Shown one piece after another: positions 1 to 51,248 of a stretch of DNA of 51,248 bases; positions within the stretch are counted from its first letter, which is position 1; every line of letters starts with the position of its first letter. The notes beneath the pieces were generated by a model. The model did no database searches, was not told the DNA's origin, and saw only the letters and a list, made by a program, of their open reading frames with translations. The stretch comes from Planctomycetota bacterium (GTDB lineage: Bacteria > Planctomycetota > Phycisphaerae > Sedimentisphaerales > Anaerohalosphaeraceae), in NCBI GenBank assembly GCA_019456225.1, contig VRUI01000032.1:1-51248 (forward strand). Reading direction: 5' to 3'. The translations under genes and the position numbers were made by a program.

Positions 1-240
1 TATCTGTCCGACAATCTGCTGACCAGCTATTTCAGATGCTTCTCTGTTAACTTGAGCATCTGCTTTGAGTTTCCCCTCTTCATCTACAATCATGAGTTTA
101 TTTTTATGTTCTCCTTGATTGATAGGCACTAATTCAATATATCCACCAACTGCCTGCTGTAGTTCTTCAAGTGTAAATACTTTACCATTTGATGGGTTGA
201 TATTTTCATTAGTTCCACTAACTTTTATAATTATTGCCAT
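1..240 (-). CDS. DUF3846 family protein, 3' part outside the window
   Basis: The reading frame starts at ATG 240 (AGGAA ribosome site just upstream) and stays open to the window edge, giving 80 residues. The sequence has the DUF3846 pattern: an ELQQAVGGYIELVPI stretch (about residues 25-40), then a beta segment ending in DEEGKL, then a VNREA...IVGQI tail. DUF3846 proteins are small accessory proteins of phages and plasmids with no known activity. It is the first of four consecutive minus-strand genes of mobile-element type. Family assignment is fairly sure; function is unknown, and the end of the gene is not seen. Confidence 0.7.
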   Translation of the reverse strand, partial: MAIIIKVSGTNENINPSNGKVFTLEELQQAVGGYIELVPINQGEHKNKLMIVDEEGKLKADAQVNREASEIAGQQIVGQI

Positions 241-266
241 TTTTATTTTTCCTGAAAAAGATTGCA

Positions 267-572
267 TCAGTATTCATTAGGAAGCAGGATGGTAGTTACT
301 GATCTGTCCCATTCCGTAATAATCCATATAGTTTCATTTTTATTAGTCTTATATACTGACATCACTCTCATCTGCTTATCTTCTTCTCCCTCATGAGCAA
401 TAGCTTGGTTGTTAAGCTCAGCATCTTCTTGACAAATATCTCCCCAGTCCCCAGTAATATGACGGTTTAGGAATGGATCAGGAAGTTGGTTTGATTTGCT
501 AAGAGCATCAATCCCTCCTGGAGTAATGACTGTTTTGCCTAGTTTGAATTTAGGTCTGTTGTGATTAGTCAT
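267..572 (-). CDS. Small conserved mobile-element protein (plasmid-related)
   Basis: This 101-residue protein has a recognisable pattern: an N-terminal GKTVITPGGIDAL segment, a central FLNRHITGDWGDICQEDAELN segment, and a C-terminal TIWIITEWDRSVTTILLPNEY segment. Similar small proteins recur on plasmids and in integrated elements and are usually annotated as hypothetical or plasmid-related. No catalytic motif is visible and I do not assign a function. The acidic WGD...ED centre and the conserved C-terminal strand suggest a compact alpha/beta fold. It sits 26 bp upstream of the DUF3846 gene and is probably co-transcribed with it. Confidence 0.65.
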   Translation of the reverse strand: MTNHNRPKFKLGKTVITPGGIDALSKSNQLPDPFLNRHITGDWGDICQEDAELNNQAIAHEGEEDKQMRVMSVYKTNKNETIWIITEWDRSVTTILLPNEY

Positions 573-615
573 ATTCTTTTTACCCCAAAATAATATTACA
601 AAAATTAGACAACAT

Positions 616-756
616 TTACACCTGATGAACTGATGTGATCTTAGCCCCAGGATACCTGCCCTTTATGAGTTGCTTGGCTCTATAGGTGTTAGTAGTAGTG
701 ATTGTTTCCTGGTATGCCATACCCTGCCATATGAAATGAACTTCGTAGGTATTCAT
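616..756 (-). CDS. Small protein of 46 residues, mobile-element type
   Basis: A short frame starts at ATG 756 with a GGAG ribosome site 7-8 bases upstream and ends at TAA 616-618. It begins MNTYEVHFIWQGMAYQETIT and ends with an RAKQLIKGRYPGAKITSVHQV segment. The pattern of two beta strands, then a helix carrying A-K-Q-L, then a final strand matches tiny proteins often found in phages and plasmids. It has a good ribosome site and fits between two other minus-strand genes of the same type. Function is unknown. Confidence 0.6.
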   Translation of the reverse strand: MNTYEVHFIWQGMAYQETITTTNTYRAKQLIKGRYPGAKITSVHQV

Positions 757-832
757 GGTTTTGCTCCAAAATAGATTTCTTGCCATTTACGTATACATTT
801 ATTTTTTTGGTTCTCTGGAATTTTTTAAAACC

Positions 833-1468
833 TCAGAAAAATCTCAAATTGCTCCTATATATTAGTGGCACTTTATTTCTGATCCACTGCTTGACTTTCT
901 GACAGTGTTTACTTACTGCCTTCTTGTCTTCGCAGTCAACTATCGATTTCGCTTCATTCAGACAGTCAGATTGACCATATATCCCCCAGCAACTATCGAT
1001 AGGCTCATTATCCCTGCTCACAACGTAGCCATAAACATCACCTGCAAGATACTGGTTGTAGGTTTCTACTTCTCTCTCGATAGTTTTATAGATTTTCTGC
1101 TTCAACTGCTTTGTGAGCTTTTTCTTACCAAATTCTTTTAGGGCTTTTTCCCTGTCAACCAGAATAAAGCCCAGTTGACCTGCATCCCATCTATCAGTAA
1201 ATGGGTAATGACTATTGCTCATGGACAGGGTAATGCCTGAGTGGTCATACATATAGAGGCTGAAGAGCAATGATCGTGACTGTCTGGCATAGGCTATAAC
1301 TTCATCAGGAGTTTCAAAACGGTTAGAATTCCCCAAGTTATACCGCCTGTGCCAGCAGTAATACTCTCCTAACATGTCCCAGTTCTGAATAGGGTTCTCA
1401 CAATGTTCATCAGGGAATATCTCTATTGTGAGCTTTTTATATTTTACTGTTTGAATTGCTTCTGCCAT
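833..1468 (-). CDS. Conserved phage/plasmid hypothetical protein
   Basis: A 211-residue protein starts at ATG 1468 behind a GGAGA ribosome site. It carries the pattern of a family common in phages and integrative elements: an IEIFPDEHCENPIQNWD start, a CWHRRYNLG motif (about 38-46), a LYMYDHSGITLS motif (about 92-103), a WDAGQLGFILV motif, then VETYNQYLAGDVYGYVV and a DSCWGIYG segment. The conserved aromatic/His/Asp residues suggest a structured domain, but no activity is known to me. It is the most upstream of the four minus-strand accessory genes at the window's left edge. Confidence 0.65.
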   Translation of the reverse strand: MAEAIQTVKYKKLTIEIFPDEHCENPIQNWDMLGEYYCWHRRYNLGNSNRFETPDEVIAYARQSRSLLFSLYMYDHSGITLSMSNSHYPFTDRWDAGQLGFILVDREKALKEFGKKKLTKQLKQKIYKTIEREVETYNQYLAGDVYGYVVSRDNEPIDSCWGIYGQSDCLNEAKSIVDCEDKKAVSKHCQKVKQWIRNKVPLIYRSNLRFF

Positions 1469-2036
1469 TTTTATATCTCCAGCTAAAAAAACATTCTGTC
1501 ATCTATTATGACGAGAAATCATTTCTCTGGAATTTTTGTATCAGGTGGTTGGGACTGCTGTTTAGAATGCTCTGTCGTTGCCCCATGCTTGATATGGGAC
1601 GAGGTAATGAGGGAAGGGGTAGGTAGATAGGATATAATAGAGTTTTGAACTGATTTGAATCTAAAAGTCCGCAGATTCAACCTCATGAATGACACTAGTA
1701 TTCAATATACTATTTTTTGAAAAAATTTCTGAAAATGTTGAGTTTGGGCCTGAAAATTGGGGCGATTTTTGTCTTTTGGGCTAAAAAATTTTGCTTGTGG
1801 AGACATTTTGGTGACATGAATTTACCAAATAAATTCTTAAGCATAGCACCCAATTATACACGCGAATCTAAAAAATGTCCGGAAATCATAAAATATTCCA
1901 TTGCTTGATGCAGCTGTTAATCATAGAATAATAGGTAGTTAACGAGTTGGTAGGCTTAAGGGCTTTATGCCGCCTATGTTTTATGTCAAGTTAAGTTCCC
2001 TTGAACCAAAATATATATAGAGCAGGTGATGCTTAA
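1469..2036. other. Intergenic boundary between mobile-type genes and the catabolic operon
   Basis: No convincing gene lies here; a 63-codon frame at 1717-1908 lacks a ribosome site and protein character. An inverted repeat with 8-bp arms (TTGAATCT at 1655-1662 and AGATTCAA at 1673-1680, 10-base loop) lies about 190 bases from the accessory block. The minus strand around it resembles a tRNA anticodon arm only loosely. I see no clear promoter for the operon starting at 2037. The stretch marks a change from low-GC accessory sequence to the operon. Confidence 0.4.
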
Positions 2037-3065
2037 ATGGATAAATTTGCAATAGCTAAAAACGGGATCGATCCCAACCTTGTCCCTAAAAGAACTTTGC
2101 ACACGGGTTCACAAATACCTGCGATAGGTCTGGGAACCTTTGGGTCCGATAGGTTTTCGTATGAACAGGTAGCTGAAGCTGTTAAGGGTGCTATCTCGGT
2201 AGGATACCGCCATATCGACTGTGCATCGGTTTATGGCAACGAGGACGAGATCGGAAAGGTATTTAAAGAAGTACTCGATAGCGGGGAAGTTAAACGTGAC
2301 GAACTTTGGGTGACATCCAAGGTATGGAATGACATGCATGACAGGGTTGTAGAGTCTTGTGAGAAGTCGCTAAAGGACCTTCAGCTTGATTATCTTGATC
2401 TGTTTCTGGTTCATTGGCCGTTTCCTAATTATCATGCAGAGGGGTGCGATATAACTTCACGCAGTCCTGATGCAAAAGCATACATACATGAAGATTTTAT
2501 GAAAACATGGGCTCAGATGGAAAGCCTTGTTGAAAAAGGGCTGGTAAAAAACATTGGAACATCGAACATGACCATTCCCAAAATGAAGCTGTTATTGCGT
2601 GATGCTAAAATAAAGCCGGCTTGCAATGAAATGGAACAGCATCCACATTTCCAACAGCCAAAGTTTTTCCAGTTCTGTATGGACAACGACATTCAGCCGA
2701 TAGGTTTTTGTCCCATTGGCTCACCCACGCGTCCTGATCGTGACAAAGCCGACTCCGATACGGTTGATATCGAAGACCCTGTCGTACAAAAGATCGCAAA
2801 GCGATTGAATGTGCATCCGGCGGTTGTGTGTGTTAAATGGGCCGTTCAGCGAGGCCAGATACCTATACCGTTCTCTGTACATCAAAACGAATATTTGGGT
2901 AATTTACAAAGTGTTACCAAGGATCCGATCACCGATCAAGAGATGGCTGAGTTTTCGCAGATCGATAAAAATTGCCGCCTTATCAAGGGCGATGTGTTCC
3001 TGTGGAAAGATGACCAGACATGGGAATCGCTATGGGATTTAGACGACGAAATTACACCGGCATAA
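2037..3065 (+). CDS. Aldo/keto reductase
   Basis: This 342-residue protein is an aldo/keto reductase, a cytoplasmic NAD(P)H-dependent (beta/alpha)8-barrel enzyme that interconverts carbonyls and alcohols. The catalytic tetrad is complete: Asp61 and Tyr66 in HIDCASVYGNE, Lys95 in VTSKVW, His126 in FLVHWP. The cofactor end is also recognisable (IPIPFSVHQNEYLGNLQS, about 276-293). It is the first gene of a plus-strand operon with a zinc alcohol dehydrogenase, three URO-D-family genes, a mutarotase and a sugar ABC importer, so the likely substrate is a deoxysugar or a product derived from one. The exact substrate cannot be read from sequence. Confidence 0.9.
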   Translation: MDKFAIAKNGIDPNLVPKRTLHTGSQIPAIGLGTFGSDRFSYEQVAEAVKGAISVGYRHIDCASVYGNEDEIGKVFKEVLDSGEVKRDELWVTSKVWNDMHDRVVESCEKSLKDLQLDYLDLFLVHWPFPNYHAEGCDITSRSPDAKAYIHEDFMKTWAQMESLVEKGLVKNIGTSNMTIPKMKLLLRDAKIKPACNEMEQHPHFQQPKFFQFCMDNDIQPIGFCPIGSPTRPDRDKADSDTVDIEDPVVQKIAKRLNVHPAVVCVKWAVQRGQIPIPFSVHQNEYLGNLQSVTKDPITDQEMAEFSQIDKNCRLIKGDVFLWKDDQTWESLWDLDDEITPA

Positions 3066-3104
3066 CTATCATATGATAATAATATCATCTAAAAGGAAAT
3101 GGGA

Positions 3105-4172
3105 ATGGCAAAGAAAATGACAGGGGCAATACTGCCCGGTAACAGTACGGTAGAACTTAAAGAATTTGATGTTCCAACCCCCGGACACGGCGAGGTTTTG
3201 ATCAAGATGAAGTCGTCGACAATTTGCGGTTCTGACATTCGCTGCATTTATAATGAGCACCTTGGCAAAGGCCCCGAAGGTTATCAGCCCGGCCTGGTCT
3301 CCGGCCACGAACCCTCTGGCCAGATAGTAGAAGCCGGCCCCGGTTGCCGCGAATTCAAAGTCAATGATCGTGTTATTGTTTATCATATCTCCGGTTGCGG
3401 CGTTTGTAATGATTGCCGTCGCGGCTACATGATTTCATGCACAAGTGATGAATATCGTCGCGCATACGGCTGGCAGCGTAATGGCGGAATGGCAGAATAC
3501 ATGCTCGCCGAAGAGAAAGACCTTATACATCTGCCCGATGAACTTTCTTACTCCGATGGTGCTCAGGTAGCATGTGGTTTCGGCACCGTTTACGAAGGTC
3601 TCGAAAAGATCGTCATCTCCGGTAACGATGCCGTTTTGATAACTGGTTTGGGCCCGGTTGGTCTGGCAACTGCCATGCTCGCAAAGGCGATGGGTGCACA
3701 GAACATTATTGGTACCGAGGCCATCGATGAACGCATAGAGGTCGCTAAAAACTCCGGCTTGTTTGATACAGTTTTAAAAGCCGGTCCTGATAATGTTCAA
3801 AAGGTAAAGGATTTAACCGGCGGGATGGGTGTAGAAAAGTCAGCTGATTGCTCAGCAAATAATAATGCTCGCCTGACATGTATCCAGGCGACACGTAAAT
3901 GGGGCAAGATCGTTTTTCTCGGAGAAGGCGGCACCTGCGATTTCCAGCCGTCACCGGATATTATTCACGACCAAAAGACTATCTACGGTTCATGGGTAAC
4001 AAGCATCTGGAAAATGGAAGAGCTTGTTGAGCGTATCGTTCGCTGGGGTATCCGCCCGGAAGAACTTATAACTCATCGGTTCCCGCTCGAAAAAGCAGGC
4101 GAGGCGTACGCTCTTATGGCAAGCGGCAAGTGTGGCAAGGTGGCGGTGGTTTTTGATGAAGAGTTGAAATAG
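3105..4172 (+). CDS. Zinc-dependent alcohol dehydrogenase (MDR family)
   Basis: This is a medium-chain zinc dehydrogenase that oxidises a polyol or sugar alcohol with NAD(P). Numbering from the ATG at 3105 (355 residues), the catalytic zinc ligands are Cys41 (ICGSD) and His68-Glu69 (GHE); the structural zinc site is the four-Cys lobe Cys98, Cys101, Cys104, Cys112. A Rossmann motif GLGPVG follows near residue 180. An ATG at 3099 is in frame, but the AAGGA ribosome site at 3092-3096 is too close to it, so 3105 is preferred. It lies 39 bp after the aldo/keto reductase and probably acts in the same pathway, as a fucose/rhamnose or sugar-alcohol dehydrogenase. Confidence 0.88.
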   Translation: MAKKMTGAILPGNSTVELKEFDVPTPGHGEVLIKMKSSTICGSDIRCIYNEHLGKGPEGYQPGLVSGHEPSGQIVEAGPGCREFKVNDRVIVYHISGCGVCNDCRRGYMISCTSDEYRRAYGWQRNGGMAEYMLAEEKDLIHLPDELSYSDGAQVACGFGTVYEGLEKIVISGNDAVLITGLGPVGLATAMLAKAMGAQNIIGTEAIDERIEVAKNSGLFDTVLKAGPDNVQKVKDLTGGMGVEKSADCSANNNARLTCIQATRKWGKIVFLGEGGTCDFQPSPDIIHDQKTIYGSWVTSIWKMEELVERIVRWGIRPEELITHRFPLEKAGEAYALMASGKCGKVAVVFDEELK

Positions 4173-4205
4173 TTAAAATGCTATTAAAGACTGAAGGTTG
4201 CAGCT

Positions 4206-5405
4206 ATGGGAATGTTTGAGACGGTTGGTAAGAACTCTGGTCAAGAACGTAAAGAGAATACTCTTAAAAAGCTTGAGCGTATGAAAATGACACTTTCCGG
4301 AAAAGAACCGGATCGTGTTCCTGTTAGTGATTTTTTCTGGGGAGGTTTTGTTCGGCAGTGGCGAAAGGATCTTGGATTGGGTGATGATGCAAGTCCGTAT
4401 TACCACTATGACCTTGACTGGATCGTTACCGTACCTAATATGGATCCTTTTATCAGGTCCTTTGAGACGCTTAAAGAAGATGACATCGAAGTCGTTGTCA
4501 GGACGGGCTTTGGTGCTATTATGCGAAAAAAGTTCTCTGCACCTATGCCGGAGTTTTTGGACTTTGAGACGGATACGATTGAGAAGCTTGAGGGGTTGGT
4601 TTTTGACGATGCTTATGACCGAAGGCGTTATTATGAGTCAGGCGATAATCAGATCGCTGGTATTGGTGACGGGTTTGAAAGAAACTCCCCACCATGGGTT
4701 GAGACAGTCAAATCGCTGCATCCTGATTTTCCCGTGTTCGGAAGTATCATAGAAGTCAATGAGTGCATGACACGTTTGATCGGCCCGGAAAATAATATGC
4801 TCTGGATCGGCATGTATCCTAAACGAATGAACAAGGTGATCGCCAGGATCGGTGAGTTTTATCTTAACTGCGCAAAGGCCCAGATAGATGCTGCTGACGG
4901 TCTGCTCGATGGTCTTGTGATATGGGGCGATGTAGCTTACAAGAACAGTATGTTCTTTTCGCCGGATTACTGGCGTGAGAATTTCAAGCCGTGGGTAAAG
5001 GCGATCACTGATTATGCGCATAGCAAAGGATTGATGGTTATTTATCACGGTTGCGGCGATGTGAGTAAAATACTGGAAGATTATATTGAAATCGGCATCG
5101 ATGCTATGAATCCGCTGGAGGCTAAGGCGGGACTTGATTCGGTAGATCTTCGCAAAAAGTATGGTCGGCGCCTGGGTATCTGCGGTAACAGTAATATGCA
5201 GGTATGGGAAACAGGCGATAAAGACTTGATTCGTAAAGAGATTTTGCGTAAACTTAACGCTGCCAAAGGCGGCAAGTACATATTCCAGTCGGATCATTCG
5301 GTTGCGAGCAATATTTCGGGGCACACGTACGATTATATTGTTAAACTTGTTCGCGAGTACGGGCGATATCCGCTTGATCTTGGCGAGTATGATGTACATT
5401 TATAG
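4206..5405 (+). CDS. URO-D superfamily protein, methyltransferase-like (copy 1)
   Basis: A 399-residue member of the uroporphyrinogen decarboxylase superfamily, which also contains the zinc-dependent corrinoid:thiol methyltransferases (MtaA/MtbA type). The DRVPV segment (about 36-40) and an His-x-Cys motif in VIYHGCGDV (His281, Cys283) are visible; Cys326 follows in GICGNS. The His-x-Cys pair is the feature of the methyltransferase branch and not of true haem-pathway HemE, which makes a haem-biosynthesis role unlikely. The usual third Cys near the C-terminus is not evident; the local segment reads SDHSV. It is the first of three adjacent but divergent family members in a sugar operon. The reaction is unknown; methyl transfer from a methylated sugar or derivative is a hypothesis. 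Confidence 0.8.
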   Translation: MGMFETVGKNSGQERKENTLKKLERMKMTLSGKEPDRVPVSDFFWGGFVRQWRKDLGLGDDASPYYHYDLDWIVTVPNMDPFIRSFETLKEDDIEVVVRTGFGAIMRKKFSAPMPEFLDFETDTIEKLEGLVFDDAYDRRRYYESGDNQIAGIGDGFERNSPPWVETVKSLHPDFPVFGSIIEVNECMTRLIGPENNMLWIGMYPKRMNKVIARIGEFYLNCAKAQIDAADGLLDGLVIWGDVAYKNSMFFSPDYWRENFKPWVKAITDYAHSKGLMVIYHGCGDVSKILEDYIEIGIDAMNPLEAKAGLDSVDLRKKYGRRLGICGNSNMQVWETGDKDLIRKEILRKLNAAKGGKYIFQSDHSVASNISGHTYDYIVKLVREYGRYPLDLGEYDVHL

Positions 5406-5416
5406 AAAGGTGTTAA

Positions 5417-6712
5417 ATGTTACATGATCCAAGTCACAAAACTGAACCTGCCACTGCTGATGAAATTAAACTTTCGGTTAAAGATACTGATATATTGCGA
5501 GGTCTTGCCGGTCAGGTTGCTCAGATCGCTTCGTTGCCTGTGCATAAAGAAAAGGCCCGGCTCTGGACGAAACTTAATGACCTGAAATCTGAAAGACCGC
5601 TCGTCTGGATCAATGAGATCTGCTGGAACGAGATGAATGTCGATGATGAGTTGACTTTGCAAACTGAGCACCCATGGGCACGCGATCAGGAAGATCAGCT
5701 TCGGAAAACTATCTATCAGTGGAAGCATCTGCCCGGCGATATGGTCATTAACGATTTCCTCGTGTGTCCGTTGGCGATCCATAGCACGGACTTCGGTGTT
5801 ATTGAAGATGTGGACATTGTTAAAACCGACGACAGCAGCGAGGTTGTTTCGCGGCATTTCAAAATTCAGATCAAAGAGCCTGAGGATATTGAGAAGATCA
5901 AGATGCCGAAGATCACATATAACCAGGCAGCTACCGAATTAAATTTTCAGGCAATGTGTAAAGTTTACGATGGGATCATGCCGGTCAAAAAACAAGGACA
6001 GACACATATTTGGTTTACACCGTGGGATTACCTGGTCCGGTGGTGGGGGATACAGGAGGCGATGATGGATATGATCCTGCGTCCTGATATGGTTAATGCT
6101 GCCGTTGAACGGATGGTCGATGCGTGGATGGTGGAGTTGGATCAGTTTGAGCAGCAGAATCTGCTTTCGCTGGATAATAATAATACGCGTGTCGGTTCCG
6201 GCGGGTATGGGTTTACGAGCGAATTGCCCGGAGAAGACTTTGATGCGGATCATGTTATGGCTAAAAACATGTGGGGTTGTTCAAATGCGCAGATATTTTC
6301 GGAAGTATCGCCGGATATGCACTGGGAGTTTGCCCTTAAGCATGACTTGCGATGGCTTGAGCGTTTTGGCATGACTTATTACGGTTGTTGTGAGCCGCTG
6401 CATAAGAAAATTGATCTGATGCGTAAAATTCCAAATCTTAGAAAAATATCTATCAGCCCATGGTGCGATATCGAAAGTGTGATAAATCAGGTCGGCGCAG
6501 ATTATGTTATCAGCCAAAAGCCCAGCCCTGCGATCCTTGCCGAGACCGACTGGCAGCCGCAAAGGGCACGAGACGATATTCGCGATGTTCTCGAAAAAGC
6601 CGACGGTAAATGCCATATCGAATTTATCATGAAGGATATTTCAACGGTGCGTCGCGATCCGAAGCGATTATGGCAATGGGCACAGATCGCAATGGAAGAA
6701 GTTTGTCGTTAA
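5417..6712 (+). CDS. URO-D superfamily-like protein (copy 2, divergent)
   Basis: A 431-residue protein whose middle and C-terminal parts follow the URO-D barrel: TPWDYLVRWWGIQEAMMDMILRPDMV (about 201-226), then LERFGMTYYGCCEPL (Cys324, Cys325) and ISPWCDIESV (Cys350), then repeated strand-helix units. It has a long N-terminal extension and lacks the His of the His-x-Cys motif (Tyr-Gly-Cys-Cys instead), so its metal site, if any, differs from copies 1 and 3. It begins 11 bp after copy 1 and ends 16 bp before copy 3, so the three products are almost certainly made together and may form a multi-subunit or sequential system. Function is unknown. Confidence 0.72.
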   Translation: MLHDPSHKTEPATADEIKLSVKDTDILRGLAGQVAQIASLPVHKEKARLWTKLNDLKSERPLVWINEICWNEMNVDDELTLQTEHPWARDQEDQLRKTIYQWKHLPGDMVINDFLVCPLAIHSTDFGVIEDVDIVKTDDSSEVVSRHFKIQIKEPEDIEKIKMPKITYNQAATELNFQAMCKVYDGIMPVKKQGQTHIWFTPWDYLVRWWGIQEAMMDMILRPDMVNAAVERMVDAWMVELDQFEQQNLLSLDNNNTRVGSGGYGFTSELPGEDFDADHVMAKNMWGCSNAQIFSEVSPDMHWEFALKHDLRWLERFGMTYYGCCEPLHKKIDLMRKIPNLRKISISPWCDIESVINQVGADYVISQKPSPAILAETDWQPQRARDDIRDVLEKADGKCHIEFIMKDISTVRRDPKRLWQWAQIAMEEVCR

Positions 6713-6728
6713 TAGAAAGACATGTAAT

Positions 6729-7775
6729 ATGAATTCACGAGAGCGAGTTTTAGCAGTTTTTGAGCATCAGTTGCCGGACAGGGTTCCTTGCTGGTGCGGG
6801 GCGTCTGTTGAGTTTTGGGAAAAGGCAAAGAAGGAACTGAATCTTGATGATGAGGGACTTAGCCTGCGTTTTAGAGATGATTTCAGGCGTGTCTTTGCGG
6901 AGTATTCCGGGCCGGATTTTCCTTTGCAGCATGAGGGGGCAACGTGTAGAACCGCTTTCGGTATTGAACGTGAAGGATATGGTTATGGCCAGCCTCTTAC
7001 CCATCCATTAGCTAAAGCAACTCTCGAAGATGTTGAAGCCTATCTTTGGCCGGACCCGGCATGGATGGATGTTTCAAAGATAAAGGCCACAGCCGAAGCG
7101 TATAATGCTCAGTTTGCGATAATGGGCGGTGAATGGTCTCCATTCTGGCATGACGCAATAGATCTTATTGGCATGGAAAATCTCTACATCAAAATGTATG
7201 CCGAGCCGGAAGTTGTAGAAACTATTCTTAAGCATATCGTCGACTACTATTTTGAGGTCACCAAAAAAACTTTTGAAGTGGCGGCCGATGCAATTGACAT
7301 TTTCTTTATCGGCAACGATTTCGGCAGTCAGACAGGCCCTTTGATGAGCCCGGACATGTTCGATAAGTTTATGGCTCCTCATTTGAAACGATTATGTGAC
7401 CTCGGACATTCTTACGGTTTGAAAACCCAGATGCATTGTTGTGGCGGTATTTACGAATTACTTCCATCTATGATCAACGCTGGCATTCACAGCGTTCATG
7501 CTGTTCAAACAACGTGCAGGGGCATGGAACTGGATAAGCTTAAATCCGAGTTTGGCAACAAGATTATTTTCAATGGCGCAATAGATTCGCATCACATATT
7601 GATGGAAATGGATACCGATGGCGTCAAAGAAGAAACACGCAAAGTACTTGAGACTATGATGCCAGGCGGGGGATATATCGCAGGTGCAAGCCACGATACG
7701 ATACTGGAAGAGACATCGGTCGAAAATGTTGTGGCGATGTTTGATGCGATATACGAATATGGAATTTATTCCTGA
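6729..7775 (+). CDS. URO-D superfamily protein, methyltransferase-like (copy 3)
   Basis: A 348-residue URO-D superfamily protein. It opens with MNSRERVLAVFEHQLPDRVP, the usual start of this group, and carries HCCG at 236-239 (His236-x-Cys238) followed by a GIHSVHAVQ strand and NGAIDSHH. In methylcobamide:CoM methyltransferases the equivalent His-x-Cys binds zinc; the late Cys of those enzymes seems replaced by a His in GASHDTI. The length is typical of the family (about 340-370). It lies directly before the mutarotase gene. No corrinoid protein is encoded nearby, so a cobalamin partner would have to come from elsewhere. The superfamily is clear, the substrate is not. Confidence 0.82.
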   Translation: MNSRERVLAVFEHQLPDRVPCWCGASVEFWEKAKKELNLDDEGLSLRFRDDFRRVFAEYSGPDFPLQHEGATCRTAFGIEREGYGYGQPLTHPLAKATLEDVEAYLWPDPAWMDVSKIKATAEAYNAQFAIMGGEWSPFWHDAIDLIGMENLYIKMYAEPEVVETILKHIVDYYFEVTKKTFEVAADAIDIFFIGNDFGSQTGPLMSPDMFDKFMAPHLKRLCDLGHSYGLKTQMHCCGGIYELLPSMINAGIHSVHAVQTTCRGMELDKLKSEFGNKIIFNGAIDSHHILMEMDTDGVKEETRKVLETMMPGGGYIAGASHDTILEETSVENVVAMFDAIYEYGIYS

Positions 7776-7791
7776 AAGGACGGATAGTTTA

Positions 7792-8130
7792 ATGCAGCGA
7801 TATGGATGGGTAATTGGAGTTAAAGAAGAGAAACTGGATGAATACAAAAAGCTGCATGCGGCTGTCTGGCCGGATGTTTTAAAAATGATCGCTGAATGTA
7901 ATATTACGAATTATTCGATCTATCTTAGAAAACTCCCGGACGGGAAGTACTACCTGTTTAGCTACTTGGAGTATACCGGGGACAATTTCGATGCAGATTG
8001 CGGAAAGATGGCCGCCGATGAGATGACGCAGAAATGGTGGGATGTCTGTATGCCGTGTCAGGTGCCTCTTGAAGACCGCGTCGAAGGGGCGTGGTGGACG
8101 GATATGGAAGAGGTGTTTCACTGCGATTGA
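7792..8130 (+). CDS. rhaM: L-rhamnose/L-fucose-type mutarotase
   Basis: A 112-residue protein of the RhaM (DUF718) family, which interconverts the alpha and beta anomers of L-rhamnose; some members act on L-fucose. Tyr18 and His22 (EYKKLHAAVWP) and Tyr41 (NYSIYLR) are at the expected active-site positions, and a WW pair follows at 82-83. The start is ATG 7792; the open frame extends further upstream but there it only overlaps copy 3. This gene is the best sign that the operon handles a 6-deoxyhexose. The symbol is by family; the fucosidase beside the operon makes L-fucose as likely a substrate as L-rhamnose. Confidence 0.85.
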   Translation: MQRYGWVIGVKEEKLDEYKKLHAAVWPDVLKMIAECNITNYSIYLRKLPDGKYYLFSYLEYTGDNFDADCGKMAADEMTQKWWDVCMPCQVPLEDRVEGAWWTDMEEVFHCD

Positions 8131-8165
8131 CGAAAGCTGCATAACCGGTTAAACTGAGGTAATCT

Positions 8166-9689
8166 ATGGTATCTGATTCTGACAATTTTGGCGTCGCTTT
8201 ACGGATGAAGGGGGTGTCGAAGCGATTCCCCGGCACATTAGCTGTGGACACGGTTGACTTTGAGGCTCATGTCGGTGAAGTTCATGCGCTTATGGGGGAA
8301 AACGGTGCCGGTAAGAGTACGCTTATGAAGATCCTTGCCGGGTCGTTCACCGATTATACCGGCAGTATTTACATTGGTCAGAAGGAAGTTAAGCTGCATT
8401 CACCTGCAATTGCCAAAGCTAATGGGATCGGTATGATCTACCAGGAACTTTCACTGGCCCGTCCGATCAGCATTGCCGAAAATCTTCTCGTAGGGCGCCT
8501 GCCTCGCAAAAACGGTTTCCTGATCGACCAAAAAAAAATGATAAAACAAGCTGTAGGTTTACTCAAAAATGTCGGCCTCGATATCGATCCTATGCAAACT
8601 GTTGACCGCATAAGTCAGCACCAGGCGCAGCTAGTAGAGATCGCCAAGGTACTCGGCAGTAATCCCTGCGTACTGGTCATGGACGAACCGACTTCGGCAC
8701 TGTCGCGACAGGAAGTATCTCTCCTGTTCGACATAATCCGCCGGTTGAAGAACCGCGGAATGACCATCATCTACATCTCACACCATCTATCTGAGATATT
8801 TGAGATCGCCGACCGCGTAACCGTAATGCGAGACGGTCGAAAGATCGACACCAAGCCGATAAGCGAAGTAACGCCGGCAAAACTGGTACAGATGATGGTT
8901 GGCCAGGCAATAGATAAGTTCTATGTCCAGCGAAAACCAACTATCGGAAAAACAGTCCTAGATGTACGCAGCCTGACAAGAAAAGGTTTCTTCCACGATA
9001 TTTCTCTACAGGCCCGCAAAGGCGAAATACTCGGCATAGCCGGTCTTGCAGGTGCCGGCAGAACAGAAATGGCACGTTCGATGTGCTCGCTGGACCCCGT
9101 CGATTTCGGTACAGTTACGATCGACGGCAAAGAACTGAAGAATAAATCGTACGCCGAATCAATGTCCAAAGGTCTGCAGTATCTCTCCGAGGACCGCAAA
9201 ACCGATGGGCTCTTTCTAAGACTCGACGTTAAGCAGAACATTGTATCGACACTGCTTAAACCCCACACACATTGCGGAATATACTCATCCCGTCATGAAA
9301 ATTCAACCGCAAGGGATATGATAGACACACTCGACATAATCACTTCATCGGTGACAGAGGGTGTAAGCAATCTTTCCGGCGGCAACCAGCAAAAAGTCCT
9401 GCTGGGCAAGTGGATCGCAGCCGATCCGACAGTGCTGATACTCGACGAACCTTCTCGCGGCGTAGATGTAAAAGCCAAGATGAAAATACACGAAGCGGTC
9501 ATGGCTCTTGCAGATGCCGGCAAAACGATCATCCTGATAAGTTCGGATCTGCCCGAACTGGTCGGCCTTTCCGACCGTCTCCTGGTAATGCGTAACGGGC
9601 ATCTGATCGGCGAGATGCAAAAAAAGGAGCTTTCCGAAGAATCGGTACTGTTGGCAATGAACGGAGACATCGATGAATCGGGAAAATAA
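8166..9689 (+). CDS. Sugar ABC importer, ATP-binding protein (RbsA/MglA type)
   Basis: A 507-residue protein with two fused nucleotide-binding domains, as in ribose/galactose-type (CUT2) importers. Domain 1 has Walker A GENGAGKST (44-52) and Walker B VLVMDEPTSAL (about 170-180), with a degenerate signature (ISQHQAQLVE). Domain 2 has the usual degenerate Walker A (GLAGAGRTE), an intact LSGGNQQKV signature and VLILDEPSRGVDVKAK. Together they drive uptake through the two downstream permeases. Its end overlaps the next gene by 17 bases, indicating translational coupling. The sugar is inferred from neighbours (mutarotase, fucosidase) to be L-fucose or L-rhamnose. Confidence 0.92.
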   Translation: MVSDSDNFGVALRMKGVSKRFPGTLAVDTVDFEAHVGEVHALMGENGAGKSTLMKILAGSFTDYTGSIYIGQKEVKLHSPAIAKANGIGMIYQELSLARPISIAENLLVGRLPRKNGFLIDQKKMIKQAVGLLKNVGLDIDPMQTVDRISQHQAQLVEIAKVLGSNPCVLVMDEPTSALSRQEVSLLFDIIRRLKNRGMTIIYISHHLSEIFEIADRVTVMRDGRKIDTKPISEVTPAKLVQMMVGQAIDKFYVQRKPTIGKTVLDVRSLTRKGFFHDISLQARKGEILGIAGLAGAGRTEMARSMCSLDPVDFGTVTIDGKELKNKSYAESMSKGLQYLSEDRKTDGLFLRLDVKQNIVSTLLKPHTHCGIYSSRHENSTARDMIDTLDIITSSVTEGVSNLSGGNQQKVLLGKWIAADPTVLILDEPSRGVDVKAKMKIHEAVMALADAGKTIILISSDLPELVGLSDRLLVMRNGHLIGEMQKKELSEESVLLAMNGDIDESGK

Positions 9690-10665
9690 AACAAAAAATA
9701 TATTCAGCCTGAGTTTCATCTTTGACCGCATTGGCATCTTTCTGCCTGTCATACTTCTTCTGGTCGCGGGCAGTATGGTTTCAGATAAATTCTTCACAGC
9801 AGGCAATTTTCTAAACATCTTAAACGCGATCGCGCTTCTTGGCATAGTCGCAACAGGCATGGCATTTGTAACGCACTCCGGCAGCATGGCCGACCTGTCC
9901 ATACCGTCTATTATGGCTTTTTCCGGTATTATAACCGTTGCGGCATTGCCTCTTGGCCTGTTTGCAGCGATCATTCTCGGTATCTGCGCAGGTTTGGCGA
10001 TAGGTGCCATGAATGGTTTTGTGGTAGGCAGGCTCAATGCCAACCCGATCCTGTGGACGCTGGCCGTGGCATTTTTCATGGAGGGCTTCATGCGTTTTAC
10101 CTGGAGCAATAACCAGGTTTATCCGGACATCGAACCGGGTACTGCAGGTGCTGCGTTTATCAATATATTTCGCATAAACATCGGCCCCGTACCTCTTATA
10201 GTTGTTGTAATGCTTGCGATGTTCGTGATCGGGCATCTGGTTTTGACCAGAACACGATTCGGCATAGAATCAAAACTGACAGGCTCATCACGTCCGGCAG
10301 CAAAGACTACCGGCATCAATGTGCCGCGTATAGTTATGATGAATTTTCTCGCCGCAGCTTTATGTGCTTCTATCGGAGGAATCTTTATCACCTCGATGAC
10401 CAAACTTGGAGTATTCTACCTCGGCACCGGCTACGATTTCAAAGCCGTAACCGCCGTCGTAATCGGCGGCATGATGCTAAGCGGCGGACGAGGAAACATG
10501 CTGGGCGTATTCGGCGGCGTAATGGTGATCGGGCTGCTAACCAATATTATGACATTTATCGGGATTAACACTTTCCAGCAGAACATCGTAACCGGCGGTA
10601 TCTTCATCGCCGTCGTCGGCTTTGGCCAGTATCACTTACGCAAACGGGGGAAAGACTATGCTTAA
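9673..10665 (+). CDS. Sugar ABC importer, permease (RbsC type)
   Basis: A 330-residue inner-membrane permease of the ribose-type (BPD_transp_2) family with about eight to ten hydrophobic segments. The coupling and C-terminal pattern (GYDFKAVTAVVIGGMMLSGGRGNMLGVFGGVMVIGLLTNIMTFIG, about 254-298) is characteristic. The short N-terminus (MNRENKTKNIF) precedes the first membrane span. It overlaps the ATPase gene upstream and the fusion permease downstream by a few bases, so the three are translated as a unit. It would form the channel with the downstream permease domain. Confidence 0.9.
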   Translation: MNRENKTKNIFSLSFIFDRIGIFLPVILLLVAGSMVSDKFFTAGNFLNILNAIALLGIVATGMAFVTHSGSMADLSIPSIMAFSGIITVAALPLGLFAAIILGICAGLAIGAMNGFVVGRLNANPILWTLAVAFFMEGFMRFTWSNNQVYPDIEPGTAGAAFINIFRINIGPVPLIVVVMLAMFVIGHLVLTRTRFGIESKLTGSSRPAAKTTGINVPRIVMMNFLAAALCASIGGIFITSMTKLGVFYLGTGYDFKAVTAVVIGGMMLSGGRGNMLGVFGGVMVIGLLTNIMTFIGINTFQQNIVTGGIFIAVVGFGQYHLRKRGKDYA

Positions 10666-12916
10666 AAAACCTTCCCGTTTCAATATAGCTGGTTTTCTCG
10701 ACAGCAACCGCGCACTGCTGATGCTGATAATACTCTTTTCGGCTTTGTCTGTTTTCGCTCCGAATTTCTTTACAACGCATAACATAACGACGATCCTGAA
10801 AGGCGCAAGCCTAAACGCCATAGCTGCGATAGGATTTACAGTAATATTTATCCTCGGACAGCTCGACCTGTCCATAGGTGCCGTTGTTATGCTTTGCGGG
10901 ATGCTGACCATAGGCCTCCAGCCCCAGATCGGATGGGCCGGTTCGTTTGCTGTTTCCATACTTGCCGGCGCGGTCGTAGGACTGGTTAATGGCCTGCTCG
11001 TCGTAAAGGCAAAAATAAACTCATTCATAGTAACCCTCGGAACAATGACGGTTGTAATGGGTCTGATGCACCTCTACAGCAAAGGCGGATCGAAAGCGAT
11101 CGATGATTTTCGTTTTGCAGACTTCCTCGAAGAACCGGTCCTTACATTCTTTCCTCCGATAGTGATCATAACAATTTTACTTGTGCTTGCTTTTACTTTC
11201 TTCCTTAACAAAACCCCCTTAGGCCGCGGGTTTTTCATCGTCGGCGGAAACCCTGAAACCGCCTGGCTTGCAGGTTTAAAACGTGACCGATACCTCATAG
11301 CCGGTTTCATAATATGCGCATCGACCGCCGCAATAGGCGGATCATTATTCGCTGCCGGACTAAGCTCGATGACCTCAGCGGCGGTTCTGGCAAATAGAAC
11401 TCTAATGACAGTTCTCTCTGCGGTGATTATAGGCGGCGCGCTGATGAGCGGCGGAAAGGGAAGCGTGCTGAAAAGCTACTTCGCCGTCCTTATGCTTACA
11501 ACCCTTTTCAACGGCATCGGATGCTTCGGTCTCGGATTCGAGGTTCAGATATTTATCAATGGAATAATCCTCGCATTGGTTGTACTATATGAAGCTTATG
11601 TAATATACCGCCACGACCTGCTCAAAGGGCAAAGGCCCGACCTGATAAATGAAGCTCAGACCCTGGAAACGAAATGGTCTGCAAATGTAAATAACGAAGA
11701 AGGAGACGGATCAATGAACGACAAGGAACGTTTTAGTTTAACTTGCATCACTATCGCTGCCATCGTTGGTATAGTGGCAATTTTCGCCATGTACTTCATG
11801 CATACGACCATGCCGCCTCGTATAGTTTCCAGCCCAACCAACGCTGCTGGGCAAGTGGACGTATACTCTCTAACCGGAACAGACGGCCAACCCTACATCC
11901 TTAAGCAAACCGAAACACCGGTTATCCCCCCACGTCCAAAGGACCCCAAATCCCTCCCGGAAACGGACAAGGGCCACTGGTGGGATATTGAATATGCCGG
12001 GTGGAGTGTCGAAAAGGCAGAGATGCCGAAATCTGACGCCAGCGGGCCGGCCGGGAAACAGGTTATTCTTCTAAAGGCCGGCGATCATCCGTACTGGACC
12101 GCTTATGTCAACGGATTTAAAGCAATGGCAAAAGCTTACGGGATGGAGACAAAAATCTTCAACGGCAACTGGAACATTGATCTTCAGGCCCAGCAGGCAA
12201 ACCAGGCCATAAACGAACGTCCCGATATGATCATACTCGCCCCCGTAGACGCCACTGCATGTACGCCGCTGCTAAGACGGATCAACAAAGCCTCTATCCC
12301 ATGCATTACTTCCAATACCATTCCTGTCGATGAGGCAATGAAATACTGCCTGGCCTGGACCGGGCCTGACGACTGGGGACAGTTTAGAATGCTCGCCAGA
12401 AAATTCGCTGATGCTCTCGACAAAAAAGGCGGCTATGCAATAGTAAGACACATGCCCGGAAGCTCCCCGTTTTTCGCCCGAACATATTCTCCGATAACCG
12501 AATTACGAGAATACGCTCCCGAAATGGAACTGCTGGCAATGGATACAGCCAATCTCGAAGCCGAAGGGACTATGCAACTGGTCTCGGCATGGATAACGAA
12601 ATACGGCGATGAATTGAAAGGTTTGATTCTTGCTGGGGATGGTTTCTCGATGACGGGAGCATTGGAAGCGATCAGCAAGTCTTCAAGAAAAGATATTGTG
12701 ATTGTCGCCGCCGGTAACAGCAAAACCGGAATGGATTCGATCAAGGCTGGTGATGCACTGGCTATCACTTACCAATCAGCTGAAGGTGATGGTGCTATTG
12801 CCGTACACACCGCCGCCGAATGGTTTCAGGGCAAAGAGTTGACACCGGTGCGCTATCTGCCCAAGCACATCATCACGCAAGGCGATGTAGATGAGTTCAT
12901 GCCCCCGCAATGGTGA
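10658..12916 (+). CDS. ABC importer permease fused to a substrate-binding domain
   Basis: From ATG 10658 (GGGGGAAAG ribosome site) the frame gives 752 residues in two parts. Residues 1 to about 330 are a second RbsC-type permease (VMGLMHLYSKGG; TVLSAVIIGGALMSGGKGSVLKSYFAVLMLTTLFNGIG). After a hydrophilic linker comes a membrane anchor (about 360-382) and then a periplasmic sugar-binding domain of the ribose-binding type (KQVILLKAGDHPYWTAYVNGFKAMAKAYGM, PDMIILAPVDATACTPLLRRI, LILAGDGFSMTGALEAI). These are normally separate proteins. At the junction there is a canonical AAGGAGA ribosome site at 11699-11705 and an in-frame ATG at 11714 that would give a free, membrane-anchored 400-residue binding protein. 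So both a fusion and a separate binding protein may be made. Confidence 0.85.
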   Translation: MLKKPSRFNIAGFLDSNRALLMLIILFSALSVFAPNFFTTHNITTILKGASLNAIAAIGFTVIFILGQLDLSIGAVVMLCGMLTIGLQPQIGWAGSFAVSILAGAVVGLVNGLLVVKAKINSFIVTLGTMTVVMGLMHLYSKGGSKAIDDFRFADFLEEPVLTFFPPIVIITILLVLAFTFFLNKTPLGRGFFIVGGNPETAWLAGLKRDRYLIAGFIICASTAAIGGSLFAAGLSSMTSAAVLANRTLMTVLSAVIIGGALMSGGKGSVLKSYFAVLMLTTLFNGIGCFGLGFEVQIFINGIILALVVLYEAYVIYRHDLLKGQRPDLINEAQTLETKWSANVNNEEGDGSMNDKERFSLTCITIAAIVGIVAIFAMYFMHTTMPPRIVSSPTNAAGQVDVYSLTGTDGQPYILKQTETPVIPPRPKDPKSLPETDKGHWWDIEYAGWSVEKAEMPKSDASGPAGKQVILLKAGDHPYWTAYVNGFKAMAKAYGMETKIFNGNWNIDLQAQQANQAINERPDMIILAPVDATACTPLLRRINKASIPCITSNTIPVDEAMKYCLAWTGPDDWGQFRMLARKFADALDKKGGYAIVRHMPGSSPFFARTYSPITELREYAPEMELLAMDTANLEAEGTMQLVSAWITKYGDELKGLILAGDGFSMTGALEAISKSSRKDIVIVAAGNSKTGMDSIKAGDALAITYQSAEGDGAIAVHTAAEWFQGKELTPVRYLPKHIITQGDVDEFMPPQW
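11699..11716 (+). promoter_or_regulatory. Internal ribosome-binding site and start inside the permease/binding-protein fusion
   Basis: AAGGAGA at 11699-11705 is spaced 8 bases from an in-frame ATG at 11714, just before the membrane anchor of the binding domain (MNDKERFSLTCIT). A ribosome site this good exactly at the domain junction suggests that two genes existed here and the stop codon of the first was lost, or that internal initiation still supplies extra binding protein. Confidence 0.65.
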
Positions 12917-12991
12917 CGAGATTAGGTAACATTTAAAGAGAATTTAATGGCAATTACCCAAGGAAATGCTTGAAATTAAAGGCGTTAGTTG

Positions 12992-14509
12992 CTATAATCG
13001 GGATATTTCACCGGTGATCTTAAGAACAAAAGCATGATCACAAGGCTTAGTCGATGGGAATTTAATTTTCAGGTTGTCAGCGGTTCTTGACCATTTCAAA
13101 TTAGCATCGCTACCGATCATCTCAATTGATTCGATCTTTCCGAGAGCCTTTTGTTTTTTAGATAAAGATTCGATCAAGACACTGCCATTGGCTGGCCAAT
13201 CAAGCACAATAGCATACAATGATTTGACCTGTTTATCTTCGTTATATCTCACGGAAAAGCGAATATCTTCTGCGGTAAATTCGCCAATATGTTTTTCAGT
13301 GAAATGTCCTTGTTTAACTTCTGTAGGGCCTTCACCGAAAGTGACCCACGGGCGAGTCTCATAAATGGCTTGCCCGTTAAGGTCCAGCCATTTTCCGATT
13401 TCCAGCAAACGCTGCTGCACCGGCAAAGGTATTTCGCCATTGGCTTTTGGGGTAATATTCAAAAGCAGATTTCCATTTTTGCTTACAATATCGACCAAAC
13501 CATCAATCAGCCGATTAGCTGATTTGTAATTTGGGTTCATATCATGACACCACGTATCCCAGTCTATCGAATCGTCATTTAGCCATTCAAACTCACTCAA
13601 CGTACTCATCCGCCCGCGTTCGATATCAAGAATGCCAGCTCCTTTGGCCAGGTCCTGATTTTTATAAGTAACGCCAACATCTTTCCCCCATTCCAAGCTG
13701 CGATTGTAATAGTGGGCGAGCATCTCGCATCTGTATTTTTCGCCGATTTTATTTGTGCGGCTGTCAAACCAGAGCAGGTCAGGCTGATAATTATCTACAA
13801 CTTCTTTTACTTTATTCAGCCATAACTGACAGAACTCGTCGTCTGGCTTTGGTTTTTTAAAATCGCCGGGTTTGGTCTTGGGCCCGTACAAGCCGGCGTA
13901 TTCCGGGTTGGAAGTGTCGTATCTCTCGTCATAGGTGGGATACCATGCCCATAACCATTGATGATGGAATGTTGTGATGAATTTAATACCCTGCTTGCGT
14001 ATGGCTTTTTCTAAATCGCCAACAATATCGCGTTTGGGACCCATATCTTTTGCATCCCATTTTGTCAGATCACTATCCCACATAGCAAAGCCATCGGCAT
14101 GTTCAGCGACCGGTCCGGCAAAACGAGCACCGGATTTCTTAAATAGTTTTGCCCAACTGTCCGGATCAAATTTCTCAGCCTTGAACATTGGGAGAAAGTC
14201 TTTGTAACCGAATTTTTCGGCCCCGCCATGAACTTCTATATGGTGCTTAAATATGTCGTGTCTGTTACTCTTTTCATTATACATATAATGAGGGTACCAC
14301 TCATTGCCGAATGCCGGTACTGAATATATGCCCCAATGAAAATATATCCCAAATTTTGCATCTCTAAACCATTCCGGATTATCATGCTGGGTTACCGATT
14401 CCCAGGTAGGTGCATATTTATCTACTGCCAAGGAATTTCCACTTAAAGCTAAAAGAAAACTAACACTTAGTAATAGAATCAACTTAATTTTAGTGGGATG
14501 AAATAACAT
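12992..14509 (-). CDS. Secreted alpha-L-fucosidase (GH29)
   Basis: A 505-residue glycoside hydrolase family 29 enzyme that removes alpha-L-fucose from glycans with retention. From ATG 14509 (AAAGGA ribosome site) an N-terminal signal peptide is seen (KIKLILLLSVSFLLALSGNSLA, cleavage near residue 28). The catalytic barrel carries WFRDAKFGIYFHWGIYSVPAFGNEWY (47-72), AEHADGF (135-141, the substrate-binding His region) and LLWFDS (245-250), where Asp249 is the expected nucleophile. The C-terminal part from about 380 is a beta-sandwich. It converges on the importer operon, so fucose released outside or in the periplasm could be imported by it. The two repeats of GGGATTTCCCAT upstream may belong to its control region. 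Confidence 0.93.
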   Translation of the reverse strand: MLFHPTKIKLILLLSVSFLLALSGNSLAVDKYAPTWESVTQHDNPEWFRDAKFGIYFHWGIYSVPAFGNEWYPHYMYNEKSNRHDIFKHHIEVHGGAEKFGYKDFLPMFKAEKFDPDSWAKLFKKSGARFAGPVAEHADGFAMWDSDLTKWDAKDMGPKRDIVGDLEKAIRKQGIKFITTFHHQWLWAWYPTYDERYDTSNPEYAGLYGPKTKPGDFKKPKPDDEFCQLWLNKVKEVVDNYQPDLLWFDSRTNKIGEKYRCEMLAHYYNRSLEWGKDVGVTYKNQDLAKGAGILDIERGRMSTLSEFEWLNDDSIDWDTWCHDMNPNYKSANRLIDGLVDIVSKNGNLLLNITPKANGEIPLPVQQRLLEIGKWLDLNGQAIYETRPWVTFGEGPTEVKQGHFTEKHIGEFTAEDIRFSVRYNEDKQVKSLYAIVLDWPANGSVLIESLSKKQKALGKIESIEMIGSDANLKWSRTADNLKIKFPSTKPCDHAFVLKITGEISRL

Positions 14510-14890
14510 AATTACATTCCTTTCTTTTTCATAGTAGGAAGATATTAATCTGGGATTTCCCATATACCATTATCCGGGATTTCCCATTTAAGCGTTCACA
14601 AAACATTATTCTACCCTTTCAATGCTAATATTTTTACCAAATTCAACTTGAACTATCAAGACTTCTCTTTTCCGAGGCGGTTTTCTTGAAGATTTATACA
14701 AAAGACTGGCCATGAAGTATGTTATTGCCCTTTAGGCCATCCTTTTTGCTTTCACCCATTGGGTTCTCCAGATTAGAACAGCAAAACAGTCTTAAACAGC
14801 ATCCACAAGCCCTATACTATCATAATTTCAAAATTTTGCTCGGATTTACTTGGGAAATCCGAGTTTAATGTTATAATCAATGGCTTAATG
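14510..14890. promoter_or_regulatory. Fucosidase upstream region with repeated GGGATTTCCCAT sites and a hairpin
   Basis: No gene is seen here. Two direct copies of GGGATTTCCCAT lie 24 bp apart (14552-14563 and 14576-14587) upstream of the minus-strand fucosidase, one helical-turn multiple compatible with paired operator binding. A perfect 9-bp hairpin, CTCGGATTT/AAATCCGAG, lies at 14839-14863 and contains GGGAAATCC, the reverse complement of the core of those sites. Operator function is inference from repetition and position only. Confidence 0.4.
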
Positions 14891-14924
14891 CTCAAACCTG
14901 CGACCTCCGAGTTACGAATCTCAG
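14891..14924 (-). other. tRNA-Thr-like fragment, candidate attachment site
   Basis: Read on the minus strand, this stretch matches the part of a tRNA from anticodon arm to T-loop: an arm with TTCGTAA in the loop (anticodon CGU, threonine), then GGAGGTCGCAGG and TTTGAG in T-arm position. The 3' T-stem strand and acceptor are missing, so it is not a functional tRNA. It begins 6 bp past the stop codon of a tyrosine recombinase, the usual place for an att site of an element that integrates into a tRNA gene. Confidence 0.45.
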
Positions 14925-14930
14925 TTTATT

Positions 14931-15929
14931 TTATAACCAGTCACCAACTGGCAATTGCTCAACCGCTGTTCTTAATACAGGATCGACATTTGTATATACC
15001 TTGTTTGTTAAATTTGGCGATGAATGTTCCAGCAATCTCTGGGTTACAGCTGTCGAGACCCCATTTTGTGCTAGCAAAGAGCAGAATGTTTTTCGAAGAT
15101 CATGAAATTTCAAATCCACCAATCCTGCCCCTTTACAAATCTTCCGCCATTTTCGATGGTTGAATTTAGTGCGAAACAACTTCTCCTGGCCAACATCCAG
15201 ACCGCATACATATTTTGAAAGTACTGACATTATTTCTGCTGACACAGGACGCGAAGCCATGCTCTTTTTGGTTTTCCGGCTTGTTGTTGAGATCGAGTTT
15301 TTCTCAAAATCAATATCACTGATTTTTAACGAATCAATGTCTCCGCGACGCAGGCCAGTTGCCAACGCCAATAATACACGATTTTTCATTAAGGGATACG
15401 GTTCCGTTACCTTAAGCAATTTCTTGATCTCTGTATCATTTAGCGATCTTACTGGCTTTTCTTCCTCCTTGAGTTCCTTGATTTTCAGATTTTCGTTCAA
15501 GTATCTTTTGGCCTTGCACCAGTTGATGAACGTTTTCAAGTTTCTGATGTCCTTGTTGAGTGTTGGGCGACTAACCTCAGTTCCTCTTTGAAGTATGAAT
15601 TTGTCCATGACATGCTGTGTAATCTGTTTTGAACTGCATTTACCAACAAGACGCTCAAAGTTTCGCAAGGATAACGCTATTTCATAAAGTGTACCTTCAG
15701 TGACTCCCTGAACTTTTTTGGCTTGCCTGTACTCATCGACCATCTGCTGCCAACCGGCGACAACCATGCCTGTAAACACATCAGAATTGAGCTGGCTATA
15801 CTTCAACTGGCAAAAATGCTCAGCCAGTTTTTTGCTGTGCAAAGCCTTGGCTTTTCGGCAGCCACTTTCGTACCAGCCAACCCACCAGCCCTTAATACCT
15901 TTTCTTTTATAGATCCATGTCTTTTTCAT
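14931..15929 (-). CDS. Tyrosine recombinase / integrase 1
   Basis: A 332-residue site-specific recombinase with all catalytic residues: Arg194 (ATGLRRGDI), a Lys in the beta-hairpin near 219, His276 and Arg279 (FHDLRK), His302 (LLEHSS) and nucleophile Tyr312 (VYTN). The N-terminus has an AP2-like arm-binding segment (WIYKRKGIKGWWVGWYESG) and a SAM-like core-binding domain at about 60-145. The tRNA-like fragment next to its stop codon suggests it integrates the element at a tRNA-Thr gene. Codon use and A/T richness match the plasmid-like genes to the right. A second recombinase lies at the other side of that block. Confidence 0.9.
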   Translation of the reverse strand: MKKTWIYKRKGIKGWWVGWYESGCRKAKALHSKKLAEHFCQLKYSQLNSDVFTGMVVAGWQQMVDEYRQAKKVQGVTEGTLYEIALSLRNFERLVGKCSSKQITQHVMDKFILQRGTEVSRPTLNKDIRNLKTFINWCKAKRYLNENLKIKELKEEEKPVRSLNDTEIKKLLKVTEPYPLMKNRVLLALATGLRRGDIDSLKISDIDFEKNSISTTSRKTKKSMASRPVSAEIMSVLSKYVCGLDVGQEKLFRTKFNHRKWRKICKGAGLVDLKFHDLRKTFCSLLAQNGVSTAVTQRLLEHSSPNLTNKVYTNVDPVLRTAVEQLPVGDWL

Positions 15930-16356
15930 GATATCATTATATCGTAAAGATGGGGGTGCAGTTCAAGTTGAAAATACGATTGAGAAAAAGCAAATCAGTG
16001 TCATTTTGGAGACATTGAGTAAAACTTATAGGGCGCATTCATCGCAAGTATAGTACTGCAAAGTACTTACAGACAGCCGTTTTTCAGTGTCATCCGGATT
16101 CAATATACTTTAACACCCCACATCTCTTATCCCTGATATAAATCTAAAACAACTGCTCATTCATGAGGCATTCAGACCCAACCTTTCCACTTCCTTCAGA
16201 ATGCCCCAGATTCACCCCGGATTAAAAGTTCCACCTAACCCTGCCCCAACTACCCCAGCCTAAAGTTTTTGGACTACAGAGAAACCGGCTTGTCCAGAGA
16301 GCAAACTGGACCTACTTCCTAACTCAAAGCCACAGGTTGAACAGTTATTCCTGTAG
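15930..16356. other. Non-coding stretch upstream of integrase 1
   Basis: I see no gene here. A short hairpin AGTACT-GCAA-AGTACT lies at 16052-16067, and a small one with TCCAG/CTGGA arms around 16292-16310 follows the stop of the downstream-facing 282-residue gene. Neither has a U-run. The integrase 1 promoter should lie between 15930 and about 16030 on the minus strand, but no clear -35/-10 pair stands out. Confidence 0.35.
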
Positions 16357-17205
16357 TCAAGCAAGAGTCTGCCTGCTTGAAAACAAGTTCTCTGTTTGTA
16401 TCTGAGCTTTTAATCGCTCAATCTCAACAAGAGACTCTTCATGGAATTCCATCAGAGACTGATTTGTATCTTTGGCCTTCTCCAGTTCTGCCAACGCTTC
16501 ATCCTTTTCTTCCCTTAGTTGTTCATGTATTTCTAACTTAGCTTTGAGTTCCATAATTTCTCTATCAGTCTTGCTCATAACATCCTGGAGTTCTGATTTA
16601 GCTATATCAGGAACTTTTATCAGTTGGTAATAAGGATTAGCTGGCCCAATCTGAGCAACTCTCTGGTTTTTTGTATTATATGTAATGTGAAGATATTTGT
16701 GTTTCTGTAGAACCTGAAATATAAATGCCAACTTGTGCCCATCCAGTTTTCTGCCTGTGCATTTGAAGTATTCTGGCTTCATCTTCCAGAACATTTTATT
16801 GACCATAACAGATTTACAGTTTTTCGATTCATACAGATTTTTAGTAATCCGTTGTAAAAGAAACTTGTACTCTTTGAACTTGACATATCTCTTCCTGCCT
16901 GACCTGGTGAAAAACATATCCTGCTCTGTAAGCAAGTCTCCTAAATGAGAAAAGCAGTTATACCTGAAAAGTGTTTTCCCACGCTGGTTATATTTTTCTA
17001 ATGCCAATTCTAATAACTTCTGATCATAGTTCGGTATGTAATATTCGACTACTTTGGAAATACATTTTAGTCCTCGCAGTGGGTAGCACACATTTACAAT
17101 ATGGTAGATTATTTTGTAGTCATCGTCACCAAATTGTTTTGGGTATATAACTGGGTCGAAAAATAATCCTGAGTTTTTCTTAAAAGTCTTGCTTGGTAAA
17201 TTCAT
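16357..17205 (-). CDS. Possible replication-associated protein with C-terminal coiled coil
   Basis: A 282-residue protein I do not recognise by family. It starts at ATG 17205 with a strong AAAGGAG site. Residues 1-215 look like one or two winged-helix-type units rich in Lys, Tyr and Phe (YKIIYHIVNVCYPLRG; HKLAFIFQVLQKHKYLHITYNTKNQRVAQIG), and residues 215-270 form a coiled coil (EIMELKAKLEIHEQLREEKDEALAELEKAKD). Just upstream lie an A/T-rich tract and five direct repeats of GTGTCCAT, an arrangement typical of iteron-controlled plasmid origins. By position it could be the initiator, but this is inference and no initiator family motif is visible. Confidence 0.5.
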   Translation of the reverse strand: MNLPSKTFKKNSGLFFDPVIYPKQFGDDDYKIIYHIVNVCYPLRGLKCISKVVEYYIPNYDQKLLELALEKYNQRGKTLFRYNCFSHLGDLLTEQDMFFTRSGRKRYVKFKEYKFLLQRITKNLYESKNCKSVMVNKMFWKMKPEYFKCTGRKLDGHKLAFIFQVLQKHKYLHITYNTKNQRVAQIGPANPYYQLIKVPDIAKSELQDVMSKTDREIMELKAKLEIHEQLREEKDEALAELEKAKDTNQSLMEFHEESLVEIERLKAQIQTENLFSSRQTLA

Positions 17206-17218
17206 GATATTTTCTCCT

Positions 17219-17515
17219 TTACAAAAAAGAATTGAATAAAAAATTTATGAGAACGTGAAACGTTGAAGTATTCTTATAGTTTTTGTTATAGTAACTACAA
17301 TAGTAATAGTTATAGTAATATAATAGTATGTGTGGCCTACCCATGGACACTTTGAGGGGGGTAGATGGACACTGTAGATGGACACTTCTTTGTTTTTGGG
17401 CTATAATCTGATGGACACATTCATGGACACCACTATTTTGAGAGTGTTTGTGAACTGGATTACAAAGCTTGGAGATATACTCAGCTATGTCTTGTGTTGG
17501 TGCTTTTATAGTCAT
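17219..17515 (-). CDS. Small ORF of 98 codons overlapping the iteron-like array
   Basis: The frame starts at ATG 17515 with an excellent AAAGGAG site, so translation probably does begin here. The first 30 residues (MTIKAPTQDIAEYISKLCNP) look protein-like, but the rest runs through the GTGTCCAT repeats and then an A/T-rich repeat tract translated as a Tyr/Asn-rich string, which looks non-natural. It may be a leader peptide, a decayed gene, or a small gene truncated by growth of the repeat array. The next gene starts 14 bp beyond its stop. Confidence 0.35.
   Translation of the reverse strand: MTIKAPTQDIAEYISKLCNPVHKHSQNSGVHECVHQIIAQKQRSVHLQCPSTPLKVSMGRPHILLYYYNYYYCSYYNKNYKNTSTFHVLINFLFNSFL
17343..17430. 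repeat. Five direct repeats of ATGGACAC (iteron-like array)
   Basis: ATGGACAC occurs at 17343-17350, 17365-17372, 17378-17385, 17411-17418 and 17423-17430, all in the same orientation within 88 bp. It is flanked on the left (17270-17335) by an A/T-rich tract with repeated ATAGTAA/ATAGTTA units that could be a DNA unwinding element. The combination resembles an iteron origin next to a possible initiator gene. Confidence 0.55.
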
Positions 17516-17539
17516 ATTGTCTCGCTCCTTTAATAAGTA

Positions 17540-17619
17540 AGCCCATGGCAGTTCAGGCTACCATGGGCTCGGACAAGATTTTGACTACATCAAAATTTTT
17601 ATTTGTTACGATATATCGT
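17540..17619. promoter_or_regulatory. Hairpin and palindromic operator-like site upstream of the small ORF
   Basis: A perfect inverted repeat AGCCCATGG (17540-17548) / CCATGGGCT (17561-17569) with a 12-base loop lies just before the ribosome site of the frame starting at 17515; on the minus strand it would be an RNA hairpin in the leader. Further upstream, ACGATATATCGT (17608-17619) is a perfect 12-bp palindrome, a likely repressor half-site pair near the promoter of this replication-type region. Confidence 0.45.
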
Positions 17620-17744
17620 GTGTTACATATTATTGCTTTCTACTTCGATCTTGCCCAGGGTTAATAAAATCATACAGACCCTGAACCCTGCTTTTATTAC
17701 CATTCAATTATAATTCCTAATGACCTTTTTATTTTTTGGAAATA

Positions 17745-18125
17745 TTAATTCGACTCATCAATCGCGGACATATTCTCCAGCTCTTTTTCCTTCTGCTCTT
17801 GAGCATATATCTGAGCATCAATAAGCTCGTCATATTCTGACTGCTCTTTATTGCGGACCTCAGAATCCATGCTCAAATAGTAAATAAACTGCTTCTCTGT
17901 TTCCATCCTGATGCCGCAATGCTCGACAAGACTCCCACATGCCCCACAGGCAAAACTGTTCAAAGTCGCCAGGTAGTCATCCTCGTCAATAATAGACAGG
18001 CCATACTCCAGGCTGTTATCGTTTTTAATCGTCACCGGCATGACACACTTGACATACTTGCGATAGCTAAGTTTATGATCGCCGCACTTTTGACAAGTAA
18101 ATTGTAATTCTTTATTCTCTAACAT
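17745..18125 (-). CDS. Small zinc-ribbon protein
   Basis: A 126-residue protein starting at ATG 18125, where an ATAGGAGA ribosome site stands 6-7 bases upstream; the frame extends further but without a site. It holds two Cys pairs, CQKCG near residue 11 and CGACG near residue 60, that together can bind one zinc, separated by KLSYRKYVKCVMPVTIKND. The C-terminal third is acidic and helical (KEQSEYDELIDAQIYAQEQKEKELENM). Proteins of this layout occur on plasmids and phages. No activity is assigned; it could be a transcription or replication accessory protein of the element. Confidence 0.6.
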   Translation of the reverse strand: MLENKELQFTCQKCGDHKLSYRKYVKCVMPVTIKNDNSLEYGLSIIDEDDYLATLNSFACGACGSLVEHCGIRMETEKQFIYYLSMDSEVRNKEQSEYDELIDAQIYAQEQKEKELENMSAIDESN

Positions 18126-18370
18126 AAATATTCTCCTATAAAAATGGCTCAGCATCAGCCTGTCGAACGCCAATGCTAAACCCGTATCGAAATTAATCGA
18201 TAGTTTCATTATTTTCGACAGATAATTTCTTCTCCATTTTGTAGTGCGTCGTAGCTGATTCTAACAACATTGTTAAGTCAGCCATTTACTAATCGATATC
18301 CGGTCAAAAAAACTTTAGCGATAGAGCTATAATTCTGGGAATTTTGTAAAATATTTTTTTAGATACTGCT

Positions 18371-19657
18371 TTACCATTTCGGTGACACCGCAAAGAAAAC
18401 GGAATACTTTTCTCTCGTGCCATCTTTGTTAGTCTTGATGGGATAAGTAATCAACACAGGTTTCATCTGCTTGGGTTTGTCCTTAGGGATATCATCAAGT
18501 TTGGCCTGATCATCGAAATTGATAGTCATAATTCCATCTTTATATCCTCTGCGGGCTATATCTTCGATGTAATCGGAATTGCAGGCAAACCAGGGTTGGT
18601 AGGCTTTGTCCTTGGAAATATTGGCTATGACTCCGCCCAGTACAAAGTCTACCTTCCTCTTCAGCCGTTTCTTTGTATTAGTCCGAATATTAAAATGGCC
18701 ATGCAGTATATCTGCTGTTATTCTGGTATTGTGAATACGGTTGTCATGACCGGGACGAGTAGTATGTATGGCCTTTGCGACATCAATCCAGTCTTTACAA
18801 CGGGTAGATATCTTATATGCGTGGTCATAATTTAGTTTTGTATCCAAGTCAGGGTATTTTTTGAAATCTTCCGTGCCATATAATGCCATGATAATGTTGC
18901 TACTCTTCAAGACAATTTGCTCAGGTACACCTAAACTTGAATTCCACTCAGCAGTCCTTATCTGTATAGTTGAACTGTCAACAGTACTAAATGCCCGGAT
19001 CATGTTGCCTATGTTTTGTCTCGGGAAGAGTATTTTTGCATGTTCACCAGCTATTATTGACGGGCAATTGTTAATGTCAAAATTTACAAAGCGGCCACCG
19101 GAACCGGCAGAGAAACTCATCCTGTTCGTCCAGCACCCAAACAACGTACACATGTATGTAAACATTTTCTCCTCTTTAGCCATTGCCCATGCTACATTCT
19201 TCATGCCTCTAATAAAGCAGTCCCTGTCCACTGTAGCTTCATGAACAAACTTCCTGGGAAGTGGAGGGCATTCTATGTTTATATTGAGAGTAGTAAGCTC
19301 TGCAAATACCTCATGATCCGATTCAAGAAAAATCTTGAGTTGGTAATCATCTCCGAAAGCTGATAGAATGGCCGCTGGAGGTAAAGACTTCAAAGCTTTG
19401 ACCAATTCTTTTGCTTCAACAGTAATTACTCCACTCTCCTCACAAACATAATCCTCAGTATCGCGTACTTTAACGGTAACACTCGCCAAACCTCCGAAGG
19501 CCCTGATATTGAGGGTCGTTGATGACGCCTCAATAGTCAGCATCTTTGCATAGCAAAATGCCTCATTATTCTTGTCTTTGAGAACGTTCTTCAACGCAAT
19601 GTCGGCCGCAGGCGCCACTGCCTTTTTGAACTGCTCTGCATTGATTCTGAATTTCAT
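18371..19657 (-). CDS. DNA polymerase III beta-clamp-like protein (element-encoded)
   Basis: A 428-residue protein resembling the DnaN sliding clamp. The start MKFRINAEQFKKAVAPAADIAL is that of DnaN domain 1. In the middle, ILFPRQNIGNMIRAFSTVDSSTIQI...QIVLKSSNIIMALYGTEDFKKYPDL matches the domain 2 pattern (VPRKTLNELLKLL...FRFG...SRLIEGKFPDY). Domain 3 elements follow (YKISTRCKDWIDVAKAIHT; WFACNSDYIEDIARRG). It is about 60 residues longer than a normal clamp and has no neighbouring dnaA or recF, so it is not the host gene. A clamp carried by a plasmid-like element could recruit host polymerase to its own replication. A ribosome site AGGA precedes the start. Confidence 0.65.
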   Translation of the reverse strand: MKFRINAEQFKKAVAPAADIALKNVLKDKNNEAFCYAKMLTIEASSTTLNIRAFGGLASVTVKVRDTEDYVCEESGVITVEAKELVKALKSLPPAAILSAFGDDYQLKIFLESDHEVFAELTTLNINIECPPLPRKFVHEATVDRDCFIRGMKNVAWAMAKEEKMFTYMCTLFGCWTNRMSFSAGSGGRFVNFDINNCPSIIAGEHAKILFPRQNIGNMIRAFSTVDSSTIQIRTAEWNSSLGVPEQIVLKSSNIIMALYGTEDFKKYPDLDTKLNYDHAYKISTRCKDWIDVAKAIHTTRPGHDNRIHNTRITADILHGHFNIRTNTKKRLKRKVDFVLGGVIANISKDKAYQPWFACNSDYIEDIARRGYKDGIMTINFDDQAKLDDIPKDKPKQMKPVLITYPIKTNKDGTREKYSVFFAVSPKW

Positions 19658-19684
19658 AGTAATTTATCCTGACGATCTAGCTCT

Positions 19685-20680
19685 CTATGATGCCAACTGT
19701 GATGACTTGCCAAATTCACGGTCATCTTTTCGTGATGCCTCTGTCGTACTACCATTTATGTGGTCGGCCTGCAATATAATCAGCTCGTCATTGCTCGTAA
19801 TGACTTTACAATTATAGGCATTAACCTTCGCCCGGAAACTTCCTTTGGCTTCATCATAAGTCCTCTTGACCACCTGTATCTGGCCATCTTTCTTATGCAG
19901 AGTAATCCATATCGAACCATCCGGCACATTAGTGGCTGTAATCTCATTGATTATTTGATTAGGATCAACAGGAATACCATTATGACAATTGGTATTTTTC
20001 TTGCCCACATCAATATTGTCTTCGCATTCATCGAAAATGTCGCTACCATCGATTTCCAGTTCAATTGGTGCAGATGGGGCAGGTTTAGGTTTGGGTTTTC
20101 GCGGCGGCTTAGGCGTAAACAATCTCGAATAAGCTGCACTTATCGACAGTTCTCCCTTACGGCACAGCTTGATTATATCTGTCTTCCCTGAAGAAAGTAT
20201 TTTCTTAAAGTTGTACACATAACCAGTGCTGCAACCGACTTTTCTGGCGATAATAGCATTAACCTCTTTGCTATCGTCCGACTTATCTATAGTCACTGTA
20301 GACAAGTCTGTCCTAACGCCCTGAGCTTTTTTGGCATCCTCCTTCAGGAGCCAGTATTCCCCACAGTCGACTGCGGCCTCAAGTTTCTGCCACAACAGTA
20401 TTTCAGGCTGAGCAATGTAGTGCTCGACCGCCCATACCTGGGCTTCTTCCCATCCATCAAACTCAAGCTGGCGAACCGTATACTTGATATCGGGGTGAGT
20501 TTCAAGGGTCTTAAGGTACTGATATCCATAAATCAATATGCCCTGATCCTTCCATACGAACAACGGCTGATATATTTCACCATCTTGCAGAGCCAACACC
20601 TCAATAGCTTGTTGCTCCTTCCTGGTTACGTGAAATACGTCCTTATATTTCTTGTCAAACTTCAATTTTTCGATATCCAT
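19685..20680 (-). CDS. ParB-like DNA-binding protein with proline-rich linker
   Basis: A 331-residue protein starting at ATG 20680 (AAAGGTG site; an upstream TTG start would overlap that site). Residues about 15-90 follow the ParB/sulfiredoxin fold of plasmid proteins (EIYQPLFVWKDQGILIYGYQYLKTLETHPDIKYTVRQLEFDGWEEAQVWAVEH). Then come a helix-turn-helix region (NAIIARKVGCSTGYVYNFKKILSSG) and KLCRKGELSISAAYSRL, as in KorB/ParB relatives. A linker KPPRKPKPKPAPSAP separates a C-terminal domain of about 120 residues with acidic stretches. The normal G-x-H/R-R motif is replaced (IYGYQYLKTL), so CTPase activity is doubtful. It lies 27 bp upstream of the clamp-like gene and is likely co-transcribed. 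Confidence 0.65.
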   Translation of the reverse strand: MDIEKLKFDKKYKDVFHVTRKEQQAIEVLALQDGEIYQPLFVWKDQGILIYGYQYLKTLETHPDIKYTVRQLEFDGWEEAQVWAVEHYIAQPEILLWQKLEAAVDCGEYWLLKEDAKKAQGVRTDLSTVTIDKSDDSKEVNAIIARKVGCSTGYVYNFKKILSSGKTDIIKLCRKGELSISAAYSRLFTPKPPRKPKPKPAPSAPIELEIDGSDIFDECEDNIDVGKKNTNCHNGIPVDPNQIINEITATNVPDGSIWITLHKKDGQIQVVKRTYDEAKGSFRAKVNAYNCKVITSNDELIILQADHINGSTTEASRKDDREFGKSSQLAS

Positions 20681-21122
20681 ACTAACACCTTTCAACTATA
20701 ATAGCAATATACCGTCATATATAGCATATCGATTATCACTTTCCAAAAGTTGCAGGCAAATAAATCTTGTCGCGGCGAAAAACCTTCCTGTCGCCGGTGA
20801 CATTTTTTTGAACAGGCCAAAGTATTTTAGAAAAAAAAATATTTTTCTTGGAAACAACCGTTGGAAAGTGAAAGCCAATAATATAGCATAGGCAAAGTTA
20901 AAGTAATTTTTGCGAAATAATAGCAAAGTAGTCGTTGTAGAAATATATTGCCTGATTATTGTCAGGTAAGGCCGGTCAAGAGCTGGCAGATGTAGCAATG
21001 TTTATTGTAAGGCTACGTCTGCGAGCTCTTTTTTTATGGGGAGTTAGTCAGACACACCAAGCTGAGATGGTATCAGCAGCGTGCATACCTATTATTTGCA
21101 AGCAGACAAGAAAGGTGTGTTT
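20681..21122. other. Divergent control region with terminator-like stem-loop
   Basis: This gap separates the leftward ParB-like operon from the rightward ParB-methyltransferase gene. It contains a near-palindrome TGTCGCCGGTGACA followed by a T-run near 20790-20812, an A-run near 20830, and a strong terminator at 20978-21035. No protein gene is convincing. The terminator upstream of the rightward gene suggests either a short RNA or an attenuated leader. Confidence 0.45.
20978..21035 (+). terminator. Strong intrinsic terminator or attenuator upstream of the methyltransferase gene
   Basis: The arms at 20978-20996 and 21012-21030 pair at 17 of 19 positions (outer AAGAGCT/AGCTCTT, inner TAGC/GCTA) around a 15-base loop and are followed by seven T residues. 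It stands about 90 bp before the ATG at 21123 and reads in the same direction, so it would stop transcription arriving from the gap. Confidence 0.75.
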
Positions 21123-22445
21123 ATGAGTAAAAAACAGGAAAAGAAGGAAAAGGTTATTACAGTAGGGGAGGTCGACTTTAAGGTATTGTACGGTAACCTA
21201 CTACCGGCAGTCAAAACAGATGAATATGAACGGCTCAAGGACAGTATCAAGCAATTAGGCGTATTAGTGCCGGTGCTGACGGACGAGGACAGGGGCATTA
21301 TTGATGGAAGGCACCGTTTGCAGGCAACAGCAGAACTAAAGCTTAAGACACTGCCGTTTACCATCTTGCATGGTTTGGATGATCAGGCCAAGAAGCATTT
21401 GGCTATCAAGCTGAATGCTCAGCGCCGCCAGATGACCCAGGACCAGCGACTGGCAATGGCGACAGATCTTCGAAAAGACGGTCTGAGCTTACGGCAGATT
21501 GCTGATATCCTAAATGTCGCCCATGTAACTGTCAGCAGGATACTAGCTACTGTTACAAATGTTACAGTAGAATTTCCGGACAAAATCACAGGAAAAGACG
21601 GAAAACAACGATCTGCCAAAGTCATCAGTAAGCCAAAAACCCGTACGAACGCCAAGAGCGTCGGCGAAGCCAAACGAGTTTTTGACGTTTGCGATAAGAT
21701 TGACTCAACGGACCTGCCAAAAAGCACTATCGATGTCAAGCGAGTTGAAAAAATAGGTCGGCAGGTCGAAATCAACAAGAAACGGAGCTTGGAATATGAA
21801 GACCTGAAAGTCGGCAATGCTAAACTTATGGTTGGCGATTTTCTTGAGAGATGCTTAGAAATCCCGGATTCATCTGTTGACCTTTGCTTTACAGATCCCT
21901 TGTATGAGAAGGATGCACTGCCGGTATGGGGCGATCTTGCACAGATGTGTGCTAAAAAGCTCAAGCCCGGCGGAATTTTGATGGCATACTCCGGCGTTTT
22001 ATACTTGCCCCAGATCCATCAGATGTTGGGTGAGCATTTGACTTATATGTGGACGGCGGCGATTTATCACAGTGGACGATCAAAGCTTGTTCGTGCTGTC
22101 CAGATCCATCAGGCTTGGAAGCCTGTTCTTGTCTATTACAAACCACCACTGCGAAAGTACTGGCATCCATTCTACGATATGGTCACAGGCGGTCAGGAGA
22201 AAGACCACCATCATTATGAGCAGTCTGTCGCAGAGGCAGTACACTACATCAAGGCCATATGTCCGGCCAACGGCGTTCTGTTAGATCCGATGATGGGTTC
22301 GGCAACAACGATCGTTGCCGGTCTGCATGCTGACCTCGGCCTTACATGCATCGGCTGTGAGGTTGACAAAGCAGCGTATTCGACAGCAGAAGAACGAGTC
22401 AACAATACGATTGAACAACTGCAGAGCAAAAAGGAATCAGCATGA
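21123..22445 (+). CDS. ParB-domain DNA methyltransferase fusion
   Basis: A 440-residue protein starting at ATG 21123 (AAGAAAGGTG site). Residues 10-110 form a ParB-like domain with DGRHR at 61-65, followed by a helix-turn-helix (LSLRQIADILNVAHVTVSRIL, about 121-141). The C-terminal half is a DNA methyltransferase of the N4/N6 class: motif IV as TDPLY (257-261) in place of DPPY, target-recognition region about 290-350, and the SAM-binding segment VLLDPMMGSATTIVAGL near 395-411. Phages and plasmids carry such fusions; the ParB part may place methylation at chosen sites or confer protection. Motif IV departs from consensus, so activity needs testing. Confidence 0.82.
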   Translation: MSKKQEKKEKVITVGEVDFKVLYGNLLPAVKTDEYERLKDSIKQLGVLVPVLTDEDRGIIDGRHRLQATAELKLKTLPFTILHGLDDQAKKHLAIKLNAQRRQMTQDQRLAMATDLRKDGLSLRQIADILNVAHVTVSRILATVTNVTVEFPDKITGKDGKQRSAKVISKPKTRTNAKSVGEAKRVFDVCDKIDSTDLPKSTIDVKRVEKIGRQVEINKKRSLEYEDLKVGNAKLMVGDFLERCLEIPDSSVDLCFTDPLYEKDALPVWGDLAQMCAKKLKPGGILMAYSGVLYLPQIHQMLGEHLTYMWTAAIYHSGRSKLVRAVQIHQAWKPVLVYYKPPLRKYWHPFYDMVTGGQEKDHHHYEQSVAEAVHYIKAICPANGVLLDPMMGSATTIVAGLHADLGLTCIGCEVDKAAYSTAEERVNNTIEQLQSKKESA

Positions 22446-22499
22446 ACATTGGCAGCAATGATATAGCCGGTCAGCAGTAGGCTATTTGTGAAAAGAAGT

Positions 22500-22538
22500 A
22501 AATTTCTGGGGGGATAAATAATTGCCTCCCAGAAATTT
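22500..22538. repeat. Perfect 11-bp inverted repeat after the methyltransferase gene
   Basis: AAATTTCTGGG (22500-22510) and CCCAGAAATTT (22528-22538) form a stem with a 17-base loop. No U-run follows, so it is a weak terminator at best. Its right arm overlaps the left copy of the 16-bp inverted repeat that bounds the HTH-recombinase cassette, so it may be a protein-binding site. Confidence 0.55.
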
Positions 22539-22609
22539 GCAAAGTGATTACAGATTCTATAGCATAAGATTAGTAACTGTTTTTTTAGTTTTAAGGTTAA
22601 CCAGGAAAT

Positions 22610-23023
22610 ATGTATGAGAACAAAACCTATATCACCATGCAGGACGTAATGGAGCAGATGGACATCTCTGACAAGACCCTCCACAGGATGATCGAAGAGG
22701 GTGATCTACCCGATTTCACTTATGGTTCCAGGACATCCCGTAAAAAGGGCTGGCACTCCGCCGTCCTCGAAAAACATGCCATGGAAAGATATGAAAGATC
22801 AGCCAGCTACAAGAACGTCAGTAACGCCGGTAAGGTCGTCACTGAGGATGTGAGAGTAGTGCCTCTGGGTTGTAGTGATCGTGCTGTGGCCCATAAGGAT
22901 ACTGACTTTGATGATGGGCACTCCCCTAAGAAGAAGTTGAGTAGCAAAATAGTGCCTAAGGGCGTGAGGTCCTCCACCCGAAAGTCCCGCGTTTCGGCAG
23001 GCTTTTCCTATCCGCCTACCTAA
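22610..23023 (+). CDS. Helix-turn-helix protein (excisionase/AlpA-like N-terminus)
   Basis: A 137-residue protein. Residues 6-55 are an HTH_17/AlpA-type domain (YITMQDVMEQMDISDKTLHRMIEEGDLPDFTYG followed by RKKGWHSAVLEKHAMERYE), typical of recombination directionality factors and small regulators. From about residue 64 onward the gene runs antisense through the 3' end of integrase 2; that tail is basic, Ser-rich and without visible domain, so it may be read-through of non-selected sequence. Paired with the recombinase it may control excision or inversion of the cassette. Confidence 0.65.
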   Translation: MYENKTYITMQDVMEQMDISDKTLHRMIEEGDLPDFTYGSRTSRKKGWHSAVLEKHAMERYERSASYKNVSNAGKVVTEDVRVVPLGCSDRAVAHKDTDFDDGHSPKKKLSSKIVPKGVRSSTRKSRVSAGFSYPPT

Positions 23024-23824
23024 AATTTGACGATTCAGCGGCTCACCATCCGGTCCGAGGAACACAGCTTCAGCAGTTTTAATCTTACGACCTTCCCTGG
23101 TATTATCAAGCACTTCCAAAGCAGCACCGTTTAAACCAATTGTCCTTCTCTTCCTGCCCTTGCCTACGACAGTAATTGTCTTCTGCTTGAGATTACAGTT
23201 CTTCCATCTCAGACCGCATAGTTCACTGGCCCTAAGCCCGGTATTTGCAAGAAACACTACCCATGGATGGGCTACATCAGAGCAGCTCTCCAGAACAGCC
23301 TCATATTCTTCCTGATCAAGGAAATTTACTTCTGGTGGGTCTTCCTTTAACTTCTTGATTCCATCTGCCGGATTCTCAATGCCGTAATTCTCATGAATAT
23401 ACTTGCACAGGGACTTGATGGCACACATCGTATTATTGACGGTCTTGTTAACAAGGCCTCTGCTCATCTGAGAGTTGAGATATGAATTGATGCTGAATTT
23501 AGTCAGGTCGCTAATATAGACGACGCTGTCCGGCAGGAAAGCCATGAACCTATTAACTTCGGGAACATACAGTTTGGCTGTTCTCTCTGTATATCCCTGA
23601 CAAGAATCCACCCAATGACCTACTGCCTCATCCAGCAGTACCGGCTCAATAATCTCTGTACGTTTGAGCACCTGCTCCCGTTTCTCACAATGTTTTTTAA
23701 AGCTTAGGGCAACCTTCTTATCTTTGAAGGACTTACTTCCTTTGTCCACACTCCCATCTTGAAGAGTTACATGCCAGAACACTCTCCATCTCTTACCTGT
23801 CTTTTCCCATCCTATCGATGCCAT
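22799..23824 (-). CDS. Tyrosine recombinase / integrase 2 (XerC/D-like)
   Basis: A 341-residue recombinase with the full catalytic set: Arg198 (NTGLRASELCGLRW), a beta-hairpin Lys near 222 (VVGKGRKRRTI), His287 and Arg290 (HALRHYFATQLL), His313 (LMGHST) and nucleophile Tyr323 (QRHYSH). The N-terminal core-binding domain spans about 62-148. Its layout is closer to XerC/D and small transposon recombinases than integrase 1 is. The last 225 bases overlap the convergent HTH gene. It lies about 200 bp from the tRNA-Leu gene, a usual integration target, though the tRNA keeps its own terminator. Confidence 0.9.
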   Translation of the reverse strand: MASIGWEKTGKRWRVFWHVTLQDGSVDKGSKSFKDKKVALSFKKHCEKREQVLKRTEIIEPVLLDEAVGHWVDSCQGYTERTAKLYVPEVNRFMAFLPDSVVYISDLTKFSINSYLNSQMSRGLVNKTVNNTMCAIKSLCKYIHENYGIENPADGIKKLKEDPPEVNFLDQEEYEAVLESCSDVAHPWVVFLANTGLRASELCGLRWKNCNLKQKTITVVGKGRKRRTIGLNGAALEVLDNTREGRKIKTAEAVFLGPDGEPLNRQILGRRIGKACRNAGLSGGGPHALRHYFATQLLLRGVPIIKVSILMGHSTITTTQRHYSHILSDDLTGVTDVLVAG

Positions 23825-23974
23825 AACTTATTCTCAAAATATAAACCAGGGCGACCATGTCGCCAATGCACTTAGAGGATACCGCTGGACTAATCACTTT
23901 GCAAATATTTCTGAAAAAAAGAATATAGGATTAAAAGTGAGGCAATTTTTTCACCGGATTTGCGCCATAAGGGC

Positions 23975-24019
23975 ATAAAAAAAGGACTTACAAAACAGTG
24001 AAAACTGCTGTAAGTCCTT
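23975..24019 (-). terminator. Intrinsic terminator of the tRNA-Leu gene
   Basis: Reading leftward from the tRNA, GTAAGTCCTT/AAGGACTTAC (24010-24019 and 23982-23991) makes a perfect 10-bp stem with an inner CAGT/ACTG helix and tetraloop, followed by a run of T residues on the minus strand. It shows that the tRNA transcription unit is intact on this side. Confidence 0.85.
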
Positions 24020-24032
24020 ACTGGTAAAGGAT

Positions 24033-24116
24033 TGCGGGTGAAGGGAGTCGAACCCCCACTCTCCAAAGAGAACCAGGACCTAAACCTGGCGCGTCTGCCA
24101 ATTCCGCCACACCCGC
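24033..24116 (-). tRNA. tRNA-Leu (anticodon UAG)
   Basis: The minus strand reads an 84-base class II tRNA: acceptor GCGGGTG pairing with CACCCGC, D-arm with GGCAGACGC, anticodon arm CCAGG-TTTAGGT-CCTGG giving anticodon TAG, a long variable arm (TTCTCTTTGGAGAG), and T-arm GGGGGTTCGACTCCC. The discriminator base is A and CCA is not encoded. tRNA-Leu genes are frequent integration targets; the recombinase-bearing element lies on its 3' side. Confidence 0.95.
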
Positions 24117-24131
24117 GTTTTTCGTTGCCGA

Positions 24132-24410
24132 TTAGAAAAGTCCTTCTTCGGCTTTATCTTCAACTTTCGGTTCGGCAGTATCGTCATCCTCTGAGTCTTT
24201 GCGCTGGGTCGAAATCTTTTCGATCCTTTTTTCCGCCGCCTGCAGAATATCCCTGCAATGGTTGATCAGTTTCATGCCGCGTTCATATTGTTCAAGGCTG
24301 GCCTGAAGATCGGTTTCGCCGCTTTCGATATTATTTACGATCCCAGTCAGCGACTCGATCGCCTCTTCGAACTGAAGCTTATTTATATCGTTCTTTTTTT
24401 CCTTAGCCAT
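24132..24410 (-). CDS. xseB: Exodeoxyribonuclease VII small subunit
   Basis: A 92-residue XseB protein, the small helical subunit of exonuclease VII, which degrades single-stranded DNA in repair. The segment LQFEEAIESLTGIVNNIESGETDLQASLEQYERGMKLINHCRDILQAAEKRIEKI is diagnostic. A longer frame exists upstream, but the start MAKEKKND at 24410 fits the family and an AGG site lies 10 bases before it. The C-terminal tail is acidic and longer than usual (EDDDTAEPKVEDKAEEGLF). It lies downstream of xseA on the same strand. Confidence 0.92.
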   Translation of the reverse strand: MAKEKKNDINKLQFEEAIESLTGIVNNIESGETDLQASLEQYERGMKLINHCRDILQAAEKRIEKISTQRKDSEDDDTAEPKVEDKAEEGLF

Positions 24411-24522
24411 TGCTGATACTACCTGATAAATTCTGATTACCAATAAATAAGCCTCGCCGAAGGCGAAACCTCTAATTATAAATCATCGATTATAAATTAT
24501 AAATGTCAAGCTGACCAATCGG

Positions 24523-25944
24523 TCAGTTTGAGTCAATAACTCTACTATTAATCCGTTCGTTGCCGGCAAGTTCCGTTACCAGCACATCGCCTGGTTTCAC
24601 CTGTTTCGCCGCGCTCACGACAATGTCCGAATCCATTAACGTCGTGATACTGTAGCCCCGGTCGAGCACCGACCTGGGATTTAGTCCGGCTAGTCTATTC
24701 TCTATCGCCGTCAATTGCAACTTTTTTTTAGTAATAATTCGCTCAACTGTCGAAATTACCCTGTTTTCAAGCCTTTCCACCGCCGGTTTTTTGCTCACGA
24801 CAAGGTTTTTCATTGCCGCGGCGACTGCATTGACGAGTGCGTTTGCCTCTAATTTCTTCTCACCGAGCAGTCTATGCGGTTCGATCCGCAGCACCTGTTC
24901 GCGCCCGACGGCAAGCTTTTCGCGCAGAGAAGCCAGCAGCTTTCCAATGCAATCTGAAAGTCTCATCGCCGTCTCATCAACCTGCTGCGTCGCGTTATTG
25001 ACCACCAGTATCGGATCGCGAAAGCAGCTGTGCCCCTCAACCGCTTCAAGTCGATACATACAAACCTCCACCTTACGCTCGCAGTTTTGCCGCAATCGCC
25101 CCTCAGCAGCAGATATCCTCTCAAGCACCTCGACCATATCCGGCACGGCGATAACACCGGCTTTCGTCGGTGTCGAGGCCCTCGCGTCGGCGACATAATC
25201 GGCGATAGTAAAGTCGATCTCGTGTCCGACCGCACTGATCACCGGGATTTTCGAAGCAAAGATCGCCCGCGCAACAGGCTCTTCGTTAAACGCCCACAAG
25301 TCTTCCATCGAACCGCCCCCGCGACCGACGATCAGGACATCGATATTAAGCTCTTGATTTCTCCGGTTCATCGCCCGCATAGCCTTGGCGATTTGATCGG
25401 CACTTCCTGCCCCTTGCACCGAAGCCGGATAAATAAGCAGTTTCGCACAAGGCCACCGGCTGTACACGCTGTCGGCAATATCCTTAACCGCCGCTCCAGA
25501 CGCACTGGTCACAATACCGATCCGCATCGGATATGCCGGAACAGGCTTTTTATGTTCATCAGCAAAAAGACCTTCTGCGCGGAGCTTTTTAACCATCTTC
25601 TCGAACGCAAGCTGCAAATCACCAACACCAGCCGGTTCAAGTTTATCTACTGAAAACTGATATTTCCCCCCAGGCACATATACATCAATATGACCAGTAG
25701 CAAGCACCGCCATACCCGCATCAACCTTAAACTTCACCTTGCCGACCTTGCCTTTCCACATAACGCACGGCAAAACCCCGCCTTCGTCCTTCAGCGAAAA
25801 ATAGCTGTGTCCGCTCGCATGAGGCCGCCACCCGCTGACCTCCCCTTTAACGACCATACGAGCAGGCAATCCGTCTTCCAGAGCATACTTGATCTGAGTA
25901 TTGATCTCTTTAACAGAATAAATTTTAGCCTTTTTCTTCGCCAT
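24523..25944 (-). CDS. xseA: Exodeoxyribonuclease VII large subunit
   Basis: A 473-residue XseA protein, catalytic subunit of exonuclease VII. The N-terminal OB-fold (IYSVKEINTQIKYALEDGLPARMVVKGEVSGWRPHASGHSYFSLKDEGGVLPCVMW) binds single-stranded DNA; the catalytic domain starts near 125 with KPVPAYPMRIGIVTSASGAAVKDI and continues with DVLIVGRGGGSMEDLWAFNEEPVARAIFASKIPVISAVGHEIDFTIADYVADARASTPT; the rest is coiled coil and the C-terminal GYSI motif. An in-frame GTG lies 2 codons further upstream; ATG 25944 is chosen. xseB follows after about 110 bp. Confidence 0.95.
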   Translation of the reverse strand: MAKKKAKIYSVKEINTQIKYALEDGLPARMVVKGEVSGWRPHASGHSYFSLKDEGGVLPCVMWKGKVGKVKFKVDAGMAVLATGHIDVYVPGGKYQFSVDKLEPAGVGDLQLAFEKMVKKLRAEGLFADEHKKPVPAYPMRIGIVTSASGAAVKDIADSVYSRWPCAKLLIYPASVQGAGSADQIAKAMRAMNRRNQELNIDVLIVGRGGGSMEDLWAFNEEPVARAIFASKIPVISAVGHEIDFTIADYVADARASTPTKAGVIAVPDMVEVLERISAAEGRLRQNCERKVEVCMYRLEAVEGHSCFRDPILVVNNATQQVDETAMRLSDCIGKLLASLREKLAVGREQVLRIEPHRLLGEKKLEANALVNAVAAAMKNLVVSKKPAVERLENRVISTVERIITKKKLQLTAIENRLAGLNPRSVLDRGYSITTLMDSDIVVSAAKQVKPGDVLVTELAGNERINSRVIDSN

Positions 25945-26228
25945 ATCCACTGATTATAACCAATACTCCGCCACCCATCAATCCCCAAATAAAAACAAAA
26001 GCGAGAGAGCGCAAGCTCTCCGAATAGGGGTCCGTATTGATCCCAAATCCCATAATGTCGGAGACTTGCCGACAGCAGTCTGGTTTACGATGCCGAATAG
26101 ACTGTGGGGAGGGGTGTGCCCACCATTTTGGAAATCAAAGAGCCGGTAGTCGAACAAACAACTACCGGCTCATCTCACGTCTCATCTCCGGTTAAGAGTG
26201 AAACATTTAATAAAATACAAAACCAGCC
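25945..26228. other. Gap with two hairpins between xseA and the secreted protein gene
   Basis: No gene is seen. A small hairpin with a GCAA loop (GAGAGC/GCTCTC, 26005-26020) resembles other short palindromes in this genome. A perfect 10-bp stem AGCCGGTAGT (26141-26150) / ACTACCGGCT (26161-26170) lies beyond the stop of the minus-strand gene at 26229 and, read leftward, is followed by a T-rich stretch, so it is the probable terminator of that gene. Confidence 0.6.
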
Positions 26229-27956
26229 TTAGGGTGCCACCTCAAGCCAATTCATCGCTATGATTAAAAAATCATGGATGTTAACTTTTCCATCGGGCAC
26301 AAGAACAGCTCCTGGACGGCCGATATCACCTGGGATCGGATTGTCTTCATAACTAGGCTCATTCGTTGTTAGCTCAAACGCCAGGTCATAACATCTACCG
26401 TCAGGGTAATGAATCGGATTCGGCAAGCATAGCGGGAAGAAGTTATTAACCCTTGATAAACCAACTTTCAACTGAGTTGTATCAACGCTGCCGATTACAC
26501 CTGCGACATCCGGTGCTTTTGTCGGATCATAAGGACGTGTCTTCCAGCCCCATGGATACTGAATTTGACTGGGCTGCAAGTTCAAATAGACAGCAGCAAT
26601 ACTCAGCCAGTATATATTAGCTGTGCCGTCGTCTCCGATAGGTTCCTGCCTGAACCATTCATCCTGGCTCAATAGCTGGTTAAACTGGAAGCAGGATTCA
26701 TTTTCCTGTGGATCACCAAGTCTATCCCTGTCGTAATCCGGAAAGTTCATGAATTCCCACCGTGGATCAAGGTCATAACCTGCAAAGTTCCACACCCATT
26801 TGTAACAGTCATGTTTCCAAACCAAAACCCCTGGTCGGCTGAAAGGAAGATCCACTCCGCCAGGTCCGGGACTTCCTGCTGGTACATCCTTCCAGATACA
26901 AATCTTAAAGTAGTCGGGAACCTGAGGAGGAGGCGTCGGCTGTGTCCACCCAATATAAGAACCCCACCAGTGGAAGTCCGTGATCGGACGTTCATCTTTA
27001 CATACCCAGTCATCTGCGGCCATTGAAAAGAAAGTATTTCCGGTTGCATCGTCATAATAGTACGATAACTGATCCCATCCGTCAATCAAGCCTTCATCGA
27101 CTTCTACAGGAGGCTGAGAATATTTGATGAACCATTTTGTATCAACCTTACCGCCGCCGCCGCCGTTGTTTGGTTTAACTACAAATTCATCCCATGCGTT
27201 CCAGAAAAACTTGGTTGCACCTGCCCCAGGGTTCGGAGCAGGGAATACGCCGGGTGTATTATGGAAAGTCTCACCGATTACGAGAGAAACAACTTTATTT
27301 ATGTCGAAGTTCGGTGAGCATGAAAAGGTCGCACATGCAGGCGAAGAAGAGTTAACTCCAAGTCCGGGAATGTCATTGGTATTGATCGTAATAGTCGTTG
27401 CCGGATTTGGCGGGGTGTTGGGAATATTAGCAGGTGTAAACCATGTCCAGGTGCACATATCGCCTTCAAGATCCTTTAAGCCAAACGAGACCATTACGAT
27501 AGCTGCAGGAGGATGGACTTTAAGCGTAATAGTACAGTTGGTCAGATCCGGGTCGACGCCGTACAGGAGGCTCCATCCGGAACTATAATCGGCTTCAGGT
27601 AAAGTTGGATCTCCCCATCCCATGAGCAGGACGGGTCCATCGGGATATTCCGGGTTTTGGGGATTACCGTCGCCAGGATACACCAATAGTTCCGGAGCAA
27701 GAAACTGGCTTGGAGGGATTGGTTTGCCTTCGACTAAATGTCTATCTCGAGAAAGCTCAAATTCTCGCCATTGAACGTCTGTCATTTCCCGGATGGAGTC
27801 ATCTTCTTCGTTCAAGGGTTCCAGTAACTTTTGCCACTCTTGCATGGAATCTACCAGAAAGTAAGCACCGGAAAAAACCGTCCCAGGCAATAGCATCGCA
27901 AAAAGAAGCCCGATGACAAGGATACAATTTAAATTTTTTGTTTGTGTGTGTTTCAT
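26229..27956 (-). CDS. Large secreted protein with tryptophan-rich domain and dockerin-like end
   Basis: A 575-residue exported protein: signal peptide at 1-30 (LNCILVIGLLFAMLLPGTVFSG), an N-terminal region with GPVLLMGWGDPTLP, a Gly-rich linker (NNGGGGGKVD, about 264-273), then a domain starting DTKWFIKYSQPPVE with ADDWVCKDERPITDFHWWGSYIGW, a pattern known from many planctomycete secreted proteins of unknown function, and finally a dockerin-like calcium-loop segment DGKVNIHDFLIIAMNWLE. A ribosome site AAGGAGAT precedes the ATG. It may bind or anchor at the cell surface; no catalytic residues are evident. Confidence 0.75.
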   Translation of the reverse strand: MKHTQTKNLNCILVIGLLFAMLLPGTVFSGAYFLVDSMQEWQKLLEPLNEEDDSIREMTDVQWREFELSRDRHLVEGKPIPPSQFLAPELLVYPGDGNPQNPEYPDGPVLLMGWGDPTLPEADYSSGWSLLYGVDPDLTNCTITLKVHPPAAIVMVSFGLKDLEGDMCTWTWFTPANIPNTPPNPATTITINTNDIPGLGVNSSSPACATFSCSPNFDINKVVSLVIGETFHNTPGVFPAPNPGAGATKFFWNAWDEFVVKPNNGGGGGKVDTKWFIKYSQPPVEVDEGLIDGWDQLSYYYDDATGNTFFSMAADDWVCKDERPITDFHWWGSYIGWTQPTPPPQVPDYFKICIWKDVPAGSPGPGGVDLPFSRPGVLVWKHDCYKWVWNFAGYDLDPRWEFMNFPDYDRDRLGDPQENESCFQFNQLLSQDEWFRQEPIGDDGTANIYWLSIAAVYLNLQPSQIQYPWGWKTRPYDPTKAPDVAGVIGSVDTTQLKVGLSRVNNFFPLCLPNPIHYPDGRCYDLAFELTTNEPSYEDNPIPGDIGRPGAVLVPDGKVNIHDFLIIAMNWLEVAP

Positions 27957-28550
27957 CTTAATATCTCCTTAAATAAATGTTTTTTATTGAGAATTGGAAA
28001 AAAAGGGGTTAAATCAGACTGCTCCATATATGTACCTCCAATAACGGCGACATCCCCAGGTCAGGACGATCTTGAGTATGACCGTACGAGGTCTCAAACC
28101 GCAATAGTTGTCATTGAAAACTGCTCTCATTACACATTATTCTCTTTGACTTAGATCGTTGTGACGAAATCTAAACATATTATTCCTGTGAAAAATGACG
28201 ATGTGAAAGAGTCGATAAGAAGCTTGATGCAGAACGACTGAAATGAAAAATAAATTCAGCTCTGTATTTAGTAACGAAAAAGGTTTTCGAAGTCTCATTA
28301 GTTCACCCTTAACACAATATCAGATTATTGCGCATTTCTGTAGTTTGTCAAGGACTATTTTAGTATTAGACAGAAAATTGTGCAAAAATAGGGTTTCACT
28401 CGCATGCTTGAGCGTTTTAAAAGGCAGTGCCGCGAAAAAACCTTGTGCTCCAACTAGGAAAAATGTTAAAAAATACACGCACCTTTTCCCTTCCGGCCAG
28501 TACACCTTAAAAAGTAAAGGTGTCCTTTCTAAACGTCAATTATCTACTAT
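27957..28550. other. Intergenic stretch between divergent genes
   Basis: Frames of 60-100 codons here lack ribosome sites and protein character. Apart from a small ACACCTT/AAGGTGT hairpin near 28502-28523 I see no repeat or RNA gene. The promoters of the divergent genes at 27956 and 28551 must lie here but are not clear by eye. Confidence 0.35.
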
Positions 28551-29411
28551 ATGATAAGTTACTGTAAAGAAATTTGCAAAATAGCAACCGAAGGTTCCGC
28601 TTGCATTGGCGAACTGGGTCAATTCCAGTTCAAAGGCTGCTGCCATGCCGCAACCGCCGCAGCCTCAAATTGTAAGGTAATATCCCACCGCGGTTTTTCA
28701 CATCGTGCGCCGGAAAACACCCTTGCCTCGGTCGCTGCTTCTATTGCTGTCGGCGCCGACGCCTGCGAGTTCGACGTCCGCACAACCGCAGACGCCCGCG
28801 TAGTCTTAATGCACGATGCAACGGTAGACCGAACGACCAACGGTACTGGCGAAATCTCCAAAATGACCCTCGCCGTCGCCCAGTCGCTCGACGCAGGTTC
28901 ATGGAAGGCCCCCGAGTACATCGGCCAGCCCGTCCCCTCGCTAGCCGACGTCTTCGAGCTTATGTCACCATCCACCCAGCACGCCGTCATCGAGATCAAA
29001 GACCCCGCCGCAGCCGAGCCAATAGTAACCCTCGCCCGCAAATATTCAATGATCCGTCGGACAACAGCTTTAAGCGAATCCCCCGCAACCCTCCGCAAGA
29101 TCAAAGCCATGGGCCCGAATATTACCAGAGCGTTTCTATGCACAGCTTTCCCAAAAAACGTAAAAAGCCCAACCGACAAAACAGACTGGCTGATCGACCA
29201 GGCATACAAGGCATCAGCCCAGGTAGTAGACATAGACTACCGCTTCACATCCCCGGCAATGATAGCAACCCTCCACCACGCAGGCATCAAAATATGGGTA
29301 TGGACAGTAAACGCCCCCCAGATAATGAGATGCCTGATCGACTGGAACATAGACGCAATAACAACAGACAAACCGGCAATAATAAAAACAACACTAAACA
29401 CAACCCGGTAG
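28551..29411 (+). CDS. Glycerophosphodiester phosphodiesterase family protein
   Basis: A 286-residue GDPD-family protein, which hydrolyses glycerophosphodiesters to glycerol-3-phosphate and an alcohol. The diagnostic elements are present: HRGFSHRAPENTLAS (46-60), the metal-binding pair in CEFDVRTTADARVVLMHDATVDRTTNGTG (about 73-102), PSLADVFELM, AVIEIKDP, and late KIWVWTVN and AITTDKP. The first 40 residues are Cys-rich, without a clear signal peptide, and no ribosome site is visible before ATG 28551, so the real start may be elsewhere. It precedes the ArsR-ACR3 block but need not be functionally linked. Confidence 0.85.
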   Translation: MISYCKEICKIATEGSACIGELGQFQFKGCCHAATAAASNCKVISHRGFSHRAPENTLASVAASIAVGADACEFDVRTTADARVVLMHDATVDRTTNGTGEISKMTLAVAQSLDAGSWKAPEYIGQPVPSLADVFELMSPSTQHAVIEIKDPAAAEPIVTLARKYSMIRRTTALSESPATLRKIKAMGPNITRAFLCTAFPKNVKSPTDKTDWLIDQAYKASAQVVDIDYRFTSPAMIATLHHAGIKIWVWTVNAPQIMRCLIDWNIDAITTDKPAIIKTTLNTTR

Positions 29412-29684
29412 GATGCTGAGCAAAGCGAAGTCCGGCAGTACTGACGGATTGGATATTCGTTTTTTTCACTTCTGCCTTTTTTAATCTTTTCTCTTATCTC
29501 TCTCTTTTCCGCGTTTTCCTCTGTGGCAAAATAACCGCCAGAAACAAAACTGCCATAAAAAAAGTTGTAAACCAAATTCGCCAAAACACTCATCCCGATA
29601 TTTTAAAATTTTGATTTGTCATTTTGATTTTTTATTTATAATAATCCGCGGATAAAATATTCTTTAAAATTCTCAATTTTCTTC
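29412..29684. other. A/T-rich gap upstream of the ArsR promoter
   Basis: This stretch between the GDPD gene and the ArsR promoter has no supported gene. It becomes very A/T-rich from 29580 to 29680. I see no terminator with a good stem after the GDPD stop. Confidence 0.4.
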
Positions 29685-29731
29685 TTGACCAAAAGCCGGA
29701 CATCTGCTATATTTCGATATATGTCGAAATA
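29685..29731 (+). promoter_or_regulatory. ArsR promoter and overlapping operator
   Basis: TTGACC at 29685-29690 and TATATT at 29708-29713, spaced by exactly 17 bases, form a near-consensus sigma-70 promoter. An inverted repeat with arms ATTTCGA and TCGAAAT (29711-29717 and 29724-29730) covers the -10 box to the start codon, the usual operator arrangement for an ArsR autorepressor. The expected transcription start is at or just before ATG 29721, so the message would be leaderless. Confidence 0.7.
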
Positions 29732-30053
29732 TCGAACTAAAAAAATAGAAAAAAACGCCCAAATGTTCAAGGCCCTCTCTAACGTAAACCGCCTGCTGAT
29801 CTTCCACCGTCTTTGCACCTGCTGCGACGCCGGGACCCATTGCAAGGGCCGAGGCTCACAGGTCAACTGCGTCAGCGACCTCGGCGAAGACCTCGGCATA
29901 GCCGCCTCAACGCTCTCGCACCACATGAAGGAACTCCGTAACGCCGGCCTCATAAAAATGGAAAGAAACGGCCAAAACATAGAGTGCTGGGTAGAACCAA
30001 AAGTACTAAATGAAATAACAAAATTCTTCAACGACCTGGCAAAAACAAAATAA
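29721..30053 (+). CDS. arsR: ArsR-family metalloregulator
   Basis: A 110-residue winged-helix repressor of the ArsR/SmtB family. Helix-turn-helix residues 51-75 read VSDLGEDLGIAASTLSHHMKELRNAGL, with the wing after it (KMERNGQNIECWV). The sensor segment carries a cluster of Cys (32, 34, 35, 41, 50) in RLCTCCDAGTHCKGRGSQVNC, richer and longer than the classical ELCVCDL site, consistent with thiol binding of arsenite or another soft metal. The start is ATG 29721; an upstream TTG is the -35 box. Downstream lie the ACR3 exporter and hgcAB, which it may control together with itself. Confidence 0.87.
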   Translation: MSKYRTKKIEKNAQMFKALSNVNRLLIFHRLCTCCDAGTHCKGRGSQVNCVSDLGEDLGIAASTLSHHMKELRNAGLIKMERNGQNIECWVEPKVLNEITKFFNDLAKTK

Positions 30054-30311
30054 AAGCCCGAATCGCCGGGATAAAACCGTAGGGGACCCCTCGTGGGTGC
30101 CCAAAAGCATAACGTGCCAGATAGCCTGACACCATACCGGCCAAAGGCCGGTGTAATTGGTTATTCGATATTCCTTGTTCAATATTGGATATTCGCTTTT
30201 TACTTCGTTATTCGATATTCCTTGTTCAATATTGGATATTCAAAAAAACGTAGCTTTTTTAATTGGCCAAACAAGCCCGAAAGCGCAGGGATAAAACGCT
30301 AACATTAAAAA
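30053..30311. repeat. Cluster of short repeats between arsR and the exporter gene
   Basis: This gap is built largely of repeats. Copies of a GC-hairpin unit (AAGCCCGAA...GGGATAAAA) lie at 30053-30077 and 30273-30303; a hairpin ACCGGCC/GGCCGGT lies at 30136-30152; and a 35-base unit starting GTTATTCGATATTCC occurs twice at 30160-30194 and 30207-30241 (period 47). The latter is related to the 112-bp repeats near 46.0-46.3 kb. No gene is supported here. The stretch could reduce read-through from arsR to the exporter. Confidence 0.65.
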
Positions 30312-31508
30312 ATGGAAAACAAAATGCAAGACAAACCATCAAACAAAGGCCTCAGCCTTTTCGAAAAATATCTAACCCTATGGGTGCTTCTGTCCATCGC
30401 CGCAGGCATCCTCCTCGGCAAATTCGCCCCAGCCGTCGCCACATACCTCGACAGCCTTGCCATCTACATCGGCGACGCCCCGGTAGTCTCTATCCCAATC
30501 GCCATCTGCCTGTTCCTGATGATGTACCCGATCATGGTAAAGATAGATTTCGCCGAGGTACTAAAAGCTGGCAAAAGCATAAAGCCCGTATCCCTTACCC
30601 TCGTCATCAACTGGCTAATCAAACCGTTTACAATGTACTTGATCTCGGCATTTTTTCTGGGCACTCTTTTCCTCGCCTTCATCGGCCCCGACGCCGTCGA
30701 CCATGTCAAGATGCCGATAGGCGTAGCCCTTGAAGTTGGCGATACATACGGCGACGGAACTGTTGTAATGCATGACAATGCAAAGATGCTCCAGGTCCCG
30801 CTGTGGAAGAGTTATTTCGCAGGCTGCATACTCCTGGGAATCGCTCCATGCACCGCGATGGTGCTCGTATGGGGATACCTCGCAAAAGGCAGCGGCGGTC
30901 ACACACTCGTAATGGTAGCCGTAAACTCACTCATGATGCTGCTGTTGTACGCACCGCTCGGCGGCTTTTTGTTAAAGATGGGACACCTCCCCGTACCCTG
31001 GCAGGCACTGCTGCTGTCGATAGGAATATACGTCGCATTACCCCTTGCCGCCGGCTATTTCAGCCGAAAGTGGATCATAGCCCATAAGGGCATCGACTGG
31101 TTCAACCAAAAATTCCTCCACGTACTTACCCCCGTAACTATCAGCGCGTTACTCCTTACGCTTGTGCTGCTCTTTTCATTCAAGGGAGAGGTAATCCTTT
31201 CAAACCCGGCGACGATCCTCTGGATAGCCATCCCGCTTACAATACAAACGATACTAATTTTCGCGATAGGATACGCCGCCTCGATATTCATGAAACTCTC
31301 ATACGAAGACGCCGCACCGTCGGCAATGATAGGCGCCTCGAACCATTTCGAGGTTGCGATTGCAACCGCGACAATGATATTCGGCCTAAACTCAGGCGCA
31401 GCCCTTGCCACTGTGGTAGGGGTGCTCATAGAGGTGCCGCTAATGCTGATGCTCGTAAAATTCTGCCTGAAAACAAAAGGTATTTTTAAACCCGAGCAGC
31501 CCGGCTAG
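30312..31508 (+). CDS. acr3: ACR3-type arsenite efflux permease
   Basis: A 398-residue inner-membrane protein of the bile/arsenite/riboflavin transporter superfamily, ACR3 branch, which exports arsenite. About ten membrane spans can be drawn. The family signatures are present: [17 protein letters not shown] near 24-40, [19 protein letters not shown], a conserved Cys in [13 protein letters not shown], and [17 protein letters not shown] (about 345-361). There is an extra stretch in the first loop after [22 protein letters not shown] second in-frame ATG at 30324 could be the start. It follows arsR and precedes hgcA by 40 bp, so arsenic export and hgcAB may be expressed together. Confidence 0.9.
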
Positions 31509-31547
31509 CCGACGAATAAACAGGTTTATATTTTTAGGGAATACTTA

Positions 31548-32597
31548 ATGACTAATGATGGGCTACAGAATATCGGCGGCACGTTGCCGTATAGTTTCAA
31601 CACAATAGAATACCCCAAGGTGCCGGCGCAGCTTGACTGGGCCGATCGATTTGGCAGCTGGCGGTGCAGGTGGGGCGTCGACCGCATGCGGTATCTGGTT
31701 TCTCCGGGTATTTATGCTGTTGGCCAGCCGGTTGCAGAGTCTCCCGTTTTTGTTAGTGCAAACTACAAAATGAGTTTTGATCGCCTTAGAATGGAGCTAG
31801 CCGGTATCGACGCATGGATCATGGTTATCGATACCAAAGGCATCAACGTATGGTGCGCAGCCGGCAAGGGCACCTTTGGCACCGACGAGATCGTCAGGTG
31901 CGTTGAGGAATTTAAACTGGCCGATATCGTTTCGCATAAGTCCTTCATAATACCACAGTTAGGCGCACCCGGAGTAAGTGCCCACGCGGTGAAAACCCAG
32001 TGCGGTTTTAAGGTGGTTTACGGCCCGGTGCGGGCGGCCGATATTCCGGCGTTTATGGCCGCCGGCATGGCCGCCGATGCCGAGATGCGGCGGGTTCGTT
32101 TCCCGCTAGCCGACCGGGTGGTTTTGATACCTATGGATATTTTGATGTTGGCCAAACCGGTTGTGTTTATTGTCATGTTTTTTCTGCTGGCAGGGGGTTT
32201 TCACAAGCGAGGATTTTCTGTAAGTAATTGTCTGCACACCGGTTGCGCGTCGGCGGGTTTGTTTTTGCTGGTATACATAGCAGGGGGGATACTCGGGCCG
32301 GTGCTGCTGCCGATTCTGCCAGGCCGCGCATTTTCTGTTAAGGGGGTTTGGGTCGGTCTGGCGGTGCTGCTTGCGGGGTATTTATTGGGTTTCCGGCAGC
32401 TTGCCGGTGGTTTTTCGCTGGCTAGCTGGGCGCTGATAATGCCTGTCGTTTCCAGTGTGATTGTTATGAACTTTACCGGAACCTCGACATATACATCACT
32501 GTCGGGGGTTATGCGGGAGATGCGGATCGCCGTTCCGCTGCAGATCGTCGGCGCAGTGATTGGAATTGGTTTATGGATTACGAGTCTATTTGTTTAA
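31548..32597 (+). CDS. hgcA: Mercury methylation corrinoid protein HgcA
   Basis: A 349-residue protein with the two-part structure of HgcA. The N-terminal cytoplasmic corrinoid domain holds the diagnostic cap-helix motif NVWCAAGKGTF (100-110), where Cys103 is the expected lower ligand of cobalt that allows transfer of a methyl group to Hg(II). Residues about 195-349 form five membrane spans, as known for HgcA (VVFIVMFFLLAGG; AGLFLLVYIAGGILGPVLLPIL; VWVGLAVLLAGYLLGF; ALIMPVVSSVIVMNF; IVGAVIGIGLWITSL). The partner hgcB follows after 12 bp. An AGGGA site precedes ATG 31548. The pair is necessary for methylmercury formation in anaerobes. Its natural role without mercury is unknown. Confidence 0.95.
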   Translation: MTNDGLQNIGGTLPYSFNTIEYPKVPAQLDWADRFGSWRCRWGVDRMRYLVSPGIYAVGQPVAESPVFVSANYKMSFDRLRMELAGIDAWIMVIDTKGINVWCAAGKGTFGTDEIVRCVEEFKLADIVSHKSFIIPQLGAPGVSAHAVKTQCGFKVVYGPVRAADIPAFMAAGMAADAEMRRVRFPLADRVVLIPMDILMLAKPVVFIVMFFLLAGGFHKRGFSVSNCLHTGCASAGLFLLVYIAGGILGPVLLPILPGRAFSVKGVWVGLAVLLAGYLLGFRQLAGGFSLASWALIMPVVSSVIVMNFTGTSTYTSLSGVMREMRIAVPLQIVGAVIGIGLWITSLFV

Positions 32598-32609
32598 AGG
32601 TGTAAATAC

Positions 32610-32903
32610 ATGTCACTAAAGTACTTACAAAATGTTGCAACGCTAGAGCTGGATACCGAAAAATGTGTCGGCTGCGGAATGTGCGTGACGGTTTGTCCGC
32701 ATGCAGTATTCGTTATTGAAGATAAAAAGGCGATTATCGTCGAAAAGGACGCCTGCATGGAGTGCGGAGCGTGCCGGGAGAATTGCCCAGTGTCTGCAAT
32801 TGCTGTAAGATCGGGGGTGGGTTGCGCTTCCGGGATTATTAATGGGTTCATCCGGGGGACAGATCCTACGTGTGATTGTGACAAAAACGGCGGTTGCTGC
32901 TGA
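32610..32903 (+). CDS. hgcB: Mercury methylation ferredoxin HgcB
   Basis: A 97-residue 2[4Fe-4S] ferredoxin with all marks of HgcB. Two cluster motifs are complete: Cys19, 22, 25, 29 (CVGCGMCVTVCP) and Cys49, 52, 55, 59 (CMECGACRENCP). Cys72 is the extra conserved Cys, and the C-terminus ends in a vicinal pair Cys96-Cys97 preceded by Cys88 and Cys90, thought to bind Hg(II) and pass it to HgcA. A good AAAGGTG site precedes ATG 32610. It should reduce the HgcA corrinoid after methyl transfer. It is directly downstream of hgcA, as in nearly all known methylators. Confidence 0.95.
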   Translation: MSLKYLQNVATLELDTEKCVGCGMCVTVCPHAVFVIEDKKAIIVEKDACMECGACRENCPVSAIAVRSGVGCASGIINGFIRGTDPTCDCDKNGGCC

Positions 32904-32988
32904 AAAACGGCTACAATCTCAAGTATTATGGACAATGTAGACATTTTCCACCTATGGTTTGCCTTGTTTTTGTAGAGGTTGACTTTAT

Positions 32989-33807
32989 TTAGACGTGTAA
33001 CATCTCTTTCAGTTTTTTGTACGTTTTTTTGTTAGCCGCCAGCACCAGGTGGCTGCTTTTTGCTGCCTTCTCAATGTCATCTATCGGGAAGATCGGGGCC
33101 CCTTGAAGGTCAGTTACTATTCCGCCTGCGTTCTCAATTATAAGTGTTCCGGCGGCTATGTCCCATATCTTTGTTGTCGTCGTCATGCACCCTATCATCG
33201 ATCCTTTTGCGACATATGCCAGGTGCAGCGCCGTACTTCCGAGGTTTCTGAACCTTGTCTCCTTTATCAGTCGTGCCACGGCGTCTGCCTGGTCGGGCTG
33301 GAAATGGCTGTCAATCCCGAAGCTGGAGTATTTGTCGATGTCGTCTTCGCTGGTATTGATCCTTGAAAAGTTCAGCTGGGCATCGGTGTCGGTCGCCGCG
33401 GTGTACATCGAATCGGTTGCAGGGTCGAAGATCGCCGCCACTACCGGCGATCCTTCATAGACGGCTGCAATGGATACCGCAAAATCGAGGATTCCGTGGG
33501 AGTAATTGTTTGTCCCGTCGATCGGGTCAATTATCCACCATATCGGTGTGGAACTGCGAGGCCGCTGCAACAGGGGCCCGCCATCCGGCCCTTCTTCGGC
33601 GACGAAACCGTGGTCGGGATAGTTTTCCTTAATCCGGTCTAAAATGATCTTCTGGCAGTTTCTGTCGGCCTGGGTGACAATCTCCGAACCATTTTTGATC
33701 TCAGGGGTAATATATTTGATGTCTTCCATGGCACGCTGACCCGCTAATCGGGCTGCGACAGTAGCTACTTCGAGCATTTTGCGTATTTCTGAATGTTCCA
33801 GAGGCAT
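32989..33807 (-). CDS. Inositol monophosphatase family protein
   Basis: A 272-residue IMPase/SuhB-family sugar phosphatase, magnesium-dependent. Metal-binding motifs are complete: EEG (about 71-73), DPIDGTNNYSHG (93-104) and the C-terminal KIWDIAAGTLIIENAGG (about 213-229), in which the Asp is the third metal ligand. Members act on inositol-1-phosphate, histidinol phosphate, or 3'-phosphoadenosine derivatives; I cannot choose among these. It converges on hgcB with an 85-bp gap. The upstream region is shared with the divergent DUF2752 gene. Confidence 0.88.
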   Translation of the reverse strand: MPLEHSEIRKMLEVATVAARLAGQRAMEDIKYITPEIKNGSEIVTQADRNCQKIILDRIKENYPDHGFVAEEGPDGGPLLQRPRSSTPIWWIIDPIDGTNNYSHGILDFAVSIAAVYEGSPVVAAIFDPATDSMYTAATDTDAQLNFSRINTSEDDIDKYSSFGIDSHFQPDQADAVARLIKETRFRNLGSTALHLAYVAKGSMIGCMTTTTKIWDIAAGTLIIENAGGIVTDLQGAPIFPIDDIEKAAKSSHLVLAANKKTYKKLKEMLHV

Positions 33808-33863
33808 ATTTTAATCCCTTTCGTCTTGACAATGTTTGTTATATTATTTATTTTATCGGAATT

Positions 33864-34328
33864 ATGACTTCCAGCCAAGAGACAAAAAAAGAAAAATTGC
33901 ATGCAAGGGCCTCGATTGTGTATCGGATCGTTGCCGGATGCATATTTGTAGTCATTGTGGGGTTTTTTGTTTATATGTTTCTTGGAGCCCGCGGCGTCAT
34001 TGATCTGCGGTCTGAGTTTGGGATATGCGGGTTTAAGCAGTCTTATGGGCTTCCATGTCCGGGGTGCGGGTGGACGACGAGCACTTTGGCATTTGTACAG
34101 GGACGCATCGGTCAATCTTTGTATATTCAGCCCGCCGCAGCGGTTTTTTGCCTCGGAATTGCTATTTCGGGAGTATTTGCTTTACTTTCGGCAGCTTTTG
34201 GCATACGATTTTCATTTCTTGACCGGCCTTTCGGGATTATCGTAAAATATTTCGTTTTAACGGTTATAATTATTGTTGCCGGCGGGTGGGCCGTTACGCT
34301 TGCTCGTGCTATGGCCGATAGTCATTAG
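33864..34328 (+). CDS. DUF2752 membrane protein
   Basis: A 154-residue membrane protein of family DUF2752. The signature CGFKQSYGLPCPGCGWTTSTLAFVQGRIGQSLYIQP (55-90) with CPxCG is diagnostic. Three hydrophobic spans are visible: about 20-42, 90-112 and 127-147. The role is unknown; the Cys motif could bind a metal or be redox-active. It is divergent from the phosphatase gene, with a 56-bp gap, and precedes a lipoprotein gene. Confidence 0.85.
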   Translation: MTSSQETKKEKLHARASIVYRIVAGCIFVVIVGFFVYMFLGARGVIDLRSEFGICGFKQSYGLPCPGCGWTTSTLAFVQGRIGQSLYIQPAAAVFCLGIAISGVFALLSAAFGIRFSFLDRPFGIIVKYFVLTVIIIVAGGWAVTLARAMADSH

Positions 34329-34394
34329 TTTATGGTCTATAGTCTTTAGTAGAGAAAACCGCCTTTCGGCAGGCTATTATATTTGGGAATTATT

Positions 34395-35039
34395 ATGAGA
34401 AAAGTAATATTTTTTCTGTTTTTTGTTTTGTTATGCGGTGGGTGCGATATTGTCGGGTGGATTGTTAATCCCGGTCCGTATGACATTAAGGTTACCGCTG
34501 AATTTAAGATCAAGAGCCGGGCCAATGAGAAGGTTATGGTTTTTGTTGATCAGATCAGCGGCGCCGATGTGGGTATCCCTATGCGGGAAGATATTCGCGA
34601 TGCTATCTGTGCGTTTCTGATTAACCGGGCAGGCGTAAAGAGAAAATACCTGGTTATCGAGTCCGAGGCAAATATAATTCGCAATTACGGCGCGGGGTAT
34701 CGTAATTACGACGCGGTAAAGATCGCCTCCGATCTTAAGGCGGGTCTACTGTTATATACCCGGATCCTGGATTATAAACTTTACCCGAGCGCTCACAAGG
34801 GTTATTATACAGGTTCGCTGGATACTGCCAGTGTGATCTATGATGTCAGCCTGAAAAAGGTTGTCTGGCCGGCTGACGGTAAGCCAAGGGTAGTTCGTAT
34901 GGAAGTTTTGACAGAAAGCAGGGGCGAAAAAGAGACTATTGAAAAACTGATGACCTCGACGGCACATGGTATTGTCAGGCATTTGTATAATATCAAGCGT
35001 CCGCATTTTAAGACTTCTTTGGAAAAAGTAACCTACTAG
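34395..35039 (+). CDS. Predicted lipoprotein of unknown function
   Basis: A 214-residue exported protein from ATG 34395: signal peptide RKVIFFLFFVLLCGGC with a Cys at about residue 17, giving a rather poor lipobox. After it the text PGPYDIKVTAEFKIKSRANEKVMVFVDQ is repeated in style in planctomycete lipoproteins. The middle part (RAGVKRKYLVIESEANIIR...DAVKIASDLKAGLLLYTRILDYKLYP) is alpha/beta, resembling proteins of the LptE/GNA1162 type, but I do not claim that family. A terminator follows the gene. Confidence 0.6.
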   Translation: MRKVIFFLFFVLLCGGCDIVGWIVNPGPYDIKVTAEFKIKSRANEKVMVFVDQISGADVGIPMREDIRDAICAFLINRAGVKRKYLVIESEANIIRNYGAGYRNYDAVKIASDLKAGLLLYTRILDYKLYPSAHKGYYTGSLDTASVIYDVSLKKVVWPADGKPRVVRMEVLTESRGEKETIEKLMTSTAHGIVRHLYNIKRPHFKTSLEKVTY

Positions 35040-35043
35040 CTGC

Positions 35044-35070
35044 AACCGGCTTGGCGGCCGGTTTTAGATT
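35044..35070 (+). terminator. Intrinsic terminator after the lipoprotein gene
   Basis: AACCGGC (35044-35050) and GCCGGTT (35057-35063) form a perfect 7-bp stem with a 6-base loop, followed by a T-rich stretch (TTAGATTT). It lies 5 bases after the stop codon. Confidence 0.7.
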
Positions 35071-35123
35071 TACTGATTATTAATTACGAATTAAGGATTC
35101 GGCCTTGTCGTCGAGATATTGAT

Positions 35124-36713
35124 ATGTATAAGATTTTGATTGCTGATAAGCTTGCACAGGAAGGTGTTGATCTTCTTGAGAGTATTGATGGTGTCCAGCC
35201 CGTTGTCCGGACCGGGATGAGCGAAGATGAACTTGTTGCCGTTATCGCTGAGTACGATGGCATCATTATCCGCAGTGCCACTACTGTCAATAAGCGGGTT
35301 ATAGAGGCTGCGGCTAACCTTAAGGGTATTGCCCGGGCAGGTGTCGGGGTTGACAATATCGATATACCCGAAGCGACCAAACGCGGGATCATCGTTATGA
35401 ATACCCCGGGCGGAAATACCCTCAGTGCCGCTGAGCATACCATGGCCCTTATGCTTTCGCTCAGCCGTAATGTTGTGCCGGCTTGTAACAGCCTCAAAGG
35501 CGGGGCCTGGGACCGAAAAAAGTATATGGGTAACCAGCTCAACAATAAGACGCTTGGCGTTATCGGTATGGGCAGGATCGGGATGGCTGTTGTTAAGATG
35601 GCCCTTGGTTTCGGGATGAAGATACTTGGCTATGACGCGTTTGCCGTCCCTAAAGAGGCCGAGAAACTTGGTATAGAGGTCGTCAGTGATCTGAACGAGA
35701 TTTATAAACGCAGCGATTTTATCAGCCTGCACATTCCGCGTACTGAACAGACGGTCGATATGATCGGCGAAGAACAGTTTAAGATGATGAAGCCTACCGC
35801 CCGTATTGTTAACTGCGCACGCGGCGGGATCATCAACGAAGATGCTATGTATGACGCTTTGCAGGCCGGGACCATCGCAGGCGGTGCTCTTGACGTCTTC
35901 CCGAAAGAGCCGCCGGAGAATACTCGCTTTTCCGATGTTGCCAATTGCCTTGTTACTCCTCATCTGGGCGCAAGCACCGAAGAAGCCCAGGTCGAGGTCG
36001 CTGTCGAGGCCGCCCGGATACTTGCCGATGCCATCAGCGGCGGGGCGGTTAAGAATGCTCTTAACGCACCCGGCGCCGGTGAGCCTGCATCGCCAATAGT
36101 TACCGCTTATTCGGAACTGGCAAAACGTATCGGTACGATCATGAGCACGATCACGGTCGGGCCGGTTAAAAGCGTTGAGGTTCAGTATCGCGGTGCTATC
36201 GCCGCCGCTTCCGTTGGTGCGATCACTACAGCGTTTACTATCGGGTTGCTTCAGCGGCACTTTGACGTTCCGGTTAATATTGTAAACGTCGCCATGCTGG
36301 CCAAAGAACGCGGTATCAGCATCGACGAGACTACAAATACGGACTCCCAGGATATGCTCTCGACGTTTACCGCCAAGGTTGTCACAGATAAGGTTACACG
36401 GACCATTCGCGGGACGATATTCGGCGGCGATCTTATGCGTATTATCGAGATTGACGGCTTCGAGATCGAGATTACTCCCGAAGGCACTGTTGTGATCATC
36501 TATAACGACGATAAACCCGGCGTTATCGGTGTCGTCGGAACCGCTTGCGGAAAACACGGGGTGAACATCAATACGATGGGTGTAGGACACAAGGCCGAAG
36601 AAGGCAAGGCGCTTCTGGCGGTAAGCCTCGACAAGGTCCCCGGCGAAGAAGCGGTCAAGGAAATCGGAGGCCTTGAGTTCGTTAATGAAATTTACGTTTG
36701 TCAACTGGATTGA
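35124..36713 (+). CDS. serA: D-3-phosphoglycerate dehydrogenase
   Basis: A 529-residue SerA of the long form; it catalyses the first step of serine biosynthesis. Substrate-binding and NAD domain: IIRSATTVNKRVIEAA, KGIARAGVGVDNIDIPEATKRGIIVMNTPGGNT, the Rossmann motif GMGRIG near 151, INCARGG-type VNCARGGIINEDAM with catalytic Arg/Glu/His (...GALDVFPKEPPE; LVTPHLGASTEEAQ). Residues about 320-450 form the extra ASB domain and about 455-529 the ACT domain that usually senses serine (VVIIYNDDKPGVIGVVGTACGKHGVNINTMGVG). It lies between a lipoprotein and the topoisomerase gene; no other ser genes are close. Confidence 0.95.
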   Translation: MYKILIADKLAQEGVDLLESIDGVQPVVRTGMSEDELVAVIAEYDGIIIRSATTVNKRVIEAAANLKGIARAGVGVDNIDIPEATKRGIIVMNTPGGNTLSAAEHTMALMLSLSRNVVPACNSLKGGAWDRKKYMGNQLNNKTLGVIGMGRIGMAVVKMALGFGMKILGYDAFAVPKEAEKLGIEVVSDLNEIYKRSDFISLHIPRTEQTVDMIGEEQFKMMKPTARIVNCARGGIINEDAMYDALQAGTIAGGALDVFPKEPPENTRFSDVANCLVTPHLGASTEEAQVEVAVEAARILADAISGGAVKNALNAPGAGEPASPIVTAYSELAKRIGTIMSTITVGPVKSVEVQYRGAIAAASVGAITTAFTIGLLQRHFDVPVNIVNVAMLAKERGISIDETTNTDSQDMLSTFTAKVVTDKVTRTIRGTIFGGDLMRIIEIDGFEIEITPEGTVVIIYNDDKPGVIGVVGTACGKHGVNINTMGVGHKAEEGKALLAVSLDKVPGEEAVKEIGGLEFVNEIYVCQLD

Positions 36714-36763
36714 TTCATGGGTCGTACGTAGCGCCGGCTTCCGGCCCACAGCTTTAATACTAT

Positions 36764-36787
36764 CCCGGCAGGATGCCGGTGGTACGA
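36764..36787. repeat. GC-rich short repeat before the topoisomerase gene
   Basis: The unit CCGGCAGGATGCCGGTGGTA at 36764-36783 recurs nearly identically at 38948-38967 before the phosphohexomutase gene. CCGGCA...TGCCGG forms a 6-bp hairpin. It is one of several short dispersed palindromes in intergenic spaces here. Confidence 0.55.
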
Positions 36788-36815
36788 ATTTGTAAAAAAA
36801 AGGATATTTTTATTT

Positions 36816-38678
36816 ATGGCAGCTAAAAAGAAGAAGAGTAGTGCCAGGCAGATGAGTTTTGCTTTTGCAAACGCCGAATCGAAACCAAAACGTAAAGGTA
36901 AGACTGTTAAAAAGGTTGTTAAGAAAGTTGTCAAAAAGAAGGTAAAGAAGAAGGTTGCAAAAAAGGCTGTTGCGGCTAAGCCAAAGCCTAAAGCAAAAGC
37001 TAAGGCTGCTGATAAGCCAAAGGCCGCCAAAAAGGCCGTTGTTAAATCTTCTGTCAGAAAGGCTCCGGTTAAGCGTAAGCGTACAGGGACTGCCGAGACG
37101 GCTGAGACTATGGCGGCAAAGCAGCGTGATATCAGTATCAGCGAATTCTTTGCCAAGAACCGTCATCTGCTTGGGTTTGACAATCCTCGTAAAGCTCTGC
37201 TTACCGCGGTTAAGGAAGCCGTTGACAATTCGCTTGACGCCTGCGAAGAGGCGCACATCCTTCCTGATATTACCATTACTATCAAGCAGGTTCCAAAGTC
37301 CGACAATAAGTTTACGCTTAAAGTTATCGATAACGGACCGGGTATTTTAAAAAGTCAGATACCTAATATTTTTGCACGCCTTCTCTACGGCAGTAAGTTC
37401 CACAGCCTCAAGATGAGCCGCGGCCAGCAGGGCATCGGAATCAGTGCTGCCGGTATGTATGGTCTGATCACCACCGGTGAGCCCGTTCAGGTTAAATCGC
37501 GAACCAACCCAAAGCAGCCCGCACATTATTACCGGGTTCAGATCGATACGGCGAAAAATAAACCCGATATCATTTCCGATGAGGAATGCGATTTCGAACT
37601 TCCAACCGGCACCAGCGTTACTATTACCCTGGAAGGGAAATACCAGAAGGGCCGCCAGTCGGTCGATGAGTATCTTTCTCAGACGGCGATAGCTAATCCG
37701 CATGCTTCATTTATTTATAACACTCCGGACGATAATGTTTTTGAGTATAAACGCGACAGCAAAGAGCTCCCGTTTAGCCCCATTGAGATCAAGCCGCATC
37801 CGTACGGCGTTGAGCTTGGGCTTTTGTTTAAGATGGCGCGTGATAGTTCTTATCCGAATATCTCCAAGTTTCTTAACAAGGAATTTTCGCGGGTCAGTCC
37901 GGCGCTGTCTAAAGAGATTCGCAAGAAGGCTGATATCCCCGCATCGGTTCGTGCCTCCAGGATCACCCTTGCCGATGCCGAACGCCTTCACAAAGCGATC
38001 AATACGACAAAAATTCGCAACCCCTCGACAGATTGTATCGGCCCCATCGGTGAGGATAATCTCATCGACGGATTGAAACGGGTTGTCGATGCGAGATTCT
38101 ATTCCAGCTGCACCAGAAAGCCTTCTGTTTATCGCGGCAATCCATTCCTTATCGAAGCGGCACTAGCTTATGGGTTTAAGGATCCCAATAAGAAAAATGG
38201 CAAGAATGACGATCCCGACAAAGAACCGATGATGCGGGTTTCCAGGATCGCAAACCGTGTTCCGCTGCTGTATCAGCAGTCGGCAGGCGCGGTATTTAAG
38301 GCCGTCATGGATGTCAACTGGCGAAACTACGGTCTCAGCCAGTCGCGTGGTGCTCTGCCGCGCGGGCAGGTCATGCTCCTTGTTCATATCGCCTCGGTCT
38401 GGGTGCCGTTTACCTCAGAGAGCAAAGAAGCTATCGCCCATTACCCGGAGATCGTCAAAGAGATCAAGCTAGCCGTCCAGGAATGCGGAAGGAAGCTCGG
38501 GATATATCTCAGACGCCAGAAAAAGGCAAAACAGGAAGAGGCCAAACGCAGCTATATCAAGACGTACCTGCCCCCGATCGGCGAGGCCCTGAAGGATATA
38601 CTAGACCTTAAGGATAAGCAGGTAGATAAGCTCGTCGCCACTCTGACCGATACGTTGGAGCGATCACGAAAGTTTTAG
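36816..38678 (+). CDS. top6B: DNA topoisomerase VI subunit B with histone-H1-like N-terminal tail
   Basis: A 620-residue protein. From about residue 108 (DISISEFFAKNRHLLGFDNPRKALLTAVKEAVDNSLDACEE) it is the ATPase subunit of type IIB topoisomerase VI: GHKL motifs N-box EAVDNSLDA, DNGPGI, and GQQGIGISAAGMYG, then the H2TH and transducer domains (SRGALPRGQVMLLVHIASVWVPFTSESKEAIA). Residues 15-100 are an extra Lys/Ala/Pro-rich tail resembling bacterial H1-like proteins, likely to bind DNA without sequence preference. Subunit A (DNA cleavage) is not adjacent: the next gene is a phosphohexomutase. An AAGGA site precedes the ATG. Topo VI is mainly archaeal; scattered bacteria have it. Confidence 0.9.
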   Translation: MAAKKKKSSARQMSFAFANAESKPKRKGKTVKKVVKKVVKKKVKKKVAKKAVAAKPKPKAKAKAADKPKAAKKAVVKSSVRKAPVKRKRTGTAETAETMAAKQRDISISEFFAKNRHLLGFDNPRKALLTAVKEAVDNSLDACEEAHILPDITITIKQVPKSDNKFTLKVIDNGPGILKSQIPNIFARLLYGSKFHSLKMSRGQQGIGISAAGMYGLITTGEPVQVKSRTNPKQPAHYYRVQIDTAKNKPDIISDEECDFELPTGTSVTITLEGKYQKGRQSVDEYLSQTAIANPHASFIYNTPDDNVFEYKRDSKELPFSPIEIKPHPYGVELGLLFKMARDSSYPNISKFLNKEFSRVSPALSKEIRKKADIPASVRASRITLADAERLHKAINTTKIRNPSTDCIGPIGEDNLIDGLKRVVDARFYSSCTRKPSVYRGNPFLIEAALAYGFKDPNKKNGKNDDPDKEPMMRVSRIANRVPLLYQQSAGAVFKAVMDVNWRNYGLSQSRGALPRGQVMLLVHIASVWVPFTSESKEAIAHYPEIVKEIKLAVQECGRKLGIYLRRQKKAKQEEAKRSYIKTYLPPIGEALKDILDLKDKQVDKLVATLTDTLERSRKF

Positions 38679-38988
38679 AATAGCGATTAGCATGGCATAG
38701 TGAAATTCCAAGGGGGGGGGTACAAATTGTACCCCCCCTTGGTATGATGAAGTGTCCGAAAAGATCGGACGGTTGAAATTATTATACGCCGCTGAGTTGT
38801 CGACACTTTGTCGACAACTGAAAATGCCCTCAGAGGGTGTAATACATCTTTAACGGTAACGACCGCGTGTGCTGAAGAACACCCTGTAAGGGTAGGGACA
38901 AATTGTCCCCCACCTTGACCGAAAGGGCAGTGGTGGTACGATAACAATGCCGGCAGGATGCCGGCGGTACGAGATATGGAGTTTTATT
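38679..38988. repeat. Intergenic stretch packed with palindromes
   Basis: Between the topoisomerase and phosphohexomutase genes lie: a large palindrome at 38708-38742 with arms CCAAG(n)TACAA / TTGTAC(n)TTGG; a perfect 11-bp hairpin AGTTGTCGACA / TGTCGACAACT at 38795-38819 with a CTT loop; a second GGGACAAATTGTCCC palindrome around 38895-38909; and the GC repeat CCGGCAGGATGCCGGCGGTA at 38948-38967. The first or second may end topoisomerase transcription, but no U-run follows. No gene is seen. Confidence 0.6.
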
Positions 38989-40365
38989 ATGGCTGTTGAG
39001 TTGATTATTAGTGTTAGCGGGATGCGCGGTATTGTTGGCGTCAATCTTACCGCGGCTATTGCTGCTGAGTATGGTTGTGCTTTTGGGAGTATTCTCAAGA
39101 GTAAAAAGACCGGCTCCGAAAAGGTTAGTGTTTGTCTGGGTCGGGACTCTCGTCCTTCGGGGCAGATGCTTGCCGCGGCGATCACAGGCGGTCTTTGCTC
39201 GGTCGGGGTCGATGTCGTCGACATAGGGATCGTGCCGACGCCAAGTGTCGGGGTGATGGCTATGCATCTCGGCTGCGACGGGGGGGTTGTCCTTACCGCT
39301 TCGCATAATCCTATCGAGTTTAACGGTATCAAGCTGCTGCTGGATAACGGTATCGCTCCGCCGGTTGCCCTTGCCGAAGAGATCCGCCAAAGGTATTTCG
39401 ATAAGGATTTTCAATTTGTCGCGTCCATCGATTGCGGTCATCTTTCATACAACGACCAGGCCGATGAGGTTCATATCTCCAGGGTACTTAAGCTCGCCGA
39501 TAAGGACGCGATCGCGGCGAAAGATTTTAAGGTTGCCCTTGACAGCGTCAACGGCGCCGGCGGAAAAATCAGTAAGAAAATGCTTCAAGAGCTTGGCTGC
39601 GAGGTTATCGCGATCAATAATGAGATGACCGGGATATTCGCACATACGCCGGAACCGACGAAAGATAATCTTGTCGCCCTTTGCGGCGACGTCACGGCCG
39701 GCAACGCCGATGTCGGCTTCGCCCAGGACCCCGATGCCGATCGCCTTGCGATAGTTGACGCCGCCGGAAAATATATCGGTGAGGAATACACGCTGGCTCT
39801 TTGCGCCAAGTATGTGTTCGGCAAGATGAAGGGATCGGCTGCGGCTAATCTTTCGACCTCCCGGATGATCGACGATGTCGCGGCGGCTGCGGGCCAATGC
39901 AGCGTGATCCGTACAGCCGTCGGCGAGGCAAATGTTGCAGGCGCCATGGTTGCTAACGATTGCGTCATCGGCGGCGAGGGTAACGGCGGCATCATCGATC
40001 TTCGCGTAAGCCCGGTTCGCGACAGCCTCGTGGGCATGGCTCTTGTGCTGCAGTTGATGGCCGAAAGCGGTAAGAGTATCGCCGAACTTGTCGAAGAGAT
40101 CGGCGGATATTATGTCGATAAGGCTAAGATCGCCGTCGATAAAACAGTCGCGGCGAAGATTATCCAAAAGGCCAGGGCCCAATTTGCCGATGCTAAGGTT
40201 GATACGACCGACGGATGCCGGTTTGATTTTGATGACGGGTGGCTGCATCTGCGAAGCAGTAATACCGAGCCTGTTATGCGGATCATTGTTGAGACGAAGA
40301 CCGCCGAACAGGCCGGAAAGTACATTAAGATTGTTGATCGGATACGTCAAGAGATAACGGGGTAG
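38989..40365 (+). CDS. Phosphohexomutase (phosphoglucosamine/phosphomannomutase family)
   Basis: A 458-residue alpha-D-phosphohexomutase. ATG 38989 is chosen because the family start (ELIISVSGMRGIVGVNL) follows at once; the upstream frame is repeat sequence. The phosphoserine loop is VLTASHNPIEFNGIKLL (Ser105), the metal loop DPDADRLAIVD (near 245-255), the sugar loop GEGNGGII and the phosphate-binding loop RSSNTEPVMRIIVE near the C-terminus. It could be GlmM for cell-wall/LPS amino sugars or a mannose/glucose mutase; the sequence pattern fits the GlmM-like group of archaea and planctomycetes, but this is not decisive. Confidence 0.9.
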   Translation: MAVELIISVSGMRGIVGVNLTAAIAAEYGCAFGSILKSKKTGSEKVSVCLGRDSRPSGQMLAAAITGGLCSVGVDVVDIGIVPTPSVGVMAMHLGCDGGVVLTASHNPIEFNGIKLLLDNGIAPPVALAEEIRQRYFDKDFQFVASIDCGHLSYNDQADEVHISRVLKLADKDAIAAKDFKVALDSVNGAGGKISKKMLQELGCEVIAINNEMTGIFAHTPEPTKDNLVALCGDVTAGNADVGFAQDPDADRLAIVDAAGKYIGEEYTLALCAKYVFGKMKGSAAANLSTSRMIDDVAAAAGQCSVIRTAVGEANVAGAMVANDCVIGGEGNGGIIDLRVSPVRDSLVGMALVLQLMAESGKSIAELVEEIGGYYVDKAKIAVDKTVAAKIIQKARAQFADAKVDTTDGCRFDFDDGWLHLRSSNTEPVMRIIVETKTAEQAGKYIKIVDRIRQEITG

Positions 40366-40428
40366 TTCGCAAGGGGTATTGTGATGTGCCGCCCGGATTT
40401 GATATTTTTTTAAAAGAATAGACGGCCA

Positions 40429-41340
40429 ATGCGAGAGCAAAAGTTTGAAAATGATAATAAGCGGATTCGCCGGGTTACTTACCTTGGCATCGTCGTCAAT
40501 GTTGCCCTTGCTGTTGTTAAGCTGGCAGTTGGAATGGCTGCCGGTTCGATGGCACTTTTTGCCGACGGCGTTCATTCGTTTTCCGATCTGGCTACAGATG
40601 TTGCGGTATTGCTTGGAGTCAGTTTCGGTTCCAAAGGGCCTGACAGTAAACATCCTTATGGACATGGGCGTATCGAGACGTTTTCTTCTGTGTTTGTGGC
40701 GCTTGCGCTTGTCTTTGTCGGCGGGGCGATGATCTATAAAGCGTCCAGGTGCATCGCCGGCCTTGATTCCGGTATAGCCAAGGAGTTTGTCCTTGGCCCG
40801 GGGGTTGTTATTGTCGCTGTGATCTCGGTTTTGTCTAAAGAGGTTTTATACTGGCTGACGAAGATGGTCGCGGTCAAATCGCATAGTACCGCTCTGTACG
40901 CAAACGCCTGGCACCATCGCAGCGATGCACTTAGTTCTGTCGCGGTTCTGGTGGGGTTTGCCTCGATCAGGTTCGGCTATGTTTATGGCGATCAGCTTGC
41001 CGCAGTCGCGGTAGGGTTGATGATTATGCTGGTTGGTATTAAGATAATGGGAAAGTGCTTTGAGGAATTTTCCGAAGGGGCCGTCGACAGTGGAACAATC
41101 GACCAGATCACCCGGATAATCGAATCGAATGAGAAGATACTTAAGTGGCACAAGCTAAGGACACGCAATGTCGGGCGGGAGGTTTTTATCGATATGCACA
41201 TTCTTGTCGATGCCGGGCTAAATATCGTTGAGGCCCATGATATTGCCGAGGAACTTGAAGACGCCATGCATAAGCAGATCGTTCGCCCGGTTAATATCAC
41301 GGTCCATGTCGAGCCGGATGTCGACAAGCCCTGCGGATAA
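40429..41340 (+). CDS. Cation diffusion facilitator (CDF) metal exporter
   Basis: A 303-residue CDF transporter, which exports divalent metals in exchange for protons. Six membrane spans occur in residues 15-205; the transport metal site is formed by HSFSD (51-55 region) in span 2 and HHRSDALSS in span 5, the HxxxD/HxxxD pattern expected for zinc, cadmium or iron. The cytoplasmic C-terminal domain (about 210-303) has VREVFIDMHILVD...NIVEAHDIAEELED, also typical. It converges with the phosphoesterase-like gene, separated by two bases. Confidence 0.92.
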   Translation: MREQKFENDNKRIRRVTYLGIVVNVALAVVKLAVGMAAGSMALFADGVHSFSDLATDVAVLLGVSFGSKGPDSKHPYGHGRIETFSSVFVALALVFVGGAMIYKASRCIAGLDSGIAKEFVLGPGVVIVAVISVLSKEVLYWLTKMVAVKSHSTALYANAWHHRSDALSSVAVLVGFASIRFGYVYGDQLAAVAVGLMIMLVGIKIMGKCFEEFSEGAVDSGTIDQITRIIESNEKILKWHKLRTRNVGREVFIDMHILVDAGLNIVEAHDIAEELEDAMHKQIVRPVNITVHVEPDVDKPCG

Positions 41341-41342
41341 TT

Positions 41343-41720
41343 CTACACCGGTGTGATTTCCCAGCTTCTTTTTGTCTTTTTTGTTAGTGTGTAGGCTCCG
41401 CTTAGGATTTTTGCTTTTATTTGGATTTGCAGCATTTCGCCGGTTTTGCTCATTATCGAGTATGTTCCCTTGTCGGCAGTTGTTACATTTCCTGTCCCCT
41501 TGTTTACAGCGCCCTCGTAGCTCAGGAATTTTATCGGGTGGTCGAATATTTTTTCTGCCATTGCCGGGGTAGTTTTCAGATCATCCGGCGGGATATGTAT
41601 TCGCCATGTCAACAAAATCCCTTCGCTTTCGAGCATGAAATCGAAGTGCACATCTTTTGCTGTGGTATGCTTTAGTATTACGTAGCGAGAATTTTCTGGA
41701 AGAGTCATTTGGATTAGCAT
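41343..41720 (-). CDS. LigD-type 3'-phosphoesterase-like protein
   Basis: A 125-residue protein resembling the N-terminal phosphoesterase domain of DNA ligase D. The pattern RYVILKHTTAKDVHFDFMLESEGILLTWRIHIPP has the His...His-x-Asp arrangement (KH, VHFDF) and LLTWRI strand of that family; a later KGTYSIMSKTG and KRSWEITPV also fit. LigD phosphoesterases remove 3'-phosphates during end repair, but here the domain is alone and not next to a ligase or Ku gene. An ATG four codons downstream could be the start. Confidence 0.65.
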   Translation of the reverse strand: MLIQMTLPENSRYVILKHTTAKDVHFDFMLESEGILLTWRIHIPPDDLKTTPAMAEKIFDHPIKFLSYEGAVNKGTGNVTTADKGTYSIMSKTGEMLQIQIKAKILSGAYTLTKKTKRSWEITPV

Positions 41721-41752
41721 TAAGCAATTAGCGATTAGCTTGGAGTTTGGGA

Positions 41753-41965
41753 TCAGGCTTCTGTTTGTGCCAGGAGTGCTACCAGGTCTGCTCGTGGTCC
41801 TTTTTCGCCATCCTTGAGCTCGAATATTACTCTGTCGCCTTCGTTGAGAAATGTGCCTTCCTGTTTGAGGCTTGTGTAATGTACAAAGACATCAGGCCCT
41901 TCTCCAAAAGCGATGAATCCGTAACCCTTTTTTTTGTCGTACCACTTAACATTTCCTTCGGGCAT
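41753..41965 (-). CDS. Cold-shock domain protein (CspA family)
   Basis: A 70-residue cold-shock protein, a single OB-fold that binds single-stranded RNA/DNA. RNP1 KKGYGFIAF (about 12-20) and RNP2 VFVHYTS (26-32) are present, and the start MPEGNVKWYDKKKG is typical. The C-terminal LVALLAQTEA is slightly different from usual Csps. It is likely abundant and acts as RNA chaperone. It lies upstream of the phosphoesterase-like gene on the same strand. Confidence 0.92.
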   Translation of the reverse strand: MPEGNVKWYDKKKGYGFIAFGEGPDVFVHYTSLKQEGTFLNEGDRVIFELKDGEKGPRADLVALLAQTEA

Positions 41966-42066
41966 AATAAACTCCTGGAATTTTATTCAGTATAAAACCT
42001 TCCTTGGCATTTCTGAATAGCAGGGTGCATTTCAAATAAGTGGACTGGATTCTAATCCCGCAATTA

Positions 42067-42375
42067 TTATTTGATATTTCCGGCAGCAACCGACATTGTG
42101 AGTTTTTCTTTTAGAAGCCTTCCCATTTTGAACTTGACAGTTCTTTTTGGCGGTACGTTAACTTTTTCCAGAGTTCTTGGATTTTGTGCTTCTCGTGCTG
42201 CTCGTGTTCTTGTCTCGAACACCCCGAAATCTCTGAATTCGAGTCTGTTGTCGTTGGCCAGTTCGTTTACAACTTCATCTAAAAATGACTGAACTATTCT
42301 TTTAACAACTACTCGTTTTGCCTGTGTGGTGTCCGCAATTCTATCGATGAGTTCTTTCTTTGTAACTGTTGCCAT
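42067..42375 (-). CDS. HU-family DNA-binding protein
   Basis: A 102-residue HU/IHF-type nucleoid protein. It begins MATVTKKELIDRIADTT, has the helical dimer region (VVVKRIVQSFLDEVVNEL) and the arm region LEFRDFGVFETRTRAAREAQNPRTLEKVNVPPKRTVKFKMGRLLKEKL, in which GxFxxRxRxAREARNPxTG is the family signature (here NPRTLEKV). The C-terminal tail adds about ten residues. It is a dimeric DNA-bending protein. Confidence 0.95.
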   Translation of the reverse strand: MATVTKKELIDRIADTTQAKRVVVKRIVQSFLDEVVNELANDNRLEFRDFGVFETRTRAAREAQNPRTLEKVNVPPKRTVKFKMGRLLKEKLTMSVAAGNIK

Positions 42376-42786
42376 TGTCTACCTCAACCCTTCAGGAGTA
42401 AGTTAAATTATACACCCTCGTACTATCGCAGGCATATTATTGTCGCAGGTAACTCAATACGATCTGCTTTGATACTACGTTTTTTTGAATCAATTAACTA
42501 ACACAAGTTACTATATAGCAAAGACTTCTAATCGGCAAGGCTTTTTTAATTTTTTTTTTCATGTTTTTTTCTGGGGGCTTTTTTGGGGTGAAAACGCCGT
42601 TGAAAAGCGGTTTTATTTTTATTCGGACCTTTTAGGCAGTTCCATCAGCAGGTATTCCTGAGTCGGTGATGCCCGTCGATTATGCTTGTTTGAGGAAAAT
42701 CTGCTTAAAAAGTTATTACTTTCTTGACGTTGCATGATATTGTTATCATAATATTAGGTTTAAGGTGTATTTTTGAAGGGTTTAAA
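42376..42786. other. Gap between HU and the first signal peptidase
   Basis: A divergent spacer with T-rich tracts (42537-42570) and short G-rich runs. The A/T-rich part on the minus side should hold the HU promoter. A weak AAAACGC/GCGGTTTT hairpin lies near 42591-42614. I see no gene apart from a 21-codon N-terminal extension of the signal peptidase frame, which I judge untranslated. Confidence 0.35.
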
Positions 42787-44391
42787 TTGTCTGACAAGAG
42801 TTTGAAAAAAGAAACAGGTACCCGCGGCGGAAAACTTGCCGGTATTTACGGTACTGCCGAATGGTTTATAACGGCCATCTCGGTCACACTTGTTTTTATA
42901 GTTTTCCAGATGCAGGCCTATACTATTCCAACCGGCAGTATGGCCGATACTCTTAAGGGGGCTCATTTCAGATTGCGCTGCAGTCAGTGTGCGTATGGAT
43001 TTGATTTCAATTTTCATTCCAACCGTTACACAGATATTGGCGTCCCCGAGAATAAGACTCCTGGCGGTAATGTTGATATTCGTCCGGAAGCGCCGCGTTG
43101 TCCCAACTGCGGCTTTTATCAGGATATCACGAAAAAGGATATTATTCTCACACCCGGCCAGATTGGCCTTACGCCGGTGATGAAGGGAGACCGGATATTT
43201 GTTGCAAAGTGCATCTACCAGTTCACTGACCCAAAGAGGTGGGATGTTGTTGTGTTCAAGAATCCAACAGGCCCGAGGATCAACTATATTAAACGTATGA
43301 TCGGTTTGCCCGGCGAGGAGATCGAGATAATCGACGGGGACGTTTATGCCGACGGCCGGATAGCTAGAAAGCCTCAAGGCGTTCAGCAAGAGCTTTGGAT
43401 GTGCGTTTATGATAACGATTATCAGCCTGCCAGACCTAGGCAAAAGCGTTTTAACGGTCATGCGTGGTCCCAGCCTTTCGTTAACGATATTAATTCTAAT
43501 GGTGAAAAATCGAAGTGGAATCTTCAATCTGACGAGCCCACTGTTTTTAGTCTTTCAAGTGATCCGGGCGAGATCAACAATATAGTTTATGATACGTCGT
43601 TGGGTAATGATTTCAAGGCGACTTATGCTTATGATCCACCGCATGAATATACTTACATGCCGATATGCAGCGATCTTATGGTCAGATTTTATGTTCGCAA
43701 GGATGCTGAGAGCGTTGTCGGCGTAGATATGAGTAAGTATGGCAAACGTTACAGGGGTTGGGTTGAACCTTCCGGTGATATGGTTGTCGGGTATTTTGAC
43801 GATGACGGCAAGCTCCTTGAGCTCGGCAGGGAAAGTTCCGGTATCGCAGGTGACGATTCCAGGGTGCTGTTGTGGTTTGCCAATGTTGACCATCAGCTTG
43901 TACTCGAGTATGGCGATGAGAGGCTTGCTTATGACCTTGGCGACAAGCCAGGCAGTCTCGGTGAGCGTAAACAACTTATGCCGAGGGTATCAATATTCGG
44001 AGGTGGTGAGATCAAGCTTTCGCATGTTGGTATTTTCCGGGATATCCATTATATTGAGCAGACTCAGCTCCGCCAAAGAGATGGCAATATTGTTGGTGGT
44101 ACTCGTGCAAGAGAAGGGCATCCTTTTAAACTTTATGACGATCAGTTTTTTGTTCTTGGCGATAATAGTCCTGCAAGTCTTGATTCCAGGTATTGGGCAA
44201 CACCAGGGCTTGGCAACGGTGATACGCAATATCGTATGGGTACGGTTCCGCGGGATTATCTTGTCGGCAAGGCGTTTTTCGTGTATTGGCCAGGCCCGTT
44301 CAGACCCAGCGATAAGTTTATAAGGATAATTCCGCATGTACAGGGATTGAAGCTAATAAAAGGCGGTGTAAGGACTGAGAAAAGCGAATAG
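42787..44391 (+). CDS. lepB: Signal peptidase I, large form (copy 1)
   Basis: A 534-residue type I signal peptidase anchored in the inner membrane. TTG 42787, preceded by GAAGGG, is preferred over earlier TTG codons because the N-terminus then aligns with copy 2 and a membrane span (about 26-42) follows. The catalytic Ser51 is in YTIPTGSM and Lys168 in NYIKRMIGLPGE. Between them sits an inserted zinc ribbon (Cys65-x2-Cys68, Cys104-x2-Cys107). A second insertion of about 230 residues separates Lys from the C-terminal box (FFVLGDNSPASLDSR), so the protein is about twice the usual size. Its last codons and stop lie in a short intergenic repeat. Confidence 0.88.
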   Translation: MSDKSLKKETGTRGGKLAGIYGTAEWFITAISVTLVFIVFQMQAYTIPTGSMADTLKGAHFRLRCSQCAYGFDFNFHSNRYTDIGVPENKTPGGNVDIRPEAPRCPNCGFYQDITKKDIILTPGQIGLTPVMKGDRIFVAKCIYQFTDPKRWDVVVFKNPTGPRINYIKRMIGLPGEEIEIIDGDVYADGRIARKPQGVQQELWMCVYDNDYQPARPRQKRFNGHAWSQPFVNDINSNGEKSKWNLQSDEPTVFSLSSDPGEINNIVYDTSLGNDFKATYAYDPPHEYTYMPICSDLMVRFYVRKDAESVVGVDMSKYGKRYRGWVEPSGDMVVGYFDDDGKLLELGRESSGIAGDDSRVLLWFANVDHQLVLEYGDERLAYDLGDKPGSLGERKQLMPRVSIFGGGEIKLSHVGIFRDIHYIEQTQLRQRDGNIVGGTRAREGHPFKLYDDQFFVLGDNSPASLDSRYWATPGLGNGDTQYRMGTVPRDYLVGKAFFVYWPGPFRPSDKFIRIIPHVQGLKLIKGGVRTEKSE

Positions 44392-44430
44392 CCAATACCC
44401 AACAAGGAATATCGAATTATGAAGTTAAAA
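44380..44430. repeat. Single half-copy of the 112-bp repeat overlapping a gene end
   Basis: AAAAGCGAATAGCCAATACC and the following bases at 44380-44430 match the right half of the 112-bp units at 46.0-46.3 kb. The repeat includes the last codons (Lys-Ser-Glu) and the TAG stop of signal peptidase copy 1. Confidence 0.6.
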
Positions 44431-44486
44431 CGGCCTTACGGCCGAGACTTTTTTTACCGCTAAGGATTGGCGGCTTAGGAATATTT

Positions 44487-45962
44487 ATGGATAATGTTGA
44501 AAATACTGGCGAGTTTGTTGAGAGACGTTACAGCAGCACTTTGACGGGGATCGTCAATACTGTTCAGTGGGTTATAATTGCCCTTATACTTGCGTTTGTG
44601 TTTCGTGCGTTTATTATGGAGGCATTTCGTATTCCTACCGGAAGTATGGCTGAGACATTAAGGGGGGCTCATCATCATCTTCGTTGCCAAAAGTGCGGCT
44701 ATAAGTCAGATCTCGGTGCCGATGAACCCGGAAGCGGCGGGCCAAAATGTCCCAGTTGCGGCTTTCTTGACGAGACCCCGATAGCAAAACCGGCTTCTAA
44801 CGGTGACCGTATACTTGTTCTTAAATGCATCTATCAATTCACCGATCCCAAAAGGTGGGATGTTGTTGTCTTCAAAAATCCCCACGATCCCAGTGAGAAC
44901 TATATCAAGCGTATGATCGCTCTGCCTGGCGAGACTATCGCTGCACTTGACGGAGATTTTTACGTCGATGGAAAGATATTAAGAAAACCGCCAAAGGTGC
45001 AGCGTGAGATGTGGATGCCGATCTATGATAATGATTATCAGCCTGTCATCACGAAGGGACAAGCCGGCGATGATGCCGCCAGTTTTCACTGGAAGCAGCC
45101 GTTTGTCGGAGAAACCGGCTCGCAGTGGAGGATGAATCTTTTTGAGACAACTTATTTTACGCTTGAAAGCGACCCTTCCAGTGAACATACGATTGCTTAC
45201 GATGCGGATTTGATCGAAGATTTCAGGGGGTATTATGCTTATAACCAGACTATACAGTATAGCACCGAGCCGCTGTGCACCGACCTTAAGGTTCGTTATT
45301 ATGCTCATCTTAAAAGCGATGCCGGCTTTACCGGGGCCGCTGTTCGCAAATATGATTCGCTGTACCGCGGTCGGGTCAGTTTCAGCGGTGAGATGATCAT
45401 CGAGAAGGTCACCGCCGATGAGGTAGCCGTTGTTGCAAGGAAAGATGCCGGTTCGTTCGATTCTTCCAGGGGAGTTTTCTTTGAGTTTTCTGTTGTTGAC
45501 AGGCAGGCGATATTGCAGTTTGGCAAAGATAAGCTTAAGTACGAACTCGGCCAGAGGATCGAGGACCTTAGCTTTGTCGAGACAAAGGGGCCCCTTGTTG
45601 AGATTAGCGGCGCAGGTAACCTCAAACTTTCACATGTCGCCGTTTTCAGGGACACTTATTATACCGATAGACAGTCAAAACGACCCCGGCCGGGGAAACC
45701 TTTTAGCATAGGCGAAGATGAGTTTTTTGTATGCGGTGATAATAGCCCCCATAGCTATGACAGCCGCAAGTGGTATGACCCTGGTAAAGGCAATAATGAT
45801 AAGACTTACACAGCCGGCATCGTTCCGAGGGATTATTTAATGGGCAAGGCTTTTTTCCTCTACTGGGGAGATGCCTTTAAACCGCTCGGAGCTAACATTC
45901 CGATCATACCAAATTTTTCAGAGATGAAGACAATTTACGGCGGAAGCGACGACCAACTATAG
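44487..45962 (+). CDS. lepB: Signal peptidase I, large form (copy 2)
   Basis: A 491-residue paralogue of copy 1 with the same plan: membrane anchor about 24-44, Ser53 in RIPTGSM, zinc ribbon Cys67-x2-Cys70 / Cys88-x2-Cys91, Lys141 in NYIKRMIALPGE, a long beta-rich insertion, and EFFVCGDNSPHSYDSR near the C-terminus. Both copies thus seem active. The insert in each carries a LamG/jelly-roll-like strand pattern (VVDRQAILQFGKDKLKYELGQ; ISGAGNLKLSHVAVFRDTYYT). Tandem copies suggest different substrate sets or a heteromeric complex. It begins 95 bp after copy 1. Confidence 0.9.
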   Translation: MDNVENTGEFVERRYSSTLTGIVNTVQWVIIALILAFVFRAFIMEAFRIPTGSMAETLRGAHHHLRCQKCGYKSDLGADEPGSGGPKCPSCGFLDETPIAKPASNGDRILVLKCIYQFTDPKRWDVVVFKNPHDPSENYIKRMIALPGETIAALDGDFYVDGKILRKPPKVQREMWMPIYDNDYQPVITKGQAGDDAASFHWKQPFVGETGSQWRMNLFETTYFTLESDPSSEHTIAYDADLIEDFRGYYAYNQTIQYSTEPLCTDLKVRYYAHLKSDAGFTGAAVRKYDSLYRGRVSFSGEMIIEKVTADEVAVVARKDAGSFDSSRGVFFEFSVVDRQAILQFGKDKLKYELGQRIEDLSFVETKGPLVEISGAGNLKLSHVAVFRDTYYTDRQSKRPRPGKPFSIGEDEFFVCGDNSPHSYDSRKWYDPGKGNNDKTYTAGIVPRDYLMGKAFFLYWGDAFKPLGANIPIIPNFSEMKTIYGGSDDQL

Positions 45963-46035
45963 GCCCATCCCTTACCGGTGCCCAAAAAGAATGTCATGTA
46001 GCTTGCGTTCCACACTTCTGTTTGCGCCATCTAAG

Positions 46036-46330
46036 CTGTTTATAATTGGTTATTGGTTATTCCTTGTTCGTTATTGGATATTCAAGTAGCAAAAGCGAAT
46101 AGCCAATACCCAACAAGGAATATTAAATGATGAAGTAAAAGCTCAAGCTGTTTATAATTGGTTATTGATTATTCCTTGTTCGTTATTGGATATTCAAGCC
46201 GCAAAAACGAATAGCCAATATCCAACAAGGAATATTAAATGATGAAGTAAAAGCTCAAGCTGTTTATAATTGGTTATTGGTTATTCCTTGTTCGTTATTG
46301 GATATTCAAGCCGCAAAAGCGAATAACCGT
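46036..46330. repeat. Tandem array of a 112-bp unit (2.6 copies)
   Basis: Units start at 46036, 46148 and 46260, with exactly 112 bp period. Each contains CTGTTTATAATTGGTTATTG, then TATTCCTTGTTCG-type and, further on, CAACAAGGAATA-type arms that form a long imperfect hairpin. Related single pieces occur at 30160-30241 and 44380-44430. No gene lies here. Confidence 0.85.
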
Positions 46331-46565
46331 AGGCTAGGTCACGGCCGCAATGTTCCTGCGAGCATCCTGGTCACCCATCTACCGAATCGCCTTTTTTGTT
46401 ACTGATATCCCGGGCGATCAGGGATAATCCCCAGAGAATTGCGCCTGAGATAAACCGTATAAGGTGGAAATTTCATCTTTTAGGAAATTACCCTCAAGAA
46501 TAAAACTCTATCTGGACGATTTTGCCGGAGTTAACGGTATCAAGTATAATTTTATGGGGGCAATT
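46331..46565. other. Spacer upstream of the porin gene
   Basis: No gene is seen between the repeat array and the porin start. An in-frame open stretch from 46464 precedes the signal peptide of the porin, but has no ribosome site. Confidence 0.4.
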
Positions 46566-47900
46566 ATGGCCAGTTTTCTAAGAAAAACATCGGTTTTCTG
46601 GGGGTGTGTATTAATATTTGCTTTTGGAGATATCTGCAACGCCGATTATTACAGTGATCATTTTATGGACTACAATACCAATGATTCGCGGTATCACCTC
46701 AAAAATTACTCCGGCGATCTTAAGACAATGCCGAATCTGCTCGGCGATTGGCGAAGTCGCCGAAACCAGATGGCCGAGCAGGGCATTATTTTCGAAGCCG
46801 GGATCACAGGTGTGGTCCAAACAAACACTCACGGCGGGACAAATACAAGCAAAACGGCGAGTTCAGGGGGTTCTGCGGACTACTGGCTGATGTTCGATAC
46901 TGAGCGGCTGGGTTTCTGGCCGGGCGGTCTATGGACATTCCACGCAGAGACGCTCTTCGGGCAAAATGTCTTCAGGCATGTCAGATCCGTAATGCCGGTC
47001 AGTCATGACGCTCTCTTGCCGCGGCCCGACCCAGGCCTTACGACTCTTTCGGAGCTCTACCTCACCCAGTATTTCGGCTTCGATCTGAGCGTAACTGTCG
47101 GCAAGGTCGATCCGTCGAACCTGGCAGATAAAAATGCGTTCGCAAACGACGAGAGACGCCAGTTTATGAGTACCGCCTTAACGAGCAACCCGATCCTGTT
47201 CCCTTTGGCCCAGTATACCGCCCTTGCCGTTGCTGCCGAGTATAAGCCTTTAACGTGGGTGTCTATGTCTTTCTTTGCCCTTGACAATAATGCAACTGTT
47301 ACCAGGTCAGGCTTTGACACAGCTTTCCAGTCGCCGCAGGGCACTACCCTCGGCACCGAACTTGCTTTTAAGGTCGAGCCATGCGGCTACAAAGGCACCC
47401 AGAGATTTGGTTACGCCTACAGCAACAGGGACTTCAACAGGCTCGATCCGGATTTCAGGGTTAACCTCCCAGCCGGCGCCGGTTCGGGCAAAAAGCGGGA
47501 CGACTATGTTTTATGGTACAACTTCGACCAGTACATTTTTACCGAAAAGGATGACCCAACCCAGGGCATCGGTCTTTTTGGGCGTTATGGTTATTCAAAC
47601 GGAAAAGCCAACGTCCTTGACGAGTTCTATAGCTTTGGTATCGGTGGCAAGGGTATCGTCGAAGGGAGAGACGACGATACCTTCGGGCTAGGTTACTATT
47701 ATGCCGGAGTAAGCAATGATTTTCCGAAAGCAAATAACCTTAGCCATGAGGAAGGTATCGAGATTTACTATGCCGCACAAATGACAAAATCGGTTCAGGT
47801 CACTCAGACTTTGCAGTGGATCGGTGATCCCGGTGCAGGCGGCATCAAGACCAACGGCGATGCAGTCGTCCTGGGGCTAAGGCTGCAGATCGACTTTTAA
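46566..47900 (+). CDS. OprB-type carbohydrate-selective porin
   Basis: A 444-residue outer-membrane porin. From ATG 46566 (GGGGG ribosome-like run five bases upstream) it has a signal peptide (KTSVFWGCVLIFAFGDICNA). The family start follows: NLLGDWRSRRNQMAEQGIIFEAGITGVVQTNTHGG, then repeated aromatic-bounded strands (WLMFDTERLGFWPGGLWTFHAETLFGQN, LSELYLTQYFGFDLSVTVGKVDPSN) and a C-terminal strand ending in VVLGLRLQIDF with terminal Phe. OprB porins let sugars through the outer membrane. An earlier in-frame ATG at 46554 is possible. A terminator follows. Confidence 0.88.
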   Translation: MASFLRKTSVFWGCVLIFAFGDICNADYYSDHFMDYNTNDSRYHLKNYSGDLKTMPNLLGDWRSRRNQMAEQGIIFEAGITGVVQTNTHGGTNTSKTASSGGSADYWLMFDTERLGFWPGGLWTFHAETLFGQNVFRHVRSVMPVSHDALLPRPDPGLTTLSELYLTQYFGFDLSVTVGKVDPSNLADKNAFANDERRQFMSTALTSNPILFPLAQYTALAVAAEYKPLTWVSMSFFALDNNATVTRSGFDTAFQSPQGTTLGTELAFKVEPCGYKGTQRFGYAYSNRDFNRLDPDFRVNLPAGAGSGKKRDDYVLWYNFDQYIFTEKDDPTQGIGLFGRYGYSNGKANVLDEFYSFGIGGKGIVEGRDDDTFGLGYYYAGVSNDFPKANNLSHEEGIEIYYAAQMTKSVQVTQTLQWIGDPGAGGIKTNGDAVVLGLRLQIDF

Positions 47901-47931
47901 GTTGAGCGATTAGCAATTAGCGATAAGCCAG

Positions 47932-47975
47932 CAGCAAACACTAACAGCGGTTAATGTTTGCTGTTTTTTTTTATC
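47932..47975 (+). terminator. Intrinsic terminator after the porin gene
   Basis: CAGCAAACA (47932-47940) and TGTTTGCTG (47955-47963) pair perfectly, with further TAAC/GTTA pairing inside, followed by a run of nine T residues. This is a strong rho-independent terminator. Confidence 0.9.
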
Positions 47976-48077
47976 TTAAGTTTGCTTGCATTATCGACGA
48001 AAAAGTAATCTGCGTTATGCGGGAGGTTTAATAAACTTTATGGTTTACTGTTAAAGTATGAATATGAGGGGTATCAA

Positions 48078-48521
48078 ATGAATGAGAAAACTCAACACCT
48101 TAAAAAAATGGCGCAGGAGAAGCTCTCCTGTGTTAATGAATACATCGAAAAAGCAAAATCCGAGCTGGATGCCTGCTTTGATAAGTGCAAAGAGGACGTT
48201 GACGAGATGGTCGGTCAGTTGAAAAATGAGCTTGTCGAGAAAAAACACCAGGCCGATGTCAACAAAACAAAACTTGAAAAAACGGTAAGAAAACAGAAAG
48301 AAGCGATCGGAGCGAAAGTAACAGAGATCAAAGAAAGGGTCGGATCCAAGAAAGAAGATAAGGTTATGAAAAGGGTATTGCTAAAAGCCGACAAAGCTGA
48401 GAAACATGCCGAGATATGCATGGATTATGCCTCTGTTGCCGTAGTAGAAGCGGAACTGGCGTGTCTCGAAGCGGCACAGGCCAGGCACAAGGCCGAAGAT
48501 TTAGTCAAATCCGAAGCTTGA
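48078..48521 (+). CDS. Coiled-coil protein of unknown function
   Basis: A 147-residue, almost wholly helical protein with heptad repeats: residues 5-95 alternate Lys/Glu with Leu/Val (KMAQEKLSCVNEYIEKAKSELDACFDKCKEDVDEMVGQLKNELVEKK), and residues 100-147 are Ala-rich (ADKAEKHAEICMDYASVAVVEAELACLEAAQARHKAEDL). Five Cys residues are spread through it. No signal peptide is seen. It starts behind GAGGGGT. It might form a homo-oligomeric coiled coil, but I recognise no family. Confidence 0.6.
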   Translation: MNEKTQHLKKMAQEKLSCVNEYIEKAKSELDACFDKCKEDVDEMVGQLKNELVEKKHQADVNKTKLEKTVRKQKEAIGAKVTEIKERVGSKKEDKVMKRVLLKADKAEKHAEICMDYASVAVVEAELACLEAAQARHKAEDLVKSEA

Positions 48522-48662
48522 TCCGATCGTGCCGGGATAAAAAATTAATAAAAAAATGTAATCCAATTAAGTAACACGTTTATGTAACCGAATAAGCTTT
48601 TAGAATAAAAACCGTCTATTGGGGGCGAGTTAATAAAGTTTCATCAAAAATGGGGGCACAAA

Positions 48663-49310
48663 ATGAAGAAAAATGTATTTAGACCAATTGTATTAATGAT
48701 CGTGGCAATTACTTTAGCTAGTTTGTTTGCCGGATGCCAACCGGCTCCGATTGCCAAAACAGGGTTTCTCAGTGACTATTCACATCTGACTAAGGGCTCG
48801 TGGGAGGACTGGGGTTATATGAACGGCGCGGAACTCGCAAAGTACCAGGGCTTTATCGTTGAACCTGTAAACCTCCACTTCCACTCTTATGCGACGGGAA
48901 CGACCGATTATGAAACAGGCAGACTCAGCCAGCAGGACATTAGCGAACTGACCGCCTATATGCATGCAAAGGTTTCCGATGCGGTCGCAAAGTCTGGTAA
49001 CTCTGTAGTGTACCGCTCCGGTCCGCGCGTTGCGAGGATCAGGATCGCCATCACAGACATCAACAGGTCGACTATGACAAGCCACTTCCCAGTAGCCAGG
49101 ACAACCGGCTCAGGAGTTGGAGGCGCCACTATAGAAGCTGAGATACTTGATTCGACGACCGGCGATCAGATCGCAGCGACCGTTGAAGCACAGAAAGGTT
49201 TCAGGATCCCATTGGCAGGCGTAAGAGACTGGAGCTCGGCCAAGCAGGCAATGGACACATGGGGAAACGATTTCCGCAAAAGACTCGTCGATGTTCGCAA
49301 GTGCAATTGA
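48663..49310 (+). CDS. DUF3313 lipoprotein
   Basis: A 215-residue outer-membrane-type lipoprotein of family DUF3313. Signal peptide and lipobox LFAGC (Cys25). Family features: GFLSDYSHLTKG shortly after the Cys, YQGFIVEPVNLHFH, and GGATIEAEILDSTTGDQIAATVEAQKG (about 133-159), then the WSSAKQAMDTWGNDFRKRL end. The role is not known. It stands alone, followed by spacer and another lipoprotein gene. Confidence 0.85.
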   Translation: MKKNVFRPIVLMIVAITLASLFAGCQPAPIAKTGFLSDYSHLTKGSWEDWGYMNGAELAKYQGFIVEPVNLHFHSYATGTTDYETGRLSQQDISELTAYMHAKVSDAVAKSGNSVVYRSGPRVARIRIAITDINRSTMTSHFPVARTTGSGVGGATIEAEILDSTTGDQIAATVEAQKGFRIPLAGVRDWSSAKQAMDTWGNDFRKRLVDVRKCN

Positions 49311-49442
49311 GTTAAAAAGACCGGTCGGTCAGACTATAAACTTAAGACTTCAAATAAGGCCTGGCTAAAATGCAAAAGCATTGCGCCAGGCCTTATAGTC
49401 GATAGTCGATAGTCGTTAGTTTTTAGAGGGGGATCTGTTGAA

Positions 49443-50765
49443 ATGAAATGGCTGGTTGCTTTATGTCTTTTGGTTTTGACATTTCTTTTTTTTGGCTGTG
49501 GTCGCAATGGCAGCAATGGCGAAAATAAAAATTCCATTTCCGGCGTCGACTATTATTCCGAAAGCGAGCTGCGGCAGTCTCTTGACAAATTTGAAGAGTT
49601 CTTTGCAAGCACCATAACAGATGCCGCCGACGAGATCGACCGTCTTTCCGGCGATTCCAGGCCCCGCAGAAGTACACTTAAGCTGCGAAGTGCTGCCATT
49701 AAGGCGTCCGGTGCGATGCTCAGACAGCAAGACCCGCTTACCGCTTTTGTCGATATCTGGGTGTTGTCGGCAAGGCTCAGCAGGTATTTTCAGGCCGGCA
49801 ATGGAAGCAGATCGTTCGCCCCGAACCAGCATGTGGTGATCGAAGCGGTAAAAAAAACAGAGTCCAGGATCGAAAGCATCGCCCAGGAATATCTCGACAA
49901 AGAAAACTTCGAAAAAACCCGTCAAAAAGTCCATGAATTCGCAAAGACAAATCCGATCAAGCCCGATCTAAAAGAAATTATTCTCTATGCCTCCCAGGCC
50001 TACCAGGGCCGGCCAAACCCGTTCGAGGAGATCATTACTCTGCCGCTTTTGCCGCTGACTATGGTCAACGGTGTCACAGAGACCGTTACCGGCGCCGGAA
50101 AGATGGCCAAATCGGCCGACCATATCGCAGACACCGTCGAAGCTTTTCCAGAGTCCGCCCGCTGGCAGCTGCTGATGCTCCTGTATGACATAGAAAAACT
50201 CGACACCGTGAAAACTACCGTAAAAAGCTTTGAGGGTTTTTCAAAGAGCGCATCCCGCCTAGCCGCCTCAGCTGACCAACTTCCGGAAAAACTGCGTTTG
50301 GAAATCGTCGAGTTGTTAAAGCAGATCGAAGAAACATCGCCCAATATTCGCAAGACCCTCCAGTCAGCCTCCAATACCACGGGCAATATCAAAGAGGCCC
50401 TGAAAACAGGCGGCGAACTAACCAGATCGATCAATCTCACTTCCGAAAAAATTCAGCTCACAGCCGCTGCATGGCAGTCGGCGGCCAGGGCAACCGATGC
50501 CGCAATTTCCAGGATGATAGAATTTAGAGGACCTGATGAAGAAGAATTTGATATAGCCGCTTACAAAGAAACGGCCCGCCAGTTCAATGACCTCGCCGGC
50601 AAGATCCCCGAGATATTCCAACAAGCCGACAAATTCACAAAAAAACTAACCAGAAGAATAGCATTTTTAATAGTAATATTTTTCACAATGACAATAGCAT
50701 TAACACTAACAATAATCCGAAAACAAAAACCCAAACAGAAGCCCGAAGCGCAAGCGCAGGGATAA
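49443..50765 (+). CDS. Lipoprotein-like protein with helical body and C-terminal membrane span
   Basis: A 440-residue protein. N-terminal signal with FFGC at about 16-19 suggests a lipoprotein. Residues 33-330 are helical and carry Ser/Ala-rich stretches similar to MCP or MCE-type coiled coils (LKQIEETSPNIRKTLQSASNTTGNIKEALKTGGELTRSINLTSEKI). A hydrophobic span at about 405-425 (IAFLIVIFFTMTIALTLTI) precedes a Lys/Gln tail. The final residues (QKPEAQAQG) and stop codon lie inside the 57-bp repeat that follows, so the natural C-terminus was probably replaced or extended by repeat insertion. Confidence 0.6.
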   Translation: MKWLVALCLLVLTFLFFGCGRNGSNGENKNSISGVDYYSESELRQSLDKFEEFFASTITDAADEIDRLSGDSRPRRSTLKLRSAAIKASGAMLRQQDPLTAFVDIWVLSARLSRYFQAGNGSRSFAPNQHVVIEAVKKTESRIESIAQEYLDKENFEKTRQKVHEFAKTNPIKPDLKEIILYASQAYQGRPNPFEEIITLPLLPLTMVNGVTETVTGAGKMAKSADHIADTVEAFPESARWQLLMLLYDIEKLDTVKTTVKSFEGFSKSASRLAASADQLPEKLRLEIVELLKQIEETSPNIRKTLQSASNTTGNIKEALKTGGELTRSINLTSEKIQLTAAAWQSAARATDAAISRMIEFRGPDEEEFDIAAYKETARQFNDLAGKIPEIFQQADKFTKKLTRRIAFLIVIFFTMTIALTLTIIRKQKPKQKPEAQAQG

Positions 50766-50950
50766 AAACGCTAACGCAATAAGTAAAACAAACAGAAGCC
50801 CGAAGCGCAAGCGCAGGGATAAAAACGCTAACGCAATAAGTAAAACAAACAGAAGTCCGAAGCGCAAGCGCAGGGATAAAAACGCTAACGCAATAAGTAA
50901 AACAAACAGAAGCCCGAAGCGCAAGCGCCGGGCCAAAACGTTAACACAAT
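50737..50950. repeat. Tandem array of a 57-bp unit (four copies)
   Basis: Units start at 50737, 50794, 50851 and 50908, exactly 57 bp apart. Each reads AGAAGCCCGAAGCGCAAGCG then a GGGATAAAAACGCTAACGC segment; the last copy diverges (CGGGCCAAAACG). Related single copies lie at 30053-30077 and 30273-30303. The first copy supplies the end of the upstream gene. The long reverse frame through it is an artefact of the repeat. Confidence 0.85.
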
Positions 50951-51248
50951 ACAAAAACGCCGACTGGCTTGCTCTGTAGAAAACCTACCCCCAAACTGTC
51001 ATTCCCGCGAAGGCGGGAATCCATTTTTAGCAATTTACACAGTTATATAATGCAATACCGATTGCTGCAATCCTCTATTGCTATTGTTTTCTGGAAAGAA
51101 TAATTGCCTTTAGCTTTGCATGCATTGTTGAAGATGACCAAACAAGTGTACCCGGAAATTAAAGGCTCCTGGGGGGTGTTGAAAAAGTCGGCTATTTGAC
51201 TTTTCGCCCCAATTTTGCTACCCGGCCATTTTCCAATTTAATTTCTTG
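50951..51248. other. Right-edge spacer with hairpins; possible transposon end
   Basis: No gene is supported here. ATTCCCGC/GCGGGAAT at 51001-51020 is a short palindrome of a type widespread in bacterial intergenic DNA. At 51177-51215, GTGTTGAAAAAGTC and GACTTTT form an inverted repeat, which resembles terminal sequences of some insertion sequences (GTTGAAAAAGTC-type ends); the supposed element would run out of the window. This is only a weak similarity. Confidence 0.3.

Follow-up and report, generated by a model that had tools for sequence, protein, structure and literature searches.

The stretch of DNA analysed here (the window) comprises 51,248 nucleotides of contig VRUI01000032.1 from a Planctomycetota bacterium (GenBank assembly GCA_019456225.1), and carries three adjacent genes on the forward strand, designated U1 (4206-5405, 399 aa), U2 (5417-6712, 431 aa) and U3 (6729-7775, 348 aa), with intergenic gaps of 11 bases (U1-U2) and 16 bases (U2-U3). 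U1, a candidate sugar O-demethylase component, and U3 match the Pfam family URO-D (7.8e-19 and 3.6e-30, respectively); U2, a candidate substrate-side methyltransferase, matches no Pfam family and is assigned the URO-D fold by its structural model. The presence of three non-identical URO-D superfamily genes at 4206-7775, as stated in the original prediction, was thereby confirmed, and so was their location between dehydrogenase genes and a mutarotase gene. An aldo-keto reductase (2037-3065; Pfam Aldo_ket_red 8.8e-54) and a Tdh/IolM-like zinc alcohol dehydrogenase (3099-4172; ADH_N 1.3e-24, ADH_zinc_N 3.6e-23; NCBIfam tdh 4.1e-50, below cut-off) are encoded upstream on the same strand; both were rejected as members of the conserved module because they do not travel with U1, U2 and U3 in relatives. 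Downstream, also on the forward strand, are a RhaM-family 6-deoxysugar mutarotase (7792-8130, 112 aa, start codon read from the sequence; Pfam rhaM 2.3e-28), a sugar ABC transporter ATPase of the AraG/RbsA type (8166-9689; NCBIfam AraG 6.5e-151, below cut-off), which is kept alongside U1/U2/U3, a sugar ABC transporter permease (9673-10665; BPD_transp_2 2.3e-31), and a second permease whose reading frame continues into a periplasmic sugar-binding domain (10622-12916). The two domains of the fused product were recognized by Pfam as BPD_transp_2 (residues 55-320, 1.4e-30) and Peripla_BP_4 (residues 482-739, 4e-39). A GH29 alpha-L-fucosidase gene on the opposite strand (12992-14563; Alpha_L_fucos 8.1e-102) possibly belongs to the same substrate route as the operon. 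Within the window, neither a corrinoid protein of the corrinoid-O-demethylase type nor RACE, the corrinoid-activating ATPase, was found.

U1, U2 and U3 are members of the URO-D superfamily that are distantly related to each other. The model of U1 (pLDDT 86.4) aligned with URO-D at Z 27.9 and with the methyltransferase structure 4ay7 at Z 25.1. The AlphaFold model of U2 (pLDDT 95.4) aligned with URO-D structures at Z 19.5 (rmsd 3.8 A over 290 residues) and with the Methanosarcina mazei methyltransferase 4ay8 at Z 16.6 and with 4ay7 at Z 16.5. Sequence searches of the PDB gave weak 4ay7 matches for U1 and U3 and no match for U2. A His-x-Cys pair had been noted in two of the three proteins, and it proved invariant in both: H281-G-C283-G of U1 and H236-C-C238-G of U3 are each kept in 14/14 aligned orthologues, together with S-D363-H364 in U1 and S321-H-D323 in U3. 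The Tyr-Gly-Cys-Cys motif described for the middle protein (Y322-G-C-C325) is conserved in all 56 aligned U2 sequences, along with E402 and D407, and the His of the zinc motif is absent from U2. Chance can be excluded for all three proteins, since each has orthologues in other phyla with 45-84% identity. The superfamily includes the corrinoid O-demethylases MtvB, OdmB, VdmB, MtoB and CdmB (PMC13222342, PMC10418091), so the URO-D fold of U1 and U2 (by model) and of U3 (by Pfam) counts in favor of a demethylase function. Kinship with the solved structures of OdmB, MtoB and CdmB is still compatible with the results, none of them being among the structure-search matches listed.

The Pfam URO-D matches of U1 and U3 would lead to the automatic label "uroporphyrinogen decarboxylase family", and true decarboxylases or degenerate, functionless copies would be the readings nearest to that label. 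Both are scarcely credible: U3 scored 32.5 bits against NCBIfam hemE (TIGR01464), for which the cut-off is 303, U1 and U2 were not among the matches listed for this model, the motifs of each subfamily are strictly conserved across phyla, and the operon is one of sugar uptake. Haem synthesis, which the original prediction had already considered senseless here, was rejected for all three proteins on these NCBIfam scores. The best PF01208 match elsewhere in the genome, on contig C47, was likewise rejected as HemE, because the alignment and NCBIfam identified it as MtaA/CmuA-like.

The His-x-Cys pair had been called typical of methylcobamide:thiol methyltransferases. The pair is indeed present in U1 and U3, but this wording was too strong: the zinc triad His-x-Cys...Cys is incomplete in all three proteins, U1 and U3 lacking the third ligand Cys of 4ay7/MtaA (the position reads S-D-H or S-H-D) and U2 lacking the His. 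In the phylogenetic tree, placement with MtaA was not borne out, as U1, U2 and U3 all fall outside the MtaA clade (support 97/81), which contains 4ay7 and proteins of loci L103 and L154; U1 joins URO-D proteins from the corrinoid clusters of loci L163 and L146 in a clade with 100/99 support. An MtaA-type thiol methyltransferase was rejected for U1-U3 on the missing third ligand and the tree. In a broader form, at least one of the three might act on the thiol or folate side, as an MT2 enzyme or a cobalamin-independent methyltransferase like MetE. This is unlikely: the retained His-x-Cys of MtaA in U1 and U3, the Z score of U1 against 4ay7 and the partial similarity of U1 and U3 to the MtaA/CmuA models (1e-20 to 1e-22 for U3) speak for it, whereas the equivalog cut-offs are not reached and the genome already has an MtaA/CmuA-like candidate with H-x-C...C on C47. 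Because they lie outside the MtaA clade and lack the third Cys, U1-U3 look, as far as sequence can tell, more like substrate-side (MT1) enzymes than methylcobamide:thiol enzymes. CmuC of Methylorubrum extorquens CM4 matched U3 weakly (21.5% over 45% of the query) and was attached at an unresolved fork of the tree; CmuA was not found on the examined stretch of plasmid pCMU01.

The arrangement U1, U2, U3, RhaM and ABC transporter, whole or in part, was found again in Planctomycetota, Spirochaetes and Hydrogenedentota. The conserved module consists of LacI, U1, U2, U3, RhaM and ABC genes and recurs without a cluster of isomerase, kinase or aldolase genes, which fits the expectation for a peripheral sugar-to-sugar step. 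RhaM genes were located near U2 in 22/80 loci, and GH29 was the most frequent domain near U2, accompanied in several phyla by FucP-like permeases, FucI, GH95 and sulfatases; FGGY kinases and FucI adjoin some U2 copies, and RhaT and GH29 occur near relatives in a sister genome. Fucose or rhamnose is supported as the probable substrate class, since RhaM, RhaT, GH29/GH95 fucosidases, FucP-like permeases and fucose isomerase adjoin the relatives of these genes. The methyl donor could also be another compound that shares the locus, such as a methyl glycoside or a methylated uronic acid, with U1-U3 still acting as corrinoid methyltransferases. All corrinoid evidence presented below fits this equally, many donors are used by members of the superfamily (PMC10418091), and a more distant U2 relative lies amid varied sugar genes (GH78, and GH2 and GH105 as assigned by eye). 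The repeated association of close U2 copies with RhaM, GH29, FucP-like permeases and FucI, however, points to 6-deoxyhexoses, and a different donor is considered unlikely.

Further parts of a corrinoid-dependent O-demethylase system are encoded elsewhere in the same genome. A corrinoid protein (contig C97, 6203-6835) and two RACE genes (contigs C61 and C90) provide both the corrinoid carrier and its reductive activase, and the URO-D superfamily candidates for the substrate methyltransferase are recognized by fold (U1, U2) and by Pfam (U1, U3). CODH/ACS and the MtaA/CmuA-like protein on C47 are encoded in this genome as well. Within the phylum, RACE was detected in 35/39 U2-bearing genomes versus 98/353 other genomes (Fisher p 3e-14, genomes counted equally and without phylogenetic weighting), an association that could arise partly from shared anaerobic life and kinship. 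Of 50 genomes of many phyla that carry a close copy of U2, 48 have RACE and about 46 have standalone corrinoid proteins. Direct linkage was observed in Lachnospiraceae, Opitutae and a Subdoligranulum plasmid, where U2 homologues adjoin a corrinoid protein and/or RACE. In L103, genes for a corrinoid protein, an MtaA/CmuA-like URO-D protein, an AraC regulator, U2 and a sugar ABC transporter are consecutive; L144 and L146 contain U2 together with a corrinoid protein and RACE; L154 combines U2 with a GH78 rhamnosidase, several URO-D proteins and RACE; and in Pontiella (L162) URO-D, RhaM, transporter, DUF1638, RACE and corrinoid protein genes lie within 8 kb. By gene content and neighborhood, the family is strongly tied to corrinoid methyl transfer. 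These associations weigh against ordinary deoxysugar catabolism without methyl transfer, for instance a C-C or C-O bond reaction of fucose or rhamnose assisted by a metal, which is quite unlikely, although plain fucose genes occur at the loci (FucI, FucP-like permeases and, next to some of the U2 genes, FGGY kinases), U2 has no zinc-ligand His, and a corrinoid gene stands next to U2 in only 3/80 loci within the flanks examined. Cobalamin or a thiol had been suggested as the methyl acceptor; the corrinoid part of this suggestion gained support, and the likeness to thiol enzymes did not.

We consider it probable that the operon serves to take up an O-methylated 6-deoxysugar and to remove its methyl group, with O-methyl-L-fucose as the likeliest candidate and O-methyl-rhamnose as the second choice. 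More tentatively, and with confidence a little short of even, U1, U2 and U3 are proposed to be corrinoid methyltransferases, each specific for a methyl position or a sugar, which remove the O-methyl groups of methylated fucose or rhamnose and deliver them to the Wood-Ljungdahl pathway. Such a route would be the anaerobic equivalent of the P450 reaction and would be widespread, with carriers in Planctomycetota, Kiritimatiellota, Spirochaetes, Bacteroidales and gut Lachnospiraceae. The analysis itself establishes the fold, the conservation of the motifs and of the operon, and the co-occurrence and co-localisation with corrinoid and fucose genes. The methyl sugar would be released by an exo-fucosidase and taken up by the ABC transporter, and its anomers would be interconverted by the RhaM protein. 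U1, U2 and U3 would act as MT1 enzymes, perhaps one per methyl position or sugar, and all three would hand the methyl of the sugar ether to one common corrinoid protein, the product of a gene on contig C97. This protein would accept the methyl in its Co(I) state, which the RACE ATPase would maintain. The methyl group may then pass to tetrahydrofolate via an AcsE-like enzyme encoded in the CODH/ACS cluster, or to a thiol via the MtaA/CmuA-like enzyme on C47, and the sugar, once freed of its methyl group, would be catabolised in the ordinary way. A 2-O-methyl sugar would have to be demethylated before aldose-ketose isomerisation. We infer the methylated state of the substrate, the assignment of proteins to steps, the reaction and the final methyl acceptor. 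For the demethylation of O-methyl fucose or rhamnose in the original prediction, the deoxysugar setting and the corrinoid tie have been strengthened, and the methyl group and its transfer are putative.

If this proposal is true, it would explain the use of O-methylated plant and algal sugars by sediment and gut anaerobes, connect the degradation of polysaccharides with one-carbon metabolism and acetogenesis, and provide a function that can be tested for many genes now labelled "uroporphyrinogen decarboxylase". 2-O-methyl-fucose occurs in rhamnogalacturonan II (PMC12282258) and 6-O-methyl-galactose in porphyran (PMC10033563). The route had been predicted to be largely undescribed, which holds for its corrinoid form, no corrinoid demethylation of sugars being described in the literature searched, a search that had most subscription journals outside its reach; sugar-ether demethylation itself is known as an oxygen-requiring P450 reaction (PMC10033563). 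The P450 acting on 6-O-methyl-D-galactose likewise removes a sugar methyl ether ahead of catabolism, but it yields formaldehyde, whereas the proposed U1-U3 route would run anaerobically, with the methyl group staying carrier-bound. CmuC shares the URO-D superfamily and a corrinoid C1 context, but serves chloromethane use and has a separate place in the tree, at the unresolved fork mentioned above. MtaA/MtbA (4ay7) have the same fold as U1 and U2 and share His-x-Cys with U1 and U3, and differ from U1-U3 in the zinc ligands, clade and model scores given above. Type 1 mlp clusters also have several URO-D paralogues sharing a corrinoid protein and RACE, with sulfur/selenium genes in place of the deoxysugar genes of the U1-U3 clusters (PMC10418091). 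The MtvABC, Odm/Vdm and MtoABCD systems for methoxylated aromatics, compared here at the level of the superfamily, likewise combine a URO-D MT1 with a corrinoid protein and RACE, pass the methyl group to folate or a similar acceptor and occur in anaerobic carriers. Unlike them, the present operon lies in a setting of sugar-uptake and fucosidase genes and encodes three MT1-like proteins, and the corrinoid protein and RACE of U1-U3 carriers are usually encoded elsewhere.

Three genes of the uroporphyrinogen decarboxylase (URO-D) superfamily, U1 (4206-5405, 399 aa), U2 (5417-6712, 431 aa) and U3 (6729-7775, 348 aa), were originally predicted at 4206-7775 and are indeed found there, in the same direction and with intergenic gaps of 11 and 16 bases. 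They are directly followed by a gene for a 112-aa mutarotase of the 6-deoxysugar RhaM family (7792-8130), downstream of which lie genes for an AraG/RbsA-like ATPase and two permeases, the second fused to a sugar-binding domain; a GH29 alpha-L-fucosidase gene stands just downstream of the transporter genes on the opposite strand. The fusion occupies a single 764-aa frame (10622-12916), and what looks like the same fusion occurs as a 773-aa frame in Hydrogenedentota (L076, 5184-7505). Its binding part opens with an odd P-R-P-x-D-P...H-W motif, which also starts a free protein of about 570 aa in Spirochaete loci. Two minus-strand phage-type integrases (14931-15929 and 22799-23824) flank the stretch at 16-22 kb, whose proteins belong to no clear family and which may be a mobile insert beside the sugar operon.

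In a Pfam search U1 and U3 matched the URO-D family and U2 matched none. The predicted URO-D fold of U1 and U2 is settled by AlphaFold models: that of U1 (pLDDT 86.4) gave Z scores of 27.9 against URO-D and 25.1 against the MtaA-type methyltransferase structure 4ay7, and that of U2 (pLDDT 95.4) gave 19.5 against URO-D 3cyv, 16.6 against methyltransferase 4ay8 and about 11 against MetE. The Tyr-Gly-Cys-Cys ascribed to the middle protein was verified, Y322-G-C-C325, E402 and D407 being kept in 56/56 aligned sequences. U1 and U3 had been likened to methylcobamide:thiol methyltransferases by their His-x-Cys pair. The pair itself held, as H281-G-C283-G with Q-S-D363-H364 in U1 and H236-C-C238-G with S-H-D323 in U3 (each kept in 14/14 aligned orthologues), but in the alignment the third ligand, the Cys of P-G-C-G in 4ay7, is replaced by S-D-H in U1 and S-H-D in U3. 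Zinc binding by both proteins is thus plausible, though with a ligand set unlike that of MtaA; zinc binding by U2 is doubtful. Phylogenetic placement did not bear out kinship to MtaA-type enzymes, all three proteins falling outside the MtaA clade, and U1 joined URO-Ds from two corrinoid gene clusters (L163 and L146) in a 100/99 clade.

Scanning a single genome from each species turned up 80 U2 loci (45-84% identity), spread over Planctomycetota, Hydrogenedentota, Kiritimatiellota, Verrucomicrobia, Spirochaetes, Bacteroidales, Lachnospiraceae and others. Many also carry U1, U3, RhaM and an ABC transporter; as lower bounds, many contigs being short, another URO-D lies near U2 in at least 38 of the 80, RhaM in at least 22, U3 in at least 16 and U1 in at least 15. 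The aldo-keto reductase (2037-3065) and zinc alcohol dehydrogenase (3099-4172) upstream of U1 do not accompany the module in relatives. LacI or AraC regulators, URO-Ds, RhaM and an ABC transporter recur in the Spirochaete and Lachnospiraceae loci, where no isomerase, kinase or aldolase cluster recurs in four or more loci.

The corrinoid-activating ATPase RACE (PF14574) activates methyl-transferring corrinoid proteins. Within the phylum it occurs in 35/39 genomes with a U2 homologue versus 98/353 without (Fisher p 3e-14, kinship ignored). Among 50 genomes of many phyla with close U2 copies, RACE was found in 48 (kinship again ignored), a TIGR02370 match in all 50, and a standalone corrinoid protein in about 46 (counted by hand from open-frame length), often about 2 kb from RACE. 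Some of the RACE matches are of the CODH/ACS type, but by score and frame length the shorter type is present in most carriers. Stronger evidence for a corrinoid role comes from physical linkage. In Lachnoclostridium (L103), genes for a corrinoid protein (TIGR02370, 5.7e-59), an MtaA/CmuA-like URO-D, an AraC-like regulator and U2 are consecutive, with regulators and then sugar ABC genes behind U2. Corrinoid protein and RACE genes accompany U2 homologues in two Opitutae loci (L144 and L146, the latter also with DUF1638), and a Subdoligranulum plasmid (L154) combines U2 with GH78, other glycosidases, several URO-Ds, RACE and an MtaA-like protein. Pontiella sulfatireligans (L162) has a URO-D, a RhaM protein, a sodium symporter, DUF1638, RACE and a corrinoid protein within 8 kb; fucose, rhamnose and fucoidan all support growth of this anaerobe (PMC7356697). 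In Candidatus Marispirochaeta (L160, 1206-7799), a corrinoid protein gene precedes URO-Ds and three CobW-like GTPases, read by eye.

In addition to U2 and a paralogue of it on contig C97, the window's own genome encodes 16 distinct PF01208 proteins above the cut-off. A methyltransferase-type corrinoid protein is encoded about 7 kb from this paralogue, RACE genes lie on C61 and C90, the C90 cluster comprises AcsE-like MeTr, AcsD, CooC, RACE, AcsC, AcsB and CooS (AcsD, CooC and AcsC by eye), and C47 encodes an MtaA/CmuA-like protein with H-x-C...C. Thus, the predicted parts to receive and use a methyl group are present outside the operon. Several of the 16 proteins sit in sugar loci; on C90, a further URO-D gene (7033-8166) adjoins a large glycosidase (8195-10978), by eye an alpha-L-rhamnosidase. 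On C86, an orphan fragment (8804-9103, minus strand) matches the final quarter of U2 at 89% identity; the intergenic repeat next to it has another copy near 6970 in the same locus (L030). Elsewhere in the window, HgcA (31548-32597, plus strand; NCBIfam HgcA_corrinoid 422.6 bits, cut-off 275; motif N-V-W-C-A-A-G-K) is followed by a 97-aa two-cluster ferredoxin resembling HgcB (32610-32903, plus strand), a predicted mercury-methylation pair in this planctomycete.

As to the substrate, a census at 37 loci took in 85 genes lying no more than 5.5 kb from U2. GH29 fucosidase was the commonest domain, with 13 genes; SSF and MFS transporters came next with 11 each, then sulfatases with 5, while GH95, fucose isomerase and FGGY kinase had 2 each. 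A single GH29 subfamily (mostly 51-77% identical) stands beside U2 in 10 loci and a FucP-like permease (53-84%) in 8, the latter scoring 242-255 bits for fucP, below the cut-off of 280; at L097 a full L-fucose isomerase exceeds its cut-off. A sister genome has U1, U2, U3, RhaM and RhaT together at one locus; at another, U2, U3 and RhaM are accompanied by GH29 and a sulfatase. These neighbours fit fucose first and rhamnose second. Methyl-fucose is favoured over fucose itself because a corrinoid methyltransferase requires a methyl donor, because the core module forms a self-contained unit for import and modification, and because fucose isomerase, which requires a free 2-OH, would be blocked by a methyl group at O-2. 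Rhamnogalacturonan II naturally contains 2-O-methyl-fucose, and a GH139 enzyme is known that, with aryl substrates, depends on the methyl group (PMC12282258).

Taken on its own, membership of U1-U3 in a corrinoid methyltransferase module is quite probable, and, given such a module, an O-methylated 6-deoxysugar is the likely donor; the two together are moderately likely. Of the original proposal of deoxysugar demethylation with a cobalamin or thiol acceptor, the corrinoid linkage and fucose or rhamnose as the substrate class were supported, and the methylated donor is a likely one. Our literature search found no description of corrinoid demethylation of sugars. The sugar demethylation found in that search is oxidative, by a P450 acting on 6-O-methyl-galactose (PMC10033563), whereas the route proposed for U1-U3 would be corrinoid-dependent. 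The nearest working analogy may be the aromatic O-demethylases MtvB, OdmB, VdmB and MtoB, whose substrate-side methyltransferases (MT1) belong to the URO-D superfamily (PMC13222342, PMC8630106, PMC10418091).
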